From positions 1-64,000 of the forward strand of contig NZ_JAAMOW010000008.1 of NCBI RefSeq assembly GCF_011067135.1: 64,000 nt of DNA, read 5' to 3'. Source of the DNA: Solimonas terrae. Its GTDB lineage: Bacteria > Pseudomonadota > Gammaproteobacteria > Nevskiales > Nevskiaceae. Of the stretch, positions 1 to 64,000 are shown one piece after another; the stretch's first letter is position 1; each line of letters starts with the position of its first letter. The position numbers and the translations under genes are program-made. The notes beneath the pieces are model-generated. The model saw only the letters and a list, made by a program, of their open reading frames with translations, did no database searches and was not told the origin of the DNA.

Positions 1-589
1 TGGCCTCGTGGCTTGGCCTCACGCCGCGCGAGCATTCCAGCGGCCACATCCGAAAACTCGGCGGCATCAGCAAGCGTGGCGACCGCTACGTGCGCATGCT
101 GCTCACGCACGGCGCCAGAGCCGTACTGCTCAGAGCCGGCCAGATGCAACGCGCCGGGCAGAACCTCAATGCGCTACAGCGATGGGTGCTGGCGTTGAAA
201 GAACGAACCAATCACAACAAGGCCACCTGCGCACTGGCCAACAAGCTGGCGCGCATCGCCTGGGCGACCTGGCGGCACGGCACGGTGTTTGATCCGAATC
301 AGGCCGCTGCGGCCTGATTCATCACAGCCGCAGCAAACGTTTCCGAGGGTTGCGCAGGAGAAGACAGCAGATCATGGCGTAGACGGTCGGACCGTCCGGA
401 AGAGAAAGCCGATAACAAGCTTGAGCGATGCAAAGCTCGTTGTGAGCGTGTGGCCCTCCCGGCGCGAATTTCCATGAAGGCTCGGCCTGCATCACAGGCC
501 CTCGACGAAGCCGAATGTACGACTGCAACCACCTTCGCACGCCAGCGATCAGCGATTCACTTCACCTGCGGGCTTGCGGGAGGAGTCCA
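1..589 (+). mobile_element. IS110/IS1111-type insertion sequence, 3' part only
   Basis: The window opens inside an insertion sequence: the end of its transposase gene (stop at 315-317) and about 270 bp of 3' non-coding DNA. The right boundary is inferred. A ggaggagtcc motif at 578-587 resembles the subterminal ends of this family, and directly after it comes a half attC site of the integron (600-606). IS110-family elements lack ordinary terminal inverted repeats and target duplications, so the boundary cannot be fixed from this side alone. The left end lies outside the window. Confidence 0.6.
3..317 (+). CDS. IS110/IS1111 family transposase, C-terminal fragment (partial)
   Basis: Reading from base 3 gives 104 residues of a DEDD-type IS110-family transposase: the helix-hairpin-helix-like stretch GGISKRGDRYVR, then LLTHGARAV, and the terminal ALANKLARIAWA motif typical of the C-terminal transposase-20 (IS116/IS110/IS902) domain. 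The 5' part, including the N-terminal DEDD RuvC-like domain, lies before the window, so integrity of the whole gene cannot be judged. No frameshift is visible in the part present. It is transcribed rightward, toward the integron array. The assignment rests on motif reading only. Confidence 0.85.
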   Translation, partial: ASWLGLTPREHSSGHIRKLGGISKRGDRYVRMLLTHGARAVLLRAGQMQRAGQNLNALQRWVLALKERTNHNKATCALANKLARIAWATWRHGTVFDPNQAAAA

Positions 590-599
590 TGTATGCATT
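318..599 (+). other. 3' non-coding region of the IS; possible guide (bridge/seek) RNA
   Basis: No credible gene lies in these 282 bp; the short ORFs here do not look like protein. In the IS1111 branch of the IS110 family the guide RNA that specifies donor and target is encoded in the 3' non-coding end, so this is where it would lie if the element belongs to that branch. I see short inverted segments such as gacggtcggaccgtc near 379-395 but have not folded the region. The RNA is an inference from family architecture, not something shown by the sequence. Confidence 0.3.
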
Positions 600-606
600 G
601 TTAGCG
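590..606 (-). repeat. Half attC site of cassette 4, truncated by the IS
   Basis: The core CGCTAAC (complement of 600-606) matches the 5' core of cassette 4 (GTTAGCG, complement of 1060-1066), but the palindromic partner arm that should lie to its left is missing. The adjoining sequence instead looks like the end of the IS110/IS1111 element. The stop codon TAA of the cassette gene (601-603) lies inside the core. Confidence 0.55.
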
Positions 607-1053
607 ATTGCTTGGCTTAAGCGGGGGGTCATAGCTAGCTAAAGCTTCTTTGGCGCGTTGAGAAATGGCGAGACATTTGATTTTTAGCTTTGAAGGGCAT
701 GACCTTAAGGCTAGACGATTTGCTGTTTGTATGTCTTCTTCATCGACTGTAGCGTTAAAAGAATCCAGAACAAGCCCAAAAAACTTCTTGCTGTTTGAAT
801 GCTTGAGCAAGACGGCAATGAAGCCAGGCCAGTCTGTGCCGATTTTTCGAATTATGGTGTCCGAGATCCCCTCCGCAAAATATCCATCAAAGCAGCCAGC
901 GGGAAGGTGAGAACCTGCGGTGTATAGCTCTGCCCAAGATGAAGTAACTGACATCAGGGGCTCAGCAGCTTTCTCGCACGGTTGTGCCGGTGTGGCAGCG
1001 CCTGCAGGGGCGGCAAACGCTAGCAACAAGAGGGCTGCGATGATGCGTGGCAT
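601..1053 (-). CDS. Cassette 4: secreted hypothetical protein
   Basis: This 150-residue protein has a clear signal peptide (MPRIIAALLLLAFAAPAGA, cleavage after AGA near residue 19), so it is probably periplasmic. The mature part carries three well-spaced cysteines, near residues 26, 54 and 118, plus a fourth close to 126 (CPSK then KCLA). I recognise no family. It starts seven bases inside its cassette core (GTTAGCG at 1060-1066) and its TAA stop overlaps the outer attC core, the normal tight packing of a gene cassette. GC content is visibly lower than in the surrounding chromosome, with AT-rich codons such as AAA, TTT and ATA, which points to transfer. Function is unknown. Confidence 0.7.
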   Translation of the reverse strand: MPRIIAALLLLAFAAPAGAATPAQPCEKAAEPLMSVTSSWAELYTAGSHLPAGCFDGYFAEGISDTIIRKIGTDWPGFIAVLLKHSNSKKFFGLVLDSFNATVDEEDIQTANRLALRSCPSKLKIKCLAISQRAKEALASYDPPLKPSNR

Positions 1054-1059
1054 GGTAAT

Positions 1060-1128
1060 CGCTAACGCTTCAGCTCAGGCGCGGCCGCGCCGAAGGCGTG
1101 GACGTCGCGCTGGAGCTGATTGTTATAA
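1060..1128 (-). repeat. attC recombination site of cassette 3
   Basis: This 69-bp imperfect palindrome is bounded by TTATAAC (complement of 1122-1128) and GTTAGCG (complement of 1060-1066). Its inner arms around a TTCG-like loop are GC-rich (GCGCGACGTCC against GCGGCCGCGCC) and interrupted by unpaired bases, as in folded bottom-strand attC sites used by integron integrases. Confidence 0.85.
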
Positions 1129-1137
1129 GCCATGTAG

Positions 1138-1407
1138 CTACCTCCACTTGCCATCTGATTTGCCGTCCTCTGGGCCGACGAACGACGAGATGGTTTCCTG
1201 CAGGATTGCTTTCTTGGCTTCAGTCAATGCAGCGGACTCTGACGCGAACGTTTCGTCCCAGATGGTGGAGTTGTTGTACTCATCAACTAGCTCAAGCGTC
1301 CATTCCGGGTCGCCGACCAGCCGGTAGATTTGCACCTCCACTGTGCGACCGCCGCTAGTGACGGGGCCACTGAGGGAGGATTCTTCTAGCTCGGGTTCAT
1401 CGTTCAT
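1138..1407 (-). CDS. Cassette 3: small acidic hypothetical protein
   Basis: This 89-residue acidic protein starts at ATG 1407, about 34 bases inside the cassette edge, and stops ten bases before the attC core. Its centre (VEVQIYRLVGDPEWTLELVD, then EYNNSTIWDETFASE) looks like a compact beta-rich fold followed by a helical tail with KKAILQETI. It resembles small hypothetical proteins often found in integron cassettes, but I cannot name a family or function. No signal peptide or membrane segment is visible, so it should be cytoplasmic. Confidence 0.65.
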   Translation of the reverse strand: MNDEPELEESSLSGPVTSGGRTVEVQIYRLVGDPEWTLELVDEYNNSTIWDETFASESAALTEAKKAILQETISSFVGPEDGKSDGKWR

Positions 1408-1440
1408 AAAACGTCAGAAAATTGCGGGAGTCTTGATGGC

Positions 1441-1506
1441 TTATAACGACCAAACTCAGGCGCGGCCACGCGAAGCGTGGACGTCGACTGGAGTACCTTG
1501 TTGGGC
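1441..1506 (-). repeat. attC recombination site of cassette 2
   Basis: This 66-bp palindrome runs from GCCCAAC (complement of 1500-1506) to GTTATAA (complement of 1441-1447). The inner arms GTCCACGC and GCGTGGCC close on a TTCG loop. Much of the arm sequence is shared with the attC of cassette 3 (GACGTCCACGC, GCGGCCGCGCCTGAG-like), as in arrays built by one integrase type. Confidence 0.85.
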
Positions 1507-1510
1507 AGCC

Positions 1511-1831
1511 TCATTGTGAGGGAACTGCTTTTATAGCTTTCTGAGCTTTAGCCATAAGCTCGAACCCGGCTTTGCGGTTGCCAGCCAGATACTCCTTGTG
1601 TGCGGCATCGAAAATCTCCTTGCACTCAGCGAATGCGGGGCGCGGCCCTTGTTCTTGCTCAGCTATAACGAGCCCCTCATATAGGCCCTTAAAAGCAAGA
1701 CTTAGTGACCACTGCTCAGTTGCAGGTACGCCCTCGCGAACAGGAAATAGGTCGGGAGCGCACATTCTCACAAACGCCAAATAATCCTTGAAGCTATGCA
1801 GATCGTTGAATGGAAATTTAGTCACCTGCAC
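1511..1831 (-). CDS. Cassette 2: hypothetical cytoplasmic protein
   Basis: This 106-residue protein has no signal peptide. It is mostly helical, with DLHSFKDYLAFVRMCAPDL near the N-terminus and a basic C-terminal helix (ELMAKAQKAIKAV). The start is uncertain: GTG at 1831 gives MQVTKFPF, while GTG at 1825 gives MTKFPF; a weak purine-rich AGTGAGA lies upstream of both. The stop lies four bases from the attC core. I recognise no family. The high share of AAA/AAT/TTT codons contrasts with the chromosome and supports foreign origin. Confidence 0.65.
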   Translation of the reverse strand: MQVTKFPFNDLHSFKDYLAFVRMCAPDLFPVREGVPATEQWSLSLAFKGLYEGLVIAEQEQGPRPAFAECKEIFDAAHKEYLAGNRKAGFELMAKAQKAIKAVPSQ

Positions 1832-1847
1832 ATCTCACTGACTTGAT

Positions 1848-1915
1848 GCCCAACGCCCAGGTTAACGCGCGGACCCGCCGGAGGCGGGGCCGTCGCGTTG
1901 AACCGCTAGTTGGGC
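1848..1915 (-). repeat. attC recombination site of cassette 1
   Basis: This 68-bp palindrome is bounded by GCCCAAC (complement of 1909-1915) and GTTGGGC (complement of 1848-1854). The inner arms pair as GGCCCCGCC with GGCGGGTCC around TCC, and the outer arms as GGTTCAACGCG with CGCGTTAACC. It is the attC nearest the integrase, so cassette 1 should be the most recently acquired. Confidence 0.85.
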
Positions 1916-2287
1916 CAGCGCACCGAGAACTTGGCCCGACAATTCCGAATTCAGCTCTAGGAACTGGCAGCAAGCTCCCATGCCTGGCTGCAAGTGCGAG
2001 GCAACAATGGCTTTGATGTCGCTGTTGCTTCGCTTTTCCCATGCGTGATCGCGGATCACCACGTTGCAGATTAGAACCTCACGCTCTACCACAGGGTGGC
2101 CGTCTTTTGGTTCTGGTGCGAACTCACCAAGACTTCCGCCGACTCGAAGAATGAGACTGAGCTTGGATAAGCCCTTGAACTCTACCTGCTGGAACATTGG
2201 AGCAAGCTCCGTGCGTATAGCTATGGCAGCCCTTGGAATGGTGACGCATTCCGGCCCCTTGAATTGCCCAGGAATTTCTAGCTTCAT
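1862..2287 (-). CDS. Cassette 1: hypothetical protein reading into its attC
   Basis: This 141-residue protein starts at ATG 2287 (MKLEIPGQF), four bases inside the cassette core. An upstream TTG at 2296 is in frame but lies within the core and is less likely. The body is beta-rich (VEFKGLSKLSLILRVGG, then REVLICNVVIRDHAWE), with no signal peptide or membrane segment. The reading frame crosses the outer core and ends at TAA 1862-1864 inside the attC arm, so the last ~18 residues (AVQRDGPASGGSAR-like) are encoded by the recombination site itself. No family is recognised. Confidence 0.65.
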   Translation of the reverse strand: MKLEIPGQFKGPECVTIPRAAIAIRTELAPMFQQVEFKGLSKLSLILRVGGSLGEFAPEPKDGHPVVEREVLICNVVIRDHAWEKRSNSDIKAIVASHLQPGMGACCQFLELNSELSGQVLGALAQLAVQRDGPASGGSAR

Positions 2288-2290
2288 TAG

Positions 2291-2411
2291 GCCCAACTAG
2301 ATTTATACGAAGAGAAAAGTACGCCGGCCATCCGGATAAGACAATCGTCGGTTCGCCAAAACAATGACTTAGGTCTCACTTTTGGATTTAAACAGGGTTA
2401 AGAATCGGCGT
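2291..2411. promoter_or_regulatory. attI region and divergent integron promoters
   Basis: The insertion point of cassette 1 is the core GTTGGGC (complement of 2291-2297). The roughly 115 bp from there to the integrase ATG should hold attI, the integrase promoter and possibly the cassette promoter Pc. On the minus strand TATAAAT (complement of 2301-2307) could be a -10 element for the cassettes, but no good -35 lies at the right distance. No LexA-like CTGT-N8-ACAG box is evident. The region is AT-richer than the neighbouring chromosome. Confidence 0.5.
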
Positions 2412-3113
2412 ATGGAAACGACACCGCCAAAAGCTCCAAAGCTCATGGTCCAGGTTCGGGACGCGCTGCGTGTCCGGCACTATAGCCTGCGTACGGAGCG
2501 CAGTTACCTGCACTGGGTTCGCCGCTACATTCATTTCCACGGGACGCGCCACCCGGCAACGCTTGGCGCGCCGGAAGTGGCGGCGTTTCTCAGTCATCTG
2601 GCGGTGGATCGTTCGGTTTCCGCATCGACGCAGAATCAGGCGAAGGCGGCGCTGCTGTTTCTTTATCGCCATGTGCTCGCCGTCGAGCTTTCCTGGCTCG
2701 ATGAGGTAATCCAGGCAAAACCGTCGCGGCGTCTGCCGGTTGTGCTGACGACGCGTGAGGTCGTGGCTCTGCTCGGTGAGCTGTCCGGCACCACCTGGCT
2801 TGTCGTGGCCTTGCTGTATGGAACCGGCATGCGGGTTCTCGAAGGCTTGCGCCTGCGGGTCAAGGACATCGAATTCGAGCGGCGCGAGATCGTCGTTCGG
2901 GAAGGCAAGGGTGGCAAGGATCGCGTTACGGTCAAGCCGTGCACGCCGCATGTGCTGCGGCATTCGTTCGCCACGCACCTGTTGCAGAGCGGCTACGACA
3001 TTCGCACGGTCCAGGAACTGCTCGGACATGAAGACGTCAGCACGACGATGATCTATACGCACGTTCTGAATCGTGGCGGACGCGGCATCCTCAGCCCGCT
3101 GGATCGCTTTTGA
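2412..3113 (+). CDS. intI: Integron integrase IntI, internally deleted
   Basis: This tyrosine recombinase begins like IntI proteins ([25 protein letters not shown]) and ends with [21 protein letters not shown]. At 233 residues it is far shorter than the usual 320-340. All six catalytic residues are present: Arg141, Lys166, His180, Arg183, His206, Tyr215. Compared with IntI1 (R146, K171, H277, R280, H303, Y312) every spacing is identical except Lys-His, which is 14 instead of 106. So 92 residues are missing in frame, including the integron-specific extra helix needed to bind folded attC. ATG 2412 is preferred; an upstream TTG at 2382 is in frame. The gene diverges from the cassettes. It is probably inactive for cassette capture, yet the frame is intact. 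Confidence 0.9.
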
Positions 3114-3157
3114 ACACTCGATATTGAATGGCAGAGCGGGTGCGCCGTGGCCCGTCA

Positions 3158-3904
3158 TCAGGGCGTCGCGTTGTTGAGCACGACGGCACCGCGCAATTGC
3201 TTGATGTTTTCGCGCAGGATGTCGGCAACCAGTTCGTCGGTGCGCGGGTCGGACAGCACTTCCTCGACGATGCGGAAGCCGGCGTCGACGAGCGCTTCGC
3301 TGATGTCCTTGTAGAACGGCAGCCGCGACAAGCGGCCGGCCTTGGGGTCCTGGCGCAGTTTCTCGAAGATCATCGAGCGCAGGTGGGCTTCGTTCTCGCG
3401 CAGGGCGCGCGAGATGTTGCGGGTGTAGGTGCCGCGGCCGAGCACGTCGGCCACCTCGTCGAGTACCGCGACGGTGACGGCGTCGCTGATCGAATCGACG
3501 ATCGCGTTCTTGAAGCGGTTGACGAACAGATAGGTGAAGTCTTCGCCCAGCGCGCGGTCCGCGGCGGCGCCGACGCGCGAGAGCATGACGACGATCCGGA
3601 ACACGCGAAACAGCCGGAACGCGCGGATCGCCGGGTGCGCGGCCGGGATCATGCCGAGGATCTCGTACCAGTTGCGCTTGAGGAACGCAGCTTCCCAGCG
3701 CACCCCGCGCCAGCGCCACAGGAATTCCAGGGCGAAGATCGCGCAGAACGTGAAGTCGCCGGCGATGATCAGCCGCCGCTGGGTGTCGGTGACCGGGCCC
3801 CAGCTTTCGTAGCCGAGCGCGACAACCGAGGCCAGGGCCAGCAGCAGCATGACCCAGTCGATCAGCGCGACGCGGCGACGGGCGGGGGTAGAACTCTTCT
3901 CCAT
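3158..3904 (-). CDS. Voltage-sensor-like ion transport membrane protein
   Basis: This 248-residue protein has four predicted membrane segments in its first ~130 residues (VALIDWVMLLLALASVVAL, IIAGDFTFCAIFALEFLWRW, NWYEILGMIPAA). The last segment has regularly spaced arginines (RAFRLFRVFRIVVMLSRVG), the S4-type pattern of voltage sensors. No pore loop with a TVGYG or similar filter follows, so it is a voltage-sensor domain without its own pore. The C-terminal ~120 residues are soluble and helical. ATG 3904 is chosen over 3928 because AGGAAA lies seven bases before it. It ends 44 bp from the integrase gene and points toward it. The transported ion, if any, is unknown. Confidence 0.65.
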   Translation of the reverse strand: MEKSSTPARRRVALIDWVMLLLALASVVALGYESWGPVTDTQRRLIIAGDFTFCAIFALEFLWRWRGVRWEAAFLKRNWYEILGMIPAAHPAIRAFRLFRVFRIVVMLSRVGAAADRALGEDFTYLFVNRFKNAIVDSISDAVTVAVLDEVADVLGRGTYTRNISRALRENEAHLRSMIFEKLRQDPKAGRLSRLPFYKDISEALVDAGFRIVEEVLSDPRTDELVADILRENIKQLRGAVVLNNATP

Positions 3905-3997
3905 GGCGTTTCCTGTTGTCGCGGGCATGAGGGAAAGCCCGCTCTTGCGATTCGTGCTGCGTCGCTATGATGCGGGCACCTGACACGGACCGCATCC

Positions 3998-5773
3998 ATG
4001 AATCGTTTCCATCTTCTGGCGCGTGGCGCCGCCGTGGCGCTGTCGCTGGCTTCGGGCCTTGCCCATGCCGACGCCAACAGTGCGTTCCAGCAACAGTTCG
4101 GCGATGCTTTCCTCGATCGCTACTGGTCCCTGCATGACGATTACGCGATCACGGTCGGCTACTACCGCCATGCCGATCGGCTGACGGCGCCGGATGCCCG
4201 GTATCGCGCGAAACTGCAGGCGTTTCTCGACGAGTCGATCGGCAAGCTCGAAAAGCTGCCCGGCGCGCAGATGAGCGATGCGCTGCGCACCGATCGCGAG
4301 ATGCTGCTGAACCAGCTGCGCTACGAACGCTGGTCGCTAGACGAGCTGCGTGACTGGCAGTGGGTCCCGTCCGGCTACAACGTCGCCGACGCATTCTCGC
4401 TGCTGCTGAACACGCCGTACGCCGATGAAGCGGTGCGTTTGCGTACCGTTTCCAGGCGACTGACGCAGGTACCGGCTTACTACGCCGCTGCCGAGCGGGC
4501 GATCTCGCACCCGACGCGGGTGCACACGCAGCTGGCGATCGAGCAGAACCAGGGCGCGCTGGACGTATTCGGCGATGCGCTGGAGAAGCAGGTGGCCGGT
4601 TCGCAGCTGACGGCCGACGAGCGCGTGCTGTTCCTGCATCGCCTGAAGGCCGCGCGTGCCGCGATTGACGGCTACGTGGCGTTTCTCAAGCAGCTCGATG
4701 CTCGGCAGGCGAAGGACGGCGGCGCGCGCGATTTCCGTCTCGGCCAGCCGTACTACGATCAGGCCTTCGCCTTCGAGGTGCAGACCGGCGGCACGGCGGC
4801 GCAGCTCTACCAGCGTGCCTTGCAGGAGAAAGACAAGCTGCATGCGCGCATGAGCGTGCTCGCCGATCAGCTCTGGCCGAAGTATTTCCCGGATGTCCCG
4901 GCCCCGGCCGATCCGGTCACGAAGATTGGCCAGCTGATCGAAAAGCTGTCCGACAACCACGTCACGCCGGCCGAGTTCTATCCGCAGACCAAGGCGCTGA
5001 TCCCGCGCCTCGAAGCCTGGGTTACGGACCATGATCTGCTGACGCTCGATCCGAGCCGCCCGCTGGAGGTGCGGGTCACGCCGCCGTACCAGCGCGGGTA
5101 CGCGATGGCGATGCTCGCCGCGCCCGGCCCCTATGATCCGACCGCCAGGACCTTCTTCGATGTCATGCCGATGGACGACTACTCGCCGGCGCAGGCCGAC
5201 AGCTTCCTGCGCGAGTACAACCACTGGCTGATGCAGATCCTGGCGATCCACGAAGCCGTGCCCGGCCACTACGTGCAGCTGCTGTACGCCAACAAGTCGC
5301 CGAGCCGCATCAAGGCGATCTTCGGCAACAGCGCGATGATCGAGGGCTGGGCGGTTTACAGCGAGCGCATGATGCTGGAGAGCGGCTGGCCGGGCGGCGC
5401 GGCGGCGCACGAGCCGGAAATGGAGTTGATGTATTCGAAATGGGCGCTGCGCGTGGTGTGCAACACGATTCTCGATTACGGCGTGCATGTGCTCGGCATG
5501 AGCGAGGACGACGCCATGAACCTGCTCGTGCATGACGCGTTCCAGAGCCAGACCGAGGCGCGCGGCAAGTGGCGCCGCGTGCAATTGTCGAGCGTGCAGC
5601 TGACCTTCTATTTCGCCGGGTTTTCGGCAATCTACGACTATCGCGAGCGGCTCAAGACCGAACTCGGGCCGCGCTTCGATCTGAAGAAATTCCACGAGAA
5701 ATTCCTCAGCTACGGCAGTGCACCGGTATCGATCATCGAATCCCTGATGAAGCCGGAGGACGTCGCTCGATAG
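3998..5773 (+). CDS. DUF885 family secreted metallohydrolase-like protein
   Basis: This 591-residue protein has a signal peptide (LLARGAAVALSLASGLAHA, cleavage near residue 25) and the DUF885 body typical of M32/M3-like periplasmic proteins. The motif HEAVPGH near residue 420 gives two zinc-ligand histidines and a glutamate, and a downstream EGWAVYSERMM supplies the usual third acidic ligand. Family length is about 580-620 residues, so it looks complete. Members are thought to be zinc peptidases but few have a known substrate. It is monocistronic, starts 93 bp from the divergent gene at 3904, and has no close functional neighbour. Confidence 0.8.
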   Translation: MNRFHLLARGAAVALSLASGLAHADANSAFQQQFGDAFLDRYWSLHDDYAITVGYYRHADRLTAPDARYRAKLQAFLDESIGKLEKLPGAQMSDALRTDREMLLNQLRYERWSLDELRDWQWVPSGYNVADAFSLLLNTPYADEAVRLRTVSRRLTQVPAYYAAAERAISHPTRVHTQLAIEQNQGALDVFGDALEKQVAGSQLTADERVLFLHRLKAARAAIDGYVAFLKQLDARQAKDGGARDFRLGQPYYDQAFAFEVQTGGTAAQLYQRALQEKDKLHARMSVLADQLWPKYFPDVPAPADPVTKIGQLIEKLSDNHVTPAEFYPQTKALIPRLEAWVTDHDLLTLDPSRPLEVRVTPPYQRGYAMAMLAAPGPYDPTARTFFDVMPMDDYSPAQADSFLREYNHWLMQILAIHEAVPGHYVQLLYANKSPSRIKAIFGNSAMIEGWAVYSERMMLESGWPGGAAAHEPEMELMYSKWALRVVCNTILDYGVHVLGMSEDDAMNLLVHDAFQSQTEARGKWRRVQLSSVQLTFYFAGFSAIYDYRERLKTELGPRFDLKKFHEKFLSYGSAPVSIIESLMKPEDVAR

Positions 5774-5957
5774 GGCCGCTTGGCGCGGCCCCGGCCGGAC
5801 GCGGCCGGAGCCGCCCGGACGCGGAAAAACCTCGCGCCCGATGCGCACGCCCGCAGGGCGGGAGGGCCGGGACGCGCGCTGCTCCGTGATGGATCACGGG
5901 CAGGCCCGGCGGTCGTCCGCTCGGCGATTTCGCGCCTCGTTTTGGCGCGCCGGGCCA

Positions 5958-5973
5958 TGGCATCAAACATGCT
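5958..5973 (+). promoter_or_regulatory. Candidate sigma-54 promoter for amtB
   Basis: TGGCAT and TGCT here give the GG-N10-GC spacing of -24/-12 promoters (GG at 5959-5960, GC at 5971-5972). It sits about 50 bp before the amtB start codon. Nitrogen-regulated ammonium transporter genes are commonly sigma-54/NtrC dependent. No clear NtrC dyad was found upstream, so the assignment rests on spacing and gene context. Confidence 0.5.
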
Positions 5974-6024
5974 TCTGAATCTCCGGACGGATCAACGTCG
6001 ATCACGTTTTCGGGGGATTCTTTC

Positions 6025-7356
6025 GTGCGCCTCAGCCTTTCGCGGCTAACGCTTCCGGTCGGCCTGCTGGCCGCTCTTTCCACACTCGCGAGTCTGCCGG
6101 CCTACGCAGACGCGGCGGCCCGGCCCCACCTCGTCACGGCGGACCAGATCAGTGCCGGCGACACCGCCTGGATGCTGGCGTCGACGGCACTGGTGCTGCT
6201 GATGACGATCCCCGGCCTGGCAATGTTCTACGCCGGCATGGTGCGCAAGAAGAACGTGCTCGCCACCGCGCTGCAGAGTTTCTTCGTCACCTGCCTGGTC
6301 AGCGTGCTCTGGGTGCTGGTCGGCTACAGCCTCGCGTTCACGCCGGGCAGCCCCTGGATCGGCGGGCTGGATCGCTTCGCGCTGCAGGGCATGCTTTACC
6401 TGCACGACGCCGGCAAGCTGACCGTCAGCCACGTCGCGCCGACGATTCCCGAATCCGTGTTCGTGATGTTCCAGATGACCTTCGCGATCATCACGCCGGC
6501 GTTGATCGCCGGCGCGTTCGCCGAGCGCATGCGCTTCGGGGCGATGGTGCTGTTCATGGCGATGTGGTCGCTGCTGGTCTATGCACCGGTCGCACACTGG
6601 GTCTGGGAGCCGACCGGCTGGCTGGCCAGCATGGGCGCGCTCGACTTCGCCGGCGGCACGGTGGTGCACATCAATGCCGGCGCGGCCGGTCTGGCCTGCG
6701 CGTACATGCTCGGGCGCCGCACGCACTACGGCAGCGAACCCTTCATTCCGTTCAATCTCGGCTTCACGATGATCGGCGCCTCGCTGCTCTGGGTCGGCTG
6801 GTTCGGGTTCAACGCCGGTTCCGCGGTGGCGGCCGACGGTCGCGCCGGCATGGCGATGCTGGTCACGCAGACCGCGACGGCGATGGCTGCACTGACCTGG
6901 AGCACGATCGAGTGGCTGATCCGTGCCCGCGTGTCGCTGCTTGGCTGCCTGTCCGGCGCGGTCGCCGGTCTGGTCGCGATCACGCCGGCCTCGGGCTTCG
7001 TCAATGTCGGCGGCGCGCTGGCGATCGGCGTCTCGGCCGGCGTCGCCTGCTACTGGGGTGCCACCGGCCTCAAGCGCCTGCTGCGTGCCGATGACTCGCT
7101 CGACGTGTTCGGCATTCACGGTATCGGCGGCATCGTCGGCGCCTTGCTGACGGGCGTGTTTGCCGACAAGAACATCAGTGGCTCGGAAGGCCATTTGCTG
7201 ACGCAGGCGATCGGCGCGTTCGCGACGCTGATCTACAGCGGTACCGTCTCGCTGCTGATCCTGGTGATCCTCAAGTACACCGTCGGCCTGCGTGTCAACG
7301 CCGAAGAGGAACTGACCGGTCTCGACCTGTCGCTGCACGGGGAGGCCATCCCATAA
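6025..7356 (+). CDS. amtB: Ammonium transporter AmtB
   Basis: This 443-residue protein begins with a cleavable signal peptide (LLAALSTLASLPAYADA), as in AmtB, followed by about eleven membrane segments. The signature DFAGGTVVHINAGAAGL and the later FGIHGIGGIVGALLTG supply the two pore histidines, so the channel looks functional. Start GTG 6025 is supported by GGGGGA about eight bases upstream. It takes up ammonium across the inner membrane. A glnK gene, normally just upstream and encoding the PII regulator of AmtB, is absent from this locus. A sigma-54 promoter candidate precedes it. Confidence 0.95.
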   Translation: MRLSLSRLTLPVGLLAALSTLASLPAYADAAARPHLVTADQISAGDTAWMLASTALVLLMTIPGLAMFYAGMVRKKNVLATALQSFFVTCLVSVLWVLVGYSLAFTPGSPWIGGLDRFALQGMLYLHDAGKLTVSHVAPTIPESVFVMFQMTFAIITPALIAGAFAERMRFGAMVLFMAMWSLLVYAPVAHWVWEPTGWLASMGALDFAGGTVVHINAGAAGLACAYMLGRRTHYGSEPFIPFNLGFTMIGASLLWVGWFGFNAGSAVAADGRAGMAMLVTQTATAMAALTWSTIEWLIRARVSLLGCLSGAVAGLVAITPASGFVNVGGALAIGVSAGVACYWGATGLKRLLRADDSLDVFGIHGIGGIVGALLTGVFADKNISGSEGHLLTQAIGAFATLIYSGTVSLLILVILKYTVGLRVNAEEELTGLDLSLHGEAIP

Positions 7357-7584
7357 TCAATTCCGGATCGCCATCGCGCCCGGTGTTTCGCACCGGGGCA
7401 GTGCCCGAAATCACGGCGCATGTCGGCGCGCCGCGGTTCGCGGGCACTGTTCCGGTGACGGGCATCGGCAGGCGCGATGCGGCGGTCCGGGTGACAAGAG
7501 AAAGCGCATGACCAGGCTTCTGTACATGGAGGACCCGTTTCTTGTTTGCGGCCGGTGTGATGCCGGCCGACCGGAGATGTCGTC

Positions 7585-7899
7585 ATGACCGAAAACGAAG
7601 CTTTGCTGGTGGCTACACGGCTGTACGTACGGATGCGCGCCAATGGCGGGCGCGTGATCGATGTGACCTGGCTGACGCAGAACGCCGAGTACGCGCACGA
7701 AATCCTCAGGCTCGCGGCGGGCCATGTGGACGGCGAAGTGCAGAGACTGGGTGCGCGTCTCGAAGAGCTGCTGTTCGGTACCGTGCAGCCGCGCAGCCCG
7801 GCACCGCCTGCGCCGGCCGCCGCGACGGCGGCACGCGAGACAGCTGCCACACTCACCGGCGGCAAGACACCGAACAAATACGTCGGCGTCCTGCGCTGA
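7585..7899 (+). CDS. Small conserved-looking hypothetical protein
   Basis: This 104-residue soluble protein starts at ATG 7585 with CGGAGA about 8-13 bases before it. The first ~70 residues are helical and charged (NEALLVATRLYVRMR, WLTQNAEYAHEILRLA). The tail is a low-complexity Pro/Ala stretch (PAPPAPAAATAA) ending in NKYVGVLR. No signal peptide or membrane segment is present and I recognise no family. It lies alone between amtB and the FUSC gene, 228 bp after the former and 220 bp before the latter, so co-transcription is uncertain. Third-position GC bias matches a real gene in this genome. Confidence 0.6.
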   Translation: MTENEALLVATRLYVRMRANGGRVIDVTWLTQNAEYAHEILRLAAGHVDGEVQRLGARLEELLFGTVQPRSPAPPAPAAATAARETAATLTGGKTPNKYVGVLR

Positions 7900-8119
7900 T
7901 CGCCTCAGCGGCCGGTATTGTCTTGCCGGTCCGGCGCTGAATCTCCCGAGGCAGGTGCCACCGTCGCGCGGCCGTTTCGGGCTTTGCATGCGGCGGGCGA
8001 GGCGCGCCCGCTCCGGCAGCGTCCGGGCTGCCCGGTGAATCCGGCGCGTCTCGACCGGCGCCGGCGCGACGCGCAGGTGGTGGCACAATCGCCCGACCAT
8101 TCCGATCGCGATTCCGCCG

Positions 8120-9556
8120 ATGACCACACCCGCCGCCTTGCCCGCGTTTGCCGCACCGCGTGCGGCGCGCCTGCACGCGCGAACCGCCCTGTCGGTGGTC
8201 GCCGGCATGGCGCTGGCGATGGGCATCGTCACGCTGGCGGGCGGGCGCCGCGAGGCCTGTCTGCTGGTCGCGGCGCTGGTGATGACGCTGTCGCGCAGTC
8301 GCTTGCTGGCGAGCCGGCGCGGACTGCTCGAGGCGCTGTTGCTGTTGCCGTTGATCGCGATGATCACGCATGGCGTCGGCCTGTTGTTCGTGCACTGGCC
8401 GGTCGCCGGCGCGCTTGCGTACGTGGCCGCCATGTTTCTCTCGATCTGGCTGCGACGTTTCGGGCCGCCGGGCTCGCGTGCCGGCGCGCTGCTGGCGCTG
8501 CCGTTCATCACCTTGCTGATCACCCCGGCGGCCGGCGTGCCGCCCGCCCATGCCGTGGCGTTGGCCGTGCTCGCCTTGCTGGTCAGTGCGGCCTTGCGCG
8601 TGCTGACGGCGCCGCAGACCAGGCGGCCGGTGGAGGCTCCGGCGCTCGCGATGCCGGCCGCCGCGTCGAACCTGCGGCCGATCGCCAGCACGCGCATGGC
8701 GATCCAGCTGGCGCTGGCCCTGGTCGCGGCTTTCGTCTCCGGTCATCTGCTGTTTCCGCAACATGTGAGCTGGGTGGTGCTGACCGCGCTGCTGGTCTGC
8801 AGCGGCAATCGCGGCCGCGCCGATGTGCTGTACAAGAGCGGTCTGCGGGTCGTCGGCGCGCTGGTCGGGACGCTGGTGGTCGCCGGCGTCTCGCAGCGCC
8901 TGCCGATCGCGCAATTGCCCGGCCCCCTGCTGAGCCTGATCGTGCTGACGATCGTCGGCTGCGGTCTGTGGCTGCGTGAATGGACGTATGCCGCCTGGGC
9001 GCTGGCGATGACGCTCACCGTCGCCTTGCTGCAGCCGGTCATGGGCGGGGTGGCGCCGGCGCTGCCGGGCGATGTGCTGTGGGAACGCGTGTTCGCCATC
9101 GTGCTCGGTGGGCTTTGCGGCGTGCTGCCGTCGTGGTTCGTGCTGCCGGTGCGTTCGGAAGCCGTACTGCGCCGGCGTCTGGCCGAGCTGCTTGCCGTGC
9201 TCGCCGAGACCTGGGCGGCGCCGACACCCACGGCGCCGCTGCGAATCGAGCAGGCCCTGCTGCGGCTCGAGGAACTCGCGCCGCCGTGGCGTGCCGGGGC
9301 GCGACTTGCATTCCACCAGGCGCCGCTGCGGCGGCCTGCGCGATGGCTGGGATTGAGTGCCGAGTGCGTGCAACTCGCCAGCGCGGCGCCGGTCGGCGCC
9401 GGCCCGCGCCGCGCATTGGGCGAGGCCAGACGTGCCCTGCGCGACCCGGACGCCATCGGTCCGGCACTGCAGGCCCTGCGCGACTGCCTCGCCGACGGGC
9501 TTGCCGCGTCGAACGCGAAGCGTCCGCGGACCGCGACGCACGGAAGCCCCGGCTGA
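8120..9556 (+). CDS. FUSC family inner-membrane protein
   Basis: This 478-residue protein has two blocks of hydrophobic segments, each about 150 residues long, roughly at 25-165 and 195-345. This is the internally duplicated layout of FUSC/aromatic-acid exporter proteins. The second block contains the FUSC-like stretch HVSWVVLTALLVCSGNRG. A soluble helical C-terminal domain of about 130 residues follows. Relatives export fusaric acid or hydroxylated aromatics, often with a periplasmic adaptor; no adaptor gene is next to this one. The substrate cannot be inferred. Confidence 0.7.
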   Translation: MTTPAALPAFAAPRAARLHARTALSVVAGMALAMGIVTLAGGRREACLLVAALVMTLSRSRLLASRRGLLEALLLLPLIAMITHGVGLLFVHWPVAGALAYVAAMFLSIWLRRFGPPGSRAGALLALPFITLLITPAAGVPPAHAVALAVLALLVSAALRVLTAPQTRRPVEAPALAMPAAASNLRPIASTRMAIQLALALVAAFVSGHLLFPQHVSWVVLTALLVCSGNRGRADVLYKSGLRVVGALVGTLVVAGVSQRLPIAQLPGPLLSLIVLTIVGCGLWLREWTYAAWALAMTLTVALLQPVMGGVAPALPGDVLWERVFAIVLGGLCGVLPSWFVLPVRSEAVLRRRLAELLAVLAETWAAPTPTAPLRIEQALLRLEELAPPWRAGARLAFHQAPLRRPARWLGLSAECVQLASAAPVGAGPRRALGEARRALRDPDAIGPALQALRDCLADGLAASNAKRPRTATHGSPG

Positions 9557-9617
9557 GCTTGTTTCCCCGTCGCGGCGGGCGAGCGTGCCTTTCGCTGCCG
9601 GGCGCGGCAGCGAGGAC

Positions 9618-9811
9618 CTAGTCCGCTGAACCAGATGAATGGCACCGAAGACCCCGTTCGCCCCGAGTGCCGCGCGCAGAGCGCGCGGTGTATCGAGGGG
9701 CTGGCGCACCGACGACGCGCAGCGGTCCCTCGATACGTTTCGGCTCACGCCGAAACACTCGGGACGAACGGAATCCGATCACGGTGCGAACCAAGTGGTT
9801 CAGTGGACTAG
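9618..9811. mobile_element. Non-coding MITE-like element with CTAG target duplication
   Basis: A 186-bp element (9622-9807) is flanked on both sides by CTAG (9618-9621, 9808-9811). Its ends are 12-bp inverted repeats, TCCGCTGAACCA and the complement TCCACTGAACCA. Inside lie nested palindromes: CGTTCGCCCCGAGTG and CACTCGGGACGAACG arms, and TATCGAGGG/CCCTCGATA arms, so the whole folds into a branched hairpin. There is no gene. A 4-bp CTAG duplication fits mobilisation by an IS5-type transposase. The right CTAG overlaps the selO stop codon. Confidence 0.7.
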
Positions 9812-11325
9812 GACGAGCAGCTGACCTCGATCAGACGCGCCTCGGGCGGTGGTTCGGCGGCGTAGGTTTCGAAGCCCGGATGTTCGTCATAAGGTTTGCG
9901 CAGCAGCGACAGCAGGGTTTCGATCTCGCTCGCGCCGCCGCGCTCGGCGTCCTCGATCGCCTGCTGTGCGAGATGATTGCGCAGCACGAACTTCGGGTTG
10001 ACCGCGTTCATGGCCGCGCGCCGTTCGTCATCGCCCAATGCCTGCGCCTGCAGGCGCGCGCGATAGTCCGGCAGCCAGGCATCGAAGGCAGCCAGATCGC
10101 GCATCTCGTCGCGCAGCGGACCGGCCGAGGCGTCGCTGGCCATCGCCACGTCGGCGAGCAGGCGGAAGCTGCGCGTGAAGTCGCCGCGTCCGGCATGCAG
10201 CAGGCCGAGGAAGCGATTGATCAGCTCGACATCCTGATCCTGTTCGTCGCGCAGGCCGAGCTTGGCGCGCCACAGGCCGGTCATCGTTTTCGAATACTGC
10301 GGGCCGTAGCGTTCGAGCAGGCTTTCGGCGATTTCGACGGCACGCTGCTCGTCGGCATCGAGCAGCGGCAGCGTCGCCTGCAGCAGGCGCGAGCAGTTCC
10401 AGTAGCCGATGCCCGGCTGGCGATCGTAGGCGTAGCGGCCGCCCTCGTCGCTGTGATTGCAGATGTGATGCGCGTCGAAGGCATCGAGAAAACCGTAGGG
10501 GCCGTAGTCCAGCGTCAGACCGAGAATCGACATGTTGTCGGTGTTCATCACGCCGTGGCAGAAGCCGACTGCCTGCCATTGCGCAATCAGCCGCGCAGTG
10601 CGCTCGATGACCTCGGCCAGCCACGCCGCGTACCGATCCGGCGTTTCGCGCAGCTGCGGAAAGTGTTCGTCGATGACGTGATCGGCCAGCGGTGCCAGCC
10701 GCTGCGGCTGATTGCGGTAGTAGAACACCTCGAAATTGCCGAAGCGCAGATGCGAAGGGGCGACGCGGCAGATCACGGCGGCGCGTTCGATCGTCTCGCG
10801 GCGTACCGGATCGTCGCCGACGATCAGGCTCAGCGCGCGCGTGGTCGGAATGCCGAGATGCTGCATCGCGGCGCTCGCCAGATATTCGCGCACGCTGGAG
10901 CGGATCACGGCGCGACCGTCGGCGAAGCGCGAATACGGCGTCTGCCCGGCGCCCTTCAGTTGCAGGTCCCAGCTTTCGCCGCGCGCGTTGCGCACCTGTC
11001 CGAGCAGCATCGCGCGGCCGTCGCCGAGCTGCGGCACGTAGACGCCGAACTGGTGCCCGGCGTACAGCGCCGCGAACGGCTCGGCGCCCGGCAGCGGTCG
11101 GTTGCCGGCGAAGGTTTCGACGAAGGCCTCGCTGCTCAGCGTCGACGGATCGAGATCGAACAGCGCGGCGACCTCGGCATCGGCGTGCAGCAGCCGCGGC
11201 TGCGACAACGGCGTCGGTGCCACGCGTGCGCCATAGGCGTCGCCGAGCCGGGCGAGACGATTGTCGAGGTGCAGTTGATCGAGCGTGAGCGGCACGGAGT
11301 GCGGTGTCGGGAAACGAATGGCCAC
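9808..11325 (-). CDS. selO: Protein adenylyltransferase SelO (YdiU)
   Basis: This pseudokinase-fold enzyme transfers AMP to Ser/Thr/Tyr of proteins, a redox-linked function in the family. Recognisable features are YAGHQFGVYVPQLGDGRA, the lysine in WDLQLKGAGQTPYSR, the region HGVMNTDNMSILG with the metal-binding residues, and the conserved C-terminal CSS in which eukaryotic homologues have selenocysteine. The start is uncertain: GTG 11325 gives 505 residues, close to E. coli (478), while an ATG at 11424 would add 33 unsupported residues. The TAG stop lies in the CTAG at the edge of a MITE. Confidence 0.9.
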   Translation of the reverse strand: MAIRFPTPHSVPLTLDQLHLDNRLARLGDAYGARVAPTPLSQPRLLHADAEVAALFDLDPSTLSSEAFVETFAGNRPLPGAEPFAALYAGHQFGVYVPQLGDGRAMLLGQVRNARGESWDLQLKGAGQTPYSRFADGRAVIRSSVREYLASAAMQHLGIPTTRALSLIVGDDPVRRETIERAAVICRVAPSHLRFGNFEVFYYRNQPQRLAPLADHVIDEHFPQLRETPDRYAAWLAEVIERTARLIAQWQAVGFCHGVMNTDNMSILGLTLDYGPYGFLDAFDAHHICNHSDEGGRYAYDRQPGIGYWNCSRLLQATLPLLDADEQRAVEIAESLLERYGPQYSKTMTGLWRAKLGLRDEQDQDVELINRFLGLLHAGRGDFTRSFRLLADVAMASDASAGPLRDEMRDLAAFDAWLPDYRARLQAQALGDDERRAAMNAVNPKFVLRNHLAQQAIEDAERGGASEIETLLSLLRKPYDEHPGFETYAAEPPPEARLIEVSCSS

Positions 11326-11500
11326 TTTAGCCGTTCGGGCGCCGGTCCGAATGGGGGATCGCGACGAGAACCGCCGCGCAACGGACCGATTCGCTTCGCG
11401 GCCGGCGGCGACAGGCATCCCCATACCCCCGGCACGCTGCCCGCCCGCGTTCAGTCGGCTCTGTTATAAGGGCGGTCAGGATCACCGGCGGGAGAGGATC

Positions 11501-11686
11501 ATGCACTTCGGCGAAGGCTATGGACTGTGGGGACTGATCGTCCTGATTGCGGACATCTGGGCGCTGGTCAGCGTTCTGCAGAGCAATGCGACGACCGGCA
11601 AGAAAGTGCTGTGGATTCTGCTGATCTTCTTCCTGCCCGTCCTCGGTTTCGTGCTCTGGCTGCTGCTCGGGCCGCGCGGGCGTTAG
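11501..11686 (+). CDS. Two-helix membrane peptide, PLDc_N family
   Basis: This 61-residue protein has two membrane helices (GLIVLIADIWALVSVL and VLWILLIFFLPVLGFVLWLLLG). They are joined by the short loop SNATTGKK and followed by the basic end GPRGR. This is the stand-alone phospholipase-D N-terminal-type domain (PLDc_N, PF13396), common as small bacterial inner-membrane proteins of unknown function. ATG 11501 is preceded by GGGAGAGG at ideal distance, and this decides the start. It diverges from selO and is followed by an oppositely oriented gene, so it is probably monocistronic. Confidence 0.75.
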   Translation: MHFGEGYGLWGLIVLIADIWALVSVLQSNATTGKKVLWILLIFFLPVLGFVLWLLLGPRGR

Positions 11687-11757
11687 CGTCACCTCGCCGC
11701 AAGCCGCTCGGTTCGTACCGGCCATCGGCCGGTCGCGGCCGGACGTTCGGCGCGCGC

Positions 11758-12741
11758 TCAGTCGCCCAGCACGCGCTGCCGCAGTTCGGCTGCTGCCCAG
11801 TAGTGCGGCGGCGCACCGGACATCGCGGACACCAGTTCGACGAGCCGCTGGTTGCGCGGCGCGGCCAGGCCGTGGGACGCCGCGAGGCGCACGATCTCGC
11901 CGTTGAGTTCGTTGACTTCGGTCGGCTTGCCCTGTTCGACGTCGGCCACCATCGACGGATAGGCGCGTTCGCGCAGACCGTTGCGGCGCCGCGCCAGATG
12001 CCAGGGCAGGCTGCTGCGGCCGGCCAGCAGAGAGCGATACCAGGCGTGCGGAATCGGCATCGGCAGCCTGAACGGCGTGCCGCTGGCGCGCAGCACGCCG
12101 ATCGCCTCGTCGAGTATCGCCACATAGATCGCCCGCAGCGGACCCGGCTTGAGCAGGTCCTCGAAGGTCGCATGGCTCAGCGCACAGATCGCGTTGGCGA
12201 GATTGATCAGCAGCTTGCCCCATGCAGCCGCCTCGCCGTGACTGGATCGCACCGTGATCCTGGGCGCCGCGAATGCGCGCAGCAGACGCCGGTCGTCACT
12301 GCCGATGTAGATCTCGGCGCGTGTCGTCAGCTCGGTGTGCAGCGGTCCCAGCAGCTGGGCATTGAACATCACCGTCATCGGCACGACGCGCACGCCGGGC
12401 AGGCGCTCGCGCAGGCGACGCAGCGCCGACAGCCCGTTGAGGGTGGAGACGATCGTGCAGCCCGGCGGCAACGGCGGCAGGCTGTCGATCAGCGCATCGA
12501 GCTGCGGGTGCTTGACGCCGATCAGCAGATAGTCGACGTCGTGCAGGTCCAGGGTCGTGCGCAAGCCCGGGCGCGCCACCACCAGCGGCGTGCCGCCACG
12601 CTCGACGCGCAGTGCGGTCGCCGCCTCGAAATCGGCGCGGTTCTTGTCCCGGACATGGACCTGCACCGGTTCGCGTCCGGCGGCCACGGCGAACGCGGCA
12701 ATCGTGGTGCCGACGGCCCCGGCCCCGATCAGCAGAATCAT
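11758..12741 (-). CDS. Ketopantoate reductase-like NAD(P)-dependent oxidoreductase
   Basis: This 327-residue protein begins with the Rossmann motif MILLIGAGAVGTTIA. It has the C-terminal ApbA/PanE helical domain, including WGKLLINLANAICAL with the lysine equivalent to the catalytic one of PanE. The N-terminal phosphate-binding loop continues VRDKNRADFEAA. PanE reduces 2-dehydropantoate to pantoate for coenzyme A synthesis, but many genomes have several paralogues with other substrates, so no gene symbol is given. ATG 12741 is preceded by GGGAGGGA. It diverges from the cyclase gene at 12818, with only 76 bp between the start codons. Confidence 0.75.
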   Translation of the reverse strand: MILLIGAGAVGTTIAAFAVAAGREPVQVHVRDKNRADFEAATALRVERGGTPLVVARPGLRTTLDLHDVDYLLIGVKHPQLDALIDSLPPLPPGCTIVSTLNGLSALRRLRERLPGVRVVPMTVMFNAQLLGPLHTELTTRAEIYIGSDDRRLLRAFAAPRITVRSSHGEAAAWGKLLINLANAICALSHATFEDLLKPGPLRAIYVAILDEAIGVLRASGTPFRLPMPIPHAWYRSLLAGRSSLPWHLARRRNGLRERAYPSMVADVEQGKPTEVNELNGEIVRLAASHGLAAPRNQRLVELVSAMSGAPPHYWAAAELRQRVLGD

Positions 12742-12817
12742 CGAATTCCCTCCCGACAGGGCTGCTACCCTTGCACGGTCGACGATCGCTGACAACGGCA
12801 GGCTGGAGTTCCCAGAC

Positions 12818-15800
12818 ATGAAGGCATGCGCGAGCTGCCAGGCGGAAAACCCGGAAAACGCGCGCTTCTGCAATCAGTGCGGCGCGTCGCTGGCGGCGTC
12901 GCCAGGTCCGGCACCGGCGGCCGGCTATACACCGCGGCATCTGCGTGACGGTGCGCTGCGCGCGGCCGGCGCGATCGCCGGCGAGCGCAAGCGCGTGACG
13001 GTGCTGTTCGCCGACATCAAGGGTTCGACGCGGCTCGCCGAACAGGCCGGCGCCGAGCTCTGGCACGAGGTGCTGGATCGCTTCTTCGGGTTTCTCACGC
13101 AGGCGGTGCACCGCTATGACGGCACGGTCAACCAGTACACCGGCGACGGCATCATGGCCCTGTTCGGTGCGCCGGTCGCGCTGGAGGATCACGCGCTGCG
13201 CGCGGCGCACGCGGCGCTCGACATGCAGCAGGCCGTGCGTCGCTATGCCGACGAGCTGCGGCTTGCACACGGCCTCAACCTGTCGATGCGCATCGGCCTG
13301 AACAGCGGCGAGGTCGTGGTCGGTCGCATCGGCGACGACCTGCGCAGCGACTACACGGCGCAGGGACCGACGGTGAATCTGGCCGCGCGGCTCGAACATC
13401 TCTGCGAGCCCGGCCGTGTCTACGTTTCACGGGCGACCGCGCTGCAGCTCGAAGGCTATTGCCGGCTGCGGCCGCTGGGTGCCGCCCAGCTCGCCGGTCA
13501 CGACGAGCCCCAGGAAGTCTTCGAACTCGAAGACGCCGGCGTGCGTCACGAACGCCTGCAGCGCAGTCTCGCGCGCAGCGGTTCGCCGTTTCTCGGCCGC
13601 GCGCCGGAACTGGCGCAGCTGCAGCGGGCGCTCGACGATGCGCGGGGCGGGCAGGGCCGCGTGCTGGCGGTGATCGGCAGCGCCGGCCTCGGCAAGTCGC
13701 GGCTCTGTCATGAATTCGTCGAAGGCTGCGCCCGCGCCGGTGTCGCCGTGCATCGCTGCAGCGGCGTGCCGTACGCGCGTCGCGTGCCGCTGCTGCCGAT
13801 CCGCGATCTGCTGCGCGGCCGGCTCGGCGTGCCGGCCGCTGCCAGCGACGAGCAGGCGCGGCAGTGGATTGCCGGCGCGCTGACCTTGCAGATCAGCGAT
13901 GCCGCAGCGCTGCTGCCGCATGTCTTCGAATTTCTCGGCATCGCGGCGCATGGCGGCAGCGGCATGGTCGAGGCGCAGGGCAGCGCGCAGGAGCAGATGC
14001 TCGACCGGCTCGCGACCTTCCTGTGTTGCGGCGAGCAGCCACGCGTGCTGCTGATCGAGGATCTGCACTTCCTCGATCCGGCCACCGAAGCCTTCATCCT
14101 GCGGCTGGCGCGCGTTGCCGTGCGCGAACGCTGCCTGTTGCTGCTGAACTACCGGCCGGACTATCCGGTCGGCGCGCTCGACCCGGTGATCGGCGATCGT
14201 CTGCAACTGCGGCCACTGGCGGCGGCCGATCTGGAAGACCTCGCGCGCACGCTGCTCGGTGCCGATCCGTCGCTGGCGCCGATTGTCGCGACACTGGTGG
14301 AACGCGCCGCCGGCCATCCGTATTTCGTCGAAGAGGCGGTGCTGGCCCTGGCCGAAGGCGGCTGGCTCAGCGGCTCGGCGCGCGCCTGGCGGCTGGCACG
14401 GCCGATCGACGAATGGCCCTTGCCGGACAGCGTGCAGGCGCTGCTGGCGGCGCGCATCGACCGGCTCGAAGACGCCATGCGTGCCTTGCTGCAGGCGGCG
14501 GCGGTCATCGGCCAGCGCTTCGATGCGGCGCTGCTGTCGGCCGTGGTCGGTGACGATGCGACGCGTGTCGATGCCCGTCTGCTGGGTCTGGCCAACGACG
14601 GCTTCGTGCGCAGCGATGACGAGGGCTGGGTGTTCGCGCACCCGCTGTTGCAGGAAGTCGCGTATCGCGGACAGCTGGAATCGCGCCGCCGCGGCGTGCA
14701 CGCCGAACTCGCGCGGCTGCTGGAACAGCGACACGGGCCGATCGAACCGCCGCGCGAAATCTCGACGCGCATCGCGCATCACTGGCGCGGCGCCGGCGAC
14801 GCCGGTCGCGCCGGCCTCTGGGGCCTGGCCGCGGCGCGCTGGGTATCGACGCGCAATTTCGAGACCGCGACCGACCAGTGTCGCGTCGCGATCGCCGATC
14901 TCGATCGTGCCGGCGGCGATGATCCGGCGTTGATCCGTACCGGTGCGCTGGCGCGCGCCATGCTGCTGCGTCTCGCGCAATTCACGCCGATCGCGGCGGA
15001 CGAGCTCGAGCGCGCCTATGAGGAAGCGCGGCGCATGGTGGCCGCGGACGACGTTGCGCTGCGCGCCGAACTCGGTGTGTCGTACGGCAACCGCCTCCTG
15101 CATCGCGGCCGGGTCGACGAAGCCGCGCGCACGCACGAACAGGCCATCGCGCTGGCGATGGCGCATGGCGAAACCTCGGTCATCAACCGCTTCCGCGTCG
15201 CGTTCCTGATTTCGTTCAACGCCGCCGGCCGGCTGCGACAGGTACTCGAACTGCTCGACGCCACCGGCGACGACTGGCGCACCCGGCCGGTCGACAAGGA
15301 GAACTACATGTCGCGCGCCTATTACGGCCTGATGCTGGGCTGGATGGGGCGCCTCGACGAGGCCTACCGACATCTGCAGGCAGCGATGCAGATCGCCATT
15401 GCCGAGCAGGGCGCGGCAATGAGCTGGATGTACGCGGCGCTGGTCGATCTGGCCTTGCTCAGCGGCGATTTTCCGCCGGCGCTGATGGCGGCCGAACGGG
15501 GCATGCGCTGTGCGGCGGAGAGCGGCAGCCCGTTCCTGCGCGCGATCGCGCAGCGGGCGCTGGGCCTGGCATTGGGCCTCAACGATCGACGCGCCGAGGC
15601 GATCGAGGTGCTGCGCGAGGCGCAACCCATGGTCGGGCCGAATGGCTTGGCGCATCTGTACGAGGCCAACCTGCTGGCGACCCTGGCGCTGATCGAACAG
15701 GAGGCCGGCCGCGAGCAGGAAGCCGAACGCACCGTGCAGGCGGCCTGCGTCAGTGCGCGGGGTTCCGGCTCGCGGGTCTGGGAAATTCTTGCCGTGCTGG

Positions 15801-16057
15801 TCTGGCTGCGGCAGCCGGTACGCGCGGCGCGGCGCGGCGAGGCACGGGAGGCGATCGCGCGGGTCGACGAGCTGATGGCGTTCACCGGTGCCGAAGGCTT
15901 CCGTCCCTGGCTGCATCTGGCGCGCGCGCACTGGAGCGAGCACCAGGAAGAGGTCGAGGCTTTCACGGCCCTGGCGCGGCAGGCGTTCGTGACGATCGGC
16001 GCGCCAGCCTATGCCGGCAAGCTGCAAGCGGAGGCCATGCTCGACGCCGCTGGCTGA
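12818..16057 (+). CDS. Class III adenylate/guanylate cyclase with AAA ATPase and TPR region
   Basis: This 1079-residue protein has a zinc ribbon at 4-23 (CASC...CNQCG), a class III cyclase domain at about 58-225, a P-loop ATPase from about 280 (GSAGLGKSR), and a long helical TPR-like region from ~700 to the end. The cyclase has both metal aspartates, Asp66 (FADIKGS) and Asp110 (YTGDGIM), 44 apart, and the VNLAARLE motif with transition-state Asn and Arg, so it should be active. Whether it makes cAMP or cGMP cannot be told. Start ATG 12818 follows GGAG. Downstream lie a LolA-like gene and an RND exporter with a cNMP-binding domain; the gap to the first is 118 bp. Confidence 0.85.
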   Translation: MKACASCQAENPENARFCNQCGASLAASPGPAPAAGYTPRHLRDGALRAAGAIAGERKRVTVLFADIKGSTRLAEQAGAELWHEVLDRFFGFLTQAVHRYDGTVNQYTGDGIMALFGAPVALEDHALRAAHAALDMQQAVRRYADELRLAHGLNLSMRIGLNSGEVVVGRIGDDLRSDYTAQGPTVNLAARLEHLCEPGRVYVSRATALQLEGYCRLRPLGAAQLAGHDEPQEVFELEDAGVRHERLQRSLARSGSPFLGRAPELAQLQRALDDARGGQGRVLAVIGSAGLGKSRLCHEFVEGCARAGVAVHRCSGVPYARRVPLLPIRDLLRGRLGVPAAASDEQARQWIAGALTLQISDAAALLPHVFEFLGIAAHGGSGMVEAQGSAQEQMLDRLATFLCCGEQPRVLLIEDLHFLDPATEAFILRLARVAVRERCLLLLNYRPDYPVGALDPVIGDRLQLRPLAAADLEDLARTLLGADPSLAPIVATLVERAAGHPYFVEEAVLALAEGGWLSGSARAWRLARPIDEWPLPDSVQALLAARIDRLEDAMRALLQAAAVIGQRFDAALLSAVVGDDATRVDARLLGLANDGFVRSDDEGWVFAHPLLQEVAYRGQLESRRRGVHAELARLLEQRHGPIEPPREISTRIAHHWRGAGDAGRAGLWGLAAARWVSTRNFETATDQCRVAIADLDRAGGDDPALIRTGALARAMLLRLAQFTPIAADELERAYEEARRMVAADDVALRAELGVSYGNRLLHRGRVDEAARTHEQAIALAMAHGETSVINRFRVAFLISFNAAGRLRQVLELLDATGDDWRTRPVDKENYMSRAYYGLMLGWMGRLDEAYRHLQAAMQIAIAEQGAAMSWMYAALVDLALLSGDFPPALMAAERGMRCAAESGSPFLRAIAQRALGLALGLNDRRAEAIEVLREAQPMVGPNGLAHLYEANLLATLALIEQEAGREQEAERTVQAACVSARGSGSRVWEILAVLVWLRQPVRAARRGEAREAIARVDELMAFTGAEGFRPWLHLARAHWSEHQEEVEAFTALARQAFVTIGAPAYAGKLQAEAMLDAAG

Positions 16058-16175
16058 TCGGGCGAGCAGGCGGTCACGGATGCGTGGCCGCGGTCGCGCA
16101 CGAGGGCGGCCGACAGTGCGAGAATCCGTTATCGACGAACACGCGGTCACCGACGACCACGAGGGGGAATGTCGC

Positions 16176-16961
16176 ATGAGAACGATCGCCGGGTGCCTGT
16201 GCGCCCTGACGCTGTCGCTGGCCTCCGCCGCGTGGGCCGACGCCGGCCCGGTGACGGCGGCATCGGTGATGAGCTGCATGCGTGCCAACATTCCGAAGAC
16301 GCTGACCGTCAAGGATGTCCAGCTCGACGCGAGCGACGGCAGCGGCAGTACGCGGACCATGCAGGGCAAGCTGTATGCGACGCGCGAAGACGACAAGCTG
16401 CGCGCGGTGATCCGCATTGCCGCGCCTTCGGATCTGGCCGGTGCGTCCTACCTGCTGCGCGAGCGCGATGACGGCGACGAGATGTACGTCTACATCCCGG
16501 CGCTGTCGAAGGTCCGTCGCGTCAGCGGTGCGGCGGTCGATGGTTCGCTGTGGGGTACGGATCTGTCGTTTGCCGACGTCAAGCAGCTTGGCAATGCCTT
16601 CAGCGGCAGCGATCCGAAGATCGGCAAGGACGAAGTGCTCGATGGCCGGCCGGTGCACGTGCTCAGCGTGATGCCGTCCGCCGGCGACAGCGCCCGCTTT
16701 ACGCGGGTGCTGGCCTGGGTCGACGCCAAATCCTGTGTCGCACTGCGCGTCGATTTCTACGAAGGGCAGGCGGTGCGCAAGCGCCTTAGCATCGACGCCC
16801 GGGACCTGCGTCAGGACGGCAGCTACTGGTACGCCTCGCAGCTGCAGATGACCGATCTCAAGCAAGGTTCGAAGACCTTGCTGAAGGTGCTCGATATCCA
16901 CGCCGACAAGTCGCTGCCGGGCCGCCTGTTCAACCCCGGCACGTTCTACATCGGCGGCTGA
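16176..16961 (+). CDS. LolA-like outer-membrane lipoprotein-sorting family protein
   Basis: This 261-residue protein has a signal peptide (MRTIAGCLCALTLSLASAAWA) and a single beta-rich domain of the LolA/COG2834 type. Typical family features are the MQGKLYATREDDKLRAVIRI strand pair, the YVYIPALSKVRRV segment and SLWGTDLSFAD. Proteins of this branch are regularly encoded directly before MMPL-type RND exporters and are thought to hand lipids or lipoproteins across the periplasm. Here the RND gene starts four bases after the stop, so the two are surely co-translated. ATG 16176 has GAGGGGGA about seven bases upstream. Confidence 0.8.
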   Translation: MRTIAGCLCALTLSLASAAWADAGPVTAASVMSCMRANIPKTLTVKDVQLDASDGSGSTRTMQGKLYATREDDKLRAVIRIAAPSDLAGASYLLRERDDGDEMYVYIPALSKVRRVSGAAVDGSLWGTDLSFADVKQLGNAFSGSDPKIGKDEVLDGRPVHVLSVMPSAGDSARFTRVLAWVDAKSCVALRVDFYEGQAVRKRLSIDARDLRQDGSYWYASQLQMTDLKQGSKTLLKVLDIHADKSLPGRLFNPGTFYIGG

Positions 16962-16965
16962 GCGG

Positions 16966-19695
16966 ATGCAGCGACTCGTCCGATGGATTGCCGGCCGCCC
17001 GGTCGTCGTGCTGGTGCTGAGCCTGCTGCTCAGCGCACTTGCGGCGCTGGCGCTGTTCGATCCGCGGACCCACGCACTGCGCCTGCAGATCGATCCGTCG
17101 ATCGAGCGCCTGCTGCCGTCGAACAACGCCGATCGTGCGTTGTACGAGCAGGTTCGCGAACATTTCGGTGACGGCGATGCGGTGATCGTCGCGGTCGAGT
17201 TCAAGGACCTGTACAGCACCGAAGGCCTGCGTCTGGTCCAGCAGCTCAATGCGCGTTACCGGCAGTTGCCGGGTGTCAGCGGCGTGGCATCGCTGGCGAC
17301 CGCGCCGGACCTGGTCGCCATCGACGGCGATCTCGACGTCAGCACTTTCACGCAGCAGGCAGCGGCGCATCCCGAGCGCATCGCCGGCTTTGCACGGCAG
17401 ATCGCCGGCAATCCGCTGTATCGCAATACCCTGGTGTCCGCCGATGGTCGCCACGTTGCATTCGCCCTGTTCGTCGACGGCGTCAACGAGCAGCAGTTCC
17501 TCGCGCTCGACTATCCGCAACTGATACGCGCCGCGACGCGTGAAGTCGCCGGCGATGCGGCGGTCGCGATCACTGGCACGCCGGTCGGCCGTGCCGCGAC
17601 CGCGCGCGCCCTGCTCGACGCGCTGCGGTTCACGGTGCCCGCCGTGTTCGCGATCATCCTCGTGCTGCTGTACGTCTCGTTCCGCGACTGGCGCGCGACG
17701 ATAGCCGCCGCGTTGACGGTGGGGCTGACCCTGCTGTGGACGCTGGCCAGCTCCGTGCTGTTGCGCATGCCGTTCAATCTGGTTACCGCGATCGTGCCGG
17801 CACTGGTCGTCACGCTCGGCCTTTCGTACACGATCTATCTGCTCTCGGCGTATTTCGACGCCTTCGGCAAACCGTGGCTGTCCGAGCGTGGCGTGCGCAC
17901 GCGCTGGGTGCTCAATCGCGCCGGCCTCGGTCTGCTGCTGTCGGCGGCGACCACCGCCGCCAGCTTCCTGTCGCTGCTGATCAGTTCCTTGCCGGCGATT
18001 CGCAATTTCGCGGTGCTGGCGTCGCTGGGTTCGCTGTTCGGTGTGCTGCTGTCGCTGAGTTTCCTGCCATCGCTGCTGACGCTCAGCGGCTGCGCCCGGC
18101 GTGAAACGGCGCCGCCCGGTGCACGCTGGTTTTCGGCCACCGCGACGCGGCTGGCGGCGTTCGACCAGAAGTGGCGGGCCGCGATCATCGGCGTGGCCGT
18201 GCTGCTGTTGCCGGTCGACGCCTTTCTGGCGTCGCGCATTCACGCCGGCACCGAGTTCAGCAAGAGTTTCTCCGAACGCTCGACGGTGCGCCGCGACTAC
18301 GAGCTGATCAATCGCGATTTCGACGGCGCCAACCTGATGTCGATCTACATCGACACGCATGTCAACGACGCGCTGACCGATCCGGCGCTGATCGGCCAGC
18401 TCGACTCTCTGGAGCAGTGGCTGCGTGCGCAGCCGGAAGTCGGCGCGGCGGTGTCGTATGTCGATCATCTGAAGCTGATCAATCGCGCTTTCAACGATGG
18501 CGATCCGGCCGCCTATGCGATTCCGGACAGCGCGGCGGCCGTCAAGCAGCTGCTGGTGTTCGGCGGCGGCGATGCGATCCGCAACGTCATCGATCCGCGC
18601 TTCCGCTCGGCCCTGATGAAGTTGCGCATCAAGGTCGACGGCTCGCGCGAGGTCGATGCCCTGGTCAAGCGCATCGACCTGCGCCTGCAGGCGATGCCGG
18701 CGCCGCTGAATGGTGTGGTGACCGGCACGCCGATTCTGGCAACGCGTACCGTGCAGGAGATTGCCTCCGGCCAGTTCCTGTCGATCGCGATCGCCAGCGT
18801 CGCGATCTGGCTGCTGCTGACCTTCATGTTCACCTCGGCGCGTGCCGGTTTGATCGCACTGCTGCCGACGGTCGTACCGGTCGCGATCTACTTCGGCACA
18901 CTCGGCCTGCTCGGCATCGCCCTGAGCCCGACCACCTGTCTGATCGCCTGCATCGTGATCGGCATCGCCGTCGACGACACCATCCAGTTTCTGGCCCGCT
19001 TCAATGCCGATGCGCGCGCCGGGGCCGACGAGGCACCCGCCGTGGCGAGCGCGCTTGCCGCCGTGCTGCGTCCGATCACCCTGAGCACGATCGCGCTGTG
19101 CTCGGGCTTTCTGGTTTTCGCCGGCAGTACGCTGGCGACCCAGGTGCAGTTCGGCCTGCTGTCGGCGTTCACGCTGTTCCTGGCCTGGGTGATGAACATC
19201 ACGCTGACGCCGGCGTTGGGCTCCAAGCTGCGCATCGTCACGCTGTGGGACATGCTGCGGCTCGATCTCGGCGAGTCGCCGCAGCATACGATTCCGCTGC
19301 TGTCGGGTTTGTCGCTGCGCCAGGCGCGCGTGTTCGCGCTGATGTCCAGGCTCGAAAAGCATCCGCAGGCGACGCGCGTGATCCGGCAGGGCGATCTGGC
19401 GCGCGACATCTACGTGGTCGTCGACGGCGAACTCGAGGTCTGGATCGAACGGCAGGACGAGCACAAGTCGCTCGCCCGGCTCGGCCGCGGCGCGGTGCTC
19501 GGCGAGGCCGGTTACTTCGGCCAGCGGCGTACCGCCAATGTGCAGGCACTGTCGCCGGTGCGTCTGCTGCGTTTCGACTCCCAGGATCTGGAGCGGCTGC
19601 GCATCCGCTACCCCAAGGTCGCGGCGCTGGTCCTGCGCAATCTCAATCGCATTCAGGCCGAACGCCTGGCGCGCGCGACGGCGATGCTGCAGTAG
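16966..19695 (+). CDS. MMPL/RND exporter with C-terminal cyclic-nucleotide-binding domain
   Basis: This 909-residue protein has a membrane helix at 10-30, a periplasmic domain, five to six helices at ~220-390, a second TM start (AAIIGVAVLLLPVDAFLAS) near 405 with a second periplasmic domain, and a second helix block at ~605-750. Family motif GIAVDDTIQFLARF is present. Residues ~775-905 form a Crp-type cNMP-binding domain (VIRQGDLARDIYVVVDGELEVW, then LGRGAVLGEAGYFGQRRTANVQA), whose GEAGYF-x-RRTA resembles the phosphate-binding cassette with its arginine. The likely role is export of a lipid or hydrophobic compound gated by cAMP or cGMP, with a cyclase encoded two genes upstream. The gating is inference. 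Confidence 0.8.
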   Translation: MQRLVRWIAGRPVVVLVLSLLLSALAALALFDPRTHALRLQIDPSIERLLPSNNADRALYEQVREHFGDGDAVIVAVEFKDLYSTEGLRLVQQLNARYRQLPGVSGVASLATAPDLVAIDGDLDVSTFTQQAAAHPERIAGFARQIAGNPLYRNTLVSADGRHVAFALFVDGVNEQQFLALDYPQLIRAATREVAGDAAVAITGTPVGRAATARALLDALRFTVPAVFAIILVLLYVSFRDWRATIAAALTVGLTLLWTLASSVLLRMPFNLVTAIVPALVVTLGLSYTIYLLSAYFDAFGKPWLSERGVRTRWVLNRAGLGLLLSAATTAASFLSLLISSLPAIRNFAVLASLGSLFGVLLSLSFLPSLLTLSGCARRETAPPGARWFSATATRLAAFDQKWRAAIIGVAVLLLPVDAFLASRIHAGTEFSKSFSERSTVRRDYELINRDFDGANLMSIYIDTHVNDALTDPALIGQLDSLEQWLRAQPEVGAAVSYVDHLKLINRAFNDGDPAAYAIPDSAAAVKQLLVFGGGDAIRNVIDPRFRSALMKLRIKVDGSREVDALVKRIDLRLQAMPAPLNGVVTGTPILATRTVQEIASGQFLSIAIASVAIWLLLTFMFTSARAGLIALLPTVVPVAIYFGTLGLLGIALSPTTCLIACIVIGIAVDDTIQFLARFNADARAGADEAPAVASALAAVLRPITLSTIALCSGFLVFAGSTLATQVQFGLLSAFTLFLAWVMNITLTPALGSKLRIVTLWDMLRLDLGESPQHTIPLLSGLSLRQARVFALMSRLEKHPQATRVIRQGDLARDIYVVVDGELEVWIERQDEHKSLARLGRGAVLGEAGYFGQRRTANVQALSPVRLLRFDSQDLERLRIRYPKVAALVLRNLNRIQAERLARATAMLQ

Positions 19696-19716
19696 CAAGC
19701 CGCGAATCGCCGGGCA

Positions 19717-20271
19717 TCACTGCTCGGCGAGCAGCTGCTCGATCGCAGCCTGCATCTGCCGGGCATTCGCGTCGTGCTCGTGGGTCTCGCCGACGAACGC
19801 GCCGCGAACGATGCCGTGGCGGTCGATCAGGTAGAACGCCGGCCAGTACTGGTTGCCGAGCGCCTGCCAGTACGAATGGTCGTTGTCGATCATGACCGGA
19901 TTGCGCAAGCGGTATTCGGCGATCTTGCCCTGCAGCAAATCGCGCCGGTACTCGCTGGCGAGTTCCGGCGTGTGGACGCCGATCACCGTCAGGCCCTGCT
20001 CGCCGTAGCGCTGTTCGATGGTGTCGAGCCAGGCAAACGAGCGGTAGCAGTTCCAGCATTCGAACGCCCAGAAATCGACCAGCACCACCGAACCCCGCAG
20101 ACCGGCCAGCGTCAGCGGTTTCGAGTTCAGCCAGTCGGCTGCGTCGCGGTGCGTGAACGCGGGCGCCGGCCTGCCGAGTGCCGGCGAGGCGGCGTCGGCG
20201 CCGACGGTCGCGGACAGCAGCAGGATCAGAGCCGCGCAGCCGTTTGCGAGGGTCGTGGTGTGACGATGCAT
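19717..20271 (-). CDS. Secreted thioredoxin-like (TlpA/redoxin) protein
   Basis: This 184-residue protein has a signal peptide (LANGCAALILLLSATVGADA) and a thioredoxin fold with the active-site motif CWNC in VDFWAFECWNCYRSF. The cis-proline region is represented by NQYWPAFYLIDRHG. The layout, LRGSVVLVDFWAFEC then LTVIGVHTPE, is that of DipZ/TlpA-type periplasmic redoxins rather than DsbA. ATG 20271 follows AAGGAACC. It converges on the RND-cNMP gene with 21 bp between stops. A role in periplasmic disulfide or peroxide metabolism is likely, but the partner is unknown. Confidence 0.75.
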   Translation of the reverse strand: MHRHTTTLANGCAALILLLSATVGADAASPALGRPAPAFTHRDAADWLNSKPLTLAGLRGSVVLVDFWAFECWNCYRSFAWLDTIEQRYGEQGLTVIGVHTPELASEYRRDLLQGKIAEYRLRNPVMIDNDHSYWQALGNQYWPAFYLIDRHGIVRGAFVGETHEHDANARQMQAAIEQLLAEQ

Positions 20272-20568
20272 GTCGGTTCCTTCAGGCGCGTGAACGGGAT
20301 GGTGCGAGACGCCATCATGGCGAGCTGGATCGTTTTGACTGCGCCCTTGCCATGATCGACGGCAGGCTTCGTGAGCTGGTTGCCGGGATTCGGCATGCGC
20401 AAGTCTGCGTCGTGGATCGGCGTCGATCGATGCTCCGGCGTCCGGATTTCGTGTCCGGCGCGGCCATCCGCGATGCCGCAGCTGGTGGCAATCCGCCTTT
20501 CCCGACACATTGCGGCTAGGATCTGCAGCCTGGGCGTTGTGGTCGACGAGCGAAACGGGAGAAGGGCT

Positions 20569-21429
20569 GTGAGTCTGAAAGGCAAGACGCTGTTCATTAC
20601 CGGCGGGTCACGCGGTATCGGTCTGGCGATCGCGGTGCGCGCCGCGCGGGATGGCGCCAATGTCGTGGTCGCCGCCAAGACCGGCGAACCGCATGCCAGG
20701 CTGCCGGGCACGATCTACAGCGCGGCCGAAGACATCGAGAAAGCCGGCGGCAAGGCGCTGCCGATACTCTGCGATCTGCGCGACGAGACACAGCTCGCGG
20801 CTGCGGTCGAGCAGACGGTCGCGACCTTCGGCGGCATCGACATCCTCGTCAACAATGCCAGTGCGATTTCGCTGACCGGCACGCTGATCACCGACATGAA
20901 GAAGTACGACCTCATGAACGGCATCAATGCGCGCGGCACCTACATGGCCGGCCGTTACTGCATTCCGCACCTGAAGAAGGCTGCGCAGAACCACGGCAGC
21001 GCCCACATCCTGACCTTGTCGCCGCCGCTGGCGATGGACAAGAAATGGTTCGCGCCGCACGTCGCCTATTCGATGGCCAAGTACGGCATGAGCCTGTGCA
21101 CGCTGGGCTGGGCGGAGGAGTTCAGGAAGGACGGCATCGCCGCCAACTCCCTGTGGCCGCGCACCGCGATCGCGACCGCCGCGATCAGGCTGGTCGGCGG
21201 GGACGCCGTGATGAGGGCATCGCGCACGCCGGAGATCATGGCCGACGCGGCGCACGTGATTCTCAACAAGCCGTCACGCGAGTTCAGCGGCCATTTCTGC
21301 ATCGACGATGTCGTGCTGCACGAAACCGGCGTGCGGGATTTTTCGCAGTACGCCGCCGTGCCGGGAACCCCCGAAAAGAATCTGGCACCGGACTTCTTCC
21401 TGCCGGATGATCTGCCGCAGTTTCACTGA
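20569..21429 (+). CDS. Short-chain dehydrogenase/reductase (HSDL2-like)
   Basis: This 286-residue SDR has the nucleotide-binding motif TGGSRGIG near residues 10-17, NNAS near 94-97 and the catalytic YxxxK (VAYSMAKYG) near 170. The position of the usual serine is occupied by LTLSPP. The sequence AAKTGEPHARLPGTIYSAAEDIE is characteristic of the hydroxysteroid-dehydrogenase-like-2 branch, but no SCP2 domain is attached. Start GTG 20569 sits behind GGAGAAGGG at ideal distance, which excludes the longer upstream reading. The substrate is unknown; fatty-acid or steroid-like compounds are handled by relatives. Confidence 0.8.
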   Translation: MSLKGKTLFITGGSRGIGLAIAVRAARDGANVVVAAKTGEPHARLPGTIYSAAEDIEKAGGKALPILCDLRDETQLAAAVEQTVATFGGIDILVNNASAISLTGTLITDMKKYDLMNGINARGTYMAGRYCIPHLKKAAQNHGSAHILTLSPPLAMDKKWFAPHVAYSMAKYGMSLCTLGWAEEFRKDGIAANSLWPRTAIATAAIRLVGGDAVMRASRTPEIMADAAHVILNKPSREFSGHFCIDDVVLHETGVRDFSQYAAVPGTPEKNLAPDFFLPDDLPQFH

Positions 21430-21488
21430 GAAGCTGGCGACGCAGGCTGCGGTCGCGACGCATGATCTGGTCAAGCGTTCACGAAAAA

Positions 21489-21507
21489 GACCGCCATTCG
21501 GGCGGTC
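21489..21507 (-). terminator. Hairpin with T-run on the minus strand
   Basis: GACCGCC and GGCGGTC arms with an ATTCG loop are flanked by five A residues on the left. This makes a rho-independent terminator for leftward transcripts. It is a near copy of the terminator at 21606-21624 and backs it up for read-through from pstB toward the SDR gene. Confidence 0.55.
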
Positions 21508-21598
21508 TCGGGCAATCTGAACGGCGTGCTTGCGATGCCGGGCGGGACCGCACTTCTCGATTGAACCCCGGACCGGCCATCCGTGGCCGGGCGTTCGC

Positions 21599-21631
21599 AA
21601 AAAAAGACCGCCATTCAGGCGGTCCTTTTTT
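21599..21631. terminator. Bidirectional terminator between SDR gene and pstB
   Basis: The stem GACCGCC/GGCGGTC (21606-21624) is flanked by a run of A on the left and a run of T on the right, so it can end transcription from both convergent genes. It lies two bases from the pstB stop codon. Confidence 0.85.
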
Positions 21632-21633
21632 GC

Positions 21634-22476
21634 TCACCCAAAGCGGCCGGTGATGTAGTCCTCGGTGCGCTGTTCGCGCGGCCGGGTGAAGACCTGGTCG
21701 GTGGTGCCGAACTCGACCAGTTCACCCAGATACATGAAGGCCGAGAAATCGGCGGCGCGCGCGGCCTGCTGCATGTTGTGGGTGACGATCGCGATCGTGT
21801 AGTCGGCCTTCAGCTGATAGATCAGTTCTTCGATCTTGGCGGTCGAGATCGGATCGAGCGCCGAGGTCGGTTCGTCGAGCAGCAGCACCTGCGGGCGCAC
21901 GGCAATCGAACGGGCGATGCAGAGGCGCTGCTGCTGGCCGCCGGACAGGCCTAGGCCCGAGGCCTGCAGCTTGTCCTTGACCTCGTCCCACAGCGCGGTG
22001 CGCTTCAGCGCATCCTCGACGCGGTCATTCATGTCCGCCTTCGGAACCTTCTCGTACAGGCGGATGCCGAACGCGATGTTGTCGTAGATCGACATCGGAA
22101 ACGGCGTCGGTTTCTGGAACACCATGCCGATCTGCGCACGCAGCAGGTTCACGTCGGTCTTCGGGTCGATGATGTTCTTGCCGTCGAGCAATACCTCGCC
22201 GGCCGCGCGCTGACCCGGATAGAGGTCGTACATGCGGTTGAGGATACGCAGCAGGGTCGACTTGCCGCAGCCGGACGGGCCGATGAAGGCCGTGACCTTG
22301 CGGTCGTAGAGCGGCAGCGAAATGCTTTTCAGCGCGCGATAGTCGCCGTAGAAGAAGTCGAGATTGCGGATCGACACCTTCTCCGTCAGCGCATCTTTGA
22401 TCGGCTCTGTAAGTTCGGCTTTCATCAGTTCGACGTTCGGACGAGTTTGCATGGTAGAGGATTCGCTGGGTTCCAT
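21634..22476 (-). CDS. pstB: Phosphate ABC transporter ATP-binding protein PstB
   Basis: This 280-residue ATPase has Walker A (IGPSGCGKS), the Q-loop region ([18 protein letters not shown]), signature LSGGQQQRL, Walker B ([13 protein letters not shown]) and the switch histidine ([10 protein letters not shown]). The extended Q-loop sequence is diagnostic of PstB. It energises the PstCA channel for high-affinity phosphate uptake at the inner membrane. It is the last gene of pstSCAB, starting six bases after pstA ends. The N-terminal ~25 residues before [13 protein letters not shown] are longer than in E. coli. Confidence 0.97.
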
Positions 22477-22482
22477 GGGCGA

Positions 22483-23346
22483 TCAGTGCCCGCTGGAGCG
22501 CGGACGCGCGATGGTGCGGGCAAAGACATTGAGGGCGAGCACGGTCAGCGTGATCAGCAGGGCGCCGGTCCACGCCAGCCGCTGCCAGTCCGGATACGGC
22601 GACAGTGCGAACTGGAAGATCACGACCGGCAGGTTGGCCATCGGCGCGTTCATGTTCGTGCTCCAGAACTGGTTGTTCAGGGAGGTGAACAGCAGGGGCG
22701 CGGTTTCGCCGCTGACGCGGGCGATCGCCAGCAGCGTGCCGGTGATGAGGCCGGCGCGGGCCGCGCGATAGCAGACCTGCTGGATCACCAGCCAGCGCGG
22801 CGCGCCGAGCGCGCTGGCCGCTTCGCGCAGGCTGTCCGGCACCAGCAGCAGCATGTCTTCGGTGGTGCGCACGACGACCGGCAGCACGAGGATCGACAGC
22901 GCCACGCAGCCGGCCCAGGCCGAGAAGTGACCCATCGGCTGCACCATGATCTCGTAGACGAACAGGCCGACGACGATCGACGGTGCCGACAGCAGCACGT
23001 CGTTGATGAAGCGCACGACCGAGGTCAGCTTGGTGTTGCGACCGTATTCGGCCATGTAGGTGCCGGCGAGAATGCCGACCGGGGTGCCGATCAGGGTCGC
23101 GATCAGGGTCTGCACCAGGCTGCCGTACATGGCGTTGAGCAGGCCGCCGGCGCTGCCGGGCGGCGGCGTCATGTGCGTGAAGACCGACAGCGAGACGCCG
23201 GCCGCGCCTTTCAGGAACAGGGTCGCGAGAATCCAGGCCAGCGCGACCATGCCGGCGGCGGCCGACGAGAAGGACAACAGCATGGCTACGCGGTTGAAGC
23301 GCCGACGGCGCGCGTACAGGGCCATGTTCATGTGAGCGTTGTTCAT
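22483..23346 (-). CDS. pstA: Phosphate ABC transporter permease PstA
   Basis: This 287-residue permease has six predicted membrane helices and the cytoplasmic coupling motif around [18 protein letters not shown] (the EAA loop). The C-terminal block [18 protein letters not shown] is typical of PstA. The ATG immediately follows the pstC stop codon (TAG then ATG), so translation is coupled. A second ATG four codons in is possible. With PstC it forms the membrane channel for phosphate delivered by PstS. Confidence 0.96.
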
Positions 23347-24321
23347 CTAGCGGCCCTCGGACTGCTTCATGCGCAGCAGCATCAGGCGCGCGGCGCCGAG
23401 CACGATGAACGTGATGATGAACAGGATCAGGCCGAGCGCGATCAGCGACGAGGTGTACAGCGTGCCGTCGGCTTCGGTGAATTCGTTGGCGATGCTCGCG
23501 GAAATCGTCGTGCCGGGCGCCAGCAGCGAGTGGCTGATGCGGTGTGCATTGCCGATCACGAAGGTGACCGCCATCGTCTCGCCGAGCGCGCGGCCGAGGC
23601 CGAGCATGACGCCGCCGATGACGCCGGTCTTGGTGAACGGCAGGACCACATGACGCACCACTTCCCAGGTCGTGCAGCCCAGGCCGTAGGCCGACTCCTT
23701 GAGCATCGGCGGCACGGTCTCGAACACGTCGCGCGTGATCGAGGTGATGAAGGGCAACACCATGATGCTCAGGATCAGGCCGGCGGTGAGTACGCCGATG
23801 CCGTAGGGCGGGCCGGCGAACAGGGTCGACAGGCCGGGCACGCCGTCGAACGCCTTGATCAGCAGCGGCTGCACGTACTTCTGCAGCAGAGGGGCGAGCA
23901 CGAACAGGCCCCAGATGCCGTAGATGATGCTGGGGATGCCGGCGAGCAGTTCGATCGCGGTGCTGATCGGCTGCTTGAGCTTCGGCGGGCACAGCTCGGT
24001 GATGAACACGGCGATGCCGATGCTGATCGGGAAGCCGATCAGCATGGCGATGAGCGACGTGACCAGGGTGCCGTAGATCGGCGCGGCGGCGCCGAACTTT
24101 TCGGTCACCGGATTCCAGGATTCGGTATGGAAGAACGAAAACCCGAAGGCTTTCAGTGCGGGCAGCGAGCCATCGATCAGCGAGATGATCACGCCGCTGA
24201 GCATGATCAGGACGGTGATGGCGGCGCAGCGCGTCAGGATCCGCAACAGGCTTTCCATGAGCTTGTGGCGGGCCAGCGTGGGCGAGGGGTTACCGGCAAC
24301 GGCGGTGACGGCGGTATTCAC
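23347..24321 (-). CDS. pstC: Phosphate ABC transporter permease PstC
   Basis: This 324-residue permease has a membrane segment near 30-50, then the PstC signature EKFGAAAPIYGTLVTSLIAMLIG, and the EAA loop (LKESAYGLGCTTWEVVRHV). Family length is about 310-320 residues. The start is GTG 24321 (MNTAV), with AGGGAG five bases before it. It lies 106 bp downstream of pstS, separated by a strong hairpin that may lower expression of the permease genes relative to the binding protein. Confidence 0.96.
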   Translation of the reverse strand: MNTAVTAVAGNPSPTLARHKLMESLLRILTRCAAITVLIMLSGVIISLIDGSLPALKAFGFSFFHTESWNPVTEKFGAAAPIYGTLVTSLIAMLIGFPISIGIAVFITELCPPKLKQPISTAIELLAGIPSIIYGIWGLFVLAPLLQKYVQPLLIKAFDGVPGLSTLFAGPPYGIGVLTAGLILSIMVLPFITSITRDVFETVPPMLKESAYGLGCTTWEVVRHVVLPFTKTGVIGGVMLGLGRALGETMAVTFVIGNAHRISHSLLAPGTTISASIANEFTEADGTLYTSSLIALGLILFIITFIVLGAARLMLLRMKQSEGR

Positions 24322-24371
24322 GACACTCCCTGAAGCGCGATGCAGCGATGGATTCTAACGGGACAGCGAGA

Positions 24372-24395
24372 GGAGGGGGCGATGTCGCCCCCTCC
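24372..24395 (-). terminator. Intra-operon hairpin between pstS and pstC
   Basis: GGAGGGGGCGA pairs perfectly with TCGCCCCCTCC around a two-base loop. No T-run follows on the minus strand, so it is more likely an mRNA-stabilising or attenuating hairpin at the end of pstS than a full terminator. Confidence 0.6.
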
Positions 24396-24427
24396 CGGTT
24401 CAGCAGCTTGCGTGAAGCAGATTCAGC

Positions 24428-25474
24428 TTAGTTCCAGATCGACTTGCCGCCGTCCTTGATGTTGTCGACCCAGGCCTTCTCGACGAGCTTGACGACGCTG
24501 TCCGGCATCGGCACGTAGTCGAGTTCGCCGGCCATCTTGCCGCCGTTCTTGTACGACCAGTCGAAGAACTTCAGCGCGGTCAGCGAGTCGGCCGCATTGT
24601 CCGGCTTCTTGTACATGATGATGAACGTCGCAGCCGTCATCGGCCAGCTGTCGGCGCCCGGCTGGTCGGCGAGGATCAGGTAGAAGTTCTTGGTCTTCGA
24701 CCAGTCGGCGTTGGCGGCCGCGGCGGCGAAGGTCTCGGCGCTCGGGGCGACGGTCTTGCCATCCTTGTTGATCATGTCGGTGTACGTCATCTTGTTCTGC
24801 AGCGCATAGGCGTACTCGACGTAGCCGATCGAACCTTCGGTCTGCGTGACCGTGGCCGAAACGCCTTCGTTGCCCTTGCCGCCGATACCGACCGGCCATT
24901 CGACCGAGGCGTCGACGCCAACCTTGGTGCGCCAGCCGTCACTGACCGCACCCAGGTAGTAGGTGAAGTTGAAGGTCGTGCCCGAACCGTCCGAACGATG
25001 CGCAACGAGGATCGCGGTCGACGGCAGCTTGACGTCCGGGTTCAGCTTGGCGATCGCCTTGTCGTTCCACTTGGTGATCTTGCCGAGGTAGATGTCGGCG
25101 AGGGTCTTGCCGTCCAGCTTCATTTCGCCCGGCTTGATGCCCGGCAGGTTGACGACCGGCACCACGCCGCCCATCACCATCGGCCACTGGATGGCGCCCA
25201 TTTCATCGAGTTCTTCCGGCTTCAGCGGCTTGTCGGAAGCGCCGAAGGTCACGGTCTTGGCCTTGATCTGCTTGATGCCGCCGCCCGAGCCGATCGACTG
25301 GTAGTTCAGGCCGATGTTGGTTTCGGTCTTGTAGGCGTCCGCCCACTTGGCGTAGATCGGATACGGGAAGGTGGCGCCGGCGCCGGAGATGTCGGCAGCC
25401 ATGGCGTTGGTGGCGAGCAGCGCACCGGCCGTGGCCAGCGCGAGTTGCGCGAGGGTTTTGCGGATAACGGTCAC
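24428..25474 (-). CDS. pstS: Periplasmic phosphate-binding protein PstS
   Basis: This 348-residue protein has a signal peptide (LAQLALATAGALLATNAMA). Phosphate-ligand regions are visible: GAGATFPYPIYAKW, then GSGGGIKQI, and HRSDGSGTTFNFTYYL with the Ser-Gly-Thr loop that binds phosphate. Length and order match PstS. Start GTG 25474 has AAGGGAG about six bases before the intervening TTCCT. It captures phosphate for PstCAB. A candidate Pho box lies 64 bp upstream. Confidence 0.96.
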   Translation of the reverse strand: MTVIRKTLAQLALATAGALLATNAMAADISGAGATFPYPIYAKWADAYKTETNIGLNYQSIGSGGGIKQIKAKTVTFGASDKPLKPEELDEMGAIQWPMVMGGVVPVVNLPGIKPGEMKLDGKTLADIYLGKITKWNDKAIAKLNPDVKLPSTAILVAHRSDGSGTTFNFTYYLGAVSDGWRTKVGVDASVEWPVGIGGKGNEGVSATVTQTEGSIGYVEYAYALQNKMTYTDMINKDGKTVAPSAETFAAAAANADWSKTKNFYLILADQPGADSWPMTAATFIIMYKKPDNAADSLTALKFFDWSYKNGGKMAGELDYVPMPDSVVKLVEKAWVDNIKDGGKSIWN

Positions 25475-25538
25475 AGGAAGCTCCCTTAGGTGGACAGGAT
25501 CGTCTCTTTGATGAGCGCCGCAAGGGTAGTCACTTCGT

Positions 25539-25556
25539 TTTACAGTTTCGTTGCAG
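25539..25556 (-). promoter_or_regulatory. Candidate Pho box before pstS
   Basis: On the minus strand CTGCAAC, a GAAA spacer and CTGTAAA give the 7-4-7 layout of PhoB half sites (consensus CTGTCAT-N4-CTGTCAY). The second half matches better than the first. The position, 64 bp before the pstS start in a 310-bp divergent region, suits phosphate-starvation activation. Confidence 0.5.
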
Positions 25557-25636
25557 TCCGTGAAATTGCCGGCGGTGGCACGAAGTCCGCTGTATTTACA
25601 AAGGAAAATCAGCGCCTTCGGTCTGCGGGCCGGCGC

Positions 25637-25654
25637 CTGTCATGCTTTCTTCAC
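25637..25654 (+). promoter_or_regulatory. Candidate Pho box before phoU
   Basis: CTGTCAT (a perfect half site), spacer GCTT, then TCTTCAC (weaker, keeping TCAC). It lies about 130 bp upstream of phoU on the opposite side of the divergent region from the pstS box. The rest of the 25475-25784 interval holds no gene. Confidence 0.45.
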
Positions 25655-25784
25655 AAAGCTCGCGCACAGTGCCGCTTCCGCGCGCTCGCGGGCCTACGCG
25701 CTGCATTGTGAAATCGGCGGGTGGATGCCTATAGTCGCCAGCGATGCCGCGGCCCACACATACCGGACCTTGCAAAGTAAAACC

Positions 25785-26501
25785 ATGGACAAGCCGACTT
25801 TCCGTCAACACATTTCGAGCCAGTTCAATGCCGAGCTCGAGGACGTCCGCCAGCGCGTCATGGCCATGGGAGGTCTCGTGGAGCAGCAGATCATCGATGC
25901 GACCAGCGCGTTGATGAGTCTCGATGCCGAGCTGGCCGAGCAGGTCAGCCGCAACGACGCGAAGATCAATCAGATGGAAGTGACGATCGACGAGGAGTGC
26001 TCGCGCATCCTCGCGCGTCGTCAGCCGACCGCCAGCGACCTGCGTCTGGTCTACGCGATCATCAAGACCATCACCGATCTCGAGCGCATCGGCGACGAAG
26101 CCGGCAAGATCGGCCGCATGGCCAAGGATCTGGCCTCGCAGGAGCGCATCCAGGAAAACATGCGCGAGGTGCAGCATCTGTCGCGCCAGGTTTCGCAGAT
26201 GGTGCGTGACGCCCTCGACGCATTCGCGCGCATGGACGTGATGGCGGCGCTCAATGTCGCGCGCCAGGATCGCGAGGTCGATCGCGAATACGAAGCGCTG
26301 CTGCGCCAGTGCATCACCTTCATGATGGAGGACCCGCGCACGATCCGACGCGTCATGGACATCATCTGGTGCGTGCGCGCGCTGGAGCGGATCGGCGATC
26401 ACGCCAAGAACATCGCCGAGTACGTGGTCTACTTCGTCGAGGGCAAGGACATTCGCCACCTGACACTGGAAGCCGCGGAGCAGGAAATCCAGCAGCGCTG
26501 A
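25785..26501 (+). CDS. phoU: Phosphate signalling protein PhoU
   Basis: This 238-residue all-helical protein has the two repeated metal-binding motifs of PhoU: DLERIGDEAGKIG near 100 and ALERIGDHAKNIAEYV near 205. It links PstSCAB to the PhoR/PhoB two-component system and restrains phosphate uptake and signalling. Start ATG 25785 (MDKPTFRQH) is conventional for the family. Unusually it is divergent from pstSCAB instead of being the last gene of that operon, so it has its own promoter and probably its own Pho box. phoB/phoR are not in the window. Confidence 0.96.
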   Translation: MDKPTFRQHISSQFNAELEDVRQRVMAMGGLVEQQIIDATSALMSLDAELAEQVSRNDAKINQMEVTIDEECSRILARRQPTASDLRLVYAIIKTITDLERIGDEAGKIGRMAKDLASQERIQENMREVQHLSRQVSQMVRDALDAFARMDVMAALNVARQDREVDREYEALLRQCITFMMEDPRTIRRVMDIIWCVRALERIGDHAKNIAEYVVYFVEGKDIRHLTLEAAEQEIQQR

Positions 26502-26522
26502 GAGCTGCACGAAGACGCGCCG

Positions 26523-26550
26523 AGGCCGCGACCCTGTCGCGGCCTTTTTG
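26523..26550 (+). terminator. Terminator of phoU
   Basis: The stem AGGCCGCGA/TCGCGGCCT is followed by TTTTTG, 22 bp after the phoU stop. It is a strong rho-independent terminator. Confidence 0.85.
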
Positions 26551-26858
26551 TTGTGTTGGCCGTCGTTTGCCGCCCAGGGGCGGGGCGGGCGTTGCGAGCG
26601 GCGTCCGCCGGCGGTTGCGATCCGCGCTCGGTGCGATGGTCGTTCCGTGGCGCGAACGTCGTCATGGCGACAAGGCTGCAACGCACCGGCCGGGGCCGGT
26701 CGATCGGCACATGAGCCGATCCGGCTGCATCGCGGGACTGCGGTGAGCTGAGCGCCGTGCGGCTGGCGGCGGCGGGAGCGCCTGCCGAGCGATGCAGCGG
26801 CATCCGCCTCGCTGCCGTGGCGCGGCTGACGGTCATGCTTCGAAAAGCAGCGACACAA
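26551..26858. other. Gene-free stretch between phoU and porin
   Basis: About 300 bp of GC-rich DNA lie between two convergent terminators. Open frames here have no recognisable protein character on either strand. I see no promoter, tRNA or clear repeat in it. Confidence 0.5.
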
Positions 26859-26884
26859 CAAAAAGGCGGGCCCGAAGGCCCGCC
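26859..26884 (-). terminator. Terminator of the porin gene
   Basis: On the minus strand GGCGGGCC, loop TTCG, GGCCCGCC, then TTTTTGTTG. It lies about 30 bp after the porin stop codon. Confidence 0.85.
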
Positions 26885-26914
26885 TCCGCAGCGGTCAAAC
26901 GTACTGCAGCGACC

Positions 26915-27937
26915 TCAGAACTTGAACTCGCCGAAGATGCCGACTTCGTCGGTCTTCTTGTCGGTGGCCGAGCTTCCGGTGTCGGTCTTGTTGCCCTTGT
27001 ACGCCAGCGCCAGCGAGATGCCCTTGGCAGCAACGTACTGCACGCCGGCATTGTAGTACTTGACCTTGACGTTCGGCGCCAGGTCCTTGCTCGGCTTGGC
27101 ATCGTCGTAACGGCCGAACACCGTGATGATGTCGGTGATGTCGTACGAAGCCCAGAACGAGTAACCGTCGGCCTTGTCTTCCGGGCCGCTCAGCACGGCG
27201 GTCTTGGAGAAGTTCTTGGCGGAGAAGTATTCGCCACCGAAGCGCAGGCCGTTGCCGACATACGAGATCAGGCCGTCATAGCGGCTCGCGGTGTTGTCCG
27301 CCGCGGTGACTTCATGATCCTGGCCGAGCTTGCCGTTGTAGAAACCGGCGGCGAGAGTCAGACCGTCGAACGGCTTGACGTCGGCGCGACCTTCGAAGTC
27401 CATGCGCTTGCTGCGGCTGCTGACGTTGCTGTAACCGGCGCCATTGACGATCGACACGGCGTAGTCAAACATCGAATCGCTGCCGCCGGCATGCAGGCCC
27501 CAGTCGGCCGAGTTGCCGAGACCGAGGCGATCGGTGGTGGTCGGCTCGACATAGCGGAAGCCGTACACGCCTTCCACGAACGGAATCCACGGCATGTCCG
27601 CCGAACCGGCGCGCAGCACGAACAGCGGGTCGAGCTTGGCCTGCACATAGGCCTTCTTGACGAACGGCTGGGACTTGCCATCCGACGAGCTGTACTTGAA
27701 GTCGGTCGTGAAGTTCATCGACCAGACGTCGTCCAGCTTGCCGTCGACGCTCAGGTAGAAGCGCGGCACGTCGACGCCGTAGCCCGTGGCGTCGGTCTTG
27801 TTGCCGCCGACCTTGTCCGTCTTGTCGGTCAGATCCATGTACATTTTGCCGCCGACCTTCACGTCGGAAGCATGTGCCCCAAAGCTGGCCGCGCCAATTG
27901 CGAGGGCCGCTGCTACCGCGGTGAGATTGTCACGCAT
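26915..27937 (-). CDS. Outer-membrane porin, probably phosphate-limitation induced
   Basis: This 340-residue protein has a signal peptide (MRDNLTAVAAALAIGAASFGAHA), then alternating amphipathic strands and a C-terminal phenylalanine (GIFGEFKF), the standard end of a trimeric porin. The pattern resembles OprO/OprP-type porins, but I cannot confirm phosphate selectivity from residues. ATG 27937 is preceded by AAGGAG, so the upstream in-frame ATG is not used. Context supports a phosphate role: it follows phoU, and a good Pho box lies 125 bp upstream. It would pass phosphate into the periplasm for PstS. Confidence 0.8.
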   Translation of the reverse strand: MRDNLTAVAAALAIGAASFGAHASDVKVGGKMYMDLTDKTDKVGGNKTDATGYGVDVPRFYLSVDGKLDDVWSMNFTTDFKYSSSDGKSQPFVKKAYVQAKLDPLFVLRAGSADMPWIPFVEGVYGFRYVEPTTTDRLGLGNSADWGLHAGGSDSMFDYAVSIVNGAGYSNVSSRSKRMDFEGRADVKPFDGLTLAAGFYNGKLGQDHEVTAADNTASRYDGLISYVGNGLRFGGEYFSAKNFSKTAVLSGPEDKADGYSFWASYDITDIITVFGRYDDAKPSKDLAPNVKVKYYNAGVQYVAAKGISLALAYKGNKTDTGSSATDKKTDEVGIFGEFKF

Positions 27938-28061
27938 GTTCAGAAAACTCCTTAAGGATTTGGAGACGCCCGGCATGACCGCGCGGCCTGGCTGAGCGAT
28001 CCCCCCAAAGTCCAGGCGTGCGCAGTCTGCGAGCGTCACATGACGAGCCTGTTTCCGAAAG

Positions 28062-28079
28062 ATGACAGTTCAGTGACGA
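28062..28079 (-). promoter_or_regulatory. Pho box before the porin gene
   Basis: On the minus strand TCGTCAC, spacer TGAA, and a perfect CTGTCAT. A further CTGTCTC precedes it by a few bases, giving a possible extended site. This is the best PhoB site in the window, and it ties the porin to the pst/phoU regulon. Confidence 0.6.
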
Positions 28080-28148
28080 GACAGGCGCTCGCTGATGGAT
28101 TCGCGCGACGCGCCCCGAAGCGGCTGAATCCACTAAAATCCCGGCGAT

Positions 28149-30452
28149 ATGGCCGTCAAATCCCGCTCCCGTCTCGTCATTCTCGTTTCGCTGCTCGTGC
28201 TGGTTGCCAGTATCGGTGGTGCCATTTTCGCGGGCTACCTCGTCAAGCTCGATCGCGAGATACGCGAGCGCTTTGCCGGTGCACGCTGGGCGCTGCCGGC
28301 TCAGGTCTATGCGGCGCCGCAGGAGCTTTATGCCGGTCTGCCGCTCAACAGTGACGATCTGGTGCATGAATTGCAGCGGCTCGGTTATCGCCAGGACGCC
28401 AGGCTGGAAATGACCGGCACCTACAGCGCCGGCGCACAACATGTCGATGTCTATGCGCGCGGTTTCGATTTCTGGGACGGTGTGCAGGCGCCGGAACGCC
28501 TCGGCGTCAGCTTCAGCGGTGACGTGGTCACCGGCATCACCGACATCGACAAGAACCAGCCGCTCGATCTCGTGCGCCTCGACCCGATGCTGATCGGCAG
28601 CATCTATCCGAAGCAGGGCGAGGATCGCGTGCTGATCAAGCTCAGCGACGTGCCGCCCCTGCTGCCCAAGGGTCTGGTCGCGGTGGAGGATCACGGCTTC
28701 TATTCGCATTCCGGCATCAGCATCAAGGCGATCTTCCGCGCCGGCATCGCCAATCTGCGCGCCGGTCACGTGGTGCAGGGCGGCAGCACGCTGACCCAGC
28801 AGCTGATCAAGAATTTCTTCCTGACCAGCAAGCAGACCTGGAACCGGAAGTTCAACGAAGCGTCGATGGCGATGCTGCTCGAAAGTCACTACAGCAAGGA
28901 CGAGATACTCGAGGCATACATGAACGAGGTGCACCTTGGCCAGGACGGCAGCCGCGCCGTGCACGGCTTCGGTCTCGGGGCGCACTTCTATTTCAACAAG
29001 CCTCTCGACGAGCTGCGCCCGCACGAGATCGCGCTGCTGGTCGGCCTGGTCAAGGGGCCGTCCTACTACAACCCACGGCGCAATCCGCAGCGGGCGACGG
29101 CGCGGCGCAATCTGGTGCTCGGCGTGTTCCGCGACGAAGGATTGATCACCGACGCCGAATACCAGGCCGATATCCAGTTGCCGCTCGGCGTGGTCGGCGG
29201 TCGTGGCGGCGGCGTCGAGCGTTATCCGGCGTTCGTCGAACTGGTGAAACGCCAGCTCGAGAACGACTACAAGGACGAGGATCTCACCAACGAGGGCCTG
29301 CGGATCTTCACGACGCTGGACCCGCGCGTGCAGGAAGTGCTGGAGACGCATATCGTCGAGCAGCTGCCGGAGATCGAGAAGTCACGCAAGATGAAGGCCG
29401 GCACGCTGGAGGCGGCAGGTGCGGTGACCAGCGCCGATCGCGGCGAGGTGCTGGCACTGGTCGGTGGACGCGACGTGCGTTTCCCCGGCTTCAACCGTGC
29501 GCTCGACTCGCGGCGGTCCATCGGTTCGCTGGCCAAGCCCTTCGTGTATCTGACGGCGCTCGAGCATCCCGAGCAGTACAACCTCGAAACCGTGATCGAT
29601 GATGAACCGATCGAACTGAAACTGCCGGGTGCGCCGGTCTGGGCGCCGAAGAATTACGACCGCCAGTTGCACGGTCCGCAGCACCTGTACATGGCGCTTG
29701 CCCAGTCGATGAACCTGCCGACCGTGCGCCTCGGCCTGTCGCTGGGAGCGCCTGCCGTGCTCAAGACCATGCACGAAGCCGGCTATGACGGCGACGCCAA
29801 GGCATTGCCGTCGATCTTCCTCGGCGCGGTCGACGCCTCGCCGCTGCAGATGGCCGAGATGTTCGGCACCATCGCGTCCGGCGGCTTCCACGCCTCGCCG
29901 TCGGCGATCCGCGAAGTGCAGACCAAGGAGGGCAAGCCGCTGCAGCGCTATCCGCTGCAGATCAAGCAGGTGTTCGCCGACGGGCCGATCTATCTGCTGA
30001 CCTGGGCGATGCAGAAGGTGATGACGATCGGCACCGGCCGTTCGGCCTATTCGCTGCTGTCGCCGGACACCGCCGTGGCCGGCAAATCCGGAACCACCGA
30101 CGATTTCCGCGACAGCTGGTTTGCCGGTTTCGGCGCCGATCGCGTGACCGTGATCTGGGTCGGCCGCGACGACAACCAGTCGACCGGCCTGTCCGGGTCG
30201 TCGGGTGCCCTGCGTGTCTGGATGCGCGTGATGAAGGATCTGCACGTGCGCAGTCTCGACAACATTCCGCCGGCCTCGGTCGAGGAAGTGTCGATCGACC
30301 CGGACAGCGGTCTGCGCGCCGACGCGCAATGCGTCGATGCGATCACCGTGCCGTATCTGAGCAATGCCGGTCCGCAGGACTGGGCACCCTGCGCCGCGCA
30401 GGGCAGCCAGAACGGACCGATGCAGTGGCTCAAGGATATCTTCGGGCATTGA
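28149..30452 (+). CDS. mrcB: Penicillin-binding protein 1B (bifunctional transglycosylase/transpeptidase)
   Basis: This 767-residue class A PBP has a membrane anchor (LVILVSLLVLVASIGGAIFAGYL), a UB2H-like regulatory domain at about 65-150, and a GT51 domain with catalytic Glu in AVEDHGFYSHSG and the GGSTLTQQLIKN motif. Its transpeptidase has SIGSLAKP (SxxK), SMN and KSGTT. It polymerises and crosslinks peptidoglycan at the inner membrane. The UB2H domain and length mark it as PBP1B, not PBP1A. It is followed 89 bp later by a TPR lipoprotein that may be its activator. Confidence 0.95.
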   Translation: MAVKSRSRLVILVSLLVLVASIGGAIFAGYLVKLDREIRERFAGARWALPAQVYAAPQELYAGLPLNSDDLVHELQRLGYRQDARLEMTGTYSAGAQHVDVYARGFDFWDGVQAPERLGVSFSGDVVTGITDIDKNQPLDLVRLDPMLIGSIYPKQGEDRVLIKLSDVPPLLPKGLVAVEDHGFYSHSGISIKAIFRAGIANLRAGHVVQGGSTLTQQLIKNFFLTSKQTWNRKFNEASMAMLLESHYSKDEILEAYMNEVHLGQDGSRAVHGFGLGAHFYFNKPLDELRPHEIALLVGLVKGPSYYNPRRNPQRATARRNLVLGVFRDEGLITDAEYQADIQLPLGVVGGRGGGVERYPAFVELVKRQLENDYKDEDLTNEGLRIFTTLDPRVQEVLETHIVEQLPEIEKSRKMKAGTLEAAGAVTSADRGEVLALVGGRDVRFPGFNRALDSRRSIGSLAKPFVYLTALEHPEQYNLETVIDDEPIELKLPGAPVWAPKNYDRQLHGPQHLYMALAQSMNLPTVRLGLSLGAPAVLKTMHEAGYDGDAKALPSIFLGAVDASPLQMAEMFGTIASGGFHASPSAIREVQTKEGKPLQRYPLQIKQVFADGPIYLLTWAMQKVMTIGTGRSAYSLLSPDTAVAGKSGTTDDFRDSWFAGFGADRVTVIWVGRDDNQSTGLSGSSGALRVWMRVMKDLHVRSLDNIPPASVEEVSIDPDSGLRADAQCVDAITVPYLSNAGPQDWAPCAAQGSQNGPMQWLKDIFGH

Positions 30453-30462
30453 TCGCAGGCCT

Positions 30463-30502
30463 CGGTGCGCCGCCGCGATCACCTGCCGGCGGCGGCGCAC
30501 CG
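30463..30502 (+). other. Hairpin between mrcB and the lipoprotein gene
   Basis: CGGTGCGCCGCCG and CGGCGGCGCACCG are complementary around a 14-base loop, just after the mrcB stop. No T-run follows, so it may be a transcript-end stabiliser or partial attenuator, not a clean terminator. Confidence 0.4.
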
Positions 30503-30541
30503 TTACAATGACGCCCGTCATTGTTCCCCCGGGATTCACAC

Positions 30542-31111
30542 GTGCGCTCGAAGTTGATGGTGTTGTTCGCCGCGCTGCTGCTCGCGGCCTGTCAGACCAC
30601 CTCCGGGACCCATCAGGTCTATCCCGGTTCGACGGGACCGGAAGGCGAACCGCTGCCACCGCCTCCGGGCCCCGTCGACGCCCAGCCGCTGCCGCCACCC
30701 TTGCCGGTGGTGCCGCCGCCCTTGCCGGACTATCCGAAGACCGCCGAGCAGATCAGCGGTGCGGCCGTCACATCGCTGATGAAGCGCGCACGCCAGTATC
30801 GGCAGGACGGGCAGCCGGATCAGGCCGCCGGTACGCTCGAACGTGCCCTGCGCATCGAACCGCGGAACTACTTCGTCTGGTCGGCGCTGGCGCAGGCGCA
30901 TCTGGCGCAGAAGAACTACGCGCAGGCCGAGTCGATGGCCCAGAAATCGAATGCGCTGGCGCGCGGCAATATCTATGTCACGCTGGAAAACTGGAAGACC
31001 ATCGCCGCTGCGCGCAACGGGCAGGGCGACGCCGACGGGGCGGCCGACGCGGCGGCGCAGATCGCTGCGCTGCAGGCGCGGCTCGATGCTGCCCAGCCCG
31101 ACACGCCCTGA
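30542..31111 (+). CDS. lpoP: TPR outer-membrane lipoprotein, candidate PBP1B activator LpoP
   Basis: This 189-residue protein has a short signal sequence with a lipobox (LLLAACQTT, Cys near residue 16). A proline-rich linker of about 50 residues follows (PPPPGPVDAQPLPPPLPVVPPP), long enough to span periplasm to murein, then a C-terminal TPR domain (KRARQYRQDGQPDQAAGTLERALRIEP). In Pseudomonas aeruginosa the TPR lipoprotein LpoP, encoded beside the PBP1B gene, activates that enzyme. This gene has the same position and layout, so LpoP is a reasoned call. Start GTG 30542 gives a proper signal peptide; the longer frame from 30521 does not. Confidence 0.7.
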   Translation: MRSKLMVLFAALLLAACQTTSGTHQVYPGSTGPEGEPLPPPPGPVDAQPLPPPLPVVPPPLPDYPKTAEQISGAAVTSLMKRARQYRQDGQPDQAAGTLERALRIEPRNYFVWSALAQAHLAQKNYAQAESMAQKSNALARGNIYVTLENWKTIAAARNGQGDADGAADAAAQIAALQARLDAAQPDTP

Positions 31112-31201
31112 TCGGCAGCGCCGGTCGGCGCCGCTGCGTCGCGGTGTCGCAGAGCAAGGAACGAGGGAGCTGATGGATCGGATGTCCCCGAGCGACGCGA
31201 C

Positions 31202-33133
31202 GTGACGCCGGACGAAACCGCGGACCTGCTGGGCGGCAGCGGTCCGTTTGCCGATCTCGCCGGCTTTGCGCCGCGCCTGCCGCAGCAGCGCATGGCGGCT
31301 GCCGTGGCCGGTGCGTTCGAAAGTGACGCCAGCCTGATCGTCGAAGCCGGCACCGGCACCGGCAAGACCTATGCTTATCTGGTGCCGGCACTGATGTCCG
31401 GCAAGCGCACGCTGGTGTCGACCGGCACGCGTACCTTGCAGGATCAGCTGTTCCATCGCGACCTGCCGCGCGTGCGTGACGCCCTGCGCACGCCGTCGCG
31501 CGTCGCGCTGCTCAAGGGCCGCGCCAACTATCTGTGCCTGTACCGCATGAAGCGCGCGCGTGGCTTGCCGGCCTTGCGCTGGGCCTGGGATCGTCTGCGC
31601 ACGATCGAGGACTGGGCACGACGCACGCAGTCCGGCGAGATTTCCGAGCTTGGCGAATTCTCCGGCGAAGACGGTCTGCTGCGACAGATCACCTCGACCG
31701 CCGACAACTGCCTGGGCAGCCGCTGCGAGGACTTCGAGAAATGCTTCGTTGCGCAGGCGCGGCGCAATGCGCAGGCGGCCGATCTGGTGGTCGTCAATCA
31801 CCATCTGCTGCTGTCCGATTTCGTGCTCAAGGATCAGGGTTTCGGCCAGATCCTGTCCGGCAGTGATGCGATCATCGTCGATGAGGCCCATCAGCTGCCG
31901 GAGCTCGCGGCCGAATTCTTCGGCCGTCGCGTGTCGACGCGACAGCTGCAGGAGCTTGCGCGCGACGTGCAGGCCGAGGCCCAGGTGCATGGTGATCTGG
32001 CGGCGCTCGCCGAGGCGGCGCAGGTCTTTTCCGGTGACGTCAGCCGTCTCGAAATGCTGTTCGCGGGTCAGCCGCAACGTCAGCCGCTGGCCGGCTTTCT
32101 CGCCGATCGCGATCGCCACGGTGCGGCCGCGCAGGTCGGTGAATCGCTGCTGTCGCTGCGCGGCCTGCTGGCGCCGCTGGAGGAGCGCAATGCCGAGCTC
32201 TCGGCGGCGCTCGAACGCGCGGTCGGTCTGGCCGAGCGCTGGCGGCATGTGCTCGAAGTGCCGGACGAGGGTGGCCGCGAAGTGCGCTGGGTCGAAGCAC
32301 TGCAGCGCGGCGGCAGTCTCAATGCCACGCCGATCGAGGTGGCCGAGGATTTCCAGCGTATGCGCGAAACCTATCCCGGCACCTGGCTGTTCACCTCGGC
32401 GACGCTCGCGGTCGGCGAGGACTTCGGTCATTTCCATCGTGCGCTCGGACTCGATGACGCCCGGACGCTGCGGCTCGACAGCCCCTTCGATTACATGCAG
32501 CAGGCGCGACTCTATCTGCCGCGCGATCTGCCGGAGCCGAACGATCCGGCCTATTCGGCGTCGGTCGCAGCCGCCGCCACGCCGGTGATCGAAGCCGCCG
32601 GTGGCGGCGCCTTCATGCTGTGCACGAGTCATCGCGCGCTGCGGCAGATCGCCGAAAGGCTGCGGGCGAGCCTGAGCTTGCGCGTGCTGGTGCAGGGCGA
32701 GGACAGCCGCTCGGCGCTGCTCGATGCCTTTGCCGACGACGGCAATGCGGTGCTGGTCGGCACCAGCAGCTTCTGGGAAGGGGTCGACGTCAAGGGAGCG
32801 GCGCTGCGTGTCGTCATCATCGATCGTCTGCCGTTCGCGGCGCCGGGCGATCCGGTTTTCGAGGCCAAGCTCGATGCCGTGCGACGTCGCGGCGGCACGC
32901 CATTCGTCGAACTGCAGTTGCCGGAGGCGATCGTCATGCTGCGCCAGGGCACCGGTCGCCTGATCCGCGATCCGGACGATCGCGGCTTGCTCATGCTCTG
33001 CGATCCGCGCATCGTCTCGAAATCCTACGGCCGTCGCGTGATCGCCAGCCTGCCGAAGATGCCGGTACTTCGCGAGCTGGCCGCCGTGCGGGAATTTCTG
33101 GCGACGCTGGCCCCACAGGCTGCGACGGACTGA
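31202..33133 (+). CDS. yoaA: ATP-dependent DNA helicase, DinG/YoaA family
   Basis: This 643-residue superfamily 2 helicase of the XPD-like iron-sulfur group has Walker A GTGTGKT near residue 50 and four cysteines of a 4Fe-4S cluster (one in RANYLCLYR, then CLGSRCEDFEKC). DEAH is in IIVDEAHQ, and motif VI is RQGTGRLIRDPDDRG. Length fits YoaA (636) better than DinG (716). YoaA works with the DNA polymerase chi subunit in repair of stalled forks. The start is GTG 31202 with a weak upstream ribosome site. tsaB follows after six bases, a pairing (yoaA-tsaB) also seen in E. coli. Confidence 0.9.
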   Translation: MTPDETADLLGGSGPFADLAGFAPRLPQQRMAAAVAGAFESDASLIVEAGTGTGKTYAYLVPALMSGKRTLVSTGTRTLQDQLFHRDLPRVRDALRTPSRVALLKGRANYLCLYRMKRARGLPALRWAWDRLRTIEDWARRTQSGEISELGEFSGEDGLLRQITSTADNCLGSRCEDFEKCFVAQARRNAQAADLVVVNHHLLLSDFVLKDQGFGQILSGSDAIIVDEAHQLPELAAEFFGRRVSTRQLQELARDVQAEAQVHGDLAALAEAAQVFSGDVSRLEMLFAGQPQRQPLAGFLADRDRHGAAAQVGESLLSLRGLLAPLEERNAELSAALERAVGLAERWRHVLEVPDEGGREVRWVEALQRGGSLNATPIEVAEDFQRMRETYPGTWLFTSATLAVGEDFGHFHRALGLDDARTLRLDSPFDYMQQARLYLPRDLPEPNDPAYSASVAAAATPVIEAAGGGAFMLCTSHRALRQIAERLRASLSLRVLVQGEDSRSALLDAFADDGNAVLVGTSSFWEGVDVKGAALRVVIIDRLPFAAPGDPVFEAKLDAVRRRGGTPFVELQLPEAIVMLRQGTGRLIRDPDDRGLLMLCDPRIVSKSYGRRVIASLPKMPVLRELAAVREFLATLAPQAATD

Positions 33134-33139
33134 CCTGCC

Positions 33140-33844
33140 ATGAACCTGCTTGCACTCGACACCGCCACGGAAGCCTGCTCGGTCGCGCTGCAGACCGGCA
33201 GGCAGATCTGCGTGCGTTTTGACGTGGCCGGGCGCAGCCACACCCAGCAGCTGGTGCCGATGGTGCGTGCGGTGATGGCGGAGGCCGGCATCGGCTTCGC
33301 ACAACTCGACGGCTATGTCTGCGGCACCGGCCCCGGCAGCTTTGCCGGCGTGCGCATCGGCGTCAGTTTCATCAAGGGTCTGGCGCTCGCCCACGATCGT
33401 CCGGTGGTGCCGGTGTCATCGCTGCGGATGCTGGCGCTGCCGCCGATGCGCGATGGCGCGCAGCGCGTGCTGACGGCGATCGATGCCCGCATGGACGAGG
33501 TGTATTTCGCGGCCTGGCAGCGCGATGCCGACGGGCTGCCGGAGGCGATCGGCGAGGCCGTGGTGAGTGCACCTGCCGACGTCCCCGCACAGGCCGGCGC
33601 CTGGCATGCTGTCGGCAGCGGCTGGCAGGCGTACCGGGCCGCGCTGGAAGCATCGAGCGCCGCGACGCTGCTCGCCTGCGACGGGCAGGCTCTGCCGCGT
33701 GCCGCCGACGCGCTGGCACTGGCGCAGCCATGTTTCGCGAACGGACGGGTGATCGGTGCCGCCGAACTCGTGCCGCAATACCTGCGCAACAAGGTGGCCC
33801 TGACGCTCATCGAACAGCGCGCCCGTCGCGCGATGCCGACCTAG
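33140..33844 (+). CDS. tsaB: tRNA threonylcarbamoyladenosine biosynthesis protein TsaB
   Basis: This 234-residue ASKHA-fold protein starts LLALDTATEACSVAL and carries GTGPGSFAGVRIG, the signature of TsaB; the metal-binding histidines of TsaD are absent. TsaB is the scaffold partner of TsaD and TsaE that makes the t6A37 modification of ANN-decoding tRNAs. It lies six bases after the yoaA-type helicase and is followed by the SRP RNA gene. Length matches E. coli TsaB (231). Confidence 0.95.
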   Translation: MNLLALDTATEACSVALQTGRQICVRFDVAGRSHTQQLVPMVRAVMAEAGIGFAQLDGYVCGTGPGSFAGVRIGVSFIKGLALAHDRPVVPVSSLRMLALPPMRDGAQRVLTAIDARMDEVYFAAWQRDADGLPEAIGEAVVSAPADVPAQAGAWHAVGSGWQAYRAALEASSAATLLACDGQALPRAADALALAQPCFANGRVIGAAELVPQYLRNKVALTLIEQRARRAMPT

Positions 33845-33920
33845 CATTGCATCTCGCGTCTGGAAGCGTGACGCCGTTTCAGGCACACTGCGCGTCCCTC
33901 GCGTTCCGCGGGGCTTCGAT

Positions 33921-34030
33921 GGTGGCCCGTGCCGGCCCTCCGCGACGGAAAGCCGTGAACCCCGCCAGGCCCGGAAGGGAGCAACGGTGTCGGTGATGCC
34001 GGGCGCCGGAGCAAGCTGGTACGGGCTGCC
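33921..34030 (+). ncRNA. ffs: Signal recognition particle 4.5S RNA
   Basis: The core CAGGCCCGGAAGGGAGCA (33966-33983) is the universal SRP domain IV with its GGAA tetraloop and Ffh-binding symmetric and asymmetric loops. The outer ends pair over 16 consecutive positions including G-U pairs: GGTGGCCCGTGCCGGC at 33921-33936 with GCTGGTACGGGCTGCC at 34015-34030. The 110-nt length fits the short bacterial type (E. coli 114). It is the RNA scaffold for Ffh in co-translational targeting. Confidence 0.93.
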
Positions 34031-34780
34031 GCCTTCGAGGACCGCGACGTCTTTCGACACGGTCGCGAGTTGGATGGATGCTTTATCCGGGTGTTGTCAT
34101 CTGCCGACGCTTCGGTTCCCGATCTGACTTCTTGTTTTCGCCTTGTCGGCGAGGTTCCTTTCTTTGCTCGTCCAAAGAAAAGAAAGGACGCCCCGAGGAC
34201 CGCAACCGCCGTGCGGGCAAGCCTGCGCCGCTCGGTGCGGCCCATGGCGACTTCGGCATCAAAAGCCTTGCCCTGCGCCAAAACGGCCCCGCCCCATTCG
34301 GATTGCGCCAGCAATCGCGCCATGCGACGTTGCGAGCCTTGCGCCTGGCGCCACCAAGCCCTGCGGCTCGTGCCTTGCCTGGCGTGATTGCTGGCAGCAA
34401 CGCAGCGATCGTCCATCGCGTTGACAGGCCCTGGCCCTCTCCCGCGCGCGGGAGAGGGAACTGGTGCATGGGGTGAATCGAACCGCGCTTTTGCTCTTGA
34501 CGTTCGGGCCCTTTGCGATGCGCCGAAAAGCACAGGCACGCCGGGGTTGTCCGTCGCTGACTGTCTGAGCGCTGCGCAGCAGCGCGAGTTCCAGCGACGG
34601 CCGGCGTGGCGAGCATCGCAGGGCATCGGTGCGCGGCACCGGCGCGGTAGCCAGGGTGTCGTTTCCTTTGATGACTTTGTCTTTGGACAAGCAGAGAAAA
34701 GTCGCTCGCACGGCAGGGCGAAATCAAAGCAGAGACAAGCGGCGACAGCCGGCTTCACCTCCCGCCGTCCAGCAATCGCT
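34031..34780. repeat. Gene-free repetitive intergenic region
   Basis: About 750 bp carry no credible gene. Near the left edge (34148-34180) lies CTTTGCTCGTCCAAAGAAAA; near the right edge (34665-34705) a related sequence runs in the opposite direction (CTTTGTCTTTGGACAAGCAG). So the block of roughly 34120-34720 has inverted, diverged ends. Overlapping frames in several directions give the arginine- and proline-rich nonsense typical of dispersed non-coding repeats in Xanthomonadales-like genomes. A perfect palindrome lies at 34435-34458. I regard it as a dispersed repeat or decayed mobile element; copy number must be checked in the genome. Confidence 0.55.
34435..34458. repeat. Perfect 24-bp palindrome
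   Basis: CCCTCTCCCGCG and its exact complement CGCGGGAGAGGG are adjacent with no loop. It lies in the middle of the gene-free repetitive region. It resembles the CTCTCCCGCG-type extragenic palindromes of high-GC gammaproteobacteria. No T-run follows, so it is not a canonical terminator. Confidence 0.6.
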
Positions 34781-37872
<3,092 letters not shown>

Positions 37873-37876
<4 letters not shown>

Positions 37877-39018
37877 GGTCTGGCCGCTCGCTCCTGCGCC
37901 TGCGCACGGGCCGCGTCGGCACTGATCACGTCGGTTCCGGGCTGCAGATTGTGCGGCGAGCGGGCGATGATGGTTTCGCCTTGCCTGAGGCCGCTGGCAA
38001 CGACGACATCGGCGCCGACCTGGCGATCGACGACGATGGTGCGCAGCTGCGCCTTGTGGTCGTCGCCGACGACGAACACGTACTGGCCGTCGGCCCCCGG
38101 CTGCACCGCGGTTTCCGGCACCAGCAGCGCATCGGGTTGCACCGACAGGGTCAGGCTGACGCTGACGAATGCGCCGGGCCAGAGCTTGTGCTCGTGATTG
38201 TCGACCTCGGCCTTGAGCGTGACGGTGCCGGTGCTGGTGTCGACGGCGTTTTCGACGAACACCAGATGGCCGCTGGCGAGCAGTTGCTGCGGGTCGTCGC
38301 CGTGAACCTCGACCGGCAGCCGGCCCGCGGCAAGCGCCTGCTGCACGGCCGGCAGCTGGTCCTGCGGAATCGCGAACTGGATCTGCACGGTGTCGATTTC
38401 GTTGAGCACGACCAGCGGCAGCGCGTCGCTGCTGGCGACCAGGTTGCCGGTCCTGGCGCCGATGCTGCCGGTACGGCCGGCGATCGGCGCGCGGATCAGC
38501 GTGTAGCCGAGATTGATTTCGGCAGTCTGCACGTTCGCCCGATCGGCGAGCAGCCGCGCCGCGCCTTCGTCGGCGGTGGCACGTGCGTTGTCGTATTCCT
38601 GCGAGGTCACGTAGTCCTTGTCGACCAGCGGTTTCATGCGCTCGTACTGGGCCCTGGCCGCAGCCAGCGACGCGCGATCGACGGCGAGTTGCGCGCGTGC
38701 CTGCGCGAGCGTGGCTTCGTAGGGCGCCGGATCGATCTGGAACAGTTTCGCGCCGGCCGCGACCTCGTCACCTTCAGTGAAGAAGGTCTGCTTGAGCGTG
38801 CCGCTCACCTGCGTGCGCACGTTGACGGTGTGCGGGCTGACGACATTGCCCACTGCGGACAACTGCACCGGCGCCGCGCCGCTGCGCACTGTCGTCAGTT
38901 CGACGGCGGTCGGCGCGTGTGCGTGCTGCGGCGCTCCGCCATCGGCCTTGTGCCAGTGCCAGATCATGGCCACGACGATGACAAGAACGGCGATCATGGC
39001 CAGGCGGCGAACACTCAC
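37873..39018 (-). CDS. RND efflux periplasmic adaptor (membrane fusion protein)
   Basis: This 381-residue protein has an N-terminal anchor (LAMIAVLVIVVAMIWHWH) and a lipoyl half-motif (VRTQVSGTLKQTFFTEGDEVAAGAKLFQID). A helical hairpin at ~100-165 and the second lipoyl half (LIRAPIAGRTGSIG) follow, then beta-barrel and membrane-proximal domains. It bridges the pump to the outer-membrane channel. The start GTG 39018 overlaps the stop of the TolC-like gene (GTGA), and its own stop overlaps the pump start the same way, so all three genes are translationally coupled. Confidence 0.92.
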
Positions 39019-40334
39019 GGGGCAACTCCGTCGGTGGCGGCCGGCAGGCCGCCGGCGTCGTGGGCAAGCGTGGCGAGTGCCAGATACCAGTCCAGATACG
39101 ATTGCACGTTGACCACGCGTGCCTGTGCGAGCGCCGCCTCGGTGCTCAGCACTTCGAGGATGTTCGACAGGCCGTTCCGGTAACGGGCGCGGATCGCGTC
39201 GGCCGCGCGCTGTGCCGATGCCAGTTGCGCGCGGCTGGCGTCGACATTGCCGTAGGCGGTCTGCAGGTTCTGCCAGGCCACCCAGACTTCCTGCTCGACT
39301 TCGAGCCGCAGGCTCTCGGTCGACGCATGCGCGCTGTCGAGCGCGGCGCGCGCGCCGCGGATCGCCGACTGCAGCGCGAAGCCCTGGAACAGCGGCACGC
39401 TGAGGGTCGCGCCGACGCTGAACGGGTCGCTGCTGCCGCGATCGGCGATGCGCGTGCGGCCGGCGCTGGCGTTGACGCTGAGACTCGGCAGGGCGCTGCC
39501 GCGCGCCGCACGCACGGCGTCGGCCGCGGCCTGTTCGCCGGCCTGCGCAGCGAGCAGCTCCGGCCTGGCATCGCGCGCGCGCGTCATCAGCTCGTCCAGA
39601 CTCCGGGTCGGCAGTTCGATGGCGTCGGCCTGCGGATTCCAGTCGGCGAGCCGCAGCGACGTGTCGGGGCGATAACCGGCGGCAGCCGCGAGCGCGCCGT
39701 CGGCAATGCGCAGCTGGCCCTGGCTCCGCTGCAGCGTCAGCTGTGCAGCGGCGGCGGCACTTTCGGCCTGATAGACATCGGCGATCGTCGCCAGGCCGGC
39801 GGTGTGGCGTGTGCGGGCGGCGTCGAGATTGGCCTGTGCTTCGGCCAGCGCCTGCTGATTGGCGTCGACCAGCGCGCGGCTGCCGATCACCGTGTAGTAA
39901 TTCGATTCGACCGTCAGCGCCAGATCCTGCAGGGTCTGGTTGAGGTTGTACTGCGCGGCGAGGCGCTGCGCCGCCGCCTGATCGATGCCGCCGCCGCGCG
40001 CGCCGAAGTCGAACAGCAGATAGCTGAGGCTGATGCTCGGCCCGTAGCGTGTCTGTATCGGCGCCGCGTCGCCGCTGGACGCGACCGAGCGCGAGCGCTG
40101 GCCGCTGTAGCTCGCGGTCAGGGTCGGCCACCAGCCGGCACGCGCGATCCGTTCGGCCGCCTCGGATTGCGTGACCGCGCTCCAGGCGATCGTCGTCTGC
40201 GGATTGTTGTGCAGTGCCAGCGCCGTCAATTCGGCAAGACTCAGCGCTTTGGCCGGCGGCGCATCGGCGGCGTGAACCGCGCAGCTCAGCCACATGCCGG
40301 TCAGGCCGGCCAGCGATAAAGCCAGAAGTCTCAC
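39015..40334 (-). CDS. TolC family outer-membrane efflux protein
   Basis: This 439-residue protein has a signal peptide (LLALSLAGLTGMWLSCAVHA) and two repeats of the long helical hairpin domain. Typical helices are LTVESNYYTVIGSRALVDANQQALAEA and VEQEVWVAWQNLQTAYGNVDA. It forms the outer-membrane exit duct for the pump encoded downstream. The start is uncertain: GTG 40334 gives a well-formed signal peptide, whereas upstream ATGs at 40379 and beyond add a poorly fitting hydrophilic leader. It is the first gene of the operon and diverges from dnaX. Confidence 0.88.
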   Translation of the reverse strand: MRLLALSLAGLTGMWLSCAVHAADAPPAKALSLAELTALALHNNPQTTIAWSAVTQSEAAERIARAGWWPTLTASYSGQRSRSVASSGDAAPIQTRYGPSISLSYLLFDFGARGGGIDQAAAQRLAAQYNLNQTLQDLALTVESNYYTVIGSRALVDANQQALAEAQANLDAARTRHTAGLATIADVYQAESAAAAAQLTLQRSQGQLRIADGALAAAAGYRPDTSLRLADWNPQADAIELPTRSLDELMTRARDARPELLAAQAGEQAAADAVRAARGSALPSLSVNASAGRTRIADRGSSDPFSVGATLSVPLFQGFALQSAIRGARAALDSAHASTESLRLEVEQEVWVAWQNLQTAYGNVDASRAQLASAQRAADAIRARYRNGLSNILEVLSTEAALAQARVVNVQSYLDWYLALATLAHDAGGLPAATDGVAP

Positions 40335-40517
40335 GAAGAAAAGCTGCCGATATTCTGATTTGAATGGCGCGGACCATAGCATCGCCGCTGTATGGAGCCG
40401 CGAAACTGGCAGAAGTTTCATTTGCGCGGTGTCCGCGCTGGTATCCGCGCGGCTGATCTCCGACAATCAGGGCCGGCATTCTGCCGCCCGATTCCGTCTG
40501 CCGGTGTTTCTTTTCGC

Positions 40518-42194
40518 ATGAGTTATCTCGCGCTCGCCCGCAAATACCGTCCCCGCGTGTTTTCCGACGTGATGGGGCAGGGCCATGTCGTCAAGGCGCT
40601 GTCGCACGCGCTGGCCGGCGACAAGCTGCACCCGGCGATCTTGCTGACCGGCACGCGTGGCGTCGGCAAGACCACGCTGGCACGTATCGTCGCCAAGTGC
40701 CTGAACTGTGAAACCAGGGGCGTCAGCGCCGATCCCTGCGGCGTGTGCTCGGCCTGCAGGGAAGTCGACGAGGGCCGCTTCGTCGACCTGCTGGAAATCG
40801 ACGCGGCGTCGAATACCGGTGTCGATGATGTGCGGCAGATGATCGACAACGCGCAGTACGCACCCGCCCGCGGTCGTTACAAGGTCTACCTGATCGACGA
40901 AGTCCACATGCTGTCGAAGAGTGCGTTCAACGCGCTGCTGAAGACGCTGGAGGAGCCACCGCCGCATGTGAAGTTCATCCTCGCCACCACCGATCCGCAG
41001 AAGCTGCTGGTGACCGTGCTGTCGCGTTGTCTGCAGTTCAATCTCAAGCGCCTGCCGGTGTCGCTGATCCGCGACCAGCTTGCCAGGGTGCTCGATCAGG
41101 AAGGCCTGGCCTACGAGCTGCCGGCGCTGGCCGAGATCGCGCGCGCGGCCGACGGCTCGATGCGTGACGGTCTGTCGCTGGTCGATCAGGCGATCGCGTT
41201 CTCCGGTGGCGCCACGCTCGCGCGCGAGGCGATCGAGGACATGCTCGGGACCAGCGGCCGCGAGGTCTTGTTCGAGCTGCTGCGCGCACTGGCCGCCGGC
41301 GACGCCGGCGCCCTGATCGCCAGCCTGCAGAAGCTCGAAGCGCAGGCACCCGACTACGCGGCACTGATCAACGATCTGGCGACGCACCTGCAGCGCATCG
41401 CCGTGCTGCAGATGCTGCCGGCCGCGCGCAGCGACGAGGACGAGGACGCCCTGGTCGCGCTGCTGGCGGCGTTCCAGCCGGAGGACGTGCAGCTCTACTA
41501 TCAGATCGCCGTCCAGGGGCGTCGCGATCTGCCCTGGGCGCCGGACCCGCGGCTCGGCTTTGAAATGACCGTGTTGCGCATGGCCGCTTTCCGTCCCGAC
41601 GACGCGACGCCAGGGGCGGCGCCCTCGGGCACGCCGCCGATCGCGCGCGCCGGCAGTCGCGGTGCGAGCGCTGCTGCAGTGCCGTCGGCAAGCGAGGCCG
41701 CAGCGCCGCCGCCGGCCGCCGCGGTGCCGTCGCGGCCATCGCAGGTGACGGCGCCGGCCCCCACACCCGCACCCGCGCGTGAGACGAAGCCGCGCAGCGG
41801 TGGACTCGATGCGGCGGCGTGGAGCGATCTGGTCGAGGCGATGGTGCTCGAAGGCTTCGCCCGCCAGCTGGCGCGCAACAGCGCCTGGCAGGCCCGCGAG
41901 GGCGAGCGGGTCACGCTCATGCTCGACGCCAAGGCCCGCCACCTGCTCAATGAAGAGCGCCGCAGCGCCATCGAACAGGCCCTGTCGGCGCAACTCGGCG
42001 AGCGCTTGCGGCTGGTGATCGAAGTCGGCATCGACGAAGCCCTGACCTCGCCCGCGCAGCTGGCCCAGCAGCGCGAAACCCAGCGTCAGCAGGAAGCGGA
42101 AAGCGCGATCTTCGCCGATCCGGTGGTGCGTGGCTTCCGCGAACAGTTCGCCGCGACGATCAGGCCCGGTTCGATACACCCGCTCGATTCCTGA
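40518..42194 (+). CDS. dnaX: DNA polymerase III subunit tau/gamma
   Basis: This 558-residue clamp-loader ATPase opens [21 protein letters not shown]. It has Walker [10 protein letters not shown], four zinc-ligand cysteines ([15 protein letters not shown]), Walker [11 protein letters not shown], sensor 1 [10 protein letters not shown] and the SRC arginine finger region. A Pro/Ala-rich linker at about 370-430 leads to the tau-specific domain ([23 protein letters not shown]). No obvious A-AAA-AAG slippery site for gamma production was seen. It is followed 52 bp later by ybaB. Confidence 0.97.
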
Positions 42195-42246
42195 CAACGA
42201 AACCGATCCCGGCCGCAGGCCGGGGCAGCGATCCACGGAGATCAAG

Positions 42247-42573
42247 ATGATGAAAGGTGGCATGGGCAATCTGATGCGCCAGGCGCAGCAGATGCAGGAG
42301 AACATGCAGCGTGCGCAGGAGGAGATCGCGCGCATGGAAGTGACCGGCGAATCCGGCGCCGGCATGGTCAAGGTCACGCTGACCGGCAAGCATCAGGCGC
42401 GCAAGGTGGAGATCAGCGCCGAGGCGTTCAAGGAAGACAAGGAATTCGTCGAGGATCTGATCGCGGCCGCGATCAACGATGCCGCCCAGAAGGTCGATGA
42501 AGCGTCGAAGGCCAGGCTGGCGAAGGTGACCGCCGGCATGCAGCTGCCGCCGGGAATGAACCTCGGGTTCTGA
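42247..42573 (+). CDS. ybaB: Nucleoid-associated protein YbaB/EbfC
   Basis: This 108-residue protein has the family's opening [20 protein letters not shown], central [11 protein letters not shown] and terminal LPPGMNLGF. It binds DNA as a dimer and is usually encoded between dnaX and recR. ATG 42247 follows GGAGATCAAG. Here recR does not follow; the next gene is a GGDEF regulator on the opposite strand ending 21 bp away, so the usual triplet is broken. Confidence 0.95.
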
Positions 42574-42594
42574 GCGCCGCGCGTCGGCCGCGTT

Positions 42595-43530
42595 TCAGCG
42601 CGTGCCGGCATGCTTGAGCGCGTACATGCGTGCATCGGCGCACGCGATCAGCGCCTCGTCGCTGTTGCCGTCTTCGGGAAACATCGCCAGACCGAGGCTG
42701 CCGCCGACCTGCACCTCGAGCGGCTGCGGGCGATCGGCGAGCGTCAGGCGGAACGGTTGCGACAGCGTGTCGCGCATCAGGACCGTCAGCGCTTCGGCGT
42801 CGGCGCGGTTCTCGACGTTTTCGAGGATGGCCGCGAACTCGTCGCCGCCGAGCCGTGCGATCGTGTCGGAGGCGCGCAGCATGCCGCGCAGGCGCGCGGC
42901 GATCGCCTTGAGCAGCGCATCGCCGGCGCCGTGGCCGTAACGGTCGTTGACCGGCTTGAAACGGTCGATGTCGATGTAGATCAGTGCCAGCCGACGCGAT
43001 TCGCGGCGCGCGCGCGCGATGCCGTTGCCGAGCCGGTCGGCGAACAGCATGCGGTTGGGGAGGTCGGTGAGCGGGTCGTGCGTCGCCTGATGGCGTGCTG
43101 CCGCCTCGGCGACTTTCAGCGCGGCACGGCTCCGATAGAGTTCAAGGAATACCTTGACCTTGGACAGCAGGATGAATTCGTTGATCGGCTTGGCGATGTA
43201 ATCGACCGCACCGACCTCGTAGCCGTTCAGGCGGTTGAGATCGTCCTTGTAGGCGGCGGTGACGAAGATGATCGGCGCGCGCTTGCACTCGCTGCTTTCG
43301 GCGAGCAGCGTCGCAACCTCGAAACCGTCCATTTCCGGCATCTGCACGTCGAGCAGGATCAGGGCGAACTCGTGATCGAGGCAGGCCGACAGCGCGGCGT
43401 TGCCGTCACCGGCCTCGACCACGTCGCAGTCCATCTTCGCCAGCAGGCGACGCATCGCGACCAGGTTCGCCGGCGTGTCGTCGACGACCAGGATCTTCGG
43501 GCGGGGCGGTGATGCATCGGATGTCGTCAT
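42595..43530 (-). CDS. Response regulator with GGDEF diguanylate cyclase domain
   Basis: This 311-residue protein has a receiver domain at 12-130 with phosphoacceptor Asp in ALILLDVQMPEMDG and the switch lysine in DYIAKPINEF. A GGDEF domain at about 150-305 has an intact active site (IARLGGDEFAAIL), preceded by THDPLTDLPNRMLF. It should make c-di-GMP when phosphorylated, probably by the hybrid kinase encoded three genes upstream. I see no RxxD inhibitory site five residues before GGDEF. It overlaps cheB by four bases. Confidence 0.9.
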   Translation of the reverse strand: MTTSDASPPRPKILVVDDTPANLVAMRRLLAKMDCDVVEAGDGNAALSACLDHEFALILLDVQMPEMDGFEVATLLAESSECKRAPIIFVTAAYKDDLNRLNGYEVGAVDYIAKPINEFILLSKVKVFLELYRSRAALKVAEAAARHQATHDPLTDLPNRMLFADRLGNGIARARRESRRLALIYIDIDRFKPVNDRYGHGAGDALLKAIAARLRGMLRASDTIARLGGDEFAAILENVENRADAEALTVLMRDTLSQPFRLTLADRPQPLEVQVGGSLGLAMFPEDGNSDEALIACADARMYALKHAGTR

Positions 43531-44108
43531 TGGCGGAATTCCATCAGCAGGCGCCGTGCCAGTTCATCGATCGTCAGGACCGCGTCGGCGCCGGCGCGCT
43601 CGATGGCGGCTCGCGGCATCGCCGCCTCCTCGGCTTCACGCGGGTCCTGCACGAAGCCGAGTCCGCCATGGCGCCGGATGTCGGCCAGGCCGCGTGCGCC
43701 GTCGTCGTTGGTGCCGGTCAGCACGATACCGATCACGCGCTCGCCGCAGGCATCGGCAGCCGACGAAAACAGGACATCGGCGGACGGCCGGGCGAAGCGC
43801 ACGCGCGGGTCGACCGACAGCGCAAAGCTGTGCTCGTCCTCGATCAGCAGGTGATAGCCGCTGGGCGCGACGTGAATGGTGCCCGGCAACGGTCGTGCGC
43901 CGTGCCGCGCCTCGATCACCGGCAGCGCGCTGTCGACTCCGAGGACTTCGAGCAGGCTGTCGATGTTGTCGCCGGCGATATGCAGGACCACGACCAGCGG
44001 CCAGTCGAAATCGGCGGCCAGCCCGGCGAACAGGCGCCGCAGCGCGGCGACGCCGCCGGCCGACGCGGCGACGACGACGATGCGCTCAGACGGACGACGA
44101 GTCGACAT
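43527..44108 (-). CDS. cheB: CheB-type protein methylesterase domain, no receiver
   Basis: This 193-residue protein is only the CheB catalytic domain. The Ser-His-Asp triad is visible in VAASAGGV, VLHIAGDN and GTNDDGARG, and a receiver domain is lacking. It would remove methyl groups from glutamates of a target protein or deamidate glutamine. No chemoreceptor is encoded nearby; the hybrid kinase in the same operon is the likely substrate. ATG 44108 gives the proper N-terminus; the longer frame to 44246 only reads through cheR. It overlaps cheR by 23 bases. Confidence 0.85.
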   Translation of the reverse strand: MSTRRPSERIVVVAASAGGVAALRRLFAGLAADFDWPLVVVLHIAGDNIDSLLEVLGVDSALPVIEARHGARPLPGTIHVAPSGYHLLIEDEHSFALSVDPRVRFARPSADVLFSSAADACGERVIGIVLTGTNDDGARGLADIRRHGGLGFVQDPREAEEAAMPRAAIERAGADAVLTIDELARRLLMEFRQ

Positions 44109-44928
44109 CGGCAAGCCGGTACAGCGAACTGCTGCCGTCGACGACGGTGAATGCGCCGGCATGCCCGGTGAACGACAGCGACTCCTTGGTGCCGAGGCAC
44201 AGATAGCCGCCGCGCACGAGACTGTCGCGGAACAGGGCGACGGCACGCCGCTGCAAAGGCGGCCGGAAGTAGATCAGCACGTTGCGGCAGAGGATCAGCT
44301 GTGCCTCGCAGAACACCGCATCCGCCGCCAGATTGTGGGCGGCGAACACGACGTTGCGGCGCAGCGATTCGTCGAGCTTGATATGGCCGTAACGGGCGTG
44401 GAAATAGTCCGACAGCGTACGCTGGCCGCCGGCCTGCAGGTAGTTGGCGGCCCATTGCTGCAGGTCGCGCGAGGCGTAGATGCCTTCCCGCGCGACGTCG
44501 AGCGCGTGAGCGCTGATATCGGTGGCGTAGATCTGCGTGCGTTCGTACAGACCGGCTTCGGTCAGCAGGATCGCCAGTGAATAGACTTCCTCGCCGTGCG
44601 CGCAGCCGGCCTGCCAGATGTTGATGTGCGGATAGCTGGCGAGCACCGGCAGCACGTCGCGACGCAGGCGGGCGAAGACGTCGGGGTCGCGGAACATGTC
44701 GGAGACCGGCACCGAGAGGCGCGCGATGATGTCCGGAATCAGGTCGTCGCAATGCAATACGCGTTCGGTCAACTGGCTGACGTTGGCGAGGCCGAAGTGA
44801 TCGAGCAGGCCCTGCACGCGGCGCTTGAACGACGCCGCGGCGTACTCGGAGAAATCGTAGCCGTGGCACTGCTGCAGTGCCCGCATGAACAGGTCGATCT
44901 CGATGTCCTGCCGCTTCGCCGGTTCCAT
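44086..44928 (-). CDS. cheR: CheR-type protein-glutamate methyltransferase
   Basis: This 280-residue protein has an N-terminal helical domain (FSEYAAASFKRRVQGLLDHFG) and a SAM-binding domain with IWQAGCAHGEEVYSLAILL and IYATDISAHALDVAR. ILCRNVLIYF is the usual CheR signature. It methylates glutamates using S-adenosylmethionine. The C-terminal pentapeptide-binding subdomain looks standard (LCLGTKESLSF). It starts six bases after the hybrid kinase stop, inside a four-gene operon with cheB and a GGDEF regulator. Confidence 0.9.
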   Translation of the reverse strand: MEPAKRQDIEIDLFMRALQQCHGYDFSEYAAASFKRRVQGLLDHFGLANVSQLTERVLHCDDLIPDIIARLSVPVSDMFRDPDVFARLRRDVLPVLASYPHINIWQAGCAHGEEVYSLAILLTEAGLYERTQIYATDISAHALDVAREGIYASRDLQQWAANYLQAGGQRTLSDYFHARYGHIKLDESLRRNVVFAAHNLAADAVFCEAQLILCRNVLIYFRPPLQRRAVALFRDSLVRGGYLCLGTKESLSFTGHAGAFTVVDGSSSLYRLADVDSSSV

Positions 44929-44934
44929 GCTCGC

Positions 44935-47900
44935 TCAGACGTGGCGCTGCCAGGCGCGCATCATGGACAGCAGTTTGTCGATGTCGATCGGCTTCGTCAG
45001 GTAGTCGTTGGCGCCGGCCTCCAGGCACTTCTCGCGATCGCCCTTCATCGCCTTGGCAGTGACCGCGATCACCGGCAGTTCGCGCCATTGCGGGCGCTTG
45101 CGGATTTCCCGCGTCGCCTCATGGCCGTCCATGCCCGGCATCATCACGTCCATCAGCACCCAGTCGACATCGCTGTGCTGTTCGAGCTGCGCCAGCGCTT
45201 TCTGGCCATCCTGCGCGACCAGCACCTTCAGGCCATGACCGCGCAACGTCTTCGACAGCGCGAACACGTTGCGCATGTCGTCGTCCACCACCAGCACCGT
45301 CCGTCCGGCCAGGTCGGACGGTTGCTGCGCGGTCGGCGTCGGACTGGAGGGCTTGCGAACGGCGTGCAGGAACAGCGAGACCTCGTCGAGCAGGCGGCCC
45401 GGCGATTGCGCGCCCTTGATCACGATGCTGTCGGTGTATTCGCGCAGGCGCAGGTCTTCTTCCCGGCTCAGCTCGCGCGCCGAATAGATCACGACCGGCG
45501 GCACCGGCCCGCGCCGCGCGAGCTGTTCGAGGAATTCGAGGCCGTTGGCATCGGGCAGGCTCAGGTCGAGGACGATGCAGTCGAAGCGGCGCTCCTGGCT
45601 CAGCTGCAGGCCGCGCGCGGCGGTGTCGGCTTCGACCAGATCGATCGCCTGACCGGCGAGCAGGCGGCCGATCGCATGCCGTGCGCCCGGGTCGTCCTCG
45701 ACCACCAGCACGCGGCGGCGCTCGCCGTCGCCGACCTGCAGCACGCGCTGGAATGCGACGTCCAGCGACTCGCGCGTCGCCGGCTTGGTCAGGAAGCCGA
45801 CCGCGCCCATCGCCAGGCCACGCGAGGCTTCGTCGTTGGCGGTGACGAAATGCACGGGGATGTGGCGGGTGGCGATGTCGCCCTTGAGCTGCTCCATGAC
45901 CGACCAGCCGCTCATCACCGGCAGATCGACGTCGAGCAGGATGCCGCTCGGCCGATAGCGGCGCGCCAGTTCGAGACCGCTTTCGCCATCGGTCGCGACC
46001 AGCGCGCGATAGCCCTTGCGACGCGTCATCTCGGCGAGCACGCGGGCGAACGCGCCGTCGTCCTCGATCACGAGGATGCAGATGTCGCCCGGCTGCAGCT
46101 GCTCGCGGTCGTCGGGAATCTGCGGGCCGCGGCGCGCGGCCGGCGGCGCGACGACAGGCACCGCCGCGGCTGGCGGCGCGGCGACCGTGGCGGTCGGCGT
46201 CAGCGCCGCGGCCGGTGCGGTCGCGGCGACGGCGATCGTCGCTTCACCGGCGGTGGCCTTGCCGGCAAAGGCGCGACCGTCTTCCGGCAGCAGCAACGTG
46301 AACCGCGAACCGCTGCCGGGCGTGCTCTGCACGACGATGTCTCCCCCCAGCATCTGCGCCAGCGCACGGCTGATCGACAGGCCGAGGCCAGTGCCGCCGT
46401 AGCGCCGGCTGGTCGTGCCATCACCCTGTTCGAACGGCTGGAACAGTCGCGCCAGCTTTTCGGGGCCGATGCCGATGCCGGTGTCGCTGACGCTCAGCGC
46501 CAGCGTCCGTTCGCGCGGCAGCTCGCCGGGCGTCGGCAAGTCGTCGCCCGGCCGGCCGATCGACAGCCTGACCGAGCCGGCGTGCGTGAACTTCAGGGCG
46601 TTGCCGATCAGGTTGGTCAGGATCTGGTTCAGCTTGGTGCCGTCGGACTGAATCCGTGCCGGCAATCCCGGCTCGATGTCGATCGAGAATTCGAGGCCGC
46701 GATCGCGTGCGACGCGACGGAAGCTGCGATCGGCGTTGCCGCCGATGCTGTCGAGCGCGACCTCTTCCCAGTCGACGTCCATGCGCCCGGCTTCGATCTT
46801 CGACAGGTCGAGGATGTCGTTGATCAGGCCGAGCAGATTCTGGCCGCTGTCATGGACGATCTGGGCCGATTCGACCTGTTCGGCGGTGAGGTTGCCGCTG
46901 CCGTTGTCGGCCAGATCCTTGGCGAGGATCAACAGGCTGTTGAGCGGCGTGCGCAGCTCATGCGACATGTTGGCGAGGAATTCCGATTTGTAGCGACTCG
47001 CCTGTTCGAGGTCTCGGTTCTTGCTTTCGAGTTCCTGCTGGAACGCGAGCAGGCGATCGTTGAATTCGTTGAGCGCGCGGCTCTTGTCGCCGAGCGTCTC
47101 GTTGGCATTGCGCAATTCCTCGGTCTGCACGCGCAGCTCCTCCTCGGAGGCCTGCAGACGTCGCCCCTGTTCTTCGAGTGCGCTGTTCTTCGTACCGAGC
47201 GCTTCGTTGGCCGTGCGCAGTTGCTCCTGCTGCACGCGCAGTGCTTCTTCCGAGGCTTGCAGCTCTTCGGCCTGCGCGCGGGTTTCCTCGAGCAGGCCGC
47301 GCGTGCGGATCGCGCTGCTGAGCGCCTCCATGGCCAGCCCGGTCAGGCGCGTCGCTTCTTCGAGCAGTTCCTCGCCAGCGGCGCCGAGTGGCGCGAAGCT
47401 GGCGAGCTCCAGCACGCCGACGACGCGTTCGATGCCGCGCAGCGGCCACAGACGCACGCTGCTCGGCGTGGCCGCGCCCAGACCGGAGGCGATGCGCAGA
47501 TAGTCGGCCGGTACCGGGTCGAGCGTGATCGGTTTGCCGCTGCGCAGGCATTCCGCCGCCAGTCCTTCGCGCAGCGTGCGAGCCTGGTCGCGACGCTCCT
47601 TGTAGCCGTAGCTGCCGACCGGGCTGAGCGCCAGCTCCTCGTCCAGCGCCCGGAACAGCACGCCGTAGCCGGCACCGGTCAACGGGCACAGATAGGCGAG
47701 GATCGCGTTGCCGAAACTCTCGTAGTCGCGTTGCTGCGACAACTCGCTGCTGAGCGCGGCGAGATGACGTTTCAACCACTCGCGCTTCTGTACTTCCTGC
47801 GAGGCGTGGCGAAAGGCTTCGATCGCCCGGGCGATCGCGCCGACCTCGTCGCCGCGCTCGGTGTGCGGCACTTCGATGCGCAGGTCGCCTGCCGTGAGCC

Positions 47901-48615
47901 GCGCGACGAGCTCGGTGAGATGGCGCATCGGTGTTGCCAGCGAACGCTGCACGACCGCCAGTGCCAGCGCGCAGAACAGCAGTCCCGCGAGCAGTGACGC
48001 GATCGCCAGCAGGCGGATGTTGTCGAGCTGCCGGCTGAGCAGCTGATTGCGGATCGTCAGCAGGGCCTGTTCGGCGTCGGCGGACTGCTTGATCTGGGTC
48101 TGGATCGCATCGGTGAGCTGTTTGCCGCGACCGGTTGCCACCAGCGCGGTCGCGTCCTTGTCGTCCCTGTTGCCGATTTCGCTGATTTCGACGGTCGCGA
48201 TTTCCTCGCGCCACTGGGCCATCATGCCGACAATGCGATGCAGGCGTGCCTGCTGTTCGGCATTGTCGGTGGTCATCTCCAGCAGCTCGCCGATCGTGGT
48301 GTCGAAATGCCGCACGGCCGCCTTGTACGGCGGCAGGAATTCGTCGCGTCGGGTGGCGACGAAACCCCGCAGATTGCTTTCCTGCTTGAGCACCTGCAGC
48401 TGCAGCTCGTCGGTCAGCGACAGGACTTCCGTCGTGTGGTCGGTCCAGCGCCGTGCTTCGCGCACCTGCTGCTGGTTGATCAGGAACGCGCCGGCGGTCA
48501 GCACGAACAGGCCCATGGTGATGCTCAAGGCCCACAGCGTCTTGGCGCGCAGGCTGCTGTCGGTCAACAACCTGCGCGAAATACCCAGTCTGTCCGCCGC
48601 TGAAGGCTTGCTCAT
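44935..48615 (-). CDS. CHASE3-GAF hybrid histidine kinase with three receiver domains
   Basis: This 1226-residue inner-membrane kinase has TM1 at ~28-48, a periplasmic CHASE3 domain (~50-190) and TM2 at ~198-220. Then come HAMP, a GAF domain (~285-430), a coiled coil of near-repeated units (~435-545, ASEEALRVQQEQL / ASEEELRVQTEEL), HisKA with His552 (NMSHELRTPLN) and an ATPase domain (SDTGIGIG, GTGLGLSISRALA). An Ala/Pro-rich linker and receivers from ~842, ~970 and ~1103 follow. The first (LLDVDLPVMSG), second (VLDLSLPDANG) and third (LMDVMMPGMDG) each have the phosphoacceptor Asp. It probably drives the REC-GGDEF protein. Confidence 0.9.
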   Translation of the reverse strand: MSKPSAADRLGISRRLLTDSSLRAKTLWALSITMGLFVLTAGAFLINQQQVREARRWTDHTTEVLSLTDELQLQVLKQESNLRGFVATRRDEFLPPYKAAVRHFDTTIGELLEMTTDNAEQQARLHRIVGMMAQWREEIATVEISEIGNRDDKDATALVATGRGKQLTDAIQTQIKQSADAEQALLTIRNQLLSRQLDNIRLLAIASLLAGLLFCALALAVVQRSLATPMRHLTELVARLTAGDLRIEVPHTERGDEVGAIARAIEAFRHASQEVQKREWLKRHLAALSSELSQQRDYESFGNAILAYLCPLTGAGYGVLFRALDEELALSPVGSYGYKERRDQARTLREGLAAECLRSGKPITLDPVPADYLRIASGLGAATPSSVRLWPLRGIERVVGVLELASFAPLGAAGEELLEEATRLTGLAMEALSSAIRTRGLLEETRAQAEELQASEEALRVQQEQLRTANEALGTKNSALEEQGRRLQASEEELRVQTEELRNANETLGDKSRALNEFNDRLLAFQQELESKNRDLEQASRYKSEFLANMSHELRTPLNSLLILAKDLADNGSGNLTAEQVESAQIVHDSGQNLLGLINDILDLSKIEAGRMDVDWEEVALDSIGGNADRSFRRVARDRGLEFSIDIEPGLPARIQSDGTKLNQILTNLIGNALKFTHAGSVRLSIGRPGDDLPTPGELPRERTLALSVSDTGIGIGPEKLARLFQPFEQGDGTTSRRYGGTGLGLSISRALAQMLGGDIVVQSTPGSGSRFTLLLPEDGRAFAGKATAGEATIAVAATAPAAALTPTATVAAPPAAAVPVVAPPAARRGPQIPDDREQLQPGDICILVIEDDGAFARVLAEMTRRKGYRALVATDGESGLELARRYRPSGILLDVDLPVMSGWSVMEQLKGDIATRHIPVHFVTANDEASRGLAMGAVGFLTKPATRESLDVAFQRVLQVGDGERRRVLVVEDDPGARHAIGRLLAGQAIDLVEADTAARGLQLSQERRFDCIVLDLSLPDANGLEFLEQLARRGPVPPVVIYSARELSREEDLRLREYTDSIVIKGAQSPGRLLDEVSLFLHAVRKPSSPTPTAQQPSDLAGRTVLVVDDDMRNVFALSKTLRGHGLKVLVAQDGQKALAQLEQHSDVDWVLMDVMMPGMDGHEATREIRKRPQWRELPVIAVTAKAMKGDREKCLEAGANDYLTKPIDIDKLLSMMRAWQRHV

Positions 48616-48636
48616 GGGTGATCCGGAATATCGGGT

Positions 48637-50268
48637 TCAGGTGATGACGTCCGGCGCACGCCGGCCCGTCAGTTCGGCAATGCGGGCGAGGCGGTCGATC
48701 GCCGCGGCCAGCGGCGCGACGGCGTCCGAGGTCTTCCAGTGCAGGCTGCCGGCTTCGTGCGCGTAGCGCTCCAGGTAGACGCGCAGGGTCGCGCCCTTGG
48801 TGCCGGTGCCGGACAGGCGCAGGACGACGCGGGCATCGTCGCCGCAGACGATACGCAGGCCCTGACCGCTGGCGATGCTGCCGTCGGTCTTGTCGCGATA
48901 GCTGAAGTCGTCGGCAAGACTGACCGTCCAGTCGGCGAAGTGCTTGCCGGCGAGGCTGGCCATCTCGCCGGCAGCGGCCTGCATGACGGCTTCGGCCTGG
49001 CTCGCCGTCAGCTCTTCGTAGTCGTGGCGCGCGAAGTAATGGCGCCCGTACCGGCTCCAGTGTGCGTCGGCGATTTCGCGCACCGACTTGCCGCTGGCGG
49101 CCATCACGTTGGCCCAGGCCAGCACCGCCCAGAGGCCGTCCTTCTCGCGCGCATGCGCGGAGCTGGTGCCGAAACTTTCTTCGCCGCAGATCGTGGCTTC
49201 ACCGGCATCGAGCAGGTTGCAGAAGAACTTCCAGCCGGTCGGGGTTTCGAACAGCGGCACCTTCAGGCCCTTGGCGACCTGGTCGGCGGCGCGACAGGTC
49301 GGCATCGAGCGGGCAATGCCCTTGACGCCATCGCGATAGCCCGGCAGCAGATGCAGATTGGCAGCCAGCATCGCCAGCGAATCGCCGGGCGAGATGAACA
49401 GGCCGCGGCCGAGGATCATGTTGCGATCGCCATCGCCGTCGCTGGCGGCGATCAGGTCCGGGGCATCTTCTTCGAACGCGAGTTCGGCAAGATGTCTGGC
49501 GTGAATCAGGTTGGGGTCCGGATGGCCGCCGCCGAAATCCTCCAGCGGCACGGCATTCATGACGCTGCCGTTGGCGGCGCCGAGCATGTCGACGAAGATG
49601 CGCTGCGCGTACGGGCCGGTCACGGCGTGCATGGCGTCGAACCGCAGCCGCGCGCCGCGCTTGAGCCAGTCGCGCAAACGGTCGAAGTCGAACAGTTGCT
49701 GCATCAGCTGCGCGTAGTCGTCGACGCAATCGATGATCTCGACAGTGCTGTCGCCCAGCATCTGTTCGCCGCGCCGGTCGATGTCGATCGCGGCGCCCTC
49801 GAGCACGCGATAGCGCTGGATGGTCTTGCTGTGTTCGTAGAGTCGCGAGGTCAGGCTTTCGCTGGCCTGTCCGCCGCCGGCGACATTGAACTTGATGCCG
49901 AAGTCGCCGTCCGGACCGGCCGGGTTGTGGCTCGCGGTCAGCAGCAGGCCGCCGGCGGCCTTGCGGATGCGGATCAGATTCGAGGCGGCGGGAGTCGACA
50001 GCAGGCCGCCCTGGCCGATGATGATGCGGGCGACGCCGTTGGCCGCCGCCAGCGACGCGGCGGTCTGGATCGCGTCGCGGTTGTGATAGCGGCCGTCGCC
50101 CCCAATGACCAGGGTGCTGCCCTTGAGTTCGGGCACGCAGTCGAAGATCGACTGCAGATAGTTCTCGAGGTAGTGCGGCTGCTGGAACACCGCCACTTTC
50201 TTGCGCAGGCCGGCCGTGCCGGACTTCTGGTCGTGATAGGGCTTGGTGGGCAGCTCGCGGACTGGCAT
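48637..50268 (-). CDS. pgm: Phosphoglucomutase (alpha-D-glucose phosphate-specific)
   Basis: This 543-residue enzyme has active-site phosphoserine loop LLTASHNPAGPDGDFG, metal loop AASDGDGDRNMILG, sugar-recognition loop CGEESFGTSS and phosphate-binding RLSGTGTKGATLR. Together these identify the PGM1-like branch rather than PMM/PGM AlgC. It interconverts glucose 1-phosphate and glucose 6-phosphate for glycogen and UDP-glucose synthesis. Length is near the E. coli enzyme (546). It is 21 bp upstream of the hybrid kinase gene on the same strand, so co-transcription is possible. Confidence 0.95.
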   Translation of the reverse strand: MPVRELPTKPYHDQKSGTAGLRKKVAVFQQPHYLENYLQSIFDCVPELKGSTLVIGGDGRYHNRDAIQTAASLAAANGVARIIIGQGGLLSTPAASNLIRIRKAAGGLLLTASHNPAGPDGDFGIKFNVAGGGQASESLTSRLYEHSKTIQRYRVLEGAAIDIDRRGEQMLGDSTVEIIDCVDDYAQLMQQLFDFDRLRDWLKRGARLRFDAMHAVTGPYAQRIFVDMLGAANGSVMNAVPLEDFGGGHPDPNLIHARHLAELAFEEDAPDLIAASDGDGDRNMILGRGLFISPGDSLAMLAANLHLLPGYRDGVKGIARSMPTCRAADQVAKGLKVPLFETPTGWKFFCNLLDAGEATICGEESFGTSSAHAREKDGLWAVLAWANVMAASGKSVREIADAHWSRYGRHYFARHDYEELTASQAEAVMQAAAGEMASLAGKHFADWTVSLADDFSYRDKTDGSIASGQGLRIVCGDDARVVLRLSGTGTKGATLRVYLERYAHEAGSLHWKTSDAVAPLAAAIDRLARIAELTGRRAPDVIT

Positions 50269-50321
50269 CGTTATTGTTTCCGTCTTTGGTGGGAAGTCGA
50301 TCGGTATCTTATAGTCGCGCC

Positions 50322-50810
50322 ATGCAGGCTACTACGCATCTTTGTCCATGCTGCGGCAAACCGCGCAGCATTGCGCATCTGCTCGAACTCTACGAGCGGA
50401 ACTACCGCATGCTGCTGCGCTTGCTGCCGGAACTTGATGGGCACGCGACCCGGCAGCGCGCAGTGTCGCGCAGCGAGCATGACTGTCCGCTGCATCTGGA
50501 AGTCGTCGAGCGTGATCGCTACACGCAGACCCTGCGCCTGACCTACGAATTCACCGACGAGAGCGGCGTACGCCGGCAGCCGGATCTGTGGGTGCGCCTG
50601 TATCGCGATGCCGCGGTCGCCGAAGCGCTGCAATGCAGCCAGCGGCCGCCGTGGCAGGCCGAAGACGACGCCGATCCCGCCGCGCACGCCTTTCTGTCGG
50701 CCCAATGGCGGCGCAACCTGCTGTTGAACAAGTGGCTCGATTATCTGCTCGAACGCGGCCACGCCTTCGATCCGCAGCCGCTGCCGGCCGTCGAGACGGT
50801 TCCGGTCTGA
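50322..50810 (+). CDS. DUF1249 family protein
   Basis: This 162-residue protein starts with a zinc-knuckle-like CPCCGKPRSI and continues with HLLELYERNYRMLLRLLPEL and WRRNLLLNKWLDYLLERGH, the hallmark blocks of DUF1249 (YqiB in E. coli). In E. coli yqiB lies with nudF and cpdA; function is unknown. ATG 50322 is chosen because upstream in-frame codons precede the conserved N-terminus. It diverges from pgm and converges on sixA with 28 bp between stops. Confidence 0.85.
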   Translation: MQATTHLCPCCGKPRSIAHLLELYERNYRMLLRLLPELDGHATRQRAVSRSEHDCPLHLEVVERDRYTQTLRLTYEFTDESGVRRQPDLWVRLYRDAAVAEALQCSQRPPWQAEDDADPAAHAFLSAQWRRNLLLNKWLDYLLERGHAFDPQPLPAVETVPV

Positions 50811-50838
50811 GCACGGCAGGGCTGCATCCGGCCGTTGA

Positions 50839-51339
50839 TCAGGCGTCGCGCAGTTCTTTCGGAAACTGGTAACGCAGCAGTTCGCCGCCGCCTTCGGCGA
50901 CGTCTTCCCAGCGCTTGTCCGGCAGTTCCAGGTGCACGACTGCGCAGGTCGGCAGGCCGTCGAACGGGCAGTGGGCGAGGGCGCCGGCCAGTTCGCTCAG
51001 ACCCGGGTTGTGGCCGAACAGCATGATGTGCGGCGTCTCGTCGTCGAAGCCGCGCAGCAGACGCAGCAAGGTGCTCAGCGACGCTTCGTAGATTCTTGCC
51101 TGGATCAGCAGATGGTCGTGGGCAATACCCATTGCATCGGCAAAAACTCGTGCCGTGGTGATTGCCCGCAGTGCCGGGCTGGTGACGATGCGATCCGGCA
51201 CGCCGATCGCCCGCCGCGTCCACATCGCCATGCGCGCGGCGTCGCGGCGGCCGCGCTCGTTGAGCGGGCGTTCGAAGTCGCTGAGGTCCGGACTGTCCCA
51301 GGACGACTTGGCATGGCGGACGATCGTCAGGTGGCGCAT
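50839..51339 (-). CDS. sixA: Phosphohistidine phosphatase SixA
   Basis: This 166-residue minimal histidine phosphatase has the catalytic RHG-type motif at the N-terminus (TIVRHAKSSW), the RPLNERG segment, and the second histidine in IMLFGHNPGLSEL. SixA dephosphorylates phosphohistidine on HPt domains or the nitrogen PTS protein NPr. Length is slightly longer than E. coli SixA (161). It is 29 bp downstream of rsmJ on the same strand. Confidence 0.88.
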   Translation of the reverse strand: MRHLTIVRHAKSSWDSPDLSDFERPLNERGRRDAARMAMWTRRAIGVPDRIVTSPALRAITTARVFADAMGIAHDHLLIQARIYEASLSTLLRLLRGFDDETPHIMLFGHNPGLSELAGALAHCPFDGLPTCAVVHLELPDKRWEDVAEGGGELLRYQFPKELRDA

Positions 51340-51368
51340 GAGCCTGCTCTTGGGGGGATGTGTCGAGT

Positions 51369-52073
51369 CTACGTCGTCGTCGGCGTGATCGGCAGGTAGA
51401 CGTCGTAGCGCGCCTGCTTGCCCTTGAGCTGGAACGCCGGTTCGCGACCGCCAAGGAACGGCGCGTGGCTGGGACGTTTGACGACGACGCGGCGGACCGC
51501 AACCGCAAGTGCCGGCGCCAGCAGGGTGTCGGCGTCCGGATCGCTGCCGGTCAGCTCGCGCAGGACCTGCATTTCCTTCTGCGGCAGTGCGTGCTTGTCG
51601 CGGTGTGGATACATCGGATCGAGATGCACGACATCCCAGCGCAGCGTGCCGTCCATCAAGGCGACGGCGTCGCCGGCGTGCACCTGCACGCGCCGCGCTG
51701 CCGCCTGCGTGAGCGGATCGAGCAGCGCGCGTGCGTGCGCATCGGCGAGCAGGGCGGCGAACAGTGGCTGGCGCTCGACCATCGTCAGGCGTGCACCCAG
51801 CGCGGCCAGCACGAAGCCGTCGCGGCCAAGGCCGGCGGTGGCATCGAGCACCGTCAGGTCCTTGTGCTTGTGCAGGCCGATCGCGCGCGCCAGCAGCTGC
51901 TGCTTGCCGGCGGCGACGCGGCGGCGGATCTCGGCGTCGGTCCAGTCGCAGTGGATCGGCTTGAAGCCCGGATGCTGCGGCGCGCGCAGTTCGAGGCCGC
52001 CGGCGCCTTGCGCCAGCACAAACGAAAAACCCCGGGCAGCCTCGCCCGGGGTCCTGTCCTGCGTGTCCGTCAA
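51369..52073 (-). CDS. rsmJ: 16S rRNA (guanine1516-N2)-methyltransferase RsmJ
   Basis: The protein has VLDATAGLGRDGFVLA (SAM site), MVERQPLFAALL, VHLDPMYPHRDK (catalytic DPMYP), and ends VVVKRPSHAPFL...GKQARYDVYLP, the RsmJ order. It methylates N2 of G1516 in 16S rRNA. The start is uncertain. The longest frame begins with TTG at 52073, but a terminator-like hairpin (52025-52051) would then be translated. GTG at 52019, just past its T-run, gives a 216-residue protein that aligns from VLAQGAGGLELR with the region LVLTPEHLELR of E. coli RsmJ. Confidence 0.9.
   Translation of the reverse strand: MTDTQDRTPGEAARGFSFVLAQGAGGLELRAPQHPGFKPIHCDWTDAEIRRRVAAGKQQLLARAIGLHKHKDLTVLDATAGLGRDGFVLAALGARLTMVERQPLFAALLADAHARALLDPLTQAAARRVQVHAGDAVALMDGTLRWDVVHLDPMYPHRDKHALPQKEMQVLRELTGSDPDADTLLAPALAVAVRRVVVKRPSHAPFLGGREPAFQLKGKQARYDVYLPITPTTT
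52025..52051 (-). terminator. Terminator-like hairpin after the SCP2 gene, overlapping the rsmJ 5' end
   Basis: On the minus strand CCCCGGGC, a six-base loop, GCCCGGGG, then TTTTT. It sits 24 bp after the SCP2 gene stop and inside the longest possible rsmJ frame. It probably ends most SCP2 transcripts and limits read-through into rsmJ. Confidence 0.75.
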
Positions 52074-52074
52074 C

Positions 52075-52392
52075 TCAGAGCTTGCTGCCGTCGAAGATGC
52101 TGGCGATGCGCTGCGCGAGCATCAGGTCGCCTTCGACCTGCAGCTTGCCGGTCATGAACGCGGTCATGCCATTGAGTTCGCCCTTCATCAGCGCGACGAG
52201 ATCGTCGTCTTCCATCGTGATCGCGACATCGGCGTTGCCGGCGGTGCCGTCGTTGAGCGTGCAGGTGCCGTCCTTGATCACGGCGTTCATAGGCGTCGAG
52301 CAGTTGAACTGCAGGGTGCAGTCCATGCCGCTGGCTTCGCTGGCGTTGAACGCAGCAGGCAGCTTCTTCAGCAGGTCGGCAGCAGCGGTCAT
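52075..52392 (-). CDS. SCP2 sterol-binding domain protein
   Basis: This 105-residue protein is a stand-alone SCP2 fold: DCTLQFNCSTPMNAVIKDGTC, then VAITMEDDDLVALMKGELN, and AFMTGKLQVEGDLMLAQRI, the core family signature. Such proteins bind lipids or acyl-CoA in the cytoplasm. ATG 52392 is preceded by GGAGAGAG. It shares its strand with rsmJ and sixA downstream, and a strong hairpin follows its stop codon. Confidence 0.88.
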   Translation of the reverse strand: MTAAADLLKKLPAAFNASEASGMDCTLQFNCSTPMNAVIKDGTCTLNDGTAGNADVAITMEDDDLVALMKGELNGMTAFMTGKLQVEGDLMLAQRIASIFDGSKL

Positions 52393-52485
52393 GAATCTCT
52401 CTCCGGAAATGTCAAAAAAGGAGCCGCATCCTAAGCGCTGACCGGACCGCTGTACAAGCTGCAAACGGACGAGCGGAAAGCCGGC

Positions 52486-52764
52486 TTACCGTTGCGCCGA
52501 CGGCGCGGTGGCAAGGCGGTCGATCAGGGTCCGTGCAGCGGCTTCGCTGAGCAGGATGAGCTTGATGCTGCCGGCATAGATCCGGCCGCTCTCGCGCAGC
52601 GCGGCGATGGTCGCGGCATCCTGTCCGGGGTCGAGGACGACGAAATCACGGCCTTCCGTCCAGGTGCTCGCAAGCTGTCTGAACATGCGAAAGCCGCTGC
52701 CTTTCGGCAGCCTCGCTGCGCGATCGATCTCGCGCAGCGTTCGCCACTGCCGGTCAGCGTTCAT
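52486..52764 (-). CDS. Hypothetical protein coupled to thioesterase genes
   Basis: This 92-residue soluble protein starts at ATG 52764, whose first bases overlap the stop of the upstream thioesterase (TAATG). It begins with a helix-turn-helix-like segment (WRTLREIDRAARLPKGSGFRMFRQL), then EGRDFVVLDP, and ends IYAGSIKLILLSEAAARTLIDRLA. The N-terminal half resembles a small DNA-binding or adaptor fold, but I recognise no family. Position suggests co-translation with the two hotdog proteins. Function is unknown. Confidence 0.6.
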   Translation of the reverse strand: MNADRQWRTLREIDRAARLPKGSGFRMFRQLASTWTEGRDFVVLDPGQDAATIAALRESGRIYAGSIKLILLSEAAARTLIDRLATAPSAQR

Positions 52765-53207
52765 TACGACGCCGACAGCAGGAAGTGCGCGCGTGCGACC
52801 GCGATCGGCTGGTCGGCCTCGCGCTGCCAGCAGCGAATCACGGTATGGGCGACGCGGCTGCCGAGCCGCGACACCGTGCAGTCGGCGTGCAGGTCCTCGG
52901 CGCGGCCCGGCAGCAGATAGTCGATCGCGAAATCGATGCTCTTGGGTACGCGGTCTTCGTCGAGCTGCAGCAGCAGTTGCAGCAGGGCGGCGTTTTCCAT
53001 GAATGCCGCGGTCACGCCGCCGTGCCAGGCGCGCCGGCGCGGATTGCCGATCAGGCTGTCGCGAAACGGCAGCCGCAGACACAGCCGGCCGTTGCCGCCT
53101 TCGGCGCGAATGCCGAGAAAGCGCGCATACGGAATCAGCTCGATGAGCGCCTGATAGTCGTGACGTTCGCGCGCAGCACGCCGCGCCTCGCTCCAGTGGC
53201 TGCTCAT
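52764..53207 (-). CDS. PaaI-type hotdog thioesterase (second of a tandem pair)
   Basis: This 147-residue single hotdog domain has RRRAWHGGVTAAFMENAALL, matching the HGG(V)xAxxD-like active-site region of PaaI/YbgC-type thioesterases. The usual Asp is replaced by Glu in this stretch. SIDFAIDYLLPGRAEDL forms the conserved beta strand. It is expected to hydrolyse acyl- or aryl-CoA esters. The start ATG 53207 overlaps the stop of the preceding thioesterase (ATGA), and its stop overlaps the next gene, so all three are coupled. Confidence 0.78.
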   Translation of the reverse strand: MSSHWSEARRAARERHDYQALIELIPYARFLGIRAEGGNGRLCLRLPFRDSLIGNPRRRAWHGGVTAAFMENAALLQLLLQLDEDRVPKSIDFAIDYLLPGRAEDLHADCTVSRLGSRVAHTVIRCWQREADQPIAVARAHFLLSAS

Positions 53208-53656
53208 GCGTCGCCGCCCGTCACGCGGTTCGCGCCGCTGCGCATGAACACCCCCTGGGCGGTGGCGATCGGGGCGGCCTCGTTGTCCTGCCAGACGACG
53301 GCATGCGCGAACGCGATGCTGGGGGTCATGCGCGTGCAGCGGGCGCGACAGAACAACGGGCTGCCGATGAAGGCCGGCCGCAGGTAATCCAGGCGCAGGT
53401 CCAGGGTCGCGATCGCGTCGCGACGGCCGGCATGGGCGATCACCGCCAGCCCGGCGCTGTTGTCGACCAGCACCGAGACGATGCCCGGATTGAAGCGGCC
53501 GCTTTCGACATCGCCCAGCCAGTCCTCGCGCGACGGCAGTTCGAGGGTCGCGCTGTCGGCGGACAGCTGCCTGATCGTCAGCCCGCACTCGGCCATGTGC
53601 GGCGACAGTTCGAGATAGCGCTCGCGCAGTGCGGCAATAAACGTGGAGCTGTCCAT
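53204..53656 (-). CDS. PaaI-type hotdog thioesterase (first of a tandem pair)
   Basis: This 150-residue hotdog domain has ESGRFNPGIVSVLVDNSAGLAVIA, in which NPG replaces the usual HGG and Asp aligns with the catalytic acid. DLRLDYLRPAFIGSPL is the conserved central strand, and VVWQDNEAAPIATAQGVFM ends the fold. With the overlapping partner it may form a heteromeric CoA thioesterase. The two are clearly related but well diverged. It is first in the three-gene unit, diverging from the NUDIX gene. Confidence 0.78.
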   Translation of the reverse strand: MDSSTFIAALRERYLELSPHMAECGLTIRQLSADSATLELPSREDWLGDVESGRFNPGIVSVLVDNSAGLAVIAHAGRRDAIATLDLRLDYLRPAFIGSPLFCRARCTRMTPSIAFAHAVVWQDNEAAPIATAQGVFMRSGANRVTGGDA

Positions 53657-53702
53657 CGACCGATTCTAAAGGTCAACGCATCAGTTTCGTTAAACTGCCC
53701 GC

Positions 53703-54353
53703 ATGAATGTGGCCGAAACCCGCCGCCCGATGAGCGAACTCGAACGCCGCCTGCGCGCGGCGCTGGCCGATACCCATCTCGAAACGCCGCGAGCCATGGT
53801 GTCGCTGGGCATGCCGGAGATGCTCGGCCGACTGTTCGATGCCACCTTGCTTGCCAATCTGCGGCCGTCGGCGGTATTGCTGCCGCTGATTCGTCGCGGC
53901 GAGCGCCTGTCGATGCTGCTGACCGTACGCTCGGCGAAGCTGCGCTCGCACGGTGGGCAGATCGCGTTCCCGGGCGGCGCCCGCGATGCCGCCGACGTCA
54001 CCGCCGTCGACAACGCGCTGCGCGAGGCGCAGGAGGAAGTCGGGCTCGATCCGGCGACCGTCGAGATCATCGGCTATCTCGACGACTATCCGACGCTGAG
54101 CCGTTTCCGCATCACGCCGGTGGTCGGCATCGTCGATGCCGAGCCGGTGCTGGCGATCGACGCCGACGAAGTCGCCGAAGTCTTCGAGGTGCCGTTCGAG
54201 ATCCTTGCCAGCCGCCGGAACTTCGTGCGCAAGATTCTCAGCCGCGACGGCATCAATGTGCCGTTCTTCGAATTGCAGTGGCAGCAACATCGGGTCTGGG
54301 GCGCGACGGCCGGCATGCTCTGGGATCTGGCCGGCCGCATGGAGTCGGCATGA
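53703..54353 (+). CDS. nudL: NUDIX hydrolase, CoA pyrophosphatase (NudL/YeaB type)
   Basis: This 216-residue protein has the UPF0035 signature (LLTVRSAKLRSHGGQIAFPGG) directly before the Nudix box, which ends ALREAQEEVGL. This combination marks the coenzyme A pyrophosphatase branch, which cleaves CoA to 3',5'-ADP and phosphopantetheine. ATG 53703 is used; an internal ATG at 53730 is possible. The stop overlaps the MazG-like gene by four bases (ATGA), so the two are coupled. Confidence 0.85.
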   Translation: MNVAETRRPMSELERRLRAALADTHLETPRAMVSLGMPEMLGRLFDATLLANLRPSAVLLPLIRRGERLSMLLTVRSAKLRSHGGQIAFPGGARDAADVTAVDNALREAQEEVGLDPATVEIIGYLDDYPTLSRFRITPVVGIVDAEPVLAIDADEVAEVFEVPFEILASRRNFVRKILSRDGINVPFFELQWQQHRVWGATAGMLWDLAGRMESA

Positions 54354-54724
54354 ACGCGGACCCGCTGCGCGAGGCCCTGCGCCTGCAGATCGAGGCGGCG
54401 GCGCTGGGTTTCGACTGGCGCCGGCTCGACGAGTTGTGGGCCAAGCTCGCCGAGGAAACCGACGAGCTGCAGCAGGCGGTCGCCGAAGGTCCGGATCGCG
54501 TCCAGGACGAGCTGGGCGATCTGCTGTTCATGGCGGTCAATCTCGCGCGACACCTGGGTGTCGATGCGCAGGCGGCGCTTGCCGGCGCCAATGCCAAGTT
54601 CGCCCGACGCTTCGCGCATGTCTGCAGCGACCTTGTCGGACTGTCGCCGATCGGCGATCCTCGTCGCCTAGATGAAATGGAAGCACGCTGGCAGGACGCC
54701 AAGCGTGCCGAACAGGACCGGTAA
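54350..54724 (+). CDS. Single-domain MazG-like nucleotide pyrophosphohydrolase
   Basis: This 124-residue protein has the MazG metal motif EETDELQQA and the second acid cluster DELGDLLFMAVNLARHLG. It ends with FARRFAHVC and the MEARWQDAK region seen at the end of full MazG. Full MazG (about 260 residues) has two such domains; this matches the C-terminal, catalytically active one. The likely role is house-cleaning of non-canonical NTPs, together with the overlapping NudL. No toxin-antitoxin partner is nearby. Confidence 0.82.
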   Translation: MNADPLREALRLQIEAAALGFDWRRLDELWAKLAEETDELQQAVAEGPDRVQDELGDLLFMAVNLARHLGVDAQAALAGANAKFARRFAHVCSDLVGLSPIGDPRRLDEMEARWQDAKRAEQDR

Positions 54725-54769
54725 GGTCAGGCGGCCGCCAAGGCCGCGCCGCGGTGGGGGAGTCAAACA

Positions 54770-55714
54770 ATGCGCATAGGCGTCGTCGTCGATTCGGCCT
54801 GTGATTTGCCGATGGACTATCTGGAGCGGCACCGGATCCAGATACTGCCGATCACGATTCATCTCGACGGCCACGATCTGGTCGACCAGCGCGATGCCGA
54901 GACGACCTTGCGCTTCTATCGCGAACACCTCGGCGCCAAGGGCGACGCCGGCTCGTCGCCATTTTCGGTCGAGCAGATCCGCGATGTGTTCCTGAGCAAG
55001 CTGGTGCTCGACTACGACTACGTGTTCTGCCTGACGATCGCGAGCAGCCGCAGCCCGATCAACGCCAACGCCACCCAGGCTTCGTTCGCGATTCTCAACG
55101 GCTACAAGCCGATCCGCGCACAGGCCGGCATTGCCGGCCCGTTCGCGCTGCGCGTCATCGATACGCAGAACCTGTTCGTCGCGCAGGCGATCAGCACGGT
55201 CGAAGTCGTGCGCATGATCGAAGCCGGGCAGCAGAATCCCAACAAGATCCGCGAACGCGCCGAGCTGATCGTGCAGAACACCTACGGCTACATGGTGCCG
55301 CGCGATCTGCATTACCTGCGCGTGCGTGGCCAGAAGAAGGGCGATCGCAGTGTCGGCTGGTTCGGCGCCGCGCTCGGAACCATGCTCGACATCAAGCCGA
55401 TCATTCGTGGTTACCGCAACGAAACCGGGCCGGTCGCCAAGCTGCGGCATTTCGACGATGCCTGCTCGCGGCTGTTCGCGTATGCCGCGCAGCGCGTCGT
55501 CAGCGGGTTGCTGACGCCGACGCTGGGCCTTTGCTACGGCGGCGAACTCGGCGAGTTGCGCAAGCTGCCGGGCTATGGCGAGCTGTTGCGGACCTGCCGC
55601 GAGAACGGCATCGAAGTGCTCGAAAGCGTGATGAGCGTGACCGGCGGCATCAACGTCGGCGAGGGCGCATTGGGTCTGGCATTCGCGGCCGAGCCGCACG
55701 ACGTCGACATCTGA
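54770..55714 (+). CDS. DegV family fatty-acid-binding protein
   Basis: This 314-residue protein begins IGVVVDSACDLPMDYL (the DegV opening), with SSPFSVEQIRDVF, LTIASSRSPINANA (the TxxSSxLSGT-like ligand loop, here altered) and RVIDTQNLFVAQA. The TIASSRS loop departs from the usual LSSxLSGTY. Proteins of this family bind a fatty acid and may feed a fatty-acid kinase, but no FakA gene is close. GGGGGAG lies before ATG 54770. Confidence 0.82.
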   Translation: MRIGVVVDSACDLPMDYLERHRIQILPITIHLDGHDLVDQRDAETTLRFYREHLGAKGDAGSSPFSVEQIRDVFLSKLVLDYDYVFCLTIASSRSPINANATQASFAILNGYKPIRAQAGIAGPFALRVIDTQNLFVAQAISTVEVVRMIEAGQQNPNKIRERAELIVQNTYGYMVPRDLHYLRVRGQKKGDRSVGWFGAALGTMLDIKPIIRGYRNETGPVAKLRHFDDACSRLFAYAAQRVVSGLLTPTLGLCYGGELGELRKLPGYGELLRTCRENGIEVLESVMSVTGGINVGEGALGLAFAAEPHDVDI

Positions 55715-55750
55715 GGCCGCGACGCTGCGTGCGGCGGCGGGCGCCGCTAA

Positions 55751-56569
<819 letters not shown>

Positions 56570-56584
56570 GACCTGTCGACGCCA

Positions 56585-57070
56585 ATGGCCGACATCACGA
56601 TTCGCGCGGCGACCCGGGACGACGTGCCGCTGCTGCTGGCACTGGTGCGCGCCCTGGCCGACTACGAGAAGCTCGCGCACGAAGTGGTCGCGACCGAGGC
56701 CTCGCTGCGCGAGCATCTGTTCGGCGCGCGGCCGTATGCGGAAGCCCTGATTGCCGAGACGGGCGGTACCGGTGTCGGCTTCGCGTTGTTCTTCCACAAT
56801 TTCTCGAGCTTCCTCGGCCGGCCCGGCATCTATCTCGAAGATCTGTTCGTGCGGTCCGAGCATCGCGGCGCCGGCATCGGCAAACGCCTGCTGAAAGCGG
56901 TGGCGCGCATCGGCGTCGAACGCGGCTGCGGCCGCTACGAATGGACAGTGCTGGACTGGAACGAACCGGCGATCCGCTTCTACGAAAGCCTGGGGGCGGA
57001 GATGAAGCGCGAATGGATCATCAACCGCGTCAGCGGCACGGCCCTGCAGGCGCTGGCCGGCGGCGGCTGA
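56585..57070 (+). CDS. GNAT family N-acetyltransferase (diamine acetyltransferase-like)
   Basis: This 161-residue protein has ITIRAATRDDVPLLLALVRALADYEKL, then LFFHNFSSFLGRPGIYLEDLFVRSEHRGAGIGKRLL. The last part holds the acetyl-CoA pyrophosphate loop R-x-x-G-x-G/A. EWTVLDWNEPAIRFYESLGA follows. The phrase FHNFSSFLGRPGIYLEDLFV is typical of the spermidine/spermine or thialysine acetyltransferase branch, so an amine substrate is likely. It lies in the same direction as dapB with a 15-bp gap. Confidence 0.85.
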   Translation: MADITIRAATRDDVPLLLALVRALADYEKLAHEVVATEASLREHLFGARPYAEALIAETGGTGVGFALFFHNFSSFLGRPGIYLEDLFVRSEHRGAGIGKRLLKAVARIGVERGCGRYEWTVLDWNEPAIRFYESLGAEMKREWIINRVSGTALQALAGGG

Positions 57071-57158
57071 GGGTCCGGGCGGCGCTGCCGGGTGCAGTTT
57101 GTGAGCCTGCGCCTGTCCATAATGGCAGGCACGACCCGGCGAGACACGGACAGCGGCA

Positions 57159-58265
57159 GTGAGCAGCAACCAGGACAGGACGGTGATCAAGGGCCGCGGC
57201 GCCGTTTCGAATCCGGCCGGCCGCTTCGAGTTGCGCAGGTCGGAAGCAGCAGACGACGGCTGGTACCCCGACGGCGCGGATTCGGCGGACGAGGGCGGCG
57301 AGCCGGAGCGGCTCAAGACCACCCTGCACGTCGATCAGTCACGCAGCATCATCGCCCGCAACGAATCGCCCGATCTGCCGTTCTCGCAAACCATCAACCC
57401 CTATCGCGGGTGCGAGCATGGCTGCATCTACTGCTTTGCACGGCCCAGTCACGGGTATCTCAACCTCTCTTCCGGCCTCGACTTCGAGACGCAGCTCTAC
57501 TACAAGCCGCAGGCCGCCGCGCTGCTGGAAGCCGAATTGCGCAAGCCCGGTTATCGCTGCGCGGTGATCTCGCTCGGTGCCAGCACCGACCCCTACCAGC
57601 CGATCGAGCGCGAACTGAAGATCACGCGCAGTCTGCTCGAGGTCATGCAGCGTTTCCGTCACCCGGTCGGGATCGTCACCAAGGGTGCACTGGTCGAGCG
57701 CGACATCGATCTGCTCCAGGATCTGGCGAAAGACGGTCTGGCGCATGTCGCGCTGTCGATCACCACGCTCGATCCGGCCCTGAAGCGCACCCTGGAACCG
57801 CGCGCCGCGTCCGGTGCCGCGCGCCTGCGGGTCCTGCGCAGACTCAGCGATGCCGGCATCCCGACGATGGTGTTGTTTTCGCCGGTGATCCCGTTCGTCA
57901 ACGATGCCGAGATGGAGTCGGTGCTGGCCGCGGCGCGCGATGCCGGCGCTCGACGCGCCAGCTACATCATGCTGCGACTGCCGTACGAGGTGAAGGATCT
58001 GTTCCGTGAATGGCTGGAGACGCATGCGCCCTTGAAGGCGGCGCACGTCCTGAGTCTGGTCGAGCAGATGCGCGGCGGCAAGCTCAATGATCCGCGTTTC
58101 GGCTCCCGCATGAAGGGCGAAGGCCAGTACGCGGCGATCGTCGAACAGCGCTTCCGCATCGCCTGCCGGCGCCTCGGTTTCGATGGGGCCGGCCTGCAGG
58201 GCCTGCGCTGCGATGCGTTCACGGTGCCTGCGGCGGCCGGCGATCAGCTGCGTTTGGCGCTCTGA
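57159..58265 (+). CDS. PA0069-family radical SAM protein
   Basis: This 368-residue protein has the 4Fe-4S motif CEHGCIYCFARP near residues 87-98. It is preceded by SRSIIARNESPDLPFSQTINPYRG, a block diagnostic of the PA0069/SplB-like subfamily (Rv2578c group). GIVTKGALVERDIDLL and HVALSITTLDP continue the TIM barrel. Its reaction is unknown; relatives share a fold with spore photoproduct lyase. The start is GTG 57159. It ends 47 bp before the TrpB-like gene. Confidence 0.85.
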   Translation: MSSNQDRTVIKGRGAVSNPAGRFELRRSEAADDGWYPDGADSADEGGEPERLKTTLHVDQSRSIIARNESPDLPFSQTINPYRGCEHGCIYCFARPSHGYLNLSSGLDFETQLYYKPQAAALLEAELRKPGYRCAVISLGASTDPYQPIERELKITRSLLEVMQRFRHPVGIVTKGALVERDIDLLQDLAKDGLAHVALSITTLDPALKRTLEPRAASGAARLRVLRRLSDAGIPTMVLFSPVIPFVNDAEMESVLAAARDAGARRASYIMLRLPYEVKDLFREWLETHAPLKAAHVLSLVEQMRGGKLNDPRFGSRMKGEGQYAAIVEQRFRIACRRLGFDGAGLQGLRCDAFTVPAAAGDQLRLAL

Positions 58266-58312
58266 GCGAAGACGCCCCTATACTCGCGGAAAGCCTGCTT
58301 AAGGACTTCCAG

Positions 58313-59758
58313 GTGTCCGGCAATAACGATAAGGGTCAGGATTCCGGCGCGTTCTACGACGATCTCGAGAAGCTGCTGGTACAACAGGTCACGCGGCAAC
58401 CGGAATTGCTCGATCTGCGACTGCGGCTCGCCGAGCTCTACTACGAGACCCGCAAGATCGCGCCGTTTCTCGAACAGGCGCGCTACATGCACGCACATAT
58501 CCGCAACGCGGCGCAATCCGAGGAATGGCGCAAGGTGCTGAGCATGGGGCGGATGATCGCGGCCAGCGACCCCTTGTTCGCCGAGGCGGTGATCGGCGAC
58601 AAGATCGAGTTCATCGGTTCGCGTTCCATTTCGCCGAAGGTTGCCTACACGCGCATCGGCGAGGAAGAACGGTTCCGCAAGCCGCTGGCGGAAATTGCCG
58701 AAGCCTACGAGGCGGTGCGCAAGGACCCCCGTTTCATTGCCGAACTCGACAACGAGATGATCCAGTCGGCGGGCCATCCGTCGTCGCTGCAGCTGGCCGG
58801 ACGGCTGTCCGATCACGTCGGCGGTGCCCGCATCTACCTGAAGCGCGAGGACATCAACTCGCAACCGGCACATCTGCTTGCCGCGGTGCTCGGTCAGGCG
58901 CTGCTCGCCAAGCGCATGGGCAAGAAGAGCCTGGTCGCGTTCAGCCCGACCGGCCGCAGCGGTGTGGTCGTCGCGTCGGTCGCCTCGCGGCTCGGCATGC
59001 AGGCCGAGATCTTCATGGACAGCGAGCAGATGCAGTTGCAGGCCGGCAGCGTGTTCCGGATGTGGCTGATGGGCGCGCACGTCAACGAAGGCGGCCTCGG
59101 GCGCAGGCGCGATGGCGGCGTGCGCAACGAGGTCTGGGATCATTGGGCACGCAACAGCGCCGACAGCTTCCTCGTGATGGGTCTGGACGCCGCGCCGCAT
59201 CCGTATCCGATGCTGACGCTGGAGCTGGCCTCGATCGCGGGCCGCGAGTGTCGACGCCAGCTGTACGCCATCAGCAAGAAAGCCCCGGATCTGCTGGTCG
59301 CGCGCGCCGGCGACAATGCCGATGCCGTCGGTCTGTTTCCGCCGTTCCTGCGTGCGCCCGGCACTCGGCTGGTCTGCGTCGAAGGCCAGGACGAACTCGA
59401 ACCGGCGGTGGAGAAGGGCGGCAGCATCACGCAGCCGTTGACGCTCAAGGAGCAGCAGCGGGCGGCCGCGATCATGGAGGGCATGGACTACCCGCGCACG
59501 ACCCGAGAGCACGCCTGGCTGAAGGCCAGCGGACGGGTCGAGTACGTCAAGGGATCGGTCGGTGCCGCCAAGCGTGCAATGTTCGATGTCAGCAAGCACG
59601 AAGGCGTGATTCCGGCGATCCAGACCGCTTTCGCACTTGGCTGGGCCTGTCAGGAAGCGGCGAAAATGAGTCCGGAGCAGACCGTGATCGTGATGATGTC
59701 GGAGAATGTCGACAAGAACATCTGGCAGATCGGCAAGGCGATGGGCGTGCCCTTGTGA
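58313..59758 (+). CDS. TrpB-like protein lacking the PLP lysine (probable pseudoenzyme)
   Basis: This 481-residue protein has an unfamiliar N-terminal ~110 residues, then a tryptophan-synthase-beta fold. [32 protein letters not shown] aligns with TrpB's [24 protein letters not shown]. The PLP-binding Lys is Leu188, and the AETGAGQHG loop with the catalytic Glu is AFSPTGRSG. The GGGSN phosphate loop is [17 protein letters not shown] and APHPYP are retained. It therefore cannot bind PLP in the normal way. GTG 58313 follows AAGGA. trpA and trpB proper are not in the window. Function is unknown; it precedes carA. Confidence 0.75.
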
Positions 59759-59797
59759 GCAATATTCGCAAAAAGGTTTTGCCGCGGGCCGAGGTCG

Positions 59798-59845
59798 TAT
59801 AGAATTCGCGCCGGATTCGGAGCGGGGGCTTTCGGCCCCCGTTTT
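59798..59845 (+). promoter_or_regulatory. carA leader with promoter-like element and attenuator hairpin
   Basis: TATAGAAT at 59798-59805 could be a -10 element; a -35 at the right distance is weak (TTGCCG at 59779). Downstream, GGGGGC, loop TTTCG, GCCCCC and then GTTTTC (59824-59845) form a terminator-like stem in the leader, about 30 bp before the carA start. It may act as the end of the upstream gene's transcript or as an attenuator of the car operon. Confidence 0.5.
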
Positions 59846-59873
59846 CGTGTCCGCCACCTGGATAGACCGCCTT

Positions 59874-61010
59874 ATGACCGATTTCAAACCGGCCCTGCTT
59901 GCCCTCGCTGATGGTTCTGTGTTCCGGGGCGTTTCCATTGGCAGTGACGGACAGACCGTAGGCGAAGTCGTTTTCAACACTGCGATGACCGGCTATCAGG
60001 AAATCCTGACCGATCCGTCCTACCGCGAACAGATCGTCACCCTTACATATCCGCATATCGGCAACGTCGGCACCAATGTCGAGGACATGGAGGCGGATCG
60101 GGTCCACATCGCCGGACTGGTGTTGCGCGAAGTGCCGCGGCGGCACAGCAACTTCCGCTCGACCCAGGACTTCCGCGAGTATCTGAAGGCCAACAAGACC
60201 GTCGCGATCGCCGGCATCGACACGCGCCGCCTGACGCGTATCCTGCGCGACAAGGGCGCGCAGAACGGCTGCATCCTCGCCGGCGCGCGGATCAGCGAGA
60301 AGAAGGCCCTCGAAGCGGCGCGTGGCTTTCCGGGCCTCAAGGGCATGGATCTGGCGAAGGTCGTCAGTGTCGCCAAGCCTTATGCCTGGACGCGCGGCTC
60401 CTGGGAGCTGGAAACCAATCGCGAGAGCGAACGCGGCGATGGCCGCTACCACGTCGTCGCCTACGACTTCGGCGTCAAGCGCAACATCCTGCGCCTGCTG
60501 GTCGACCGCGACTGCCGGGTGACGGTGGTGCCGGCCAAAACCACCGCGGCCGAGGTGTTCAAGCTCAAGCCGGATGGCGTGATGCTGACCAATGGCCCCG
60601 GCGACCCGGAGCCCTGCACCTATGCGATCCGTGCCGCGCGCGAGTTCCTCGCCGCGAAGATGCCGCTGTTCGGCATCTGCCTGGGCCATCAGATTCTCGG
60701 CCTGGCGCTTGGCGCCAGGACCTTGAAGATGAAGCTGGGTCATCACGGTGCCAACCATCCGGTCCAGGATCTCGAGTCCGGGCGCGTGATGATCACCAGC
60801 CAGAATCACGGCTTCGCGGTTGATGAGACGACGCTGCCGGCCAACGCGGTCGCCACGCACCGCTCGCTGTTCGACGGCTCCAATCAGGGGCTGCGCGTCA
60901 CCGATGCGCCGGCCTTCAGTTTCCAGGGCCACCCGGAAGCCAGCCCCGGCCCGCATGACGTCGGCGAACTGTTCGATCGCTTCGTGCGCCTGATGGCGGA
61001 AGCGCGGTAG
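59874..61010 (+). CDS. carA: Carbamoyl-phosphate synthase small subunit
   Basis: This 378-residue protein has an N-terminal CarA domain ([32 protein letters not shown]) and a class I glutamine amidotransferase domain. The latter has nucleophile Cys in [10 protein letters not shown] and the His-Glu pair in [13 protein letters not shown]. It hydrolyses glutamine and channels ammonia to CarB for carbamoyl phosphate, used for arginine and pyrimidines. ATG 59874 gives the standard N-terminus. A LysE-type exporter gene is inserted between it and carB. Confidence 0.97.
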
Positions 61011-61012
61011 AC

Positions 61013-61657
61013 ATGTTCGGCATTACCGACATCACCACGTACATCATCGGCGTGGTGGTCATCGTGCTGCTGCCTGGACCGAATTCGATGTTCGTGCTCA
61101 GCGTGGCCGCGCGTGACGGCGTGCGCCGTGGCTATCGCGCGGCGCTGGGCGTCTTCGTCGGTGATCTGGTGCTGATGGTGCTGGCGTCCGCCGGAGTCGC
61201 GTCGCTGCTGCGCGCCTACCCGTCGCTGTTTTTCGCGCTGAAGTGGGCGGGCGCTGCATATCTCGCCTGGCTGGGCATCAACATGCTGCGCAGTGCCTGG
61301 CTGGGCTGGCGTCGCGATCCGGACGCAGCGCCGCTCGCGCCGATGGTCTCGACCCGCGATCCGTTTCACCGCGCGCTGACGATCAGCCTGCTCAATCCGA
61401 AGGCGATCCTGTTCTTCCTGTCGTTCTTCATCCAGTTCGTCGATCGCGGCTATCCGCATCCGGCGCTGTCGTTCGCCGTGCTCGGCACGATCGCGCAGAT
61501 CGCCAGCTTCACCTATCTGAGCACGCTGATCCTGTTCGGGCACCGCCTCGCCGCGGCGTTTCGCGCGCGGCGGCGCTTGAGCGCCGGGGCGACCGGCGGG
61601 GTCGGGGCCCTGTTCCTGAGTTTCAGTGCGCGGCTGGCAACAGCCGCCATCCATTAA
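61013..61657 (+). CDS. leuE: LysE/RhtB family amino-acid exporter (LeuE-like)
   Basis: This 214-residue inner-membrane protein has six hydrophobic segments and the family signature VIVLLPGPNSMFVLSVAARDGVRRGYRAALGVFVGD. LLNPKAILFFLSFFIQFV is in the middle. The opening and PGPNSMFV pattern is closest to LeuE, the leucine exporter, but substrate assignment is tentative. It starts two bases after carA and ends 12 bp before carB, so it is embedded in the carbamoyl-phosphate synthase operon, where such an exporter is not usual. Confidence 0.8.
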   Translation: MFGITDITTYIIGVVVIVLLPGPNSMFVLSVAARDGVRRGYRAALGVFVGDLVLMVLASAGVASLLRAYPSLFFALKWAGAAYLAWLGINMLRSAWLGWRRDPDAAPLAPMVSTRDPFHRALTISLLNPKAILFFLSFFIQFVDRGYPHPALSFAVLGTIAQIASFTYLSTLILFGHRLAAAFRARRRLSAGATGGVGALFLSFSARLATAAIH

Positions 61658-61669
61658 ATCGAGTCGAAG

Positions 61670-64000
<2,331 letters not shown>

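Follow-up and report, generated by a model that had tools for sequence, protein, structure and literature searches.

A three-gene locus of Solimonas terrae raised the question of whether a bacterial exporter, possibly of envelope lipids, could be switched directly by a cyclic nucleotide made by a cyclase encoded beside it. To our knowledge, how bacteria adjust the flow of lipids towards their outer membrane in real time is poorly understood. The locus was studied within the window, which is the whole stretch of 64,000 nucleotides that was analysed, and all of its features lie on the forward (+) strand. The first gene (12818..16057) encodes a protein of 1079 aa with a zinc ribbon, a class III nucleotide cyclase domain, an AAA_16 ATPase domain and a TPR-like region, as assigned from Pfam, matches to solved structures and relatives. 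It is followed after 118 bases by the gene of a LolA-like periplasmic protein of 261 aa (16176..16961), and this one after exactly 4 bases (16962-16965) by the gene of an MMPL-type RND exporter of 909 aa with a C-terminal cNMP-binding domain (CNBD; 16966..19695), assigned from Pfam and the AlphaFold model. The preliminary description of this DNA had named the order cyclase, LolA-like protein and RND-CNBD, with the final two genes four bases apart; the open reading frames and Pfam bore out the order, and the spacer its second part. A 922-aa antisense frame over the RND gene was judged to be a high-GC shadow and not a gene. The promoter scan at the locus gave no sigma-70-like site, which says little. 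From these sequences and those of the relatives described below, we consider it rather probable that the locus encodes a lipid-type exporter gated by the cyclic nucleotide of a dedicated cyclase.

The transporter part of the exporter was recognised by the MMPL profile (103.6 bits against a cut-off of 20.5, E 1.3e-29, Pfam), and the AlphaFold model of the protein (mean pLDDT 86.3, pTM 0.77) has the RND/MmpL fold by structure alignment. The best sequence matches of this part were HpnN and Patched, with HpnN (6wu0, E 2e-8) as the top PDB entry. The MmpL4 and MmpL5 structures (9b43, 9b46, 9gi0) align over 682-688 residues at 3.5-3.6 Å, and the drug pumps CmeB and AcrB reach equally high Z, the structure alignment not singling out lipid exporters. 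Membership in the HpnN family (TIGR03480, 102.6 bits against a cut-off of 751.85) and in the HAE3 family (TIGR00921, 213.8 bits against 351.9) was rejected. The exporter shares its RND type with the lipid-exporting MmpL/HpnN transporters, to which it adds a linker and the CNBD after the last membrane helix. The Asp-Asp pair D670-D671 (18973..18978, located by the family alignment), of which D671 is kept in 41 of the 42 alignment rows, is presumably the TM10 pair and proton relay, by analogy with RND transporters generally.

The presence of a CNBD at the end of the exporter, as the preliminary description had proposed, was confirmed by a PF00027 match at aa 799-879 (19360..19602; 61.7 bits against a cut-off of 27.5, E 6.6e-17). 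In the AlphaFold model this stretch is followed by two helices (872-881 and 883-908) reaching the C-terminus. The list of structure matches to the full model was filled by the RND part, and the CNBD assignment rests on Pfam, phmmer and the secondary structure of the model. Among PDB sequences the best matches of the CNBD were PKG I and PKA RI-alpha, a PKG domain being the closest, and a search with the family profile gave 9ya0, a long multi-CNBD protein, first and then PKG and PKA chains. The phosphate-binding cassette GEAGYFGQRRTA (aa 846-857, 19501..19536), mapped by the family alignment, carries the CNBD motif Gly-Glu ... Arg-[Thr/Ser/Ala]-Ala, in which Glu and Arg bind the ribose and the phosphate in known cyclic-nucleotide receptors. 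It is one residue shorter than the PKA/PKG cassette, and its tip (849-851) is the only place in the model where pLDDT stays below 50 for at least three residues in a row. Alignment of this pocket, a check which had been proposed at the outset, showed that the key residues are conserved throughout: G846, E847, R855, A857 and N892 are invariant in all 42 rows, and residue 856 is T in 37, M in 3, S in 1 and H in 1. A degenerate CNBD was thus rejected as the default in view of the invariance of E847 and R855, though the cassette is short.

The CNBD and the juxtamembrane linker before it (aa 758-795, 19237..19350, family alignment) are also better conserved than the pump to which they are attached. 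Over the same 42 rows the mean pairwise identity was 0.70 for the linker, the best conserved among the regions compared, and 0.55 for the CNBD, whereas the transporter reached 0.40, its membrane core 0.45 and its periplasmic parts 0.36. A CNBD better conserved than its pump is unlikely to be a decoration. In CNG channels and SthK the final membrane helix is likewise followed by a linker and a CNBD, and CNG beta-1 aligns with aa 757-895 of the exporter, linker included; those proteins are ion channels, whereas the window protein has the RND exporter fold.

Homologues of the exporter-CNBD protein were found over nearly the whole frame down to 26% identity, so the fusion is beyond chance, and a chance fusion or an assembly artefact was ruled out because the same frame recurs nearly full length in many genomes. 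The named relatives include Nevskia, Hydrocarboniphaga, Panacagrimonas, Sinimarinibacterium, Stagnimonas and Salinisphaerales bins, with more distant ones in deltaproteobacterial, Binatia and Myxococcota bins; for the C-terminal 175 residues the best named matches were Solimonas soli and S. marina (85%). The exporter-CNBD proteins form an unnamed conserved family. One annotated record, from Thalassospira marina, has the order LolA, RND protein (CNBD by Pfam) and hypothetical protein, and labels the second only as 'MMPL family transporter'. The preliminary description had called a cNMP domain on an RND pump unusual, and the literature surveyed agrees with this: the papers listed by searches aimed at RND-CNBD proteins included no description of one and no cyclic-nucleotide-regulated RND pump, and a review on how transporters are directly controlled brings up MFS-CNBD fusions, its excerpted text naming no RND-CNBD fusion (PMC10710835). 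As that excerpt has them, MFS-CNBD fusions are secondary transporters with a CNBD like the window exporter, from a different superfamily. The fusion is not rare, however, being present in at least 21 of 369 genomes of a class-wide sample (two candidates scored per genome) and in 18 of 398 genomes of a phylum sample outside the class (E<=1e-150).

The cyclase is the presumed producer of a ligand for this domain. Pfam places Zn_Ribbon_1 at aa 4-25, the Guanylate_cyc domain at aa 57-230 (E 1.6e-24) and AAA_16 at aa 257-435, and a MalT-like TPR match at aa 725-1027 scored 28.7 bits, below the Pfam cut-off of 45. The AAA/TPR module proposed earlier is thus present in its AAA_16 half, and as a sub-cut-off similarity in its TPR-like half. 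The closest solved structure to the cyclase is Cya2 of Synechocystis (2w01), and in the alignment with it, which outlines a catalytic domain at 12986..13507, the metal-binding D66 and D110 as well as N187 and R191 line up with the Cya2 counterparts. The Asn and Arg of class III cyclases are the transition-state residues. The metal-binding aspartates are therefore intact, as had been claimed, and the enzyme is predicted to be catalytically active. Membership in the TOMM kinase/cyclase family was rejected (TIGR03903, 253.4 bits against a cut-off of 705.75). The first substrate-specifying position is Lys in adenylyl cyclases and Glu in guanylyl cyclases; in the window cyclase it is Gln106, with Thr180 at the second position, so the product is not readable from the sequence. 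One mycobacterial cyclase with Gln at that position prefers ATP. Of 25 same-strand cyclases adjoining the fusion, 24 have the motif NQYTGDG (21 of the relatives set, that of the window, L195 and L241), and the L201 cyclase has LQYAGDS in its place. A slight lean towards cGMP or mixed specificity of the ligand may be drawn from two features. In the relatives set, every one of the 19 cyclase-linked loci has T or S directly after the cassette Arg, giving R-[T/S]-A as in the PKG domain, and the excerpted text of PMC4886424 describes Cya2, the solved structure closest to the window cyclase, as a guanylyl cyclase, but in the window cyclase Gln replaces its GTP-specifying Glu. Among the 47 other loci of the set, six have M, L or H after this Arg.

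The linkage of the cyclase to the fusion was then compared across relatives. The search covered 117 genomes, and 66 of the 73 fused or partial copies outside the window were used as loci, those left out being six fragments at contig ends and a copy from a contig of 6.5 kb. LolA lies upstream of RND-CNBD in 64 of the 66 loci, and 19 of the 66 have an upstream cyclase on the same strand; at least 4.2 kb of upstream DNA is available for 62 of the 66. As control, 40 loci of CNBD-less RND proteins were hand-picked roughly by score among order-mates, together with one locus of genome G099, with 8 kb on each side where the contig allows. Same-strand cyclases were found in none of these 40, of which 38 have at least 4.2 kb upstream (L255 and L273 have less than 1.3 kb), and LolA neighbours in 21; four opposite-strand cyclases lie about 5 kb downstream. 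The difference is significant by Fisher's test (p 4.6e-5 for 19/66 against 0/40, p 3.9e-5 for 19/62 against 0/38), with rows that are not independent by kinship. Thus, pairing with LolA is common for MMPL proteins, and pairing with the cyclase tracks the CNBD.

The arrangement of the linked cyclases varies. Two loci have two cyclases in tandem (L044, L084), and in two others the longest cyclase and LolA frames overlap by four bases (L085, L087). In L201, a locus of the named-genome scan, a different AAA/TPR cyclase is found directly downstream, overlapping the RND stop by 4 bases, and in L241 the cyclase gene occupies the position of LolA directly upstream, a response-regulator cyclase being encoded close by. 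Two candidates were not accepted as linked, namely L213 with a weak cyclase match 7.9 kb upstream at the locus edge, and L102, where a cyclase gene in the opposite orientation follows 7 kb downstream. A scan of named genomes gave LolA upstream in 62 of 74 loci and a cyclase upstream in 17 of 74, L213 included, and the class-set loci gave LolA upstream in 12 of 23 and a linked same-strand cyclase in 2 of 23, some of these on short contigs. The relatives set (L039-L104) and the named set (L146-L219) share genomes, and their counts were never summed. A linked cyclase as a general rule was rejected, since it is absent in 47 of the 66 relatives loci (4 of the 47 with too little upstream DNA), and the CNBD must therefore also work with a distant source of nucleotide.

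The association was also seen at the level of whole genomes. Among 85 genomes of the order Nevskiales, 37 carry both the cyclase (E<=1e-40) and the fusion, the fusion alone occurs in 26 and the cyclase alone in 2, and 20 are without either (p 4.4e-5); for this count the list of fusion-less genomes was read by hand, some genomes are incomplete, and G056 was scored as fusion-bearing from aa 7-205 at a contig end. Thirty-seven of the 39 cyclase genomes thus also carry the fusion, and 26 of the 63 fusion genomes are without such a cyclase at E<=1e-40. The two are linked in 20 of the 39 cyclase genomes, and four unlinked cyclase places (L283-L286) have no gene in common except the cyclase. In the class-wide sample the cyclase was found in 5 of 369 genomes (E<=1e-90), all 5 within the fusion-bearing genomes (P 3.7e-7), and outside the order all three cyclase genomes have the fusion (P 1.2e-4). 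The cyclase adjoins the fusion in four of these five (the window, L091, L195/L220 and L241), and in G121 the two are on different contigs. Co-occurrence in relatives, the absence of which had been named beforehand as speaking against the idea, was thus found and is strong and specific; this specific co-occurrence of the cyclase subfamily with the exporter family is an observation, as are the domain content, the gene order and the conservation. Together with the conserved CNBD cassette it supports the pair of producer and receptor proposed in the preliminary description, although 47 of 66 related loci are without the linked producer.

Shared descent offers another account of the same data, in which the neighbourhood is ancestral and without functional meaning, and the CNBD has a structural or oligomerising role. 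Most of the linked set comes from one order, and the distances of cyclase and RND proteins over 22 linked loci correlate (Mantel r 0.79, 0 of 5000 permutations), as shared descent predicts; joint inheritance of the pair would give such a correlation, and host descent may give it too. The linked loci span five families of the order (f1, f2, f4, f5, f6), plus L195, L201 and L241 outside it. On a tree of 99 RND rows, of which 92 are labelled and 23 count as cyclase-linked, 14 changes of the cyclase label are required against a mean of 20.7 when shuffled, and 11 of the 14 are forced by starred branches, the tree being a quick one with long-branch warnings. Cyclase linkage is therefore clustered but labile, having been lost, gained or moved often. 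Against a meaningless ancestral neighbourhood stand the 0 of 40 CNBD-less loci with a linked same-strand cyclase (38 with enough upstream DNA), the differing layouts of L201 and L241, co-occurrence also without linkage and outside the order, and a CNBD and linker more conserved than the pump, and we regard this account as very improbable.

A more serious competitor to gating by the cyclase product is that a different ligand, such as ppGpp or some other nucleotide, is sensed by the CNBD, while the neighbouring cyclase serves the same response via other receptors. The main warning comes from HetC of Nostoc, an exporter whose fused CNBD is needed for function and, in the excerpted text, bound ppGpp (Kd 59 μM) and not cAMP, cGMP being absent from the list of tested ligands there (PMC10986499). 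By the same excerpt HetC is an ABC peptidase exporter with an N-terminal CNBD and no cyclase partner mentioned, whereas the window protein is an RND exporter with a C-terminal one. Another ligand would also suit the 47 of 66 loci which keep the Gly-Glu ... Arg cassette without a linked cyclase, and the 13 other cNMP domains of the source genome, which has 14 in all. The cassette, however, retains the Glu and Arg of known cyclic-nucleotide receptors, and the cyclase subfamily is nearly confined to fusion genomes (37 of the 39 cyclase genomes of the order and all 5 of the class sample), so that we hold sensing of another ligand to be unlikely. Transcriptional control was weighed as well, with the cyclase product acting through Crp-type regulators on the LolA-RND genes and the CNBD fine-tuning or buffering the nucleotide. 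In favour of this speak the other cNMP domains of the genome and three of its four PF00211 cyclases, which are away from the locus. PF01295, the class I adenylate cyclase, had no match in the source genome. A receptor domain fused to the transporter through a highly conserved linker argues for direct action instead, and we find control through transcription quite improbable.

The cargo of the exporter was approached through its neighbours. The claim of a periplasmic LolA-like protein was upheld by a match to LolA_like PF17131 (114.7 bits against a cut-off of 30, E 5.3e-33) and agrees with PDB matches 4z48, 3bk5 and 9tp6. The long frame opens at 16011, and the ATG at 16176 is followed by a stretch that by eye resembles a signal peptide; the reference used in the Pfam and NCBIfam profile searches started one codon early (16173). 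The protein is a putative lipid or lipoprotein carrier. In one relative (L307, the longer stretch of the same place as L287) the order is PqiA-PqiB-PqiC-LolA-RND-CNBD-AsmA, and PqiABC precede LolA-RND-CNBD also in L234-L237 and L240, which links these loci to the PqiABC (MCE) operons. In the phylum sample, with a flank of only 1.5 kb, a same-strand LolA lies upstream in 14 and PqiC in 10 of 18 loci. A tblastn search of the cyclase-linked loci with the Pqi proteins of L307 (E<=1e-8) gave no match apart from a PqiB-like fragment at the L054 border. PqiB belongs to the MCE proteins of lipid transport, and thus the Pqi neighbours point to envelope lipids. A hydrophobic cargo also fits TOL_3187 of Thalassolituus oleivorans, which according to the excerpted text combines MMPL and LolA-like parts in one protein, shared with our locus, is 42-fold up on n-C28 alkane and has no CNBD reported (PMC6304351). 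The earlier designation as a lipid exporter therefore gains indirect support from the sequence likeness to HpnN, the RND/MmpL fold, the LolA partner and the PqiABC/AsmA neighbours, with a lipid substrate still as inference.

These results together suggested that the cyclase, the LolA-like protein and the RND-CNBD exporter could make up a unit for envelope lipid export that carries a second-messenger switch of its own. The RND protein would extract a lipid-like compound from the inner membrane and pass it to the LolA-like carrier, with the proton gradient as the drive. The AAA/TPR part of the cyclase would sense a cytoplasmic signal, upon which cyclic nucleotide would be made and would bind the C-terminal CNBD of the exporter. 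The CNBD and the conserved linker might then move against the last membrane helix and so alter the activity of the pump, the gating and its direction both being predicted. Single steps have precedents in HetC, with its fused CNBD, and in XC_0250/XC_0249 of Xanthomonas campestris, a linked class III guanylyl cyclase and CNBD effector in which cGMP is made and bound; by the excerpted text its effector is a diguanylate cyclase, and that of the window is a transporter (PMC3770947).

The observation is more general than the locus alone, as the fusion, LolA and the pairing with a cyclase recur in relatives. Tentatively, and with somewhat less than an even chance in our estimate, the exporters may represent a widespread class in Pseudomonadota of cyclic-nucleotide-gated secondary lipid exporters with LolA-like carriers, joined by PqiABC in some lineages; their partner in Nevskiales and in scattered relatives would be a dedicated AAA/TPR cyclase, possibly as a cGMP circuit. 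If the CNBD gates the pump, cyclic nucleotides would act directly on envelope composition and not through Crp-type transcription.

The genes surrounding the RND-CNBD fusion, an MMPL-type RND exporter with a C-terminal cNMP-binding domain, include members of the Pqi and AsmA families in several loci. The PqiA, PqiB (MlaD/MCE) and PqiC genes precede the LolA-like gene and the fusion in L307 (2-8534), L234-L237 and L240, and PqiC is also found before this pair in L288-L291, L293, L295, L296, L301 and L302; in loci with short flanks, PqiC is the only one of the Pqi genes visible. L307 and L287 represent one place, where an AsmA-family gene lies downstream of the pair, and an AsmA-like match was found in L289. 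PqiA- and PqiB-like genes were also observed in L062 (14699-16871), where the RND-CNBD gene, which has no linked class III cyclase, lies ~4-6 kb downstream of them. Two AAA/TPR cyclases in tandem are located upstream of the LolA-like gene and the fusion in both L044 and L084.

The RND-CNBD copy without LolA in L102 of genome G099 (5083-11473) is preceded by a stand-alone cNMP protein of 117 aa; after it come a hybrid histidine kinase and a response regulator, and this locus is a further signalling context of the fusion. The ~14-kb region of L241 (729-14366) contains three class III cyclase matches, one of them in a protein with a receiver domain, together with a GAF-rich histidine kinase and an RND-CNBD gene.

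The contigs of L170 and L180, labelled Verrucomicrobia and Rhodospirillales, carry fusion copies 73% and 68% identical, respectively, to the C-terminal part of the window's protein and are probably mislabelled bins.

Elsewhere in the window, PstB-, PstA-, PstC- and PstS-like genes (21634-25474, minus strand) were recognised by eye from the sequence, and a bacterial small SRP RNA (56.7 bits) was found at 33929-34025. In the same genome (G000:C18:308243-315052), two cNMP domains are encoded in a single open frame of 876 aa ~6 kb from a second class III cyclase, and this frame and the cyclase are perhaps another producer-receptor pair.
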